DNA of 37,707 nt, taken from a virus. A program made the translations under genes and the position numbers. Positions 1 to 37,707 of this stretch are shown here, piece after piece; positions within the stretch are counted from its first letter, which is position 1, and every line of letters starts with the position of its first letter. A model generated the notes under the pieces. It saw only the letters and a program-made list of their open reading frames with translations. It was not told the origin of the DNA and ran no database searches. The DNA lies in IMG/VR virus record IMGVR_UViG_3300008110_000161, positions 1-37,707 of that record; one strand, 5' to 3'.

Positions 1-46
1 CACAGTCCACACGTTCACTGCTTCTGGCACTCTTTCAATTGCATAA
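1..46 (+). CDS. 3' end of a tail-fibre-like gene (truncated by window edge)
   Basis: Only the last 14 codons are present, read from base 2, ending at TAA 44-46. The visible C-terminus reads TVHTFTASGTLSIA. This 'HTFTASGTL' type of ending is common at the C-terminus of phage glycine-rich tail or fibre proteins, and the next genes are also fibre-like. The frame is inferred from that resemblance because the start lies outside the window. Confidence 0.5.
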   Translation, partial: TVHTFTASGTLSIA

Positions 47-48
47 GG

Positions 49-54
49 TAAAAT
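49..54 (+). promoter_or_regulatory. candidate -10 box (TAAAAT) before the 64-321 gene
   Basis: TAAAAT lies 9 nt before the ATG at 64, and there is no Shine-Dalgarno sequence in between. A transcript from here would have a leader of only about 3 nt. No clear -35 is seen. This is weaker than the exact 6-nt cases at 1791, 3704, 17122 and 34384. Confidence 0.3.
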
Positions 55-63
55 AGACACCTA

Positions 64-321
64 ATGGCTGTACAAATTCAACTTCGCCGTGGTACTGCAT
101 CTGCTTGGACTGCCGCTAATCCATTGCTGGCTGATGGTGAAATGGGACTTGAATCTGACACTGACCAGTTTAAGATTGGCGATGGTGTGACGTACTGGAA
201 TAGTCTTGCTTATGGCGGTCTTACTGGTGCGGCAGGTTCTAATGGAACCAACGGTACTAACGGTACCAATGCGTCTTACGAAACTGACCAAGCGGTCATT
301 AGTTCACGAGTCTTTAGTTAG
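64..321 (+). CDS. Tail-fibre N-terminal attachment-type protein (Mtd-N-like)
   Basis: An 85-residue protein. Residues 4-50 carry the pattern IQLRRGTASAWTAANPLL, then GEMGLESDT, then FKIGDGVTYWN. This is the beta-rich module found at the start of many phage receptor-binding proteins (major-tropism-determinant N-terminal type). It is followed by a collagen-like NGTNGTNGTN stretch (about 59-69) and a short tail. In larger phages this module is fused to a long fibre; here it stands alone, so it may be an adaptor or the remnant of a longer fibre. ATG 64 has no clear Shine-Dalgarno. It belongs to the fibre module with the next three genes. Confidence 0.75.
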   Translation: MAVQIQLRRGTASAWTAANPLLADGEMGLESDTDQFKIGDGVTYWNSLAYGGLTGAAGSNGTNGTNGTNASYETDQAVISSRVFS

Positions 322-329
322 GAGCAACA

Positions 330-701
330 ATGGCAACATTTACTAAATTAGCGCTACAACCAGCAGGTACAACGGGGACGGGTCTTGGTATCAAAGTTGC
401 AGCAACTGCAACCGCTGGTACTGCAATTCACACAGCATCGTCAACTGCCACCACAATTGATGAAATCTGGTTGTACGCAGTTAACACTTCTGCATCTGAT
501 GTGAAGTTGACTATTGAATGGGGTGAAGCAACTGCTCCTGATGGAAACATTGAATATACCGTCAAAGCAGAGAACGGACTTTATTTAATTACTCCAGGTC
601 TAGTGATGCAGGGTAACACTACCCCTAAAGTTATTCGTGCATTTGCCGCAACTACTAACGTTATTGTTGTACACGGGTACGTAAACCGCATTACAGTCTA
701 G
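330..701 (+). CDS. Putative virion/tail structural protein
   Basis: A 123-residue protein, rich in Thr, Ala and Val, predicted mostly beta, with no signal peptide or membrane segment. The middle (about 45-100) reads as a compact beta-sandwich (TTIDEIWLYAVNTS, VKLTIEWGEAT, YLITPGLVMQGN) and ends in VIVVHGYVNRI. Small proteins like this occur next to fibre genes in environmental tailed phages, but I do not recognise a named family. The start at 330 is supported by TTAGGAGCAACA just upstream. The role as a fibre-associated or decorating virion protein is inferred from position. Confidence 0.6.
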   Translation: MATFTKLALQPAGTTGTGLGIKVAATATAGTAIHTASSTATTIDEIWLYAVNTSASDVKLTIEWGEATAPDGNIEYTVKAENGLYLITPGLVMQGNTTPKVIRAFAATTNVIVVHGYVNRITV

Positions 702-707
702 TTTTAT

Positions 708-1256
708 ATGCCTAATATAAACCGTAACACACAAGGTGGAACTTCTGTATCTAGTGGTAGTTTAGCCCCACGAACAAACAGAACTGGAACGGGTCAGGTT
801 AACGAAAGATGGGTTGGCGTATTGCCACTACCTATTCCTACCTTTAGTGGAGCATCCCAAGCAAATGGTGGCTGGACAGCAACAATTACAAACTATGATG
901 CTGCTAACACTTACACACTTTCTACTACTGCTGGCAGTGTTTCAAGAACTGGAAGCACTATTACACAAAGTGGTCTTGGAAACGGTGTATCTACTACCGT
1001 AACTGTAACCGTAACTAGAAGTGGGTACACCAGTGCCGTAGGGACTGTTGCTGGTACCTCAACGCCTGCTTGCTCTAGTTGCACCTATGCTTATACACAG
1101 GTTGAGGGCGGTAACTGTTGTTGCGTCGGATTTTGTGGTGGGGCACCAAACCAAGTATGTTGCTACAATATCGTTGTTTACTCAGGCTCACCTTCAGGTT
1201 GTATTGGATGTAATGCTTCAATCGGCTCATGGTACGCTTGTGACGGAACTTGTTAA
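708..1256 (+). CDS. Tail/fibre protein: Ig-like domain plus 12-Cys C-terminal region
   Basis: A 182-residue protein in three parts: a Ser/Thr/Gly/Asn-rich N-terminus (1-40), a beta-rich Ig-like segment (about 42-118, with STTVTVTVTRSGYTS), and a compact Cys-rich tail (122-182) with 12 cysteines, including CCC at 137-139 and CC at 151-152. There is no signal peptide. Cys-rich tips suggest disulfide- or metal-stabilised binding domains at the end of a fibre, but the target is unknown. ATG 708 follows the previous stop by 6 nt with no Shine-Dalgarno, so translation is probably coupled. The gene at 15489-16499 also carries a 12-Cys segment. Confidence 0.65.
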   Translation: MPNINRNTQGGTSVSSGSLAPRTNRTGTGQVNERWVGVLPLPIPTFSGASQANGGWTATITNYDAANTYTLSTTAGSVSRTGSTITQSGLGNGVSTTVTVTVTRSGYTSAVGTVAGTSTPACSSCTYAYTQVEGGNCCCVGFCGGAPNQVCCYNIVVYSGSPSGCIGCNASIGSWYACDGTC

Positions 1257-1275
1257 TCACTAATTAGGAGAACTT

Positions 1276-1566
1276 ATGTCAGACCAACCGTTAATTCCAG
1301 AAGGTGATACTTCTGGGTATGTTCCAAATATTGTATTTGACCCAGAAGAACGCAGGTTCAATCCACTTGAACCTATTAAATGGTACGCCTTCGTAATTAA
1401 TGGCGAAGTTGTTTGGATGCAAACCGTAAGCGTTTCTCTTGAATATCTTGTTGCAGTTATGTCATCAAGTCCACAAGTTATTGAAGTACCTGAACCTTTG
1501 ATGGGGCAAGTACTAAGTGGTTGGACATATGACGGCACTACCTTTCACCCACCAGCAGGTGCGTAA
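1276..1566 (+). CDS. Hypothetical protein, possible fibre-associated chaperone
   Basis: A 96-residue acidic protein with no transmembrane segment. It starts after a good ribosome site (TTAGGAGAACTT). Around 35-60 it reads KWYAFVINGEVVWMQTVS, followed near the C-terminus by GWTYDGTTFHPP. A late 'GWtYDGttF.pP' motif is common in small phage proteins encoded just after fibres, some of which resemble tail-fibre assembly proteins. The role is an inference. Its stop overlaps the next start (TAATG at 1564-1568). Confidence 0.6.
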   Translation: MSDQPLIPEGDTSGYVPNIVFDPEERRFNPLEPIKWYAFVINGEVVWMQTVSVSLEYLVAVMSSSPQVIEVPEPLMGQVLSGWTYDGTTFHPPAGA

Positions 1567-1793
1567 TGACTCCTTGGGAAAGGTACAAAGAAAAACTAGG
1601 AACTACACGACCTTGGGATTTGCTTAACCCAAATGAACCAAAAAGCCTTGACGAAGACGCTCGTGCTCGCCTAGATATTTGTGAAGAATGCCCTGAGTTA
1701 ATTGGACTTACCAAACAATGTAAACAATGTGGTTGTTTAATGCCTTTAAAGGTAAAACTTAAGAATGCTGAGTGCCCTTTAGGTAAGTGGTAA
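1566..1793 (+). CDS. Small six-Cys putative zinc-ribbon protein (paralogue of 16502-16654)
   Basis: A 75-residue protein. Six cysteines at 39, 42, 52, 55, 57 and 70 follow the spacing C-x2-C-x9-C-x2-C-x-C-x12-C and it ends in CPLGKW. The pattern suggests one or two metal sites. The gene at 16502-16654 has exactly the same spacing and the ending CPIGKW, so the two are paralogues; this one carries an extra N-terminal extension (1-33, MTPWERYKEKLG...). The function is unknown. It is translationally coupled to the gene before it, and its 3' end carries the -10 box of the endolysin promoter. Confidence 0.7.
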   Translation: MTPWERYKEKLGTTRPWDLLNPNEPKSLDEDARARLDICEECPELIGLTKQCKQCGCLMPLKVKLKNAECPLGKW

Positions 1794-1796
1794 AAT
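1791..1796 (+). promoter_or_regulatory. Candidate leaderless promoter -10 (TAAAAT) for the endolysin
   Basis: TAAAAT ends exactly 6 nt before ATG 1803, so the expected transcription start is the A of the start codon. There is no Shine-Dalgarno sequence between the upstream stop (1793) and 1803. No convincing -35 is seen, which is common for actinobacterial promoters. Confidence 0.5.
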
Positions 1797-1802
1797 AGTG
1801 CC

Positions 1803-2378
1803 ATGACAAAGATGCCTTGGCCCGTAGTCCCTATCAAATTCTGTGAACACCTAGAAGGCAAGAAGCCTTCAGACATCAAGCCTGCGATGCTTCGCAAGTT
1901 GTCCGTAGGTGGTCAGATGCACCATTGTGCCGCTCGTGCCTTTGAGGCAATGAAAGCCGCCGCCGCAGCAGATGGAGTCAAGTTGGTTCCGACTTCAGCA
2001 GGGGACACATTCCGCAGTATCCAGACCCAGACCCAAGGATTTCTCACTCGCTACCAGAAAGAGTTAATTCCAGGAGCCTCAACCCGCACATGGAATGGTG
2101 TGAAGTGGTACTTGAAGAAGGGCAACGCTCCTCTTGCGGCTCCTAACGATGACGCTAAGACCTGCTCACGTCACATGCTTGGTATCGCTATTGACATCGC
2201 CAACACTGGCAACAAGAAGATCATGGACTGGCTCTTGGCTAACGAACAGAAGTTTGGTTTTAGTCATGAGGTTGTAGAGATGCCAGGTGCTGAAAGTTGG
2301 CACATCCGTTTTACCGAAGGCAAGGTAATGCCACAGGCAGTTCTTGACTACGAGGCAACGCTTCCTCCACAAGCGTAA
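1803..2378 (+). CDS. Endolysin, M15-family D-Ala-D-Ala (VanY-type) peptidase
   Basis: A 191-residue protein with the metallopeptidase M15 signature: SRHMLGIAIDIA (zinc ligands His124 and Asp131) and ESWHIRF (catalytic Glu164, zinc ligand His167), with Arg71 (DTFRS) as a likely substrate-binding residue. It should cut the peptide stems of peptidoglycan to release progeny. There is no signal peptide or separate wall-binding domain, so a holin would be needed for access. Candidate holins lie at 7562, 9983 and 32612, none adjacent. It sits after the fibre genes and is preceded by a leaderless-type promoter. Length and motifs fit a single-domain phage lysin. The tape-measure protein carries a second M15 domain. 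Confidence 0.88.
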   Translation: MTKMPWPVVPIKFCEHLEGKKPSDIKPAMLRKLSVGGQMHHCAARAFEAMKAAAAADGVKLVPTSAGDTFRSIQTQTQGFLTRYQKELIPGASTRTWNGVKWYLKKGNAPLAAPNDDAKTCSRHMLGIAIDIANTGNKKIMDWLLANEQKFGFSHEVVEMPGAESWHIRFTEGKVMPQAVLDYEATLPPQA

Positions 2379-2381
2379 TAT
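2376..2381 (+). promoter_or_regulatory. Candidate -10 box (TAATAT) at the endolysin stop
   Basis: TAATAT overlaps the endolysin TAA and lies 8 nt before ATG 2390, with no Shine-Dalgarno between them. It would give an almost leaderless mRNA. The match is only approximate, so confidence is low. Confidence 0.3.
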
Positions 2382-2389
2382 AGAGCCTT

Positions 2390-2887
2390 ATGGCACCACG
2401 ACCTAGAGGCTTAAGCGGAGCAGGCAGGCAGCGGATCAACGCTGCTCTAACACTGTACTCAGGTACCGCCAACATTGAAAACGAGCGCAGGCGTATGCGT
2501 GAGGATAACTTGGCTCGCTCTGAAGCCAACCACATGGTGGAGATTCCATGGGTTCCTGGAAACAACCACGGCACCAATGAAAGCAGTCGTGTTAGCGGAT
2601 ATAAGTTTGTAACCTATAACACAGAAGATCTGTCAGACGAAGATCGCAGAACCACAGGTGCTGGATCCATTATGGCTGGTCAGCGTTACGGTACCTTGTT
2701 TGTACGCTTTTGGAAGTATAAAGATAGTGGCGGAACACCATGGAAATACATGAACGTTCCACAACAAGTTTATGAATCCTTTGCGGCGTCTCCATCAAAA
2801 GGGCAGTATATTAATTCCGTTCTCAACAAGTTTCCATACAGCAAGGCTACAAGTGATGAAATTGACACGTACTTTAAGGATATTTAG
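2390..2887 (+). CDS. KTSC-domain protein
   Basis: A 165-residue protein. The C-terminal part (about 123-145) reads MNVPQQVYESFAASPSKGQY followed by INSVLNKFP. This matches the short KTSC module (Tyr/Val-Pro, then Phe, Ser-x-Gly-x-Tyr/Phe, Asn) seen in phage and bacterial proteins, sometimes beside replication or repair domains. The N-terminal 60 residues are basic and polar (ALTLYSGTANIENERRRMRE). The family's function is not established. The gene follows the endolysin by 11 nt and lacks a ribosome site. About 88 nt without a supported gene follow it. Confidence 0.65.
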   Translation: MAPRPRGLSGAGRQRINAALTLYSGTANIENERRRMREDNLARSEANHMVEIPWVPGNNHGTNESSRVSGYKFVTYNTEDLSDEDRRTTGAGSIMAGQRYGTLFVRFWKYKDSGGTPWKYMNVPQQVYESFAASPSKGQYINSVLNKFPYSKATSDEIDTYFKDI

Positions 2888-2975
2888 TTTAAACAAAGTC
2901 CACAGTTTCTTTTCTATTTACTGGATCACCAGAGACTTTGTAGATTTAAGAACTCCTTTTATTTGCACAGGGTTT

Positions 2976-3155
2976 ATGCACGAAACTGATCCACCATGGC
3001 GTCATGGTAAAGGAATACAAGTTCGTACCAAAAAGCACACCATACAAATAGGTATCTGTAAGAAACTTAAGGTTTCTGATGAAACTGCGGGTATCTTAAA
3101 AGCAGTTGGTGGACGTGAAATGAATACCCCTGCTAGTGAGATTGGATTGTGGTGA
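2976..3155 (+). CDS. Small hypothetical protein
   Basis: A 59-residue basic protein beginning MHETDPPWRHGKGIQVRT. The same frame stays open upstream to 2772, but that part overlaps the KTSC gene and looks non-coding, so ATG 2976 is preferred. A weak CAGGG lies upstream. Reality is supported by the TGATG overlap with the next gene (stop 3153-3155, next ATG 3155). No family is recognised. Confidence 0.5.
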   Translation: MHETDPPWRHGKGIQVRTKKHTIQIGICKKLKVSDETAGILKAVGGREMNTPASEIGLW

Positions 3156-3388
3156 TGGCATTCTTTAAAAAAGAAGAAAAGAAAGAAGAAACAATCATTC
3201 CAAAACGGATCAAGAATCTTGACCGCCCTTCTTTACTTCAATGGTTTGATACCAGCATTATGAACCTTGGCGCATCATTTGATCGTTGGCGCTTTCATGG
3301 CGGACCAGAAGCAGAAGTGACTGAGGCAATAGAAGCACTTTCTGCAATTTGGGCAGAGTTACAACAAAGGGTTGACGATCAGCGTTAG
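3155..3388 (+). CDS. Small hypothetical protein
   Basis: A 77-residue protein with a Lys/Glu-rich N-terminus (MAFFKKEEKKEE) followed by a predicted helical pair: PSLLQWFDTSIMNLGASFDR, then EVTEAIEALSAIWAELQQRV. GTG codons at 3149 and 3152 lie in the same frame, but ATG 3155 overlapping the previous stop (TGATG) is the more likely start through coupling. The second helix has heptad-like spacing and may dimerise. Function is unknown; it lies in the run of small genes before the terminase. Confidence 0.6.
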   Translation: MAFFKKEEKKEETIIPKRIKNLDRPSLLQWFDTSIMNLGASFDRWRFHGGPEAEVTEAIEALSAIWAELQQRVDDQR

Positions 3389-3407
3389 TACTGATACCAT
3401 CGGATCT

Positions 3408-3674
3408 ATGTCAAATAACACAGCAACCAAAGCACTAATCACCAACCTTGAAAACAGCGATAAGCGGCGCCTAACTAACGCCGTCCACGACCTGTTTCTT
3501 GTAACCGAGGGGTACTCCCCTAAGGTCTTTACCCCTTCTCCAAATGTAGACGTAGAAGAGGGCACCCTTGTGGACATCAAAACCCTCATTATGATTATTG
3601 AAGATGCCGCCGCATTATCTCAGAGTTGCGCCCATCACGTGAATTTGCCCACAACGACAACCAACTTCAACTGA
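3408..3674 (+). CDS. Small hypothetical protein upstream of the terminase
   Basis: An 88-residue protein starting MSNNTATKALITNLENSDKR. A TTG at 3372 would add 12 residues but overlaps the previous gene; ATG 3408 with a weak GGAT upstream is preferred. The C-terminal half is helical (LVDIKTLIMIIEDAAALSQS). Its position directly before the large terminase is where a small terminase often lies, but no HTH or family motif is seen, so I do not assign that role. The terminase promoter region follows its stop. Confidence 0.55.
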   Translation: MSNNTATKALITNLENSDKRRLTNAVHDLFLVTEGYSPKVFTPSPNVDVEEGTLVDIKTLIMIIEDAAALSQSCAHHVNLPTTTTNFN

Positions 3675-3677
3675 AGT

Positions 3678-3709
3678 TTGACAACACCGACTACTAATTA
3701 GTCTATGAT
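3678..3709 (+). promoter_or_regulatory. Candidate leaderless promoter of the terminase gene
   Basis: A perfect TTGACA (3678-3683) and a good -10 TATGAT (3704-3709) are separated by 20 nt, longer than the ideal 17. The -10 ends exactly 6 nt before GTG 3716, so transcription should start on the start codon. No Shine-Dalgarno precedes GTG 3716. This is the best of the leaderless-type sites in the window because it also has a -35. Confidence 0.55.
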
Positions 3710-3715
3710 TGGTCT

Positions 3716-5278
3716 GTGCTCACAGACGACGAATTAGACGAAAACCTCTTAGCCGAGGACGTAGCCGAGGAACTGGACGAAACGTCCGCCGAATTCATAG
3801 ACGAATTGGTAAAACGCATTATTGTATTTACCGAAGAGTTTTGTGACGTGGAGTTGTTCCCGTACCAGATCCCTATTGCTTACCGCTTAATTGAATCTGT
3901 CATCCTTGGTGACGGTGAAGAAATGACAGTGGTTGCTACACGTCAGTCAGGTAAGTCTGAGGTGCTCTCTAATGTCATGGCATCACTCATGGTTATCTTG
4001 CCTAAGTTGTCAAAGATCTATCCGACATGGCTTGAAAAGTTTGAAAAGGGCTTTTGGTGTGGTGTGTTTGCGCCAGTTGAAGACCAAGCAGACACCGTGT
4101 TCAGTCGTATTGTTAGCAAACTTACAAGTGACCACGCTGTTGACTTCTTGTTAGATCCTGAGATTGGTGACAAAGCAACGTCAGGTGGTGCTCGTGGTAA
4201 AGGTCGCATCATTACTTTGAAGCACTCTGGTTCGCTCTGCCGTATGCAGACCTGTAACCCAAAAGCAAAGATTGAATCAAAGACGTACCACTTCGTGCTT
4301 ATTGACGAGGCTCAGGAAGCCGACGAGTACATGATTGCTAAATCAATTAAGCCAATGTTGGCGTTTAACAACGGAAGCATCTGCCTAACAGGAACAGCAA
4401 CCCGCAACAAGTCGTACTTCTACAAGATGATCCAATACAACAAGCGCCGCACTGTCAATGGTGGTCGTAAGTTCCGCCCATGTCACTTTGAGTATGACTG
4501 GAAGGTCGCCGCTAAATACAACCCGAACTATGCCAAGTTCATCGCTAAAGAGAAACTGCGCATCGGTGAAGACTCTGACGAATTCAGAATGTCATATGAA
4601 AACCACTGGGTACTGGACAAAGGTATGTTTGTCACTGAGGAGCGCTTAGAAAGGCTCTACGACCCCTCTATGGCGGTTGTGAAGCAATGGTGGAGAACTC
4701 CTGTTGTGGTCGGTATTGACGTTGCCCGTTCTAATGACTCCACCGTAGTGACTGTCTGTTGGGTGGACTGGGACCATCCAGATCCGTTTGGGTTCCATGA
4801 GCACCGTGTTCTCAACTGGTTGGAGATCAACAACGAGGAATGGGAACAGCAGTACTTCCAGATCATTGACTTCCTACGCAACTACGACCCCCTCAGAATT
4901 GGTATTGACTCTCAGGGTGTTGGTGGCGCTGTAGCCGAGCGTATGCAGATCCTGTTGCCTGACATTGAAGTTGTTGCCGTGTCTTCGGACTCTAAAGCAC
5001 AGCACGAAAGATGGGTACATCTTACCGAGTTGATTCAGAGAGAGCAATTAATAATTCCAGGTCACTCAAAGGCTCGCCGTACTCGTGGCTGGAAACGCTT
5101 CAATCAACAGATGAATGACCTTGAAAAGATCTATCGTGGTCCATATATGTTGGCGGCGGCTCCTGAGGAAAAAGGCGCTTTTGACGACTACCCAGACTCT
5201 CTGGCTATTGCCTGTGCCATGACATTGCATGACACCCTGCCCCAAATACAGGTGGCAGAAAATCCATTCTTTAAATGA
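3716..5278 (+). CDS. Terminase large subunit (packaging ATPase/nuclease)
   Basis: A 520-residue protein. The N-terminal ATPase has Walker A ATRQSGKS (74-81), Walker B VLIDEAQ (194-200, catalytic Glu198) and coupling motif TGTATR (225-230). The C-terminal RNase H-like nuclease has acidic motifs GIDVARSNDST (Asp335), GIDSQG (Asp398) and DDYPDSLA (490-497). This protein docks on the portal, drives DNA into the prohead and cuts the concatemer. The GTG start fits the leaderless promoter just upstream, and the first 35 residues are very acidic. No small terminase is evident next to it. The domain order and length are typical of a complete protein. Confidence 0.95.
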   Translation: MLTDDELDENLLAEDVAEELDETSAEFIDELVKRIIVFTEEFCDVELFPYQIPIAYRLIESVILGDGEEMTVVATRQSGKSEVLSNVMASLMVILPKLSKIYPTWLEKFEKGFWCGVFAPVEDQADTVFSRIVSKLTSDHAVDFLLDPEIGDKATSGGARGKGRIITLKHSGSLCRMQTCNPKAKIESKTYHFVLIDEAQEADEYMIAKSIKPMLAFNNGSICLTGTATRNKSYFYKMIQYNKRRTVNGGRKFRPCHFEYDWKVAAKYNPNYAKFIAKEKLRIGEDSDEFRMSYENHWVLDKGMFVTEERLERLYDPSMAVVKQWWRTPVVVGIDVARSNDSTVVTVCWVDWDHPDPFGFHEHRVLNWLEINNEEWEQQYFQIIDFLRNYDPLRIGIDSQGVGGAVAERMQILLPDIEVVAVSSDSKAQHERWVHLTELIQREQLIIPGHSKARRTRGWKRFNQQMNDLEKIYRGPYMLAAAPEEKGAFDDYPDSLAIACAMTLHDTLPQIQVAENPFFK

Positions 5279-5323
5279 TGATAATCTAGTAACAAGTAAA
5301 AAACCCCTATTACGGAGGCTTAC

Positions 5324-5725
5324 GTGAACGTAGCACCAGCACCACAATTCCCAGAGCGCTCACCGAACGTTTTTGAGCGTTCAATTGCGCCAAGCATCCC
5401 AGGCAACCGTGGACCGCTTCGCTTTGAAGAAGGTGTCGCTACTGACACCGACGTGCCAAACGACTTTGCTCGTGGCGCATACTTTGATCCGACATCGGCT
5501 CCAGGTCGTCAAAACCACAACAACCCTGAGATGTTTTACAAGTACCCAGAAGAGACGATGCGTGAACGTGCTCACGTAGGCTCGTCTTCATGGATTGAAG
5601 CCCCAACAGTTTTGAGCGAATTCGTTCAAGGCTCAATGGCTGGCGATGGAATGCCATCGTTTGAATACGAGTACAACAGCGGCGGTCACATGAACCGCAT
5701 GAACCCAACAGTCGTTAACGACTAA
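5324..5725 (+). CDS. Hypothetical protein
   Basis: A 133-residue protein rich in Pro, Asn, Gly and Arg with little predicted regular structure (APAPQFPERSPNVFERSIAP at the start, NSGGHMNRMNPTVVND at the end). It starts at GTG with a strong ribosome site (ACGGAGGCTTAC). There is no membrane segment or catalytic motif. The position between terminase and portal suggests a packaging or minor head role, but nothing in the sequence shows this. It is coupled to the next gene, with 2 nt between stop and start. Confidence 0.6.
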   Translation: MNVAPAPQFPERSPNVFERSIAPSIPGNRGPLRFEEGVATDTDVPNDFARGAYFDPTSAPGRQNHNNPEMFYKYPEETMRERAHVGSSSWIEAPTVLSEFVQGSMAGDGMPSFEYEYNSGGHMNRMNPTVVND

Positions 5726-5727
5726 TT

Positions 5728-6186
5728 ATGGAAGGCGGCGCCGATGCAGGCGCCAGCACAACTGACAATGCTGTTGATGGTGGGGGGAGTCTAGGGACTC
5801 CCCCTACTAATACCAGTTCAGGGATCGGCATTGGACAGGTTTATGCTGGTGCTGGATTCTTTACGGGAGCAATGAAAACCCGTAAGCAACACTTCCACGA
5901 ATCACAGCAACAGTACCGTCGTCCTGATTACGGGACGGGCGACCGCAACCCAATGGTTGGTCCTACACCTGGTCCTAAAGGTGGGATTGATATGCGTCGC
6001 AATATGTCAGGGCTTGGCGTAGGTTACGCCGATGCACTTGACTTGTTTAAGCCAATGCGATCTAACTTAAACAAAACTTCTACAGGTGTTCGTATGAACC
6101 ACCGCCCACAAGACCCAATGCGTCGCCGTGCCCAAGGAACCCGTGCTTACGTAGAGGCTAACCCTGAAAACAAGGATGGCATCTGA
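5728..6186 (+). CDS. Hypothetical protein with a strong hairpin inside its coding region
   Basis: A 152-residue protein. The first 45 residues are Gly/Ala/Thr-rich (MEGGADAGASTTDNAVDGGG); the rest is basic and polar with Arg-rich segments (MRRNMSGLG, RPQDPMRRRAQGTR). It appears largely disordered and no family is recognised. It follows the previous gene by 2 nt and overlaps the next start (TGATG). A perfect 9-bp hairpin at 5783-5804 lies within codons 19-26. A later start at ATG 5872 would put the hairpin outside the gene, so the start is less certain than the reading frame. Confidence 0.55.
   Translation: MEGGADAGASTTDNAVDGGGSLGTPPTNTSSGIGIGQVYAGAGFFTGAMKTRKQHFHESQQQYRRPDYGTGDRNPMVGPTPGPKGGIDMRRNMSGLGVGYADALDLFKPMRSNLNKTSTGVRMNHRPQDPMRRRAQGTRAYVEANPENKDGI
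5783..5804 (+). other. Perfect 9-bp GC-rich hairpin inside a gene
   Basis: GGGGGAGTC (5783-5791), loop TAGG, GACTCCCCC (5796-5804). No T-run follows, so it is not a standard terminator. It sits about 55 nt after ATG 5728 and could slow ribosomes or polymerase or protect an mRNA end. Confidence 0.6.
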
Positions 6187-7550
6187 TGGCGGCTAAAAAG
6201 AAGGCTAAAGCCAAGAAGGTAGGTCCAGACCTTTCTAACCGAGTACTTGAGTTTGGTGATCTTCCTAAGAAAGAACAATCAGACGCTGTAGGAATGGTTA
6301 GTCGTGTGTCTGAGACTATGCCAGAGCAAATGGCAACACTTGCAGAACGTGGTTTGAAGTCACCTAGACCAGGAATGCAATCAAAAGGAAAACGGTATGC
6401 CGCCGCCGCTCCTCAAATGGTTTCTAAACCATTATCAATGGAAGACATGGTTTCCGCTCGCAAGCAAGCGTTTCATTCCGCTACTACAGGGGATGTTCGT
6501 CTACCAGAAGAAAGTATTGCTGGTCAAGAATTCTATTTTAAGCACCGCAAAGAACTTGACGAAACCACTGGTGGTGGAAACATCCCCATTGATCGTGTTG
6601 TTAACGCAACTAGCCGTTTGAGTATTCAAACAAAACCTGAAAGTGAAAAGGCCGCTCTGTCTGCCTTAACTAAGGCGCATTCAAGTGGGACAGTTCATTT
6701 TAAACCTGAGATGGTTGAAGCATTAGGTTCTCAGAAAGTAATGGTGCCTACTGAACTCCACGGTAAGGAAGTTGCTTTTAAAGATCTTCCAGGTTATGTA
6801 GTGCAAGGTATTACCGAGCCATCAATCCGTGGAACCGTAGAGAAACACTCTAAAGGTGTAGACGTTACAAACATGGCAAAAACGTCTATGCGCTCAAACC
6901 TTCAGTATGCGCATGAAGCCCTACAAGGTACCCGTGCTGTGTCTCCAACAGACAACCCAAAGTTGTTCTCATACGGTAAAGGTCATGAACTGGCTGTCCC
7001 AGATAGTCCAGAGCACCGTGAGTACCAGTTACGTGCTTGGCATATCGGAAGAGTAAAACGTGGGCAAGAGGCCGCTGGTCAAGGAATGTTTGACTTTGAA
7101 GGATTGCGCTCCAGTAATGAAGGTGTATTGTCTAATCAACTTCAAACACCTAATGACTCTTGGATGCTTGCCAATGAGCGCCAACAGCCCCAAGAAGTAC
7201 GTAAAGTAGCAGGAGATGTCAGCCTCTCTACAAAGCAATTAAAGACTAAGCGTGGTCGTCAAATGGCTGTAGGCGTTGGTAATAAAGACATCACTCCTGC
7301 TGGCATTCAGCATGCAGTTGGTGCTGAGGCTACTTCTCGTGCCGCTCGTGAGATTCAAAGTGATCTTGGTCTTGACTTCACAGTTCCTGCAATGATGCTT
7401 CAAGAAGGTGTTTGGGCAGCAGAACGTCGTCAAGCAAATGCAGATGCTCCATTTAATGCTCGTCAAAGAGACGCACAACCTAAGAAGGAAAAGCGTCAAG
7501 CCGCACCTAAGTCACTCCCTGGCATTAACTGGGATCAATTCAAGAGTTAA
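6186..7550 (+). CDS. Conserved-looking hypothetical protein of the packaging region
   Basis: A 454-residue soluble protein. It has a Lys-rich start (MAAKKKAKAKKVG), an Ala/Glu/Lys-rich middle, and a C-terminal segment with a recognisable layout: NDSWMLANE (about 327-335), a polar stretch, then DITPAGIQHAVGAEATSRAA and VPAMMLQEGVWAAERRQANA. A Trp-Met pair, a helix with HAV-x-x-EA, and a final QE-x-V-W-x-x-x-R pattern recur in uncharacterised proteins encoded before the portal in actinophages. That is recollection, not a search result. The position between terminase and portal suggests a head or packaging role, unproven. It is coupled to the previous gene by TGATG. Confidence 0.6.
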   Translation: MAAKKKAKAKKVGPDLSNRVLEFGDLPKKEQSDAVGMVSRVSETMPEQMATLAERGLKSPRPGMQSKGKRYAAAAPQMVSKPLSMEDMVSARKQAFHSATTGDVRLPEESIAGQEFYFKHRKELDETTGGGNIPIDRVVNATSRLSIQTKPESEKAALSALTKAHSSGTVHFKPEMVEALGSQKVMVPTELHGKEVAFKDLPGYVVQGITEPSIRGTVEKHSKGVDVTNMAKTSMRSNLQYAHEALQGTRAVSPTDNPKLFSYGKGHELAVPDSPEHREYQLRAWHIGRVKRGQEAAGQGMFDFEGLRSSNEGVLSNQLQTPNDSWMLANERQQPQEVRKVAGDVSLSTKQLKTKRGRQMAVGVGNKDITPAGIQHAVGAEATSRAAREIQSDLGLDFTVPAMMLQEGVWAAERRQANADAPFNARQRDAQPKKEKRQAAPKSLPGINWDQFKS

Positions 7551-7561
7551 CGGAGACTGCT

Positions 7562-7798
7562 ATGACCGACGCATGGGCGCTCATTATCGCCACTCTCATT
7601 ACCACTCTTGCTGGAGCCGTTGGCGCAGGGATTAAGCAATTAAAAGAACTCCGTAAAGAAAACCGTAATGACCACGGAATGGTCATGCTTCATTTAAAAA
7701 CTGTAAGACGCAGTGTTGAAAACGTGGGCGACAAAGTCCAATCTGTTTCTGAGCGTCTTGACAATCACATTGATTGGCACCTAGACAACACTAAGTGA
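7562..7798 (+). CDS. Small membrane-anchored coiled-coil protein (holin candidate)
   Basis: A 78-residue protein. One hydrophobic helix (about 5-24, WALIIATLITTLAGAVGAGI) is followed by a basic stretch (KQLKELRKENRND) and a helical tail ending in SVSERLDNHIDWHLDNTK. One N-terminal membrane helix, then a coiled coil and a terminal H-x-x-WH resembles the small DUF2746-type proteins found near lysis genes of mycobacteriophages. A holin or lysis-accessory role is possible, although the endolysin lies 5 kb upstream. It has a good ribosome site (CGGAGACTGCT). Confidence 0.55.
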   Translation: MTDAWALIIATLITTLAGAVGAGIKQLKELRKENRNDHGMVMLHLKTVRRSVENVGDKVQSVSERLDNHIDWHLDNTK

Positions 7799-7831
7799 TA
7801 CGTGACACACCCGTGAATAGGGTGATAGGAT

Positions 7832-7870
7832 GTTCCTGACCGTAATCCTGAATTATAAAAGGTTAGGAAC
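7832..7870 (+). promoter_or_regulatory. 10-bp inverted repeat over the -10 and ribosome site of the HTH gene
   Basis: GTTCCTGACC (7832-7841) and GGTTAGGAAC (7861-7870) pair over 10 positions in RNA, one of them G-U. The 19-nt loop holds TATAAA (7854-7859), and the right arm contains the AGGA ribosome site of GTG 7873. It could be an operator around the promoter or an RNA hairpin that hides the ribosome site. Confidence 0.5.
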
Positions 7871-7872
7871 TT

Positions 7873-8172
7873 GTGAAACAAGAAGACCAGAAATCAAGTT
7901 TACTGGCGGACTTACTCAGCCCTAGAGATAACACTACGACTGATACATGTAAGTTCACCCGTACTAAAATGAAAATGACTCCTGAAGAACAGGAAGCAAT
8001 AGACCGAGCCATTGATCTCATTCGTGAGGATAATGGTTTAGGAAAAAGCAAAACCTACAGTGCGTCATGGCTTACTAAAGTTATGCGTCAGCATGGTTAC
8101 AACGTGAGTATCAGTACAATCCAGCGCCACGTCAACAAAGAGTGTTGCTGTTACCAAGGAGTCGCACAATGA
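7873..8172 (+). CDS. Small HTH-like DNA-binding protein
   Basis: A 99-residue protein. The N-terminal 35 residues are polar. From 36 to 60 there is a helix (MTPEEQEAIDRAIDLIRED), followed by TYSASWLTKVMRQHGYNVSI and STIQRHVNKECC. The latter reads as a helix-turn-helix: a scanning helix at 65-74, the turn HGYNVS, and a recognition helix from Ser81 to Asn88. A short Cys cluster (CCC, 91-93) follows. It may be a transcription regulator or a small terminase subunit; the sequence does not decide. The start is GTG with an AGGA site lying inside an inverted repeat, suggesting autoregulation. Its stop overlaps the next start (ATGA). Confidence 0.6.
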   Translation: MKQEDQKSSLLADLLSPRDNTTTDTCKFTRTKMKMTPEEQEAIDRAIDLIREDNGLGKSKTYSASWLTKVMRQHGYNVSISTIQRHVNKECCCYQGVAQ

Positions 8173-9323
8173 GTGAACTAGCAAAAGCATTAACAACAAC
8201 ACCACAAGATAAGACTAAGTTGCTTGGCAAGTTAGTTGAAATGCTTGAGAGCAAGAACATTGACATCAACGAAATTGGTGACATCAAGCGTGTCAAGTTG
8301 TATCAAGCAATGTCAAAAGACTCAGACGGTGAAGCACATATTCATGACCTTGCCGCAATTCAGTTTTCACCTAAGTGGGAAACTGGTCCTGAATGGCCTG
8401 TTGTTACACAAGGTCCTGCAATCAAGATGCCAGTACCTAAAGCAAAGGTAAAGAAGCCAACAACATTTAAAACATGCGTTGTTGTTCCTGACATTCAGAT
8501 TGGTTACTACCGTGGTCGTGATGGAACGCTAGAACCAACTCATGATGAGAAGGCACTTGACGTTGCACTCAAGATTATTGAAGAGATGAATCCTGACACA
8601 GTCATTTGTGTTGGTGACAACCTTGACTTCCCTGAGATGGGTAAGTACTTGACATACCCTGCGTATGCACAAACAACGCAAGCATCAATTGATCGTGCAA
8701 CAGTGTTCTGTGCACAGATGCGTGCGGCGGCTCCTAGTGCAGAAATCGTATGGCTTGCTGGTAACCACGAAGAGCGTATGCCTAAATATGTTTTGGTTAA
8801 CGCATCAGCCGCTTATGGTTTGCGTAAGGGAAATACCCCAGAATCATGGCCTGTTTTGAGTGTTCCATACCTCTGTCGTATGGATGACTTCAATGTAATT
8901 TACAAGCCAGGTTACCCAGCATCAGACTATTGGGTCAATGAAAAACTCCGAATCATCCACGGCGATCGTGTTAAGTCCTCAGGATCAACTGCACACATCT
9001 ATCTCAACAATGAAAAGACGAGCGTTATCTATGGACACATTCATCGTATTGAAACAGCGTTTAAGACACGTGAAGACTTTGATGGTCCACGCACCATTAT
9101 GGCTGCTTCTCCTGGTTGCCTTGCTCGCATTGACGGCGCTATCCCCAGCACAAAGGGCGGGGTAGACCTTGACGGACGTCCGCTTACTCGCCATGAAAAT
9201 TGGCAACAAGGATTGGGTATTGTTCGTTATGAAGACGATGGTCAGCATCGTTTCTCTTACGATGTAATTCCAATCTACAACGGTTGGGGAATGTACCAAG
9301 GTAAGGAATATCAGGCAGACTAA
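8169..9323 (+). CDS. Calcineurin-like metallophosphoesterase
   Basis: A 384-residue protein. The core from about 101 carries the family motifs in order: VVPDIQIG (Asp108; Gln110 replaces the usual His), VGDNLDF (GDxxD 149-153), AGNHEER (198-201), IIHGD (His264) and YGHIHR (289-293). It should bind two metal ions and cleave phosphoesters, possibly in DNA, RNA or nucleotides. The N-terminal 100 residues are helical and unassigned. ATG 8169, with AAGGAG 7 nt upstream and ATGA overlap with the HTH gene, is better than the in-frame ATG at 8142. A phosphoesterase between packaging and head genes is unusual, and its substrate cannot be read from sequence. Confidence 0.85.
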   Translation: MSELAKALTTTPQDKTKLLGKLVEMLESKNIDINEIGDIKRVKLYQAMSKDSDGEAHIHDLAAIQFSPKWETGPEWPVVTQGPAIKMPVPKAKVKKPTTFKTCVVVPDIQIGYYRGRDGTLEPTHDEKALDVALKIIEEMNPDTVICVGDNLDFPEMGKYLTYPAYAQTTQASIDRATVFCAQMRAAAPSAEIVWLAGNHEERMPKYVLVNASAAYGLRKGNTPESWPVLSVPYLCRMDDFNVIYKPGYPASDYWVNEKLRIIHGDRVKSSGSTAHIYLNNEKTSVIYGHIHRIETAFKTREDFDGPRTIMAASPGCLARIDGAIPSTKGGVDLDGRPLTRHENWQQGLGIVRYEDDGQHRFSYDVIPIYNGWGMYQGKEYQAD

Positions 9324-9955
9324 TGACAACGATCGTTGGAATCCAAGGTGACGGCTTTGCCGTGGTATGTGTTGACTCACGTATCTCCACCATGTTCTCC
9401 GATGGTCTTGCTCAAACTGGAACACTTCGTGAAGGCTCCAGCAAAGTTGCTGTTAACGGCAAGTACTTGTTAGGTGCGGCTGGGGATGTGCGTGCAATCA
9501 ATATCTTGCACCACGTCTTCCAGCCCCCAGCAGTTCCACCAAACTTGAAAGGTAAGAAACTAGATCAGTTCTTTACCGCCAAGTTCATTCCTGCATTGCG
9601 TGAATGTTTTGATGCTCAAGGATACTCAATTCCAGACCTCAACGAAAACAAACAACATATTGCCGAACAAGGGTCAAGTATCCTTGTTGTAATCAACGGT
9701 GTTATCTATATGGTGGACGGAGACTATGCGTGGTCTTCTGAAGCCAGTGGTATCTACGCTATTGGATCTGGTGCCCACTATGCCCTCGGTGCCCTACAGG
9801 TCATGATGAACAAAAAGAAGTGGACAGCCCAACAGGCTAAGACCAGTGCTCTCAAGGCTCTCAATATTGCGGCTCGGTTTGACCCCTACACGGGTCCTCC
9901 CTACCAGACCTATGTGCAAGGTCAAGAAAGCATTAGAACCCGTAAAACGGTATAA
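9323..9955 (+). CDS. Proteasome-beta/HslV-like Ntn hydrolase
   Basis: A 210-residue protein beginning M-TTIVGIQ. Removing Met would expose Thr1, as in mature 20S beta subunits, with no propeptide. Numbered from that Thr, Asp17 and Arg19 lie in CVDSRIS. Lys40 in SSKV corresponds to the catalytic Lys33 after a 7-residue insertion. AAGD matches the Gly47 region, IGSGAHYALGAL matches the Ser129 region, and FDPYTG holds the Asp166 equivalent with Thr in place of Ser169. The catalytic set therefore looks complete. The expected activity is an N-terminal-Thr protease, probably multimeric. It is coupled to the phosphoesterase by TAATG and lies upstream of portal, scaffold and capsid, so it may act in head maturation; modulation of the host proteasome is the alternative. 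Confidence 0.85.
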   Translation: MTTIVGIQGDGFAVVCVDSRISTMFSDGLAQTGTLREGSSKVAVNGKYLLGAAGDVRAINILHHVFQPPAVPPNLKGKKLDQFFTAKFIPALRECFDAQGYSIPDLNENKQHIAEQGSSILVVINGVIYMVDGDYAWSSEASGIYAIGSGAHYALGALQVMMNKKKWTAQQAKTSALKALNIAARFDPYTGPPYQTYVQGQESIRTRKTV

Positions 9956-9956
9956 T
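9951..9956 (+). promoter_or_regulatory. Candidate promoter -10 (TATAAT) before the head genes
   Basis: A perfect TATAAT overlaps the Ntn hydrolase stop, 26 nt before ATG 9983. The expected start near 9962 leaves a short leader with AAGGAGAC. No clear -35 is seen. It could drive the membrane protein, portal, scaffold and capsid genes. Confidence 0.45.
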
Positions 9957-9982
9957 CTCTTTGAACCTAATCAAGGAGACTT

Positions 9983-10264
9983 ATGAGTCAAGTAAAGACC
10001 GCCCACGCAGATGCCGCTATTAAGGGAGCCGCCCTCGGTATCCTGACATTTGCCGCCGCAAAGTACAACATCTCAACAGAACTAGTTGCTTTGGCATTGC
10101 CTTTCGTTGCTACTGGTATTTCGCTGGTATCAACCAAGATTGGTCCTGCAAACACCACGTTGCTTCTCAAGGTTGCTGAACAAGCAATTGCCGCCGCCCC
10201 TGCTAAAGCAGAGCCAGCACCTGTCAAAGCCGCTGCAAAGAAAGCCGCTCCAAAAAAGAAGTAA
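9983..10264 (+). CDS. Two-helix membrane protein with Ala/Lys/Pro tail (holin-like)
   Basis: A 93-residue protein. Two hydrophobic helices (about 12-28, IKGAALGILTFAAAKYN, and 34-52, LVALALPFVATGISLVSTK) are joined by a short polar turn and followed by a highly charged Ala/Lys/Pro-rich tail ending KKAAPKKK. Two helices and a basic cytoplasmic tail suit a class II holin, but the gene is 8 kb from the endolysin and directly before the portal, so a membrane role in head assembly is also possible. It has a strong ribosome site (AAGGAGACTT). Confidence 0.55.
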   Translation: MSQVKTAHADAAIKGAALGILTFAAAKYNISTELVALALPFVATGISLVSTKIGPANTTLLLKVAEQAIAAAPAKAEPAPVKAAAKKAAPKKK

Positions 10265-10303
10265 GATATTCATATCCTCCTTTTTTGTGGAAAGATATAA
10301 CTA

Positions 10304-12001
10304 ATGGCTATTGATTTTTGGTCACCCTCTTATCGTGCATCTTCAAGTGACCTCACAGTTGCTATCTCTCCGCTTGGATTGGTTGAACTTGCAGACGAAG
10401 AGTTTGAAGTTCATGGACCACGTCTAAACCGTTATTCTGCGGCTTGGGCGTGGTACCTAGGTCACCACTGGTCATACCGCCGTGAGATGGGCGAGTCACA
10501 GTTCTACATGAACTATGTCCGTACCATGTCGGACTACATCACCAACTTCTGTTTTGGTAAGGGCGTTCAGTTTAAAGTACCTGAGCAAAACGGTGCTATC
10601 ACCCCACACTTGCTCCATAAAGTTTGGGATCAAGATAACAACAAGCATTATGTGCTTTGGGAAATGGGTCAACTTGCTTCGGTAACTGGTGACGTATTCG
10701 TTAAAGTTGCTTACGAAGAACCATTTGTTGACAGCGTGGGTATCCCACATGAAGGTCGTGTGCGTGTTATTCCTTTGAACCCAGCACATTGCTTCCCTGA
10801 GTACCACCCGCATGACCGTGACCGTTTGATTCGTTTCAAACTTAAGTATCGCTTCTGGGGGACATCGCCAGAAGGAACTCGTCAGGTTTATACATTTACT
10901 GAGATCCTTACTGACGACACTGTCCAGCAGTTTATTAACGACGAACTAGTTGACCAATACGAAAACGTTCTTGGAACTATCCCTGTCGTACACATTCCAA
11001 ACACATCAATCTCTTCGTCACCTTGGGGTCAGTCAGACATTTGGGACATCATCCCTCTCAACCGTGAACTCAACGAGAAGATGGTTGAAGTATCTGACAT
11101 CATCAACTACCACGCCGCTCCTGTAACCATTATTACTGGTGCTAAGGCTTCGCAACTAGAGCGTGGACCTAAGAAGGTTTGGGCTGGTCTTCCTAAAGAC
11201 GCAAACGTGTTCAACCTTGAATCACGTGGTGAGATGGCTGGCGCTTTGGAATACATCACTTTCTTGAAGCGCACCATGCACGAAATCACTGGTGTGCCTG
11301 AGACAGCACTTGGTCAATTCCAGCCAGTATCTAACACTTCAGGTGTTGCTTTGGCTATCCAGTATCAGCCAATGATGAACCGTTTCATGATGAAAAAGAT
11401 CCACTTTACAAAGGGTCTTGAGCGCATTAACGAAATCATTATTCGCACAGTTGCTATCTTCCAGCCTGAGTATCTGTCATATAACCCAATGATTGCGGCT
11501 GAGCCAGAACCAGACCAACTCCCACAGTTGGATCCTGCTGACCCTGTTACTTACAAAACAACGGTGCACTGGCCTGAACCACTGCCTGTTGACCAACTCA
11601 TCAAACTCAATGAAGTTCAAGCCAAGATGGCTTTGGGTCTTGAGTCCAAGCGTGGCGCTCTTGCCTTGTTGGGCGAAGAGTTCCCGAACGAGAAGATGCT
11701 TGAAATCTTTGAAGAGTTGCAAAATGACGCCTTGGACCAAGGTGCCCTTGACATGATGAACGCACAGATTCAGCAAGCCATCATGCTTGCTACAGGAATG
11801 ATTGCAGGACCACAAGGTGCGTCTCCCGCACCTGCTCCTTCTGGAAGTGGTAATGTGACATCATCTAGTGATGGTAACTCTCCATTGCCAGGTGTTGGTG
11901 GAGGTATTCCACCAATTGAAGAAGAGATAGTAAACAAATTAGTTTCACGGGCATACGGAGCAAGGTTCGCCCAGCGCCGTAACCCAGACGAAGACAAGTA
12001 A
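10304..12001 (+). CDS. Portal protein (gp6/SPP1-like)
   Basis: A 565-residue protein. It has the order of a Gp6-like portal: an N-terminal wing (WAWYLGHHWSYRR, VRTMSDYITNFCFGKGVQF), a beta-rich part (TGDVFVKVAYEEPF, RVRVIPLNPAHCFPEYHP), IPVVHIPNTSISSSPWGQSD, then the stem and crown helices (LNRELNEKMVEVSDIINYHA and the ITGVPETALGQF loop). The Pro/Gly/Ser-rich region at about 500-535 and the charged end are probably disordered. It forms the dodecameric ring at one head vertex, through which the terminase packages DNA and to which the tail joins. GGAAAG precedes the ATG, and the position before scaffold and capsid is typical. Confidence 0.92.
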   Translation: MAIDFWSPSYRASSSDLTVAISPLGLVELADEEFEVHGPRLNRYSAAWAWYLGHHWSYRREMGESQFYMNYVRTMSDYITNFCFGKGVQFKVPEQNGAITPHLLHKVWDQDNNKHYVLWEMGQLASVTGDVFVKVAYEEPFVDSVGIPHEGRVRVIPLNPAHCFPEYHPHDRDRLIRFKLKYRFWGTSPEGTRQVYTFTEILTDDTVQQFINDELVDQYENVLGTIPVVHIPNTSISSSPWGQSDIWDIIPLNRELNEKMVEVSDIINYHAAPVTIITGAKASQLERGPKKVWAGLPKDANVFNLESRGEMAGALEYITFLKRTMHEITGVPETALGQFQPVSNTSGVALAIQYQPMMNRFMMKKIHFTKGLERINEIIIRTVAIFQPEYLSYNPMIAAEPEPDQLPQLDPADPVTYKTTVHWPEPLPVDQLIKLNEVQAKMALGLESKRGALALLGEEFPNEKMLEIFEELQNDALDQGALDMMNAQIQQAIMLATGMIAGPQGASPAPAPSGSGNVTSSSDGNSPLPGVGGGIPPIEEEIVNKLVSRAYGARFAQRRNPDEDK

Positions 12002-12006
12002 GTTTC

Positions 12007-12023
12007 TTAATAACAGTTATTAA
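12007..12023 (+). promoter_or_regulatory. 17-bp perfect palindrome between portal and scaffold genes
   Basis: TTAATAAC-A-GTTATTAA: two perfect 8-bp half-sites around a single base. The tight centre suits a dimeric DNA-binding protein better than an RNA hairpin. It lies 5 bp after the portal stop and 29 bp before the scaffold start. Confidence 0.5.
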
Positions 12024-12052
12024 CCGCCAAACAACCTATAAGGATAAGACAT

Positions 12053-12850
12053 ATGGCAAAGAACGTTGGTCCCGAAGGGGACATCATTACCGTTCCTGTA
12101 GACGCTCCAGCAGTGGAGAAGTTTGTAGAGAACGCTACTAAGAACAGCAAGATCTTCACAGAAGATGACGTGGAACAGATTCGCAAGCAGGAGAAAGACA
12201 AACTCTACAAGCGAATTGAAGAGGCCGACAGTCGTGTGAAGACTATGGAAGAGCAGATGAGCCAAATCGCCGCAGAGCGTGAAGCCGCCCGCAAAGAAGC
12301 AGAAGAGCGTGCTAGTAAAGAAGCAGAAATTCTGCGCCAACGGGAGATTGAAGAACTCAGCGCCAAGGACCTCCTTGCCAAGCGTGAAGAGGAATTCAAC
12401 CAGAAACTGCAAGAGATTGACGGAGACTACAAGCGCCGCTTTGACGAGATTGAAGCACAGCGCCAAGCACAAGAGGCGATCATTGAAAAAGAGCGCCGTC
12501 TCCAAGAACTTGGCTCCTACCGCAACCGTAGGTTGTCGGAGGAACAAGAAGCCATCATTCCAGAACTAATAGACCTTGTGTCTGGTAATTCGGAAGATGA
12601 GATTGAAACATCAATTAGTGTACTTCGTGACCGAAGTTCTGCTATTCTTGAATCAATCCAACAAGCGACGGCGCAACAGCAAAGTCGTTTGAGAGGGGTG
12701 CCAGTAACGGCTCCCTCTGTAGGGCCAATGGAAACTCAGACGGAATACCAGCAGTTGAATGCGGATGACATCCGTAACATGACAATGGATCAGTATGCGA
12801 AAATGCGTGATCGGCTACTTAATGCCCGCCCCAATAGGGGTAGGTTCTAA
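12053..12850 (+). CDS. Scaffolding protein
   Basis: A 265-residue protein. Residues 40-165 are an almost continuous charged helix rich in Glu, Lys, Arg, Gln and Ala (TEDDVEQIRKQEKDKLYKRI, then EREAARKEAEERASKEAEIL), a strong coiled-coil candidate. A shorter helical part follows (EAIIPELIDLVSGNSEDEIE), and the basic C-terminus (MRDRLLNARPNRGRF) is the usual coat-binding end of phage scaffolds. It lies between portal and capsid genes with AAGGAT upstream. It is expected to template the prohead and leave before or during packaging. No protease domain is fused to it, which makes the nearby Ntn hydrolase a candidate for its removal. Confidence 0.85.
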   Translation: MAKNVGPEGDIITVPVDAPAVEKFVENATKNSKIFTEDDVEQIRKQEKDKLYKRIEEADSRVKTMEEQMSQIAAEREAARKEAEERASKEAEILRQREIEELSAKDLLAKREEEFNQKLQEIDGDYKRRFDEIEAQRQAQEAIIEKERRLQELGSYRNRRLSEEQEAIIPELIDLVSGNSEDEIETSISVLRDRSSAILESIQQATAQQQSRLRGVPVTAPSVGPMETQTEYQQLNADDIRNMTMDQYAKMRDRLLNARPNRGRF

Positions 12851-12866
12851 AACCTATAACAACAAT

Positions 12867-12884
12867 TAATCCTTAGGAGGATTA
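12867..12884 (+). promoter_or_regulatory. Hairpin overlapping the capsid ribosome site
   Basis: TAATCC (12867-12872), loop TTAGGA, GGATTA (12879-12884). The AGGAGG ribosome site of the capsid gene spans loop and right arm, so folding would limit ribosome access. The stem is only 6 bp, so the effect is uncertain. Confidence 0.4.
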
Positions 12885-12888
12885 GAAC

Positions 12889-13974
12889 ATGGCTTTTCCA
12901 GCCCCAACAGGTGGTGCGGTTACAGGAGCAAACCTAGGGTCAATTACGACCACTGGTTACTCAAGTGACTCAACACTTTCACCCGCAATTCAGCAAATCT
13001 GGTCCAAGGAAATCTTGTTCCAAGCAATGCCAGTACTCCGTTTTGAACAGTTCGCAGTGAAGAAGACCGAACTCGGCGTGATGCCAGGTCTCACTGTTAA
13101 CTTCATGCGTTACAACAACCTTTCGGTTGATGCTAACGGTTCAGAATTGGTTGAAGGCGTCCGCATGGAACCATCGGCTCTCTCGGCTTCCCAGATCCAA
13201 ATCACCGTTAAGGAACAAGGTAAGTCGGTTGCAGTAACCGAACTTCTCTTGAACGCTTCGTTTGATGACGTTATGGCATCGTCCAGCCGCTTGCTCGGTC
13301 GTCACATGGCACAGTCCATGGACGTTCAGGCACGCAACACGCTGTACAGTGCAGGCGTTCCATTCGGTGGCGGTTCCGCAGTTGCTCCATCGGTAATCTT
13401 CGGTCGCAAGACCAACGGTTCAACCCGTGGCTCAATTGCTCCTTACGAGTACTCGGCAGCAGGCTCGGCTTCGGCTCCTGGCTACCTCTCACCAGCAACC
13501 ATTAAGGACGCTGTTGAAGTACTTGCAGGTCAGAACATCCCACGTCTTGGCGACACTTATGTTTGCTTCGTACACCCAGCACAGGCACGTTCCCTCCGTG
13601 ACTGGCCTGAGTTCATTGAAGTAACGAAGTATGCCGCTCCAGGAAACTTCATGCTCGGTGAAATCGGTCGTATCTACGACGTAGTTTTCATTGAAACCAC
13701 TCAAGTACTTCAGGGTGGCACTGGAATCGTTGACGTAACCCCAGGTGGTTCAATCAACGACCCAACCGCAACCTCGTACAGCGCAATGATGATCGGTGAC
13801 AACGCATTTGGTCAGGCAATCGCCTTGCCAGTTGAACTCCGTGACGGTGGCGTAATTGACTTCGGTCGTGAGCATGGTCTCGCTTGGTACGCAATCTGGG
13901 GCTTCGGTGTTCTTACACACGAATCCCGAGTGTTGATCAACACCAAGGGTGGAGCAATCAACGACACCTTCTAA
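12889..13974 (+). CDS. Major capsid protein (N4-gp56-like, HK97 fold)
   Basis: A 361-residue protein. It shows the N4-gp56-type layout: IQQIWSKEILFQAMPVLRFE (about 31-50), a beta strand and loop with GLTVNFMRYNNLS, ALSASQIQITVKEQGKSVAV, a long spine-like helix around ASFDDVMASSSRLLGRHMAQ, then HPAQARSLRDWPEF and GEIGRIYDVVFIETTQV late in the sequence. It builds the icosahedral shell. It starts after the strongest ribosome site in the window (TTAGGAGGATTAGAAC). The coding region favours particular codons such as TCG, GAC and CGT, as expected of a very highly expressed gene. Two hairpins follow the stop. Confidence 0.92.
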   Translation: MAFPAPTGGAVTGANLGSITTTGYSSDSTLSPAIQQIWSKEILFQAMPVLRFEQFAVKKTELGVMPGLTVNFMRYNNLSVDANGSELVEGVRMEPSALSASQIQITVKEQGKSVAVTELLLNASFDDVMASSSRLLGRHMAQSMDVQARNTLYSAGVPFGGGSAVAPSVIFGRKTNGSTRGSIAPYEYSAAGSASAPGYLSPATIKDAVEVLAGQNIPRLGDTYVCFVHPAQARSLRDWPEFIEVTKYAAPGNFMLGEIGRIYDVVFIETTQVLQGGTGIVDVTPGGSINDPTATSYSAMMIGDNAFGQAIALPVELRDGGVIDFGREHGLAWYAIWGFGVLTHESRVLINTKGGAINDTF

Positions 13975-13990
13975 CTCTTAGAAGTTAGAA
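13969..13990 (+). other. 8-bp hairpin across the capsid stop codon
   Basis: TTCTAACT (13969-13976), loop CTTAGA, AGTTAGAA (13983-13990). The left arm contains the TAA stop of the capsid gene. It may stabilise the capsid mRNA 3' end together with the GC-rich hairpin just after it. Confidence 0.5.
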
Positions 13991-14004
13991 ATGAAGTAGA
14001 GTGT

Positions 14005-14030
14005 AAGGGCGGGGGAAACCCCGCCCTTTA
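14005..14030 (+). terminator. Terminator-like GC-rich hairpin after the capsid gene
   Basis: AAGGGCGGGG (14005-14014), tetraloop GAAA, CCCCGCCCTT (14019-14028): ten perfect pairs closed by a GNRA loop. The following tract is TTTATCTC, a short and imperfect U-run, so termination may be partial. This would leave capsid mRNA more abundant than the downstream fibre and neck genes. Confidence 0.75.
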
Positions 14031-14064
14031 TCTCATCAGTAACTCAAACAATTAGGAGAATGCA

Positions 14065-14301
14065 ATGGCAACCAAAAAAGCCAATATCTTTGCTGAACCT
14101 GTGGAAACAGAAGAAGCACCTGCTGTAGAAGTACAGCCAACTGTTGTTAACAGTGACATGATCAGTGCCCGTGTGAAGGGTACATGGACGATGTTCTGGG
14201 GACAGCAATCATTTAATTTTGAGGATGGTTCACGCTACACACTCCCACGTGACCTCTACAATTATTTGCGCAAAAGCGGAAATATCTACGACACTCTCTG
14301 A
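14065..14301 (+). CDS. Small hypothetical protein after the capsid gene
   Basis: A 78-residue protein. The first 30 residues are acidic and Pro/Val/Glu-rich (MATKKANIFAEPVETEEAPA); the rest forms a compact domain with RVKGTWTMFWGQQSFNFEDG and YTLPRDLYNYLRKSGNIYDT. The C-terminal 'P-x-x-L-y-x-y-L-r' segment recalls small proteins encoded just after the capsid gene in other phages. Possible roles are head completion or decoration, unproven. It has a good ribosome site (TTAGGAGAATGCA). Confidence 0.6.
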   Translation: MATKKANIFAEPVETEEAPAVEVQPTVVNSDMISARVKGTWTMFWGQQSFNFEDGSRYTLPRDLYNYLRKSGNIYDTL

Positions 14302-14309
14302 GGTAAATA

Positions 14310-15482
14310 ATGGCTGGTTTTACAGTCCCCAATGCAACCGACTATGCAGTTGGTGGAATCATTGCATCGCTGGATCAAGCAGAACCAGACTCACTTGACT
14401 TCTCGTCACTATCTGACCGACGCAATTCGGTTATTAGCGGTGGTGGCTATACCTCTGTTACAACGGCGTCAGGTAACGCTACGCCTGCATACCTCAACGT
14501 AGCGCTTGCCGCTTCTGAGGTTCGCATCAATGGAGTGTATGGCACTATCGCTAGTAGCACTGTTATTGTCCCTCTTGCCGAGGTTAACAGCAACACCCGT
14601 TTTGATTTAATTGTTGCTTACAACAACGGTGGCACTTTCCAGTACGCCGTAGTGTCAGGGACTGCAAGTGGTACAAACCCAGTGTTTCCTACTCTCCCAG
14701 ACACCCAAATACCTTTGTATGCGGTGTATGTAAAGAACACTTTCAACACCACCTACACCACTGAACTGCTTGTAGATAAGCGTATCTTTGACCTTACCTC
14801 ATTCACTCGTTCAGCAAGCGGTGCCCCAGCAAGCAGTTTAGGAACTACTGGAGATATCTACCTAAACACAACCAGCCCATCTAACAACGGTCAATCTCAG
14901 ATCTATGTAAAGACTGGTGCATCATCATGGGTAAACCTTGCTACATATGTAGCAATGGCTTCAGCCAACACGGCTAATGCTCTGGTACAACGTGACGGTA
15001 GCGGTAACTTTACCGCAGGAACTATTACGGCAACTACCTTCTCAGGATCAGGCGCTTCACTTACAAACATTCCAGGGTCTGCATTAGACAACACATCTGT
15101 GGCAACTGGAAAGATCGCTGACAACGCAATCACCGTTGCTAAACTTGCTGCTGGAGCGCCACGTGCAGGGTTTAACTCTACTCGTTCAACAACTACTGGA
15201 AACTACACAGTGTCTACTTCTGATGTAGGTAAGTTGGTGGAGTTAAGTGCAACTAGTGCAAATATTACCGTAACCGTTCCAGGAACTGGCTTTGCTGACG
15301 GTGACCGTATTGACCTTCTTCAAACTTCTTCCAACACCTACCGTGTCACTATTCAAGGTGACACAGGTGTCACTGTGAGTGCAGAAGGTAACAAAAGAAC
15401 ACTAAAAGCGCAATGGGCTGGAGCCACTTTGATTAATCGTGGCACCAACACGTGGGTTCTTATCGGCAACTTGACTGCGTAG
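14310..15482 (+). CDS. Tail fibre / receptor-binding-type protein
   Basis: A 390-residue protein rich in Thr, Ser, Asn, Ala and Gly. The N-terminal 180 residues form a beta-rich base domain (MAGFTVPNATDYAVGGIIAS, then IPLYAVYVKNTFNTTYTTEL). A middle part has fibre repeats: ANALVQRDGSGNFTAGTITA, TTFSGSGASLTNIPGSALDN and IADNAITVAKLAAGAPRAG, typical of trimeric phage fibres. The C-terminal 100 residues (NYTVSTSDVGKLVELSATSA to WVLIGNLTA) resemble a small beta-sandwich tip. It probably recognises the host surface. It is preceded by GAGG and lies between capsid and neck genes, an unusual place for a fibre. Confidence 0.8.
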   Translation: MAGFTVPNATDYAVGGIIASLDQAEPDSLDFSSLSDRRNSVISGGGYTSVTTASGNATPAYLNVALAASEVRINGVYGTIASSTVIVPLAEVNSNTRFDLIVAYNNGGTFQYAVVSGTASGTNPVFPTLPDTQIPLYAVYVKNTFNTTYTTELLVDKRIFDLTSFTRSASGAPASSLGTTGDIYLNTTSPSNNGQSQIYVKTGASSWVNLATYVAMASANTANALVQRDGSGNFTAGTITATTFSGSGASLTNIPGSALDNTSVATGKIADNAITVAKLAAGAPRAGFNSTRSTTTGNYTVSTSDVGKLVELSATSANITVTVPGTGFADGDRIDLLQTSSNTYRVTIQGDTGVTVSAEGNKRTLKAQWAGATLINRGTNTWVLIGNLTA

Positions 15483-15488
15483 CCTCTG

Positions 15489-16499
15489 ATGATTCCAGGA
15501 ATCGTTGAATCGTCTAGGTCAGTAAACCCTTTCTTAGAAACATTTAACCGTGCTAACACGTCTAGCCTTAGCACTACAGATGTTGAATGGACTGAGATTA
15601 CGGGTGATTGGGTAATTGATACCAACACTGCCTACACCGCTACCTCTGCTTCTTCATACCCAATAGCAACCTTTGACTCTCAAAAATACAATGTGTCTTT
15701 ACGGGCAACTAACGGAGACAACAAGGCTGGATTTGGTGTTGCCTTCTGGGTACAAGACACCAACAACTGGTGGGCGTTAGTTAGTGACAGCACTACCACT
15801 ACTGGTTCTTATTCTTATTACACATGTCCTCAAGGTGGTTACCTTTCAGGAACTACCTGTTACAACACCGTAACTGAACAATTCATTCGTTATTTTACAA
15901 ACGGAGATGGCTGTGTAAACAACCATGCCTATGACTACACCATTGACGCCGCTAGTGGTGACTGTACCTGTAACGACAACTGCCAGCCATGTAACGATTA
16001 TGTAGTAAACGGTACTTGCTATCAAGTAGGACTACCAAGTACCGAAGAAGATTGTTATATAAGTGGTGGGACCTACTTCAGTGGTGGTTGCTATTTTTAT
16101 CCAACATTTTGGTGTCCTCCGTACACTTACCAAGCCCCAGGTTGCGGTCCTGTTTATGGAACCCTTACAACTGACGTCCAGTATGCCGCAACTCTTGCCA
16201 CAGCCTATACCACTACGTATACGTACACAATGAAGTTGATTAAGAACGTTGCAGGAACTGTATCTGTTGTTGCCACACAAGAGCATGGTACAGATACCTC
16301 AGACGGTAACTACATTAATACTTTGTCTGTTGTAACTAACGAAAACCAGTTGACACTTAGTGGTGTTCGTAACGGTTTAAATGTTTCGTTTAGCCACACA
16401 GCGGTTAGCCCACTTGTAGCGGATAACCACGGTATTATATTGGCACCTGCTTCACGTAATCAGGGTTCACGAATTGATGACTTCTACTACTTTGGATAA
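15489..16499 (+). CDS. Fibre protein: lectin-like domain interrupted by a 12-Cys insert
   Basis: A 336-residue protein. Residues 13-110 and about 228-336 look like two halves of a concanavalin/LamG-like beta-sandwich (FLETFNRANTSSLS, ITGDWVIDTNTAY, GFGVAFWVQDTNNWWALV; then YTMKLIKNVAGTVSV, NGLNVSF, SRIDDFYYFG). Between them, residues 113-219 hold all 12 cysteines together with many Tyr, Gly and Asn, unlike the flanking Thr-rich sequence. The outer domain may bind glycans; the Cys-rich insert may be a disulfide- or metal-stabilised exposed loop. It follows the fibre gene by 6 nt and precedes a six-Cys protein by 2 nt. No Shine-Dalgarno is seen, so translation is probably coupled. Confidence 0.7.
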   Translation: MIPGIVESSRSVNPFLETFNRANTSSLSTTDVEWTEITGDWVIDTNTAYTATSASSYPIATFDSQKYNVSLRATNGDNKAGFGVAFWVQDTNNWWALVSDSTTTTGSYSYYTCPQGGYLSGTTCYNTVTEQFIRYFTNGDGCVNNHAYDYTIDAASGDCTCNDNCQPCNDYVVNGTCYQVGLPSTEEDCYISGGTYFSGGCYFYPTFWCPPYTYQAPGCGPVYGTLTTDVQYAATLATAYTTTYTYTMKLIKNVAGTVSVVATQEHGTDTSDGNYINTLSVVTNENQLTLSGVRNGLNVSFSHTAVSPLVADNHGIILAPASRNQGSRIDDFYYFG

Positions 16500-16501
16500 A
16501 A

Positions 16502-16654
16502 ATGGAAACACAACTAACAGCAGAAGAACGTTTGGACATCTGTAAAGAATGCCCAAGGTTATTCAAACCCACCTTTACTTGTAAAGAATGTGGTTGCTTC
16601 ATGAAAGTAAAAGCACAACTCAAAGGGTCAAAGTGCCCAATAGGAAAATGGTAA
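16502..16654 (+). CDS. Small six-Cys putative zinc-ribbon protein (paralogue of 1566-1793)
   Basis: A 50-residue protein, METQLTAEERLDICKECPRL at the N-terminus and CPIGKW at the C-terminus. Cysteines at 14, 17, 27, 30, 32 and 45 follow C-x2-C-x9-C-x2-C-x-C-x12-C, exactly the spacing in the 75-residue protein at 1566-1793. Shared words include RLDIC, ECP, QC/EC-GC and K-x-K-x-x-L-K. It starts 2 nt after the Cys-rich fibre gene, suggesting a linked role such as metal handling or fibre maturation. This is inference; the function is unknown. Confidence 0.75.
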   Translation: METQLTAEERLDICKECPRLFKPTFTCKECGCFMKVKAQLKGSKCPIGKW

Positions 16655-16656
16655 AT

Positions 16657-16962
16657 ATGGATTACGAGATTATTGAAACAACGGTTGGTCCAATTACTAA
16701 GTGGAAAGACCAATTAGTAACCCTTCAGGATATTCCTGTGCTTTTAGATATTGCCTACGCTAATCCTAACTTTTTAAATGATTTATATAAGACTATTCAA
16801 CAAGGGATGGCGTCTGCTTTTAAAGATCAACTTGATGCCTTTGAGATGAAAATGAACTTTCATTCTCCAAAAATCAATGCCTACATATCTTCAGCAACCC
16901 AATACATTTCTTTTATATCTGGTCCTTGGCCCCAATACAGACAGGTGATGGAGAATAAATGA
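16657..16962 (+). CDS. Hypothetical helical protein
   Basis: A 101-residue protein starting MDYEIIETTVGPITKWKDQL. The middle is amphipathic helix (NDLYKTIQQGMASAFKDQLD) and the end is aromatic (YISFISGPWPQYRQ). ATG 16657 is chosen because AGGAAA lies 9 nt upstream; an in-frame ATG at 16648 would overlap the previous stop and lacks spacing. It overlaps the next gene by ATGA. There is no membrane segment and no family I recognise. Confidence 0.6.
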   Translation: MDYEIIETTVGPITKWKDQLVTLQDIPVLLDIAYANPNFLNDLYKTIQQGMASAFKDQLDAFEMKMNFHSPKINAYISSATQYISFISGPWPQYRQVMENK

Positions 16963-17114
16963 CAACTGAACGTCCTATCCCTAAACCAACGGGCACCGTT
17001 GCCGACATCACCAGAGTGTTAGGCGTTATGTCCCATCGCCACAGAGAACAACAACCAGAGGTAAATCAGCCCTACAGAGACACTGTCCCTGGAGCAGGCT
17101 CAGGCGATCAGTAA
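16959..17114 (+). CDS. Very small hypothetical protein
   Basis: A 51-residue polar protein, MTTERPIPKPTGTVADITRV at the start and VPGAGSGDQ at the end. It begins at an ATGA overlap with the previous stop and has GGAG 5-8 nt upstream, which supports it as a real gene. The Pro-rich start and Gly/Ser end suggest flexible ends around one short helix (VADITRVLGVMSHRHRE). Function is unknown; it closes the fibre cassette before the neck genes. Confidence 0.6.
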   Translation: MTTERPIPKPTGTVADITRVLGVMSHRHREQQPEVNQPYRDTVPGAGSGDQ

Positions 17115-17121
17115 TTTGAAG

Positions 17122-17127
17122 TAAACT
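17122..17127 (+). promoter_or_regulatory. Candidate leaderless promoter -10 (TAAACT) for the neck genes
   Basis: TAAACT ends exactly 6 nt before ATG 17134, with no Shine-Dalgarno in the 19-nt intergenic gap. The same hexamer at the same distance precedes the minus-strand gene starting at 34372. No -35 is evident. Confidence 0.5.
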
Positions 17128-17133
17128 GTAAGC

Positions 17134-17946
17134 ATGGCTATCTACTCACAGCAGATTCTGGATGAGGTTACTACGGTAGCCCGAAACTACTTGCGGGACT
17201 TTCCAAAGTTCTTTCAGGTATCTTTTGACGCTGTAGGGCGTACCTACGAGTTAGGTCAGCCTAACATTGACACCAGCACCATGTGGATTGCCACAAACGT
17301 TGGTGCTTCTGTAACTGAACTAACATCGTCTCAGTATTCACTAGACAGCCGTAACGGCATTCTCCGCCTTGCTTCTACCCCTGCATCAGGAGCAAAGATC
17401 ATGGTTGAGGGGTACCACTACGAATGGGTGTCCCCACAAGACCTTGAGTTCTATGCCAAGCAGGCTATTTCTCAGCACACTTTCAGTCTTGAAATACCTC
17501 TTGAGAACATGTCTGCGCTTATCATTGAAACGATTGGTATTGGCACCATCGTAGAAGCCCTAGGTGCTTTGATGTCTGAGTTCAGCCGTGACATTGACGT
17601 TATGACCTCTGAGTCCATTCATATCCCAGCCAGCCAGCGTTTCCGCATGGTACAAAGCCTCCTTGCCTATTGGACTGGTCAGTATCAGTCACAGGCTCGT
17701 GCGCTTAACATTGGTGTTGACAGAATTGAAATATTTAATCTACGCCGTGTATCCCGCACAACTAACCGTTATGTACCAATCTTTAAGGCTAAAGAACTTG
17801 GCGAGTACGGTCCAATTGAGCGCATCTTCCCAAATCAAGACAAAGAAGTTATTCAACTTGAGGAAGACCCACTGGATAAGTTGCGTGAAGATGTATACAT
17901 TGACATGGATCCCCCAACGGGCTACACGAATAACACATACATCTAA
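17134..17946 (+). CDS. Neck / head-tail connector candidate
   Basis: A 270-residue soluble protein. N-terminal helix (SQQILDEVTTVARNYLRDFP), beta-rich part (QVSFDAVGRTYELGQPNIDT, SLDSRNGILRLASTPASGAK, MVEGYHYEWVS), then helical segments including SRDIDVMTSESIHIPASQRF and RMVQSLLAYWTGQYQSQARA. The order after the capsid and fibre genes and before the sheath fits a head-completion or adaptor protein; an N-terminal helix followed by a beta module is common in such proteins, but I do not recognise a named family. It is preceded by a leaderless-type promoter and overlaps the next gene (TAATG). Confidence 0.55.
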   Translation: MAIYSQQILDEVTTVARNYLRDFPKFFQVSFDAVGRTYELGQPNIDTSTMWIATNVGASVTELTSSQYSLDSRNGILRLASTPASGAKIMVEGYHYEWVSPQDLEFYAKQAISQHTFSLEIPLENMSALIIETIGIGTIVEALGALMSEFSRDIDVMTSESIHIPASQRFRMVQSLLAYWTGQYQSQARALNIGVDRIEIFNLRRVSRTTNRYVPIFKAKELGEYGPIERIFPNQDKEVIQLEEDPLDKLREDVYIDMDPPTGYTNNTYI

Positions 17947-18482
17947 TGGATCTTCGGCGTGAACTAAATAGTATTCGCCGCCATTACCGTGAATACACCA
18001 GAAACTATGGTGAGACGGTGGTCTGGTTTGAATACCTAACAGCCACTACTCCAGCCAGCGCTGGGTCACTATACGATGACGTATATGACGAAGGCATAGC
18101 AGGTCCAAACGGACGCAAGTACAAGTCGGGTGTGACTATTCCCGTATTGATGATTACGGAAACTGAAGACCAGAAACGAGCCATTCCTGAAGGTCGTCAG
18201 CCTGTGGAACTCACTAACTTTGTGGCATCCATTGAGGACTTTAGAACCGCTGGGGTGACCGATCCTTTTGAATACCAGAAGCATCTAAACGATATGTTCT
18301 TGTATGACGGTCGTTATTTTAGTCTTGCTACATACCGTGTTCGTGGACGCTTACGTGATGACGTCCTTGTAGTCGTTGAAGGTATTGAGGTTTACATCAA
18401 CCAAGAAATGCCTTTTGACCCAGGTCCAACCGCAATGGGTATACAAAACCTGCCTTGGCCTACAGCGTTGCCTAGTATTTGA
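17946..18482 (+). CDS. Neck protein candidate
   Basis: A 178-residue soluble protein. It starts with a basic helix (MDLRRELNSIRRHYREYTRN), then reads as beta-rich: YGETVVWFEYLTATTPASAG, YDDVYDEGIAGPNGRKYKSG, VTIPVLMITETEDQKRAIPE. It ends in a polar tail. Proteins of this type between capsid and tail terminator often form the head-tail joining ring, and 'YDDVYDEG' segments occur in such phage proteins. The assignment rests on gene order. The start overlaps the previous stop (TAATG). Confidence 0.55.
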   Translation: MDLRRELNSIRRHYREYTRNYGETVVWFEYLTATTPASAGSLYDDVYDEGIAGPNGRKYKSGVTIPVLMITETEDQKRAIPEGRQPVELTNFVASIEDFRTAGVTDPFEYQKHLNDMFLYDGRYFSLATYRVRGRLRDDVLVVVEGIEVYINQEMPFDPGPTAMGIQNLPWPTALPSI

Positions 18483-18496
18483 TAAACTTAAATCAA

Positions 18497-18514
18497 TCTT
18501 GGTGAGCGCCAAGA
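18497..18514 (+). other. Short hairpin before the 18546 gene
   Basis: TCTTGG (18497-18502) pairs with CCAAGA (18509-18514) around TGAGCG. It sits in the 63-nt gap before ATG 18546, and AACTTAA occurs on both sides (18484 and 18530). It is not followed by a T-run; a role in mRNA processing is possible. Confidence 0.35.
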
Positions 18515-18545
18515 GGTCCAACGCCTAGAACTTAAGGAGAAGCCA

Positions 18546-18926
18546 ATGCCTGGCTTTGATGCCCCTATACCCTCAAGTTCTAGTGACTTTATATCTGGAG
18601 AACCTTGGGTTCTTAAGAACATGATGTCTACTACGCTCAACTTTCCCAAACTCGTAGCATCGGCTTTATATGCCGCCGCTCAAGAAGAGGAAGACAGGTT
18701 ACGACGTACCTATGCAGATCAAGGTATTTCTGCTGATGTGTCAGTCACGTACAACGTTAACAATAATAGGTTTGAAGTTACGGCATCAGGGGCTGAGGTC
18801 GTTGAAGCAGAGTACGGCGGACCTACCTCTACAGCACGGGCACTCTTGCGCAAATCGGTGGTTCGTGACGCTGCCGCTATGACAAAGACCATTGAAAAGG
18901 TAATCAGTAAAGGCTTAAAAGTATGA
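18546..18926 (+). CDS. Head-tail joining / minor tail protein candidate
   Basis: A 126-residue protein. A polar N-terminus precedes a helix (LNFPKLVASALYAAAQEEED), then a beta hairpin pair (ISADVSVTYNVNNNRFEVTA, EVVEAEYGGP) and a C-terminal helix (ALLRKSVVRDAAAMTKTIEK). Helix, hairpin with 'EVEYG', and basic C-terminal helix is the layout of small HK97-gp10-like or tail-completion proteins. The role is inferred from this layout and its place directly before the tail-terminator candidate. It has a strong ribosome site (TTAAGGAGAAGCC) and its stop overlaps the next start (ATGA). Confidence 0.5.
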   Translation: MPGFDAPIPSSSSDFISGEPWVLKNMMSTTLNFPKLVASALYAAAQEEEDRLRRTYADQGISADVSVTYNVNNNRFEVTASGAEVVEAEYGGPTSTARALLRKSVVRDAAAMTKTIEKVISKGLKV

Positions 18927-19558
18927 AAACTGGGTTCCTCTTTGCCGAAGACGAGGCAATCAAAAAGTTGTTTACAGGTCTTACCGTCAGTGACGACCGT
19001 GATGCCTCACGCCCAGTTCAGGTGTTCTTCCGATACCCAGAAGGTGAAACAGAACGATACTACCCTTTCATCACAATTGAACTAATTGACATTATGCACG
19101 CAAAGAACCGCCAGCATTCTGAAACGTTCTTGAACACCCACCATGCTGGGCACCCTGACAACATTGATTATTGGCCTAGCACTTCCTCGGCTAGTGCCCC
19201 ACCTAGTGGTGAATATGACTCGTATAAAACTACTGAGTTTACCCCTATAGATCTTTTATATCAAGTTTCTACGTTTACAAGAAGCGCCATACATGACCGA
19301 CAAATAGCCACCCAGATGTTAACTACAGTTATCCCCTTTAGGTACAGTTCAATCAACATTGAGGCAGACGGAACCTCTCGTCGTTTGGACCTACTAGATT
19401 GGTCTACAGCAGACCTTCTTGACCCTGAAGCGGGCTACAGAAAGCGTATCTTCCGTAAGGTATACACACTACAAATGACGTCGGAACTTCCAACGTCTGC
19501 ACTAATTGGCCTCAAGAAAGTAACGTCTGTATCAACTACACTTGAACAGACAAATTAA
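18923..19558 (+). CDS. Tail terminator / sheath-completion candidate
   Basis: A 211-residue protein. It contains RPVQVFFRYPEGETERYYPF with ITIELIDI (about 31-58), later LLYQVSTFTRSAIHDRQIAT, then VIPFRYSSINIEADGTSRRL and IFRKVYTLQMTSELP. The pattern of a beta-rich core with 'YPFITIELIDI' and 'LYQVSTFTRS' resembles proteins immediately upstream of contractile-tail sheaths, which cap the tube and sheath before head joining. The assignment is by position and general fold impression. It ends 37 nt before the sheath start. Confidence 0.55.
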   Translation: MKTGFLFAEDEAIKKLFTGLTVSDDRDASRPVQVFFRYPEGETERYYPFITIELIDIMHAKNRQHSETFLNTHHAGHPDNIDYWPSTSSASAPPSGEYDSYKTTEFTPIDLLYQVSTFTRSAIHDRQIATQMLTTVIPFRYSSINIEADGTSRRLDLLDWSTADLLDPEAGYRKRIFRKVYTLQMTSELPTSALIGLKKVTSVSTTLEQTN

Positions 19559-19595
19559 TTATTGAAACCCTGTCACCTTTGATTTAGGAGTAAAA

Positions 19596-21173
19596 ATGGC
19601 ATACGAACGCCCAGGAGTCTACGTACGTGAGACTCCATTTACAAGCAACATCAGCCCACGCACCGCTACAACGGCTGCCGCATTTGTCGGTACCTCGGAG
19701 CGTGGTCCTGCTGTTCCAACCCTCATTACCTCGTGGAATGACTACAAGGCAAAGTTTGGAGAACTGGCTCAAGGTTACGACCTTGGTTATGCTGTTTACC
19801 ATTACTTTGCAAACGGTGGTCGTGACGCTTACGTCTCACGTGTAATTGACACCACCGCAGTTGCATCTACAGTTTCGTACACAGGTACAGTAACTGGTGC
19901 TTCTGGATCATCAACTTTGTTTACTTTGCAAGCATCATCAAAGGGTGCTTGGGGCGATGATGTATCAGTTGTTTTGAGTTTTGATACAAACACTTTGGTT
20001 GACGCTTCAAGCGCTCCAAAAGTTCAATCGTCAACATTGTTCTCAATGATTGTTTCGCAAGAACGAAACGGTTCTACAATTGAAGTAGAGCGTTGGCAAG
20101 AACTTTCGTTTGACCCATCAGCAAGCCGTTACTTCAAGCAAGTTCTTGAACTTTATTCCTCGTATGTATTTGTACAAGGAACGCCAGCAACAATTGGTGC
20201 TGGAACAACCATTGCTGTATCTGGTATTACCGCAGGTACGTACTCAACAACACTTACGTTGGCTAACGGTTCAGACGCTACTAACGCTTCGGCAGTAGGT
20301 GCTGACACCGAATGGGCTACCGCAGTATCAAGCCTTGATTCAGTAACTGGTCCTTTGTTGATCAACCTTGTTGGTCAGACATCAAGCACCCGTGTTAACC
20401 AAGTCTTGTCGTATGCGGCAAACCGTGCTGACGCTTTTGTCATCATTGACTGCCCAATTGACGCCGCAACCAAAACTGACATGCAGACCGCAATCTCGTC
20501 ATACAGCACCAGCAATGGTGGCTTTGGCGCTGTGTACTTCCCAGCATTGAAGATGTATGACCCATCAAAGAGTGGTCCAACCGCTATCCGCAACACCTAC
20601 CCAGGTGGAGCAATTGCTGGAGCGTACGTACGTTCGGAAAACCTCCGTGGTGTTGCTAAAGCACCTGCTGGTTACTTCTTGGACTTGCAGAACGTATTCG
20701 GCTTGGTAGCAACGGTGTCAGATGCCGATCAAGGTACTTTGTATAACACCAACCATGTTAACTGTATCCGCACCATTGCTGGTGGCGGAACCATTATCAA
20801 TGGTGCTCGCACGTTGGCTAAGAACCGACCAGACAAGTACATCACGATCCGTCGCACCCTTTCGTACTTGCGTACGGTTCTTGATGCACAAACTCAGTTT
20901 GCTGTTTTTGAACCTAACGACGAACGTTTGTGGGATCGCATCAAAGTCTCATTGTCCAGCACTCTTACTGACTTCTGGGCTAAGGGGAACTTGAAGGGTG
21001 CGAACTCAACAAGTGCTTTCTACATCATCTGTGACTCAACAAACAACACTCAGGCAAGTATTGAAGATGGCTACGTAAATATTGAGGTTGGTGTCGCATT
21101 GCAGTACCCAGCCGAGTTTGTCGTAATTAACCTCACACAGTGGGCTGGCAACGGCTCTGCTGGAAACCTCTAA
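19596..21173 (+). CDS. Tail sheath protein
   Basis: A 525-residue protein with a classic sheath N-terminus: YERPGVYVRETPFTSNISPR, TTAAAFVGTSERGP, AVYHYFANGGRDAYVSRV. The C-terminal conserved part (from about 310) has GAVYFPALKMYDP, PGGAIAGAYVRSENLRGVAK, the LAKNRPDKYITIRRTLSYLR strand-helix, FEPNDERLWDRIKVSLSSTL and a final VEVGVALQYPAEFVVINLTQ-type segment. The inserted middle (about 85-270) is Ser/Thr/Ala-rich and is probably the exposed domain. It forms the contractile cylinder around the tail tube and defines the phage as a myovirus. It has a good ribosome site (TTTAGGAGTAAAA). Confidence 0.96.
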   Translation: MAYERPGVYVRETPFTSNISPRTATTAAAFVGTSERGPAVPTLITSWNDYKAKFGELAQGYDLGYAVYHYFANGGRDAYVSRVIDTTAVASTVSYTGTVTGASGSSTLFTLQASSKGAWGDDVSVVLSFDTNTLVDASSAPKVQSSTLFSMIVSQERNGSTIEVERWQELSFDPSASRYFKQVLELYSSYVFVQGTPATIGAGTTIAVSGITAGTYSTTLTLANGSDATNASAVGADTEWATAVSSLDSVTGPLLINLVGQTSSTRVNQVLSYAANRADAFVIIDCPIDAATKTDMQTAISSYSTSNGGFGAVYFPALKMYDPSKSGPTAIRNTYPGGAIAGAYVRSENLRGVAKAPAGYFLDLQNVFGLVATVSDADQGTLYNTNHVNCIRTIAGGGTIINGARTLAKNRPDKYITIRRTLSYLRTVLDAQTQFAVFEPNDERLWDRIKVSLSSTLTDFWAKGNLKGANSTSAFYIICDSTNNTQASIEDGYVNIEVGVALQYPAEFVVINLTQWAGNGSAGNL

Positions 21174-21193
21174 TCCAAGGAGTTATTTAAAAA

Positions 21194-21850
21194 ATGGTAA
21201 CAGCAAAAACAATGCGAACCGATCCGCTACGTAACTTTAAGTTCCGTGTGCAGATCATTCCTAAGTCATCATCAGGCAACATCGCTCAAAAGTTAAGTCA
21301 AGTTAGTGAACTTGGTTTTGCCCAAGTGAGCGGTATTTCCGTAACCAACGAAATCATCACATACCGTGAAGGTGGAATGAACACCCACCCACACAAGATG
21401 GTGGCACAGTCTGACTTTGCCCCTGTCTCGTTTGCCCGTGGTGCATTCAGTGGTCAGGACCAACTGTTCCAGTGGCAGAAGTTCCTCCACGCTTGGTTGG
21501 GTCAAGGTGTTGGTGGAGAGGCTGGTTTGTCAACTGGTGACCAAGAATACCGTTGCGACATCCTCGTAAAGGTATATGACCACCCACACACTTCAAGCGA
21601 AATTAACGACCAAAGTGGAAACAGTTCACTGTTCTACCAGTGGGACGGCGGTACGCAGGGAACTGCTAGTAAGCCTGTTGTTCCTGGAAACGTTAAGTTT
21701 CAATTTAAACTGTTTAACGCATGGCCTGGCGCTTACGCTTTGACCGACCTTAATGCTGGAGACAATGGTATCTTGATTCAATCAATGACCGTCCACCACG
21801 AAGGTTTCTACATTGACTGGAACGGTACCCAAGACCTCGCAAGCATGTAG
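21194..21850 (+). CDS. Tail tube protein (gp19-like)
   Basis: A 218-residue protein. The N-terminus (DPLRNFKFRVQI), GFAQVSGISVTNEIITYREG, NTHPHKMVAQSDFAPVSFAR and the 'QDQLFQWQKFLHAW' helix are hallmarks of the contractile-tail tube family (T4 gp19 and relatives). The C-terminal part has the expected strands (FKLFNAWPGAYALTDLNAGD, QSMTVHHEGFYID). Stacked hexamers form the rigid inner tube. It lies directly after the sheath, the standard order, with AAGGAG 8 nt or more upstream of ATG 21194. Length is on the long side because of an insertion around residues 110-165. Confidence 0.95.
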   Translation: MVTAKTMRTDPLRNFKFRVQIIPKSSSGNIAQKLSQVSELGFAQVSGISVTNEIITYREGGMNTHPHKMVAQSDFAPVSFARGAFSGQDQLFQWQKFLHAWLGQGVGGEAGLSTGDQEYRCDILVKVYDHPHTSSEINDQSGNSSLFYQWDGGTQGTASKPVVPGNVKFQFKLFNAWPGAYALTDLNAGDNGILIQSMTVHHEGFYIDWNGTQDLASM

Positions 21851-21885
21851 TATAACCAGTACCACTACTTAAGGAGTATAAAAAG

Positions 21886-22668
21886 ATGGATGACAAGCAA
21901 CAAGCCGATGCGCTTAATGCCGCCCTTGCAGAAGAGATTCCTGAAGTTAAAGCACCACCCTCAACCTCTGTAGAGTTGTTGCGTGGTGTCTTTAACTCGG
22001 AAACTAATTCATGGGAAAGTACCGCATACGTTCGGGAACTGAATGGGTTTGACGAAGAGGCACTGGCTTCTTTAGATAACCAAAACGTAGTTTATTCTGA
22101 GTATATGTCCGTTCTCTTGAAGCGGGCTGTAGTTTCAGTTGGCTCCTTCTCTATTAAGGATGACCCAACCATCATTGATAACTTAATCATTGGTGACCGT
22201 GACTTACTGTTCCTAAAGATCATTGAGGCTACGTACGGCACCAACCGTGAATATCAAGTCACCTGTGGCTCATGTAAGGCTATGAACGACATTGTTGTTC
22301 CAATGAATGAGTTTGAAAACCGCAAAGTAGACCATGACCCTCATACTTCTATAGAAGCCACTTTGGCTGACGGCAGTAAGGTTCGGATGCGTTTGCCTAA
22401 CGGTATGGACAGCCAGATTGTTGCTAAGAAGGCAAAGTCCCCAGCAGAACAAAATACGTTGATGTTGGCTCGTTGTGTAGAGGTTCCAGCCATGACCAAC
22501 CCCCAACAGTGGGCTAAAGAACTTGGTATGAAAGACCGTAATGCGTTGGTTCAGAAATTAATGGAAAGCCAACCAGGCCCTGAGGTAGGGGAGGTGAATG
22601 CCCAATGCGCTACGTGTGGATCAGATTTGAACATCGTGCTTGATTGGGCATCCCTTTTATTCGGTTAA
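21886..22668 (+). CDS. Tail assembly chaperone / T4 gp26-like protein with zinc-ribbon
   Basis: A 260-residue acidic protein. VYSEYMSVLLKRAVVSVGSF and IIGDRDLLFLKIIEATYGTN (about 69-120) match the T4 gp26-like baseplate/chaperone family, followed by a CxxC (Cys127, Cys130) and near the C-terminus a second CxxC (Cys241, Cys244), forming a zinc-ribbon. Between tube and tape measure this family is thought to help load tube protein on the tape measure. It has AAGGAG upstream. A second open frame (22640-22807) overlaps its end in the +1 frame, as in frameshifted chaperone pairs. Confidence 0.8.
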   Translation: MDDKQQADALNAALAEEIPEVKAPPSTSVELLRGVFNSETNSWESTAYVRELNGFDEEALASLDNQNVVYSEYMSVLLKRAVVSVGSFSIKDDPTIIDNLIIGDRDLLFLKIIEATYGTNREYQVTCGSCKAMNDIVVPMNEFENRKVDHDPHTSIEATLADGSKVRMRLPNGMDSQIVAKKAKSPAEQNTLMLARCVEVPAMTNPQQWAKELGMKDRNALVQKLMESQPGPEVGEVNAQCATCGSDLNIVLDWASLLFG

Positions 22669-22807
22669 TCTAACTCATATATACTGGGAATACGATTTGA
22701 TAGCCACGGTTTACAAGGGCTTTACGCTCAGCGATATACAAAACATGGCAGTACGCCAACGGGAGTACTGGTCCGCAATGGGTAAATGGCGTAACTCTGG
22801 AGACTGA
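22640..22807 (+). CDS. Small ORF overlapping the chaperone end (frameshift partner candidate)
   Basis: This +1-frame ORF (equivalently -2) opens at 22631, with TTG 22640 as one possible start, and ends at TGA 22807, giving about 55 residues. The C-terminal part reads HIYWEYDLIATVYKGFTLSD, then IQNMAVRQREYW and GKWRNSGD. A 'Y-x-x-x-s-x-IxxM-x-x-R-x-YW' segment just before the tape measure is typical of the second half of tail-chaperone pairs. No good start codon or ribosome site is seen, and TCC-CTT-TTA near 22651-22659 is a possible slip region. It may be made as an extension of the 21886 protein. Confidence 0.6.
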   Translation: MIGHPFYSVNLTHIYWEYDLIATVYKGFTLSDIQNMAVRQREYWSAMGKWRNSGD

Positions 22808-22813
22808 TGAAAC

Positions 22814-25531
22814 ATGCCTGAAGAACGTGGCGTAGGTGATGGTGCTTTTGGCGGTAGTCCACGCACTGGAAACAATGTTTCCAATGTAAACGCTAACGTT
22901 GGCATGCGCCTTGATAGGTCTATTGCCCGTTTGTGGATGACAACGTACGATGATCTTACTAGAAGAGTAAGAACGCTACGTGATGAAATTAGGCAACTAA
23001 ACACCGAAGCAAGTCGTACTACTGGAGCAATTACTGGTACAGGTGGCGGTGCACCAACCTCAGCATCAACTACTACAGCCGCCGCAACTTCTAACGCTAC
23101 TGCTACTACTGCACGCCTGGTATCGGGTACAGGTGGTGGAAGCGGTGGAGGACTCGGTGGCGGACTTGGGAACCTTGCAGGTGGGGGCGGTGGGGGTGGA
23201 GGTGGAGGTCTTAGTGGTGCCGCCATGGCTAGTGGTAACCCTTACGCAATGGCGGCGTCTATGGTTGCTGGGAAGATTACTCAGCAGATGGACAAAGTCC
23301 AAGAACAGATGCGAAAGTTAGATGCCCGCATTGATCGTGGTTATGGTCCATCATTAGAAGCAGACCGACAGAGTGTGATGTTCCAACAAATGTATGGAAT
23401 ATCTCAACAACAGAACTACAACCAGTTTAGAAAGCCAATTAACAATTACCGACTAGGGCCTGGTGGCATTAACCAGATGCTTAATCTACAAGCAGGAACT
23501 GGTCTCAATGCTCAAATAATGGCTCCAGGTGTAGAAGCAATTCGCACCATGACTGGTTTTGGTTTAAGTACTGGCGATGTAAGCAACATGCTTTCTACGT
23601 TGGCTTCTCCAGAAGTAAACAATCGTCTAACAATGACGTTGGGTACGGGTCTGTATGGACCTGGTGGTAAGCAACGATCTCCAGTAGAAGTCATTCAGGC
23701 AATCGTACGTGGTGCTGGCTTAACTAACGAAAACGTAGTTCGTGGCGCCCTACAACCTGGATCTATGACCCGTGCTCGTTTGACGGCAATGGGTGTACCA
23801 CCAGAAATGCAAGACGTTGTTATTCAGTATGCAATGCAAAATATCCAATACCAGAAAAAGACTGGCGGAAGAAAAGGGATGTACAACCCTGCTGACCGTA
23901 AGCAGTTGGGTGTCATGGGGATTGATAAGAACTTTGCTACTGAACGAGAAGTAACAGATGTTCGTAGAACACAACGTGATGAGTCGTTCTATAACAAGCA
24001 AAAAGATAACTATGCATCTTTGGAGCGCAACACCCAAAAGATGGAAGACCTCACACGTAAAGTTGAGGAGTTAACTGCTGCCATTATTGGTGCTCGTATT
24101 AGTACCCGAAATCACCCGTTGACCAATGCTATTGGTAAAGGTTTTGGTGCGATTTTTGGTCCAGTTAAAGATGCGTTAGGTTTAATTGGTGGAGATGCTT
24201 TAGAAGATGGAACAGGATCTAAAGCAACTAATGGTGCTAAAGGTGGTAGAGGATCGGTAAATGTACCAAGTAGTTTAAATAAAACGTTTGGTGATCGTTT
24301 GCGTCAAATGATGTCAGAGCGCCCAAGCATCACAATCGGAACTGGATTCCGTTCCTCAGCGGATCAACGAACAATGTTCTTGTCCCGCTATTCAAAGACT
24401 TCGGAAAAGACGGGTGTGTATTGGGATGGTTCGTACTGGAAGAAGCATGCTGGTGTTCCAGATGCGGCTCCTCCAGGAATGTCAATGCACGAACTTGGGT
24501 TGGCTGTTGACCTTAACTACCCAACTAAGGCTGACGAAGAATGGTTTATGAGGAACGCTTCACGCTTTGGTTTGAAGACTATCTCAAGCATTGCTGAGCC
24601 TTGGCACGTACAACCAGCAGAACTTCCAAACAGTAGAAGGCAATATGAAAAAGATGGAGCGCCATGGGGGCGTGGTCCTGCGGGAACTATTGCTTATCCG
24701 TCTGACGCTACCTTTGAAGGCACTCCAGAAGATTCATATAGCGCTAGTGGTGGTATCACTGTTAATTCTCAAATGAGTATTGCTGATTCCATTACTTATT
24801 CTCGTGCTAGTAATGTGCTGAAAATTGGAGGAGGTGGTATTGGTGGTCGTGTAGTTACATTACGTACAGGAGCGCCAAAAACTGGGGGAAATAAAAGTAA
24901 AGGTTCTGCACCAGGGTTTAAACCAGGAACCATCCCTGCGGGATTCATGTACCGAACAACTCCAAACTACCAAGGTTGGGGTTATTTTGTTCCACAATCA
25001 TTTACCGACGCTGATCTAGAAGCCTTACACCTACACGAGCAAAAGGATTGGACTAGAACTGTAAAGAATCGTGACGGCACGCTTATGGGCGGATTTGCCA
25101 TGAATCAATATAACTGGAACCGAGGTGGTGGTTTAAAGTATGCAAAGAATCCTGCACTAGCAACTCCTGAAGATCAAAAGAAAGTAGCCAAAGTTCTATT
25201 AGAACAACTTTGGGCGCACGATGGCTTTGAATCTATTGTACGAGGCAACATAACATGGCCTGGTGCAGGAAAACTTAAATCAATTGATCTTCCTCCTGGA
25301 ACCCCTATTAGTACTACAAAGGGTTCTTCAGGTGACCCTATTAGCGCACCTTCTCGTGGTGGCGGTGGTAACACTGTGATTGTAGAGGGCAATGGAGGTG
25401 GTATTACAATTGCTCCAAACATTTACATTCAATCAGCAGGTAACAATGTGGCAGACGCAAACCGTGCCGCTCAAGAGATTGCAGATATCATTTCTCGTAA
25501 AGTTAAAACAACTGCTCTAAGGGGTATGTAA
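22814..25531 (+). CDS. Tape-measure / tail lysin with M15 peptidase and Rpf-like transglycosylase domains
   Basis: A 905-residue protein. N-terminal helix (about 38-68), a Ser/Thr/Gly linker with a Gly run (105-133), helical region (140-460), M15 peptidase domain (about 485-605; MSMHELGLAVDL gives His559 and Asp566, EPWHVQP gives Glu595 and His598), a linker, then an Rpf/transglycosylase-like domain (about 733-812; LHEQKDW with candidate catalytic Glu742, GGFAMNQYNWNRGGGLKYA, ATPEDQKKVAKVL). It should set tail length and open peptidoglycan at DNA entry. It sits after the chaperones and before the baseplate genes. The ATG at 22814 has GGAG 11 nt upstream. Confidence 0.85.
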   Translation: MPEERGVGDGAFGGSPRTGNNVSNVNANVGMRLDRSIARLWMTTYDDLTRRVRTLRDEIRQLNTEASRTTGAITGTGGGAPTSASTTTAAATSNATATTARLVSGTGGGSGGGLGGGLGNLAGGGGGGGGGGLSGAAMASGNPYAMAASMVAGKITQQMDKVQEQMRKLDARIDRGYGPSLEADRQSVMFQQMYGISQQQNYNQFRKPINNYRLGPGGINQMLNLQAGTGLNAQIMAPGVEAIRTMTGFGLSTGDVSNMLSTLASPEVNNRLTMTLGTGLYGPGGKQRSPVEVIQAIVRGAGLTNENVVRGALQPGSMTRARLTAMGVPPEMQDVVIQYAMQNIQYQKKTGGRKGMYNPADRKQLGVMGIDKNFATEREVTDVRRTQRDESFYNKQKDNYASLERNTQKMEDLTRKVEELTAAIIGARISTRNHPLTNAIGKGFGAIFGPVKDALGLIGGDALEDGTGSKATNGAKGGRGSVNVPSSLNKTFGDRLRQMMSERPSITIGTGFRSSADQRTMFLSRYSKTSEKTGVYWDGSYWKKHAGVPDAAPPGMSMHELGLAVDLNYPTKADEEWFMRNASRFGLKTISSIAEPWHVQPAELPNSRRQYEKDGAPWGRGPAGTIAYPSDATFEGTPEDSYSASGGITVNSQMSIADSITYSRASNVLKIGGGGIGGRVVTLRTGAPKTGGNKSKGSAPGFKPGTIPAGFMYRTTPNYQGWGYFVPQSFTDADLEALHLHEQKDWTRTVKNRDGTLMGGFAMNQYNWNRGGGLKYAKNPALATPEDQKKVAKVLLEQLWAHDGFESIVRGNITWPGAGKLKSIDLPPGTPISTTKGSSGDPISAPSRGGGGNTVIVEGNGGGITIAPNIYIQSAGNNVADANRAAQEIADIISRKVKTTALRGM

Positions 25532-27186
25532 TGGCTAATAAATTCCCATCACGTTATCAAAATGACCAGTTCTATAACTTTGATAAATACGAAAGTGGTA
25601 TTAAACCAGGTGAGTCTGGCGCACGTGGGGAAAAAGATAACCCAGACTTTATATGGCCTTCTAACTCGTACAAGAATTCTATTACAGGAACAAACACTAA
25701 ATTAAAACGTGGTTATATGCGCATGCTTACTGAGGCATACGGTAGTAGTGGAGCATCATTATCTTCACGACGTTTTAACTTTCAATTCAATCCTGACGTC
25801 CTTGTACGTACCGTGTCTGCTCGTAACGATGTCCAGTTTTGGATGAACCAAGATCCTAGTCAATTTGTTAACCCAATCCCAGGTCAATCTAACTTTGCCT
25901 TTACATTCATACTAAATCGTGAAGCCGAAGTAGCATCAGGAACATATAAAAACAATTCTAATACTATAACGAACATAGGCCCTTCTGACGTACCAGGTTC
26001 AACAACTCCTATTTATAGAGGAGTTGCTGGGGAACGAGTACAAGTTGGAATGGCTTCTGGTGGGTACAACAAAGCATCAGTAACTGACATTGGTGTGCTT
26101 GCAGACCTCATGGTCTTTGATCAAGTTATTGGTCAAGGGTTAAACCAAGACTTAGCAGACAAGTTGTTACAAAAGATTGGTGAGTACACCACAGAATATA
26201 ATGCCAATCTTCCTACTGGTGCATCGGTAGGTACAGCAGATGCTCAAGACCAACAACCTCTTACAATGCCTGCTGATCTAGGTGAGTACCTTGCTGGAAA
26301 CATTGGTAACTCTGCGTTTCTTATTGCTCAACCAATCCGAGTGGTGTTCTCTTCTTTGTACATGGTTGAAGGCTTCATTAGTAGTACAACAGTTACATTT
26401 AATAAATTTAACTTAGCAATGGTTCCAACACAGTGCACCGTAGAAGTTCAGATGGAAGCAATGTACATAGGTTTTGCTACTAGGGATACATTTCTTACCC
26501 GCACTTTAAGTGATGCCATAGGAGACCCTTCTGGTAATAACGGAGGGGATCCACAGGGTTCTGAAGCGGCTCAATTACAGCCACTTGCCGACGATCTTGT
26601 TAACCGAGTAGTTCGTTCTAAATCATCTGCAGGGTCTCAATTAAATCCATTTAGTGATGACAGCAATAGAAAAGAACTTGAAATATCAGACATTTTAGGT
26701 AAAGGGGACACCACGACTTTTGAAGTGTCTATGGTGCCCACTAACACTTACGATGTTAATAAAGATTACATTAAGCAAACAGACGCCACAATGTCTTTAA
26801 AGATTTACTACAAGGGCCGTATGGGTGAACTTGAACCTGAAGGAGATTTTGCAGTAGACAGTCTTGTGTATGAGACAACTGCACAAGCAACAGTTAGTTG
26901 GGATTCTGCTGTTCCATTACTTAATGCAAAACCAACTTCTTTTGAACTAACAAAAAAGAACCCAAGTGTTAACGAAGAATGGGATTCATCAGATTTTGCT
27001 ATTTATAAAATAATTGCACGAATTGAATATGTTGTTACAGGTACTCAAGGAGGTCAAGCCACTTCTAAACAATATGCAATAGTAGACACAACACGTGGGT
27101 TTGATGGTTTTATAGATGGTGACGACTTCTCAGTTAAAACTACCGCATCATCAATTACGGTAGACCCAACAATAGGACCACGCTAA
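25531..27186 (+). CDS. Baseplate / tail-tip structural protein
   Basis: A 551-residue soluble protein. It contains RRFNFQFNPDVLVRTVSARN and PGQSNFAFTFILNREAEVAS in the first 140 residues, and FISSTTVTFNKFNLAMVPTQ plus VEVQMEAMYIGFATRDTFL around 280-320. The pattern of a strand-rich 'F-x-F-NP' start followed by 'VPT-x-C/A-x-V-x-x-x-M' is found in tail-tube-initiator or hub proteins encoded between tape measure and LysM protein. The C-terminal 170 residues are beta-rich and variable, perhaps an exposed domain. The start overlaps the tape-measure stop (TAATG); the end overlaps the LysM gene. Confidence 0.7.
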   Translation: MANKFPSRYQNDQFYNFDKYESGIKPGESGARGEKDNPDFIWPSNSYKNSITGTNTKLKRGYMRMLTEAYGSSGASLSSRRFNFQFNPDVLVRTVSARNDVQFWMNQDPSQFVNPIPGQSNFAFTFILNREAEVASGTYKNNSNTITNIGPSDVPGSTTPIYRGVAGERVQVGMASGGYNKASVTDIGVLADLMVFDQVIGQGLNQDLADKLLQKIGEYTTEYNANLPTGASVGTADAQDQQPLTMPADLGEYLAGNIGNSAFLIAQPIRVVFSSLYMVEGFISSTTVTFNKFNLAMVPTQCTVEVQMEAMYIGFATRDTFLTRTLSDAIGDPSGNNGGDPQGSEAAQLQPLADDLVNRVVRSKSSAGSQLNPFSDDSNRKELEISDILGKGDTTTFEVSMVPTNTYDVNKDYIKQTDATMSLKIYYKGRMGELEPEGDFAVDSLVYETTAQATVSWDSAVPLLNAKPTSFELTKKNPSVNEEWDSSDFAIYKIIARIEYVVTGTQGGQATSKQYAIVDTTRGFDGFIDGDDFSVKTTASSITVDPTIGPR

Positions 27187-27437
27187 TGGCTATTAATACC
27201 TCTTCACGATATACCACTGCTATTGATAGCACTTCTACTAATGTTATTGCTGTTCGTAAAGGAACCACCTCTGTACGGTACACAAACTATGTAACACGCT
27301 CAGGTGAGTCATTTGAAAGTATTGCTAACCGTATATTCCGTGATGGTACACAGTACTGGCGAATTGCTGATATGAACCCGCATGTTAAATTCCCAGACGC
27401 TATTCCTACAGGAACTATTATTCGGCTACCTGCATGA
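27186..27437 (+). CDS. LysM-domain baseplate protein (gpX/gp53-like)
   Basis: An 83-residue protein. The C-terminal half is a LysM module: NYVTRSGESFESIANRIFRD, YWRIADMNPHVKFPDAIPTG, IIRLPA. Small LysM proteins (P2 gpX, and the LysM part of T4 gp53-like proteins) join the hub to the wedges of contractile tails; here the fold has a structural job rather than peptidoglycan binding. It overlaps both neighbours (TAATG before, ATGA after), typical of this conserved baseplate cluster. Confidence 0.88.
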   Translation: MAINTSSRYTTAIDSTSTNVIAVRKGTTSVRYTNYVTRSGESFESIANRIFRDGTQYWRIADMNPHVKFPDAIPTGTIIRLPA

Positions 27438-28603
27438 TTTTTAAGAGTAGCCATCCTAACTCTCCTGATGTATCAGTTATTCTGAGTGATGTTTCAGTAG
27501 ACTACGCATCAATACAATCTGTAGGTATTGACGTGCACGAAAACATGCACGATATGGCAACTATTACTTTCAGCGGATTTTTAACTAAAGGCATTACTGA
27601 CTACGTAGGTGTACCTGTTTACATATCTATCGGAGTCAATGAAAGCCGAGCAATTGAATTCTATGGTTATGTATCGTTTGTTGAACCCGTAATGGAAACA
27701 AGAAAAGGGTTAATAAACAACAGCCCTGTTCAAACTGCTGTATTGACTTGTATGGGTGCATCTTTTGATATGAGTAACAATAAGTACAAGGTGTGGGAAA
27801 ACGTCACCCTTGCAAACATTGTTGAAAAGATAGCAAGTACGTACGGTTATTCATTTGCAGTTCCAGACGATCGGTTTGTGTGGAAACGATTATTACAAAA
27901 TCAAAAGTCTGATTGGCAGTTTTTAAAAGACACTTGCAATTCAATTGGGTATTACATGACTACTTCAGGTACCCACATCCATATGTACGACCCCTATAAA
28001 GCAATCGCACGCCAACTACCTCACGTAGATCTGCTTACGGTACGTGGTGTTTCTGGGGATATAAAATATGGTCCTGGACGTATTATGGAATTTAGAGGAT
28101 TATTTGGAGACGTCACGTTAGACGGCGCTGTGTCTAAATACAATTACGTTGGTATTGACTCGTCTGGTACTGTCGTTCAGGCGTCCACATCTGATGACGA
28201 CTTTACCCAACTTGGAGAACTTGTTGAACGCCGATACATTAATGAGGTAGCCACAAACGTTACCTCTATTGAAATGTTAAATAAACTTGCTAAAGCCTCT
28301 ACTAAGCAGAACTACCCGTACAACGCTACTGCTTTAGTCACTGGTGTACCTGATCCAGTGCCAGGTTCTGTAGTCAAGATTGACAACTACGACTCTTACT
28401 TTGACGGCTACTGGCTTGTTAGGGGTGCCAAACATACGGTAACAAGATCCAATTACCTTACAGAATTGACCTTATCTACAGATTCTACTAATGGCGTAGT
28501 GCCTACTAAACAACCAGGTGCGGCTTTTCAAGTCCCACCACTACCCGTTCTTATTGACGGTACGTGGTCTTCCTCTCTGGATTTTAGTGATATCTATGTT
28601 TAA
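27434..28603 (+). CDS. Baseplate hub protein (gpD/gp27-like)
   Basis: A 389-residue protein. It has the late-control-gene-D layout: an N-terminal beta barrel with MHDMATITFSGFL and FYGYVSFVEP, TAVLTCMGASFDM, then VTLANIVEKIASTYGYSFAV, the typical WQFLKDTCNSIGYYMTTSGT segment (about 158-177), HIHMYDP, and a C-terminal barrel with VPGSVVKIDN and GYWLVRGAKHTVTRSNYLTE. Trimeric hubs link tail tube to spike. It overlaps the LysM gene by ATGA and the spike gene by 8 nt. Confidence 0.88.
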   Translation: MIFKSSHPNSPDVSVILSDVSVDYASIQSVGIDVHENMHDMATITFSGFLTKGITDYVGVPVYISIGVNESRAIEFYGYVSFVEPVMETRKGLINNSPVQTAVLTCMGASFDMSNNKYKVWENVTLANIVEKIASTYGYSFAVPDDRFVWKRLLQNQKSDWQFLKDTCNSIGYYMTTSGTHIHMYDPYKAIARQLPHVDLLTVRGVSGDIKYGPGRIMEFRGLFGDVTLDGAVSKYNYVGIDSSGTVVQASTSDDDFTQLGELVERRYINEVATNVTSIEMLNKLAKASTKQNYPYNATALVTGVPDPVPGSVVKIDNYDSYFDGYWLVRGAKHTVTRSNYLTELTLSTDSTNGVVPTKQPGAAFQVPPLPVLIDGTWSSSLDFSDIYV

Positions 28604-28979
28604 TAACCCTGTATACCGAGCAACAGTTACGTACTCAAACTCCAGTACTGGGGATATCAAAGTACGTATACCCGCACTATCGGGCGTTTTGGACGTTGTA
28701 TCACTATCCACGATAGGCAGATCAGCGTACAATGGTAGTTGGGTAGTACCAGCAATTGGGGAACAAATAGTAGTCACGGCTGATGACGGTAACCTTTCTA
28801 ACCTATTCTGGGTTCAAACAAACCCAGTATCCCCTGTGTCTACTACTTCTATTGAAGCAGACGTAGCGGAACTTACCACGGACGTAACTGGGCTAACCAC
28901 AAACTTAGCGGGGCTAACCACCCGTATTAATGAACTAGAATCTTATAGGGACGCATTTTTATTAGGGGTCTTTAATTAA
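28596..28979 (+). CDS. Baseplate spike protein, OB-fold plus coiled coil (gpV/gp5-like)
   Basis: A 127-residue protein from ATG 28596. The frame is open upstream to 28518, but that part lies inside the hub gene, and MFNNPVYRATVTYSN is the natural start. Residues 1-85 form an OB-fold-like barrel (GDIKVRIPALSGV, WVVPAIGEQIVVTADDGNLS, LFWVQTNP). Residues 92-120 are heptads (VAELTTD, VTGLTTN, LAGLTTR, INELESY), a trimeric coiled-coil. It would form the tip under the hub. There is no lysozyme domain; wall cutting is in the tape measure. It overlaps the hub gene by 8 nt. Confidence 0.8.
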   Translation: MFNNPVYRATVTYSNSSTGDIKVRIPALSGVLDVVSLSTIGRSAYNGSWVVPAIGEQIVVTADDGNLSNLFWVQTNPVSPVSTTSIEADVAELTTDVTGLTTNLAGLTTRINELESYRDAFLLGVFN

Positions 28980-28981
28980 CT

Positions 28982-29395
28982 ATGTCAACGATCAAAACTC
29001 CATTTGCTATAGCGTCATCGGGACGGGTTGAACGAGTCATGGACCAGAATGCTATGGCACGCCAACAGATCATTGATGTGCTTACGACATCTAAATTTGA
29101 ACGAACTATGCGACCTGGTTATGGTGCTGGCGCCAATGACTTACTGTACGAACCAGTGGATGATCTTATTTATGGTGAATTCAAAACTGACGCCTTGCTA
29201 GAACTTAATAAAAGAATAAACATTGCAACTATTCTTGATGTGCGTATTGGTGCCGCTCGTACTCCATACTTTGCAGATGATCTTAGCAATACGATTGAGA
29301 TCGCTGTTTACTACCGAACGGCTTCTCCAGGCGTTCAATCATTTTCATTTAACATCGCCACTCCTGGCGCTCTCACTGAGGAATCGGTAATATGA
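28982..29395 (+). CDS. Baseplate wedge protein (gp25/gpW-like)
   Basis: A 137-residue protein. It carries the gp25-like motif set: RQQIIDVLTTSKFERTMRPG (about 27-46), YGAGANDLLYEPVDD and IATILDVRIGAARTPYFADD, with a final beta strand IEIAVYYRT. In contractile systems this protein, with a wedge J-like protein, starts sheath polymerisation. Its order between spike and J-like genes is the canonical one. It is separated from the spike stop by 2 nt; its own stop overlaps the next ATG by 4 nt (ATGA). Confidence 0.9.
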   Translation: MSTIKTPFAIASSGRVERVMDQNAMARQQIIDVLTTSKFERTMRPGYGAGANDLLYEPVDDLIYGEFKTDALLELNKRINIATILDVRIGAARTPYFADDLSNTIEIAVYYRTASPGVQSFSFNIATPGALTEESVI

Positions 29396-30963
29396 CAACC
29401 TTTGACTACACAAGCAGGGACTACACGTCCATTCAAAATGACTTGTTTGCCCGTGCACAAAACCAACTTCCTGAGTGGACATCTCGTGACACTGGGGACT
29501 TTGGTGTACTCATGGTTGACCTGTGGGCGTACATGGGAGACATCCTTCATTACTATGTGGACCGTGCCGCTGGTGAATCATTCCTCAACACTGCTACACA
29601 ACGTGAAAGTGTTCTTGCAATCGCTAACTTGTTGGACTACCTGCCGTCTGGTCGTAGGTCAGCAAAAGTAAACATTCAATTAAATGCCAACCTTACAACG
29701 GCTACTGATACTGCTCCTGTATTTATTCCTAAGTACACCCGTTTTAAAGCAACCCCATTAGTAGACACTGCTTCTCCTGTTATTTTCTTGTTAGATACTC
29801 CAATTGCTTTTGTGGGAACAAGTAACGGAGCAAGTACAAGCATTGTTTCCGATGGTGTTACTTACGCAACGTACCCAAAAACACAAGTAGTCTCAGTGGC
29901 TTTGACTGAAGGTGAGCGGTTTACAGAAACCTACACATCAACTGGTTTGATTGGACAACGGATTACCCTACGACAAACAGGTGTTGTTACAGACAGCATT
30001 ACGGTTACAACAAACGAGGGTGGCGCTGGGTCTACAGTAACCTACGCATATGTTGAGCGAATAATCAATGGAACAAACAATGACAAAATCTATGCCGTAG
30101 ATATCACGGCAGATAACTATAGTGTTATTGCATTTGGAAACAACGTTAACGGGTCTGTACCAGCCGTTAACTCCACTATTACTATTACCTACCGTAAGAG
30201 TCGTGGTAGTGCAGGTAACGTTGTTGTAGGTGCTGTCAAAGAAATTGAAAGCACTACAGTACCTAACAAGCCATCATTAGATGGTTTAGTAATTGTTCCA
30301 AACTCCTTGAAAGCCTCGGGTGGTGTTGACATTGAATCAATGGCTTCACTTAAGCAGAACATTCCAGCATCCTTTAGATCTCAAGATCGTGCTGTGTCTT
30401 TGCAAGACTATCGTGACCTTGTACTGCGTGTGCCAGGGATTGTACGAGCAACGTCGTATGTTAGCGGTAGTACTGTGTACATTAAAGCAACCACTCAGCC
30501 CTCTGACTATGGGTCATCAAACACATTGGTATTAACTAGTGATGAGGTAACTGCTATTACTGATTACTTGGAACCACGTGAGATCGCTTTTGTTACCTCA
30601 TCTGTAGGTGCCTCTGTGAGTTTGACACCTGTTAACTTTGCAGGAACTGTTCAAATTCAAGATGGGTACATTCAAGAGGTTGTGTACAACAAAGTTGTAG
30701 ATGCTATCTATTCATTATTTGACTTTGATAACTTAGATTTTGATACAACTGTATCGCTTGGTAGTGTTTATCGGGCTATTCTTGACGTAGACGGTGTGGA
30801 TTACACCAACATCACTAAATTTACAATTACTGGGTCAAACGTTATTGACAGTAGTGGTTCCTTTATAGGTGTTACCCCTAATGCACAATCATTGTTAGTA
30901 CTTAGTTCTACATCATCATTTGTACTCACACCTAGCGGTGGTATTACCGCATCTGGCGGGTAA
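29392..30963 (+). CDS. Baseplate J-like wedge protein (gp6/gpJ-like)
   Basis: A 523-residue protein. The N-terminus has the family signature FDYTSRDYTSIQNDLFARAQ, then TGDFGVLMVDLWAYMGDILH and YYVDRAAGESFLNTATQRES. The C-terminal core has SLKQNIPASFRSQDRAVSLQ, DYRDLVLRVPGIVRATSYVS and LEPREIAFVTSSVGASVSLT. It should form the ring of baseplate wedges to which fibres attach. The Thr/Ser-rich middle (about 150-280) is a variable beta domain. It overlaps the gp25-like gene by ATGA, the standard arrangement. Confidence 0.93.
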   Translation: MTTFDYTSRDYTSIQNDLFARAQNQLPEWTSRDTGDFGVLMVDLWAYMGDILHYYVDRAAGESFLNTATQRESVLAIANLLDYLPSGRRSAKVNIQLNANLTTATDTAPVFIPKYTRFKATPLVDTASPVIFLLDTPIAFVGTSNGASTSIVSDGVTYATYPKTQVVSVALTEGERFTETYTSTGLIGQRITLRQTGVVTDSITVTTNEGGAGSTVTYAYVERIINGTNNDKIYAVDITADNYSVIAFGNNVNGSVPAVNSTITITYRKSRGSAGNVVVGAVKEIESTTVPNKPSLDGLVIVPNSLKASGGVDIESMASLKQNIPASFRSQDRAVSLQDYRDLVLRVPGIVRATSYVSGSTVYIKATTQPSDYGSSNTLVLTSDEVTAITDYLEPREIAFVTSSVGASVSLTPVNFAGTVQIQDGYIQEVVYNKVVDAIYSLFDFDNLDFDTTVSLGSVYRAILDVDGVDYTNITKFTITGSNVIDSSGSFIGVTPNAQSLLVLSSTSSFVLTPSGGITASGG

Positions 30964-30965
30964 TC

Positions 30966-32615
30966 ATGGCAAGAAAGTCTTTTAGGCTTAGGCGTGTTTC
31001 TGGAGTCGGTGACGCCGTAGGGGTCGGTTCATTTGTACGAGGTCTTCCTAGTACACAGCGCCTTCTTGGTGTATCAGCCGCTGATCAAGACGCCGCACTT
31101 CGGTCAACTGGAATTATTACGGTATCTGAAACCGCAGACGCTTCTGTATTTTCAGCAATACCAATTGAATACAACGCTGTAGAACTAGCGTGGCTTCTCA
31201 CAGACCCATTTGTAGCGGTAGAAGATATTGCAGAAGGTGATTCTGGGCTAGTAGGAGTTGCTATTGTATATTCAACCACTGGATATCCAGAAACAGTGGC
31301 TGACGGTAAACTATTGGTTAGCAGTAACGTCCTTAGTTATGTACACCAAGAACAAATTCCTATTATTACAGATACAGGTACTGTAATTAAAGCAGAACCA
31401 GAGTCTGGTAAATGGGCTTATTACACATTGTTTGGACAGTACAATACAGATGGTGTTGATGGCTCATATTTCTATGAGCGCCTCGCTTCTCTAGAGGTAC
31501 TGCTTCCTCTTGACTACGGCTCACGTAGCGCATTGTGGAAACGAGTACCTCAGTACTACCGAGAAATGGATTCCGCTGGTTCATTATTAGACCCCAACGA
31601 ACTTAACCGTGGACAACTTGAACGTTTTATTGATGTCTTTGGTTTTGAAATAGATAGAACAAGAACTCTGATTGATTCGTTAATGGTTCAGTATGACCCA
31701 CTACTTGCAGAGGCTGATGCAGTAGAAGAGTTAGCCATGATGATGGGTCTTGAGTTAAATGTTAAAGATATTGGAGTGTCTCGCACCCGTGCGCTTCTTC
31801 ATGACATTGGCTATATCCGACGACAAAAAGGTACAGAAAACGCCACAGTGGCATACTTAACAGCCGTAAGTGGTGGCGACGTATCTGTGTTTACTGGAGC
31901 AAGCGCTCCGTACTATACGTTTGCGGTTCATTCTCAAAAAGCAAACTTAGTTGCTAATCCACAATTTGTGGGGTCTTCTTCATGGTCGGTTGCTTCAGAG
32001 TATTCAGTAACAACTACTAGTGCGTCTAGCGGAATCACAATTACTGCTGGCGCTACAGCAACAAAGGTAGCCGTACGTTCAACTGTGGCTGTACCAGTTT
32101 CTTCAGAACATACATATTATATGTCTGGTGAATTCAGTGGTGCGTCTGCTCCCGTTGTTTACGGCAGTCTGTGGCACACCGCTAATAACTGGACTGCATG
32201 GGGTTCAGCAACTACTCAAGTTGATGAGATCCCTGCTGGTATTACTGGTAGGCGTATCTACGAAATGGATACCGCAGGGTCCAGTGCTTCCTTATATCCA
32301 GTATTAGTTTTGTATCTAGGGGCTAACCAATCAATTACTCTTAAAAAATGGATGGTAGAGCCAAACAGTTATGGAGACTTCTTTGATGGAGACTCAGTAT
32401 TTGGCGGTTACCTATACCAAGGGTTCTCGCCCGACTTTAAATGGACAGGGACAGCCTATGCCTCGTATTCCATCTACACGGCTAACAGGCGCAAGACCCA
32501 AGACTCTATTGAACGCTTGCTTCCAAAGATCCTTCCAGTTACACTTTTAGGCACTGACAGTGGTCAGCCTAAGTACGAAGTGTTATTTGATTGGATTCCT
32601 GGAAGAACATTATGA
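30966..32615 (+). CDS. Tail protein I-like baseplate protein with an inserted beta domain
   Basis: A 549-residue protein. The middle (about 185-295) has YREMDSAGSLLDPNELNRGQ, LERFIDVFGFEIDRTRTLID, AVEELAMMMGLELNVKDIGV and LLHDIGYIRRQKGTENATVA, the layout of P2 gpI-like tail proteins. Residues 315-475 form a carbohydrate-binding-like beta-sandwich (NPQFVGSSSWSVASEYSVTT, EHTYYMSGEF, VLYLGANQSITLKKWMVEPN). The end (KTQDSIERLLPKILPVTLLG) returns to the gpI pattern. It links wedge and fibre and may itself touch the cell. It follows the J-like gene by 2 nt, and its stop overlaps the next start. Confidence 0.8.
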   Translation: MARKSFRLRRVSGVGDAVGVGSFVRGLPSTQRLLGVSAADQDAALRSTGIITVSETADASVFSAIPIEYNAVELAWLLTDPFVAVEDIAEGDSGLVGVAIVYSTTGYPETVADGKLLVSSNVLSYVHQEQIPIITDTGTVIKAEPESGKWAYYTLFGQYNTDGVDGSYFYERLASLEVLLPLDYGSRSALWKRVPQYYREMDSAGSLLDPNELNRGQLERFIDVFGFEIDRTRTLIDSLMVQYDPLLAEADAVEELAMMMGLELNVKDIGVSRTRALLHDIGYIRRQKGTENATVAYLTAVSGGDVSVFTGASAPYYTFAVHSQKANLVANPQFVGSSSWSVASEYSVTTTSASSGITITAGATATKVAVRSTVAVPVSSEHTYYMSGEFSGASAPVVYGSLWHTANNWTAWGSATTQVDEIPAGITGRRIYEMDTAGSSASLYPVLVLYLGANQSITLKKWMVEPNSYGDFFDGDSVFGGYLYQGFSPDFKWTGTAYASYSIYTANRRKTQDSIERLLPKILPVTLLGTDSGQPKYEVLFDWIPGRTL

Positions 32616-32878
32616 CCTATATCGTTGCAGGGTTAGCAGTATACAAATTAATTCAATTGGCTGATGCTCTCTCACCAAGAGAAGCCATGCCATGGGTCAA
32701 GATCTTATTGACAGTATTGGTTTCTGTAGGCGTGGCTTTTGCTATAGATCTAGGCGGAAATCCAATGGAGAACGTTGTTGCTGGCTTCAGCATCGCTACA
32801 CTGGCGGGAGCCACACACTCTTTGCTACGGTTACTAACCTTAACAGGGGATATGGCACACAAAAAATCACTTAAATAA
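32612..32878 (+). CDS. Small membrane protein with three helices (holin candidate)
   Basis: An 88-residue protein from ATG 32612, overlapping the previous stop as ATGA with GGAAG upstream; the frame is open to 32591, but that part lies within the tail gene. Hydrophobic helices at about 2-19 (TYIVAGLAVYKLIQLADA), 28-46 (WVKILLTVLVSVGVAFAID) and 52-76 (ENVVAGFSIATLAGATHSLL), and a basic C-terminus (HKKSLK). Three helices and this length suit a class I holin. There are two further membrane proteins (7562, 9983); which one is the holin cannot be told from sequence. Confidence 0.65.
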   Translation: MTYIVAGLAVYKLIQLADALSPREAMPWVKILLTVLVSVGVAFAIDLGGNPMENVVAGFSIATLAGATHSLLRLLTLTGDMAHKKSLK

Positions 32879-32892
32879 AAGGATCAAAAACG

Positions 32893-33714
32893 ATGCTCAA
32901 GAAGTATGGAATTCTCGGTAGTGGAATAACAAGTAAGAATGTAATTGAAGATGCCCTCAATGAACTAGGTGTGGACAATGACTTCATTGTTACCTGTGGT
33001 GCTAAGCCATCTGAATCAGAGGCACGAGTAATCAACTGGTTGATTGACATGGAAGTCAATTACGAAATCATTCATGCAGGTAAGGCTCCAACAAAGTTTA
33101 TTGAGAGTGCCTCGGTTGAACAATTAGAGGTAAACCCAGCACGGGAAATGATTCGCCAACTTGCTAAGAAAAAAGGAACTCTTTTACTTCTTTGGGATGA
33201 CACAGTAGTACCTGAGATGGAAGAAATCTGTTTTGATGCGGCTGATGCTGGTGTCACTATCCTTGACTTGACTAATGGTCTTGTACCAATTGTTGTGGAC
33301 ATCACTCCTGAAGAAAAGACAGCACCAGTTCAAACTGAAGAAGTTGAGATTGAAGCCTTTACTCGTGATGAGATGCTGTCAATGTCCATTGGTGTTCTTC
33401 GCCGTACGGCAAAGTCCCAAGGAATCCAGGTAGGTACATCTATGACTAAAGAACAGATTGTTGATGCAATCCTTAATGATGTACCGATGCCAGACCCAAT
33501 CATTGAAGACACTGAAGTAGAGGAAGTAGATATCCTCCCACCAATTGATTTAGGTACATTCCACGTTGTAAGTAGTGCTCAGAACGACCGAGCAATCACT
33601 AGTTCTTACAACACCTGCATGCTTACGGCAACATTCCCTAGTGGAGTGATTATGAGCCGTCCTGCAAATGTGGAAGAAGTCAAACAGTTGTTTGGCTTTG
33701 GTTCAACTGTTTAG
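32893..33714 (+). CDS. Rossmann/SLOG-like protein with Rho-N/SAP-like segment
   Basis: A 273-residue acidic protein. Residues 1-140 look Rossmann/SLOG-like: YGILGSGITSKNVIEDALNE, FIVTCGAKPSESEARVINWL, VNYEIIHAG, KKGTLLLLWDDTVVPEMEEI, AGVTILDLTNGLVPIV. Residues about 158-196 (RDEMLSMSIGVLRRTAKSQG, MTKEQIVDAILND) match the helix-extended loop-helix of Rho-N/SAP-type nucleic-acid-binding modules. The last 60 residues are beta-like (LGTFHVVSSAQNDRAITSSY). It may bind a nucleotide ligand and DNA. It has AAGGATC upstream and ends 1 nt before the convergent minus-strand gene. Confidence 0.6.
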   Translation: MLKKYGILGSGITSKNVIEDALNELGVDNDFIVTCGAKPSESEARVINWLIDMEVNYEIIHAGKAPTKFIESASVEQLEVNPAREMIRQLAKKKGTLLLLWDDTVVPEMEEICFDAADAGVTILDLTNGLVPIVVDITPEEKTAPVQTEEVEIEAFTRDEMLSMSIGVLRRTAKSQGIQVGTSMTKEQIVDAILNDVPMPDPIIEDTEVEEVDILPPIDLGTFHVVSSAQNDRAITSSYNTCMLTATFPSGVIMSRPANVEEVKQLFGFGSTV

Positions 33715-33984
33715 TTACCACTTAACCTTGTCAGCCCAATAAGCGGCAGACATTTTGCCTTTAGAGATGTTCTTAGCGTGACGTGCTTTAAATGAAGCGT
33801 TACGTGCAGAACCATCAGGTGAACCTTTAACGCCCTGTTGACCAAAGCGAATCGTCTTAACTTGATCGCCTTCTTTAGCAACAACAACATGTGACTTGGT
33901 TGGATGGTCAGGTGTTGCTTTAGGTTTGTTAAAACCAGAGACACCTGCACGGGCAAGTCGTGGGTCTTTCTTACTATCAGCCAT
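33715..33984 (-). CDS. Small basic conserved phage protein
   Basis: An 89-residue Lys/Arg-rich protein, MADSKKDPRLARAGVSGFNK at the start. Residues 33-89 carry HVVVAKEGDQVKTIRFGQQG, then ARNASFKARHAKN and AAYWADKVKW. 'K-x-IRFG ... ARxxFxARH ... YW' recurs in small proteins of many tailed phages of unknown role. It is the last of three coupled minus-strand genes (the TAA of the 54-residue gene overlaps its ATG at 33984). It converges on the plus-strand gene ending at 33714, with no visible terminator between them. Confidence 0.7.
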   Translation of the reverse strand: MADSKKDPRLARAGVSGFNKPKATPDHPTKSHVVVAKEGDQVKTIRFGQQGVKGSPDGSARNASFKARHAKNISKGKMSAAYWADKVKW

Positions 33985-34148
33985 TACTTTTTACCTTTCT
34001 TGGAAACAGCCATGTTGTCAACAAGGTTTGGATATGGTCGCCCTGCTTTTTCAGCACGAGCCTTTGCCTCTGACTTTTGTGCAGGAGTCAACTTCTCTGA
34101 CTTCTTTTTTGGATTGGGTTTATCCCATACTTCTTTTTTAGATGCCAT
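33984..34148 (-). CDS. Very small Lys-rich protein with GRPYPN motif
   Basis: A 54-residue protein, MASKKEVWDKPNPKKKSEKL at the start, then TPAQKSEAKARAEKAGRPYP and NLVDNMAVSKKGKK. 'LTPxQxxxAKxRAxxAGRPYPNxVDN' is a recurring motif in small phage proteins of unknown function. It is coupled at both ends: its ATG overlaps the stop of the 34148-34372 gene and its stop overlaps the next ATG (TAATG twice), which supports the gene despite its size. Confidence 0.75.
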   Translation of the reverse strand: MASKKEVWDKPNPKKKSEKLTPAQKSEAKARAEKAGRPYPNLVDNMAVSKKGKK

Positions 34149-34372
34149 TACTTTTCTTTCTTATGAGGATGCTTTGCGTGCCAGCCTTTAGTGGCTTTAA
34201 CACCTTCTTTAACCGTCTTGGCTCCAGCCACTTTAGTTAAATTAATCTTGTCGTTTTTACCTTTGGTGATACCAAGGTGATCAGCAATTATTTCCTCATT
34301 TTTTTTATATATGCGGTGAGGGGCACCGCCTGCCTTAATCGTTGCTGGTGCTTCTTTTTTCTTTGATGCCAT
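34148..34372 (-). CDS. Small Lys-rich protein, first gene of the minus-strand block
   Basis: A 74-residue very basic protein, MASKKKEAPATIKAGGAPHR at the start and GWHAKHPHKKEK at the end. The middle (YKKNEEIIADHLGITKGKND) is a helix. Its MASKKKE start resembles the next gene's MASKKE, possibly from duplication. It has no Shine-Dalgarno; TAAACT lies exactly 6 nt before its ATG on the minus strand, as for the 17134 gene. The charge suggests nucleic-acid binding, but no domain is seen. Confidence 0.65.
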   Translation of the reverse strand: MASKKKEAPATIKAGGAPHRIYKKNEEIIADHLGITKGKNDKINLTKVAGAKTVKEGVKATKGWHAKHPHKKEK

Positions 34373-34378
34373 AAAACT

Positions 34379-34384
34379 AGTTTA
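34379..34384 (-). promoter_or_regulatory. Candidate leaderless promoter -10 (TAAACT) of the minus-strand genes
   Basis: Read on the minus strand: TAAACT at 34384-34379, then AGTTTT, then ATG at 34372. It has the same hexamer and 6-nt distance as the 17122-17127 site, and no ribosome site lies between. It would transcribe all three coupled minus-strand genes. Confidence 0.55.
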
Positions 34385-34387
34385 GCG

Positions 34388-34475
34388 GTTGGGAGGAGAG
34401 CCATAAACACGGGCAGGGGAGAAAGGAGGTAAAGCCCCTGCTCTGTCGTCCTGAGGAGGTCGCTCTCCTCCCAAC
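34388..34475. other. 14-bp perfect inverted repeat enclosing a second hairpin
   Basis: GTTGGGAGGAGAGC (34388-34401) pairs perfectly with GCTCTCCTCCCAAC (34462-34475). Inside, GGGCAGGGG (34411-34419) pairs with CCCCTGCTC (34435-34443, one G-U), with AAAGGAGGTAAAG in its loop. AGGAGG-like words occur three times. No supported gene lies in 34373-34572. It could be a structured RNA or a transcription barrier between divergent genes. Confidence 0.6.
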
Positions 34476-34485
34476 ACTCTTATTA

Positions 34486-34514
34486 CTTTAACACCCGATC
34501 AGGAAGTGTTAAAG
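34486..34514. promoter_or_regulatory. Operator-like 9-bp inverted repeat upstream of the replication genes
   Basis: CTTTAACAC (34486-34494) and GTGTTAAAG (34506-34514) with an 11-nt spacer; centre-to-centre about 20 bp, two helical turns, suiting a dimeric repressor. A TAACAT (34529-34534) downstream may be a -10, which would place this site over the -35. ACACTCT (34474-34480) and AGAGTGT (34523-34529) form an outer 7-bp pair around it. Confidence 0.5.
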
Positions 34515-34572
34515 CAACGCCGAGAGTGTAACATGGGCGCCCCGAGAAATGACAACCTGAGGAGCACAAGAA

Positions 34573-35058
34573 ATGGCAAAGAACAACCGACTGAGTGGCC
34601 CCTTCCTACCAGTCCCGAGATGGGTGTTGCCCTACATCGCAACTGACTATGTATCCCATGCAGTACTAAACCACTTCCTTCAGTACCTCCACCCTGATAC
34701 TCAGGAACTGACAACGTCCTACCAGCACATTGCCGATCAGATGGGCTGTGACCGCCGTACCGTAATGCGCTCTATTAAGCGACTTGAGGAGATTGGTTTA
34801 ATCGTTAAACAGCACCGTGTTACTAGGTCAAATAAGAACCTGACGAATAGTTACTATGTCAATTTTAACAACCCACTAGTGTCACACGAGTCACCCCTAG
34901 TGGTGACACTGGAGACACTAGGTAGTGTCACGGGAGACACTACTAGTGGTGTCTGTGGTGACACCCAATCAAGAGTAACTAACAAGAGTAAAAAAATCAA
35001 TAAGAAGGAAATTTCAACAAAAGTAGATCAGAGGTTGATGGATGAAGAAACAATTTGA
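34573..35058 (+). CDS. Winged-helix replication initiator candidate
   Basis: A 161-residue protein. Residues 15-97 form a winged helix: VPRWVLPYIATDYVSHAVLN, ELTTSYQHIADQMGCDRRTV (HTH), MRSIKRLEEIGLIVKQHRVT, and the wing strand SYYVNF. This resembles phage initiators and replisome-organiser proteins with an N-terminal HTH. Residues 100-137 are a Ser/Thr/Val/Gly linker encoded by an unusual repeat cluster (34876-34965); the last 25 residues are Lys-rich and polar. The arrangement, with DNA-binding domain, repeats in the linker codons, and downstream loader and helicase genes, parallels lambda O. It has a good ribosome site (TGAGGAGCACAAGAA). Confidence 0.7.
   Translation: MAKNNRLSGPFLPVPRWVLPYIATDYVSHAVLNHFLQYLHPDTQELTTSYQHIADQMGCDRRTVMRSIKRLEEIGLIVKQHRVTRSNKNLTNSYYVNFNNPLVSHESPLVVTLETLGSVTGDTTSGVCGDTQSRVTNKSKKINKKEISTKVDQRLMDEETI
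34876..34965. repeat. Iteron-like cluster of GTGTCAC/GTGACAC words (candidate origin)
   Basis: GTGTCAC or close variants occur on alternating strands at 34879 (+), 34903 (-), 34912 (-, GAGACAC), 34925 (+), 34934 (-, GAGACAC), 34949 (+, GTGTCTG) and 34958 (-). CTAGTG or CACTAG occurs at 34876, 34897, 34916 and 34943. Several pairs form inverted repeats, for example GTAGTGTC/GACACTAC (34922-34929 and 34936-34943). The cluster lies inside the initiator gene, in its linker region. Confidence 0.6.
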
Positions 35059-35443
35059 CGACTGGGGAACTGGTTTAGGTGAAGACCCCGATAGAAAAGA
35101 ACCAGCCCCAAAACAGATGCGCCAAGATTCCCGAGGCTCTCTAGTTCACTTCTTCCGTGACAGTCTGCCAACCGAGAACCTGATGAGAATCACCGCCCCT
35201 GTAAATGGTCCCGCCATGATGAAAGGGTTTAAGAAACTTACGGATAGAGGCTTTACAAACGAACAGATTCGTGAGATGATTTTGGACTTCGTAAAGGAGA
35301 TCACACGCCGACCATTGCCAGTAGAGGTGGCACCATGGAGAGCGTTCCTTGCGAATTTAGATAAGTACGCAAAACAGCAAAGGACGATTAAAGATGTTGA
35401 ACCAACAACAACCTCCATTGACCCCCGTCTCATCGGAGACTAA
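35042..35443 (+). CDS. Replication-module hypothetical protein
   Basis: A 133-residue soluble protein. The N-terminal 30 residues are charged (FDDWGTGLGEDPDRKEPAPK); then a helical domain: SRGSLVHFFRDSLPTENLMR, PAMMKGFKKLTDRGFTNEQI and MILDFVKEITRRPLPVEVAP with WRAFLANLDKYAKQ. 'TdrGfTneqIr.MI..F' is a pattern seen in small phage proteins next to initiators and helicase loaders. A role in helicase loading is plausible by context only. It overlaps the initiator gene by 17 nt; its own 3' end overlaps the next small gene. Confidence 0.6.
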   Translation: MKKQFDDWGTGLGEDPDRKEPAPKQMRQDSRGSLVHFFRDSLPTENLMRITAPVNGPAMMKGFKKLTDRGFTNEQIREMILDFVKEITRRPLPVEVAPWRAFLANLDKYAKQQRTIKDVEPTTTSIDPRLIGD

Positions 35444-35567
35444 AAAACTATTAGCAGTTCGTTGCCTTGGTTGCGGTGTTCTTTTTATGCGCCCAGAAGA
35501 TTATGCAATGCATTTCTCAAGTATCGGCTGTAACATGCAAACCCCCGTATCTAAGAAACGAGCCTAA
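35394..35567 (+). CDS. C2HC zinc-finger-like miniprotein
   Basis: A 57-residue protein, MLNQQQPPLTPVSSETKKLL at the start. Residues 24-46 read RCLGCGVLFMRPEDYAMHFS then SIGC: Cys24 and Cys27, then His41 and Cys47, a C-x2-C ... H ... C layout of a single zinc finger with a 'ped-y-x-x-H' helix. It overlaps the preceding gene by 50 nt in another frame, has AGGA 9 nt upstream of ATG 35394, and ends 7 nt before the ATPase gene. It may act in the replication complex; function is unknown. Confidence 0.65.
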   Translation: MLNQQQPPLTPVSSETKKLLAVRCLGCGVLFMRPEDYAMHFSSIGCNMQTPVSKKRA

Positions 35568-35574
35568 GTAAACC

Positions 35575-36207
35575 ATGACTGAATGGAAGAGTAACAAGTA
35601 CTGGCGTAACCGTCCAATAGAAGAACGAGTGCGTAACCTTCGTGTTCCACCTCGCTATAAGAACTGCACGTTTGAAAACTATGACGAAGAACAAGGTTCC
35701 CCAACGTTCCAAAGCGCTGTAGAGAAGTGGTCAACAAATGTTGATAAGCGCATGGAAGACGGTATGGGTTTGTACATCTACGGTAAGACAGGTCTTGGTA
35801 AAACTCACATGGCAGTCGCCGCCCTTAACAAGATCATCTCAACAAAGCAATTGAGTGGGCTGTTCTTGTCCTATGACATCTTCACCGAAATGGTGCATGA
35901 CTCCCGAAACAATGACGGTGAGTTGCCTGAAATGTACGGCGATCCAAACTTGCTCAAGTACATGCGCCGTGTGTATGACATCGTTGTGATTGACAACTTG
36001 AATGCAGACCGCTTAACTGAGTACATGGCAAAGACTGTGTCAAACATGATTGAGTCTCGCTACGAAATGCAGTTGCCAACAATCTTTACAACAGAGATTA
36101 TCCCTGACAAACTTTCAGCGATCTACAGTCCACGAGTTCACTCCATCATCAAGCAGTCATGCTTCATGGTTGGTGTAACTGGTGAAGACTACAGAACGAG
36201 GGACTAA
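35575..36207 (+). CDS. DnaC/IstB-like AAA+ ATPase (helicase loader)
   Basis: A 210-residue protein. The N-terminus (NLRVPPRYKNCTFENYD) is the usual lead-in of DnaC-like loaders. Walker A is GKTGLGKTH (70-78) and Walker B IVVIDNL (136-142), where Asn follows the Asp in place of the usual second acidic residue. A sensor-1-like TIFTTEI follows (about 169-175). It should bind ssDNA and deliver the hexameric helicase encoded at 36647. The gene order initiator, loader, helicase matches phage replication modules. The truncated-looking C-terminus (YRTRD) still fits the family length. Confidence 0.85.
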   Translation: MTEWKSNKYWRNRPIEERVRNLRVPPRYKNCTFENYDEEQGSPTFQSAVEKWSTNVDKRMEDGMGLYIYGKTGLGKTHMAVAALNKIISTKQLSGLFLSYDIFTEMVHDSRNNDGELPEMYGDPNLLKYMRRVYDIVVIDNLNADRLTEYMAKTVSNMIESRYEMQLPTIFTTEIIPDKLSAIYSPRVHSIIKQSCFMVGVTGEDYRTRD

Positions 36208-36647
36208 TGCTTGGTAACGACATTCAGTCTTATGACTACATCGGATTCGGTGTTGTCTTTGAAGACCTACTCGCTACACCACCTGTAAAATTAAAAGCAC
36301 TAGGTGCATCGTTGTATCAGGCACGTAACAATTGGAACCGTGTTATTGAACAATGGAAGCCAAACGACATGCCATTAAAAGCGCTGTATGACACAACTAA
36401 TCGGTTGGGCATTGGAGCAGAAGTATTTACTTTCTTACATCCTGATGCTGTGCCTGCAATTGAACAATTCTTATTTCGCAAAGATATTTCTGTTCCTGTT
36501 CTTTACTACAAAGCGGTAGAAGATTTGGAATATGACTTGCGTTTCAAGCGAGCAATCCGTACAATCTTCGTCCCGCACAAAGAACAAGCCTCAGTGCTTG
36601 GGATGCGTGCAACAGTCACACCTCCTACTAGCGCTTGGGTTCTCTAA
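36207..36647 (+). CDS. Hypothetical protein between loader and helicase
   Basis: A 146-residue soluble protein of mixed helix and strand. It contains LKALGASLYQARNNWNRVIE, DTTNRLGIGAEVFTFLHPDA, VPVLYYKAVEDLEYDLRFKR and AIRTIFVPHKEQASVLGMRA. The last part, 'IRTIFVPHKEQAxVLGMRATV', reads like the end of a HAD-like or nuclease-like phage protein but lacks a clear catalytic motif, so no function is given. It is coupled on both sides (TAATG at 36207 and at 36647). Confidence 0.6.
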   Translation: MLGNDIQSYDYIGFGVVFEDLLATPPVKLKALGASLYQARNNWNRVIEQWKPNDMPLKALYDTTNRLGIGAEVFTFLHPDAVPAIEQFLFRKDISVPVLYYKAVEDLEYDLRFKRAIRTIFVPHKEQASVLGMRATVTPPTSAWVL

Positions 36648-37707
36648 TGGCATCAACTGAACATCTCTTAATCAGTAAGGTAATCCAAACCTCAGACCTG
36701 AGCGAAGTTATTGATGCAGGTATTCGCCCCGAGCACTTCAGCGGTGAGTGGTCTGACATCTGGCTATGGGTTCTTAACTACTGGCGTGAGTACAGCACTA
36801 TTCCAACGGCTCGTGCGTTTAAACAAGAGTACGCAGATGTTCGTTTGCTCAACGCAGAGAACGAACCATTCCAGGCTCTCATTGACGAGATTTACATTGC
36901 CTACAAACAACAGCACTTGGTGCAAGCAATTACATCCGCTCTCCCAGCGCTGAACAACAACGAGACAGAAGAAGCATTTAACAAACTGTCAGAAGGTTTA
37001 CAAAAAGCATCAGTAGAGGTTGCACGCCTACGAGACGTTGACCTCACGCAATCGTGGGAAGGACGGTTAGCAAAGTATGAAGAAATGCGTAACACCCCGA
37101 ACGGTCTTCGTGGCATTCCGACAGGCTTCTTGGGTCTTGATCGGATCACTGCTGGTCTTCGGCCTCAGCAGTTGGTTACATTCGTTGGTGAAGCGAAAAA
37201 AGGTAAATCATTAATGACCTTGATCATGGCTGATGCGGCTCACAACCACGGCATCACGCCAATGTACGTTTCGTTTGAAATGAGTATTGAAGAGCAAGCG
37301 GCTCGTTATGACGCCATCATCTCAGGTATCCCGCACACACGGATCATCCGAGGTGACTTGACTGCTAGTGACATGGAAAAGTTAAGCAAAGCACTTAGCC
37401 TCCGTAAGAACATGCAACCATTCGTTATGACAGAAGATGCCCACTCTCTAACAACAGTAAGCGCACTCGCTGGCAAAGTACAACAGCACCGACCACGATT
37501 GCTCATTGTTGACGGTGTGTACTTGATGGACGATGAGAACGGAGAACCAAAAGGTTCACCTCAAGCATTGACAAATATCACACGAGCATTAAAGAGGTTG
37601 GCACAGCGCTTTGATATCCCTATCATCGGAACTACGCAGGTTCTGTCGTGGAAACTTGGCAACAAGAAGTCACGTCAAATTACTGCGGAAGCAATCGGAT
37701 ACACCTC
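36647..37707 (+). CDS. DnaB-like replicative helicase (truncated by window edge)
   Basis: The first 353 residues are visible; the gene runs past the window. The N-terminal helical domain (1-125) is followed by a linker and a RecA-like core: GIPTGFLGLDRITAGLRPQQ, Walker A GEAKKGKS (181-188), YVSFEMSIEEQAARYDAIIS, Walker B RLLIVDGVYLM (284-294) and IIGTTQV with a likely sensor Gln331. These match hexameric DnaB helicases that unwind DNA at the fork. ATG 36647 overlaps the previous stop (TAATG). The Walker B Asp is followed by Gly-Val, less usual than the Asp-Tyr-Leu of cellular DnaB. Confidence 0.88.
   Translation, partial: MASTEHLLISKVIQTSDLSEVIDAGIRPEHFSGEWSDIWLWVLNYWREYSTIPTARAFKQEYADVRLLNAENEPFQALIDEIYIAYKQQHLVQAITSALPALNNNETEEAFNKLSEGLQKASVEVARLRDVDLTQSWEGRLAKYEEMRNTPNGLRGIPTGFLGLDRITAGLRPQQLVTFVGEAKKGKSLMTLIMADAAHNHGITPMYVSFEMSIEEQAARYDAIISGIPHTRIIRGDLTASDMEKLSKALSLRKNMQPFVMTEDAHSLTTVSALAGKVQQHRPRLLIVDGVYLMDDENGEPKGSPQALTNITRALKRLAQRFDIPIIGTTQVLSWKLGNKKSRQITAEAIGYT

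Follow-up and report, generated by a model that had tools for sequence, protein, structure and literature searches.

In the replication origin of phage lambda (ori-lambda), O dimers bind inverted repeats of 19 bp that lie within O, beside a 40-bp A+T-rich region (PMC5043065). The annotated ori-lambda iterons inside O are spaced 20/24/23 nt apart. In RepA_N plasmid initiators (pSK41 type), the N-terminal domain is a winged helix, the binding sites are central in the rep gene, and the origin encodes the linker; pPR9 is an HTH_36 hybrid, the Rep of which carries the HTH of pfam13730 (PMC5703833).

The 37,707-nt stretch of viral DNA analysed here (the window; IMG/VR record IMGVR_UViG_3300008110_000161) encodes terminase, portal, major head, and tail-sheath proteins (3716-21173), and belongs to a contractile-tail (myovirus-type) phage. 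Four of its long relatives (G003, G004, G005, and G007) can be aligned as circularly permuted versions of a single ~97-kb genome plan. A prophage search for the host gave 149 pattern matches and no confirmed relative. At 34876-34965, within the initiator gene, is a repeat array that very probably represents the binding sites of a phage replication origin inside its own initiator gene (an intragenic, O-like iteron origin). We infer this because the array exceeds codon-preserving chance, has a fixed geometry, and is the sole cluster of its motif in seven long relatives; because synonymous changes are fewer there, nucleotide identity peaks over it, and a low-stability stretch adjoins it; and because the gene families, the conserved order of the genes, and the layout are those of an initiator locus resembling ori-lambda. 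The initial annotation had proposed a candidate origin here, and this reading gains support from the O-like and initiator families, the helicase loader and helicase encoded downstream, the constraint at the DNA level, the adjoining low-stability stretch, and the ori-lambda layout. The putative origin is thus of a known kind, like ori-lambda, and well supported by comparison. In the literature searched, an intragenic origin has not been described before for this phage group.

The initiator gene and its counterparts

The initiator gene (34573-35058, plus strand) encodes 161 aa, comprising a winged-helix domain (residues ~16-96), a linker, and a short C-terminal tail. The protein matches Pfam HTH_36 (PF13730; 2.2e-08, above the family cut-off), PHROG 270 (replication initiation protein; 1.1e-14), and PHROG 391 (O-like; 1.1e-12), with the O-like match spanning the N-terminal and middle parts. 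The AlphaFold2 model (mean pLDDT 62.6) contains the winged helix, with residues 103-154 and 157-161 below pLDDT 50; residues 103-154 are predicted to be a disordered linker. Phage matches to the initiator cover the winged-helix part only, at < 60% identity, and include no near cultured relative with a mapped origin.

The locus resembles ori-lambda in that the linker codons of the initiator gene contain four phased dyadic iterons, with an AT-rich stretch directly downstream and then helicase-loading genes; dyadic iterons inside the initiator gene, an adjoining AT-rich melting stretch, and an O-like family match are features that it shares with the lambda type. It differs from lambda in the iteron word, in the size of the initiator (161 aa vs. 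299 codons, without the long C-terminal part of O), in having a DnaC-like AAA+ loader and a phage-encoded DnaB-like helicase (lambda uses P and host DnaB), and in an extra 133-aa gene lying between. The window initiator shares the Pfam family pfam13730 with pPR9 Rep, and its fold similarity to RepA_N initiators is weak. No PDB match of the initiator model reached E 0.001 or better; the weak winged-helix matches include the RepA_N initiators 4pt7, 5kbj, and 4pql. The RepA_N domain (PF06970) is absent among the families listed at E 0.1, of which HTH_36 is the best. The folded C-terminal domain that is a RepA_N trait, and binds primase in pSK41 Rep, is missing from the window initiator, in which residues 103-154 and 157-161 are below pLDDT 50. 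At the C-terminus, where a lambda-type initiator has its loader-binding domain, the model has a short low-confidence tail.

The dyad array and the low-stability stretch

The array was initially annotated as seven GTGTCAC-type words on alternating strands, located in the codons between the winged helix and the C-terminus. The AlphaFold2 model bears out this location, as the repeats map to linker codons. The seven words also stand as a cluster of GTGTC/GACAC (34879, 34905, 34914, 34925, 34936, 34949, and 34960), although the exact GTGTCAC/GTGACAC occurs in only four of them and the strands do not strictly alternate. Each word is one half of a 16-bp dyad; there are four such dyads, with the consensus GTGWCWCnnGWGWCAC. 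The dyads, to which no strand is assigned, are GTGTCACACGAGTCAC (34879-34894), which is completed by an eighth, degenerate half-site (GAGTCAC); GTGACACTGGAGACAC (34903-34918); GTGTCACGGGAGACAC (34925-34940); and GTGTCTGTGGTGACAC (34949-34964), which departs from the consensus once. They start at 34879, 34903, 34925, and 34949, so that their spacing is 24/22/24 nt (roughly two helical turns), and are read in frames 0,0,1,1. The four CTAGTG/CACTAG words also noted initially are present in the same 90 nt, but are not part of the conserved iteron: they sit in spacers and flanks, the dyad arrays of more distant clades lack CTAG words, and they are spacer or flank sequence specific to the close clade.

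For both word types together, 34876-34965 is the densest site in the 37.7-kb window. Single words counted over the whole window are at chance level, so the signal is the cluster. In 20,000 synonymous draws at local codon usage, none reached the seven words (mean 1.5) or the 6-mer redundancy of the array (33 observed; mean 5.1), and none of 400 within-gene shuffles of synonymous codons matched it. The same holds for 13 other initiator genes, the arrays of which exceed codon-preserving chance (0/400 shuffles each). The consensus was derived by eye from the arrays; the codon-shuffle tests are independent of it. An unsupervised dyad finder recovered the arrays of the window and of the relatives L024, L047, and L026; it missed the lambda iterons and gave only fragments elsewhere, and was not used for those. 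Across seven relatives (records of 67-97 kb), the motif clusters solely in the initiator gene.

Elsewhere in the window, three GTGTCAC/GTGACAC words lie within 31 nt at 15343-15373, inside an ORF of the structural half. This site was considered as a second array and rejected, as it includes one consensus-fitting dyad (at 15358) rather than four; these words are likely due to chance.

Directly 3' of the array is an AT-rich, A-rich stretch (34966-35030, no strand assigned), a candidate DNA unwinding element with fewer synonymous changes in codons 133-150. The sequenced replication module has its least stable 50-mer here, beginning at 34976 and ranking in the top 0.04% of the window. In L004, L006, L012, L024, L025, and L026, the least stable 40-mer of the gene is likewise directly downstream of the array, but it does not adjoin the array in L047. 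GC and AT skew, calculated for seven records of 67-97 kb, are weak and have no turning point at the array, and were counted neither for nor against an origin.

By analogy, the initiator would act as a dimer that binds the iterons and opens the DNA. Dimers of the winged-helix domain would bind the four 16-bp dyads, and the spacing of roughly two turns (24/22/24 nt) could let the bound array form one nucleoprotein complex. As in ori-lambda, this complex and negative supercoiling would melt the AT-rich stretch directly 3', and the initiator tail, perhaps with the 133-aa neighbor, might then bring in the DnaC-like loader and DnaB-like helicase.

Four phased sites and a conserved melting stretch are not needed by an operator; the array is ~300 nt inside the gene, a scan found no promoter-like site in or beside it, and the closest protein families are initiators. 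We therefore consider it unlikely that the winged-helix protein uses the dyads as operators (for autoregulation or control of downstream genes) with the origin elsewhere, even though the domain also resembles transcription regulators and, in the window, the overlapping next gene starts 78 nt after the array. Operator and origin roles are not mutually exclusive.

More improbable still is that the dyads function as RNA or DNA hairpins (as a terminator, in translation control, or for packaging or partition) rather than being bound as duplex DNA. A short hairpin is possible for each dyad, and lambda iterons can form hairpins too (PMC7466680), but some dyads are imperfect (such as GTGTCACCACAGACAC in L005), the scan found no terminator-like site at the array, and the 22/24-nt phasing (~two helical turns) points to duplex DNA.

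Constraint on the linker codons

Relatives of the initiator were taken from viral contigs. The array is kept throughout the close clade (83-100% identity). In L024 and L025 (52-53% identity) and L047 (55%), the dyads fit the window consensus; the first spacing can vary, as can the linker peptides. L025 and the close clade share with the window an arrangement of four dyads at 24/22/24 nt in frames 0,0,1,1. The final two spacings (22 and 24 nt), and a one-base frame switch that falls between the third-last and second-last dyads, also occur in L024 (frames 0,0,0,1,1), L047, and L026; the last of these (36% identity) has a different dyad word (GGGTAGTCGGGGAACTACCC) spaced at 30/22/24 nt and keeps the one-base switch. 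Related winged helices (31-45% identity over the matched part) are also encoded by proteobacterial prophage initiator genes in viral contigs (L051-L108). Their linker codons, too, contain a repeat array, which is significant relative to codon shuffles in the genes tested; the repeat words are different and the proteins longer, and the least stable 40-mer is not generally directly downstream of the array.

Within the close clade, synonymous differences decrease from 0.379 in codons 1-100 to 0.065 in the iterons (~six-fold lower than in the winged helix) and 0.108 in the AT-rich tail, whereas amino-acid differences rise from 0.067 to 0.119 and 0.325, respectively. Synonymous variation affects 86 of 98 columns in codons 1-100, 8 of 31 in the iterons, and 5 of 18 in the AT-rich tail (Fisher P vs. 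winged-helix columns of 1.5e-10 and 4.5e-7, with columns treated as independent), and nucleotide identity peaks at 0.92-0.94 over 34873-34992. Comparison with related phages, which the initial annotation had proposed as a check, gave no case of the linker being kept and the repeats lost; the opposite was found, with dyads kept to ~53% identity and a changing linker protein. These patterns support a constraint on the repeats as DNA and not as protein. Selection on a repetitive linker peptide is a scarcely credible source of the repeats: linker peptides are themselves repetitive (VTPES in L024, for instance, or SVTGDT in the clade of the window), but amino acids vary where synonymous sites are constrained, peptide-preserving codon shuffles lose the repeats, and one 16-mer in L024 is read in two frames to give unrelated peptides (VTPQT and GDSTDT), so that the peptide cannot be their cause.

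Neighboring elements and the replication genes

Upstream of the initiator gene, between divergent genes, is a stem-loop element (34383-34479), followed by a further hairpin to ~34545. Both sides change in 9 of the 26 pairs of its helices and 97.9% of cells are paired; the covariation score is reached by none of 500 shuffles, and slid versions pair in about half, with the structure having been derived from the same alignment as the test. The fold z-score is -3.67 for 34372-34575, and there is no Rfam match at gathering. A covariance model has one match in the window and one in each of four long close-clade records, and none in L024, L026, or L047. The Shine-Dalgarno-like loops GAAAGGAGGnAAA and CCTGAGGAGG are invariant while the helices covary, and one loop repeats CCTGAGGAG, which is found in the Shine-Dalgarno region of the initiator itself (34556). 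A minus-strand RNA would thus be complementary to that region, and the element possibly exerts antisense control over the initiator. In the outer stem of the 14-sequence consensus fold, A-C is the sole mismatch type and G-U changes are absent, which, from few events, hints at minus-strand transcription.

Two further features were observed. Just upstream of the initiator (34484-34517), a dyad (TTACTTTAACACC...GTGTTAAAGCAA) stands beside a conserved GTGTARCATG, possibly representing an operator and a promoter -10 region. In the long relatives G002, G003, G004, G007, and G009, mini-hairpins of the form NCCT-GAGG-AGGN' with a Shine-Dalgarno sequence precede many genes (for example, L165:7114-14880, minus strand). 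There are 44 in the five records, with complementary flanking bases in 40 and an ATG/GTG within 14 nt after 38; the reversed pattern does not occur in these records. They recall the start-associated sequences found in mycobacteriophages of cluster K (PMC3203893).

Downstream, all on the plus strand, a gene for a 133-aa helical protein (35042-35443) overlaps the initiator gene and is beside it in all clades; it is followed by a DnaC-like helicase loader (35575-36207; PHROG 50, 3.9e-35), a 146-aa gene, and lastly a DnaB-like replicative helicase that is truncated where the window ends (36647-37707; Pfam DnaB_C, 7.1e-26; PHROG 19, 1.7e-49). These family matches agree with the loader and helicase named in the initial annotation. 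The 133-aa protein has a helical model (pLDDT 74.1) and no PDB fold match. Streptomyces phage BRock encodes a weak counterpart beside its loader (E 8e-5; E 0.042 in a comparison with GiJojo). An initiator-like gene was sought near the helicase of both Streptomyces phages and none was seen, the BRock counterpart of the 133-aa gene being the only likeness.

The initiator and the 133-aa protein have a motif, [IV]DxRL, near their C-termini (VDQRL in the initiator; the 133-aa protein ends IDPRL). They are the sole two of 133 window ORFs (>= 60 aa) to do so, in both cases within the last 18 residues, in a count made after the motif had been spotted. The pair is also present in G002, G004, G007, and G009; in G011 the initiator alone fits the pattern. 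Outside these two genes the motif is rare in the genomes compared. It is possibly a shared docking peptide, and a candidate substitute for a loader-binding C-terminal domain. As a lead rather than a result, we tentatively suggest a split, minimal initiator, on balance doubtful, in which two overlapping genes divide the work: the 161-aa winged-helix protein, with the origin inside its gene, would bind the origin and the 133-aa helical protein would recruit the loader, with the common peptide plugging both into one partner, probably the DnaC-like loader. As findings, the C-terminal motif and the upstream stem-loop element may be more novel than the origin.

The putative origin places an intragenic origin of the ori-lambda type in uncultured contractile-tail phages without a close cultured relative. 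The case that the array is conserved as DNA is a comparative one: clades retain the spacing and the frame switch while their linker peptides vary, as does the iteron word in one clade. The locus offers a short origin segment that can be tested, and recognition helices paired with their iteron words in several clades would allow the study of shifts in initiator specificity.
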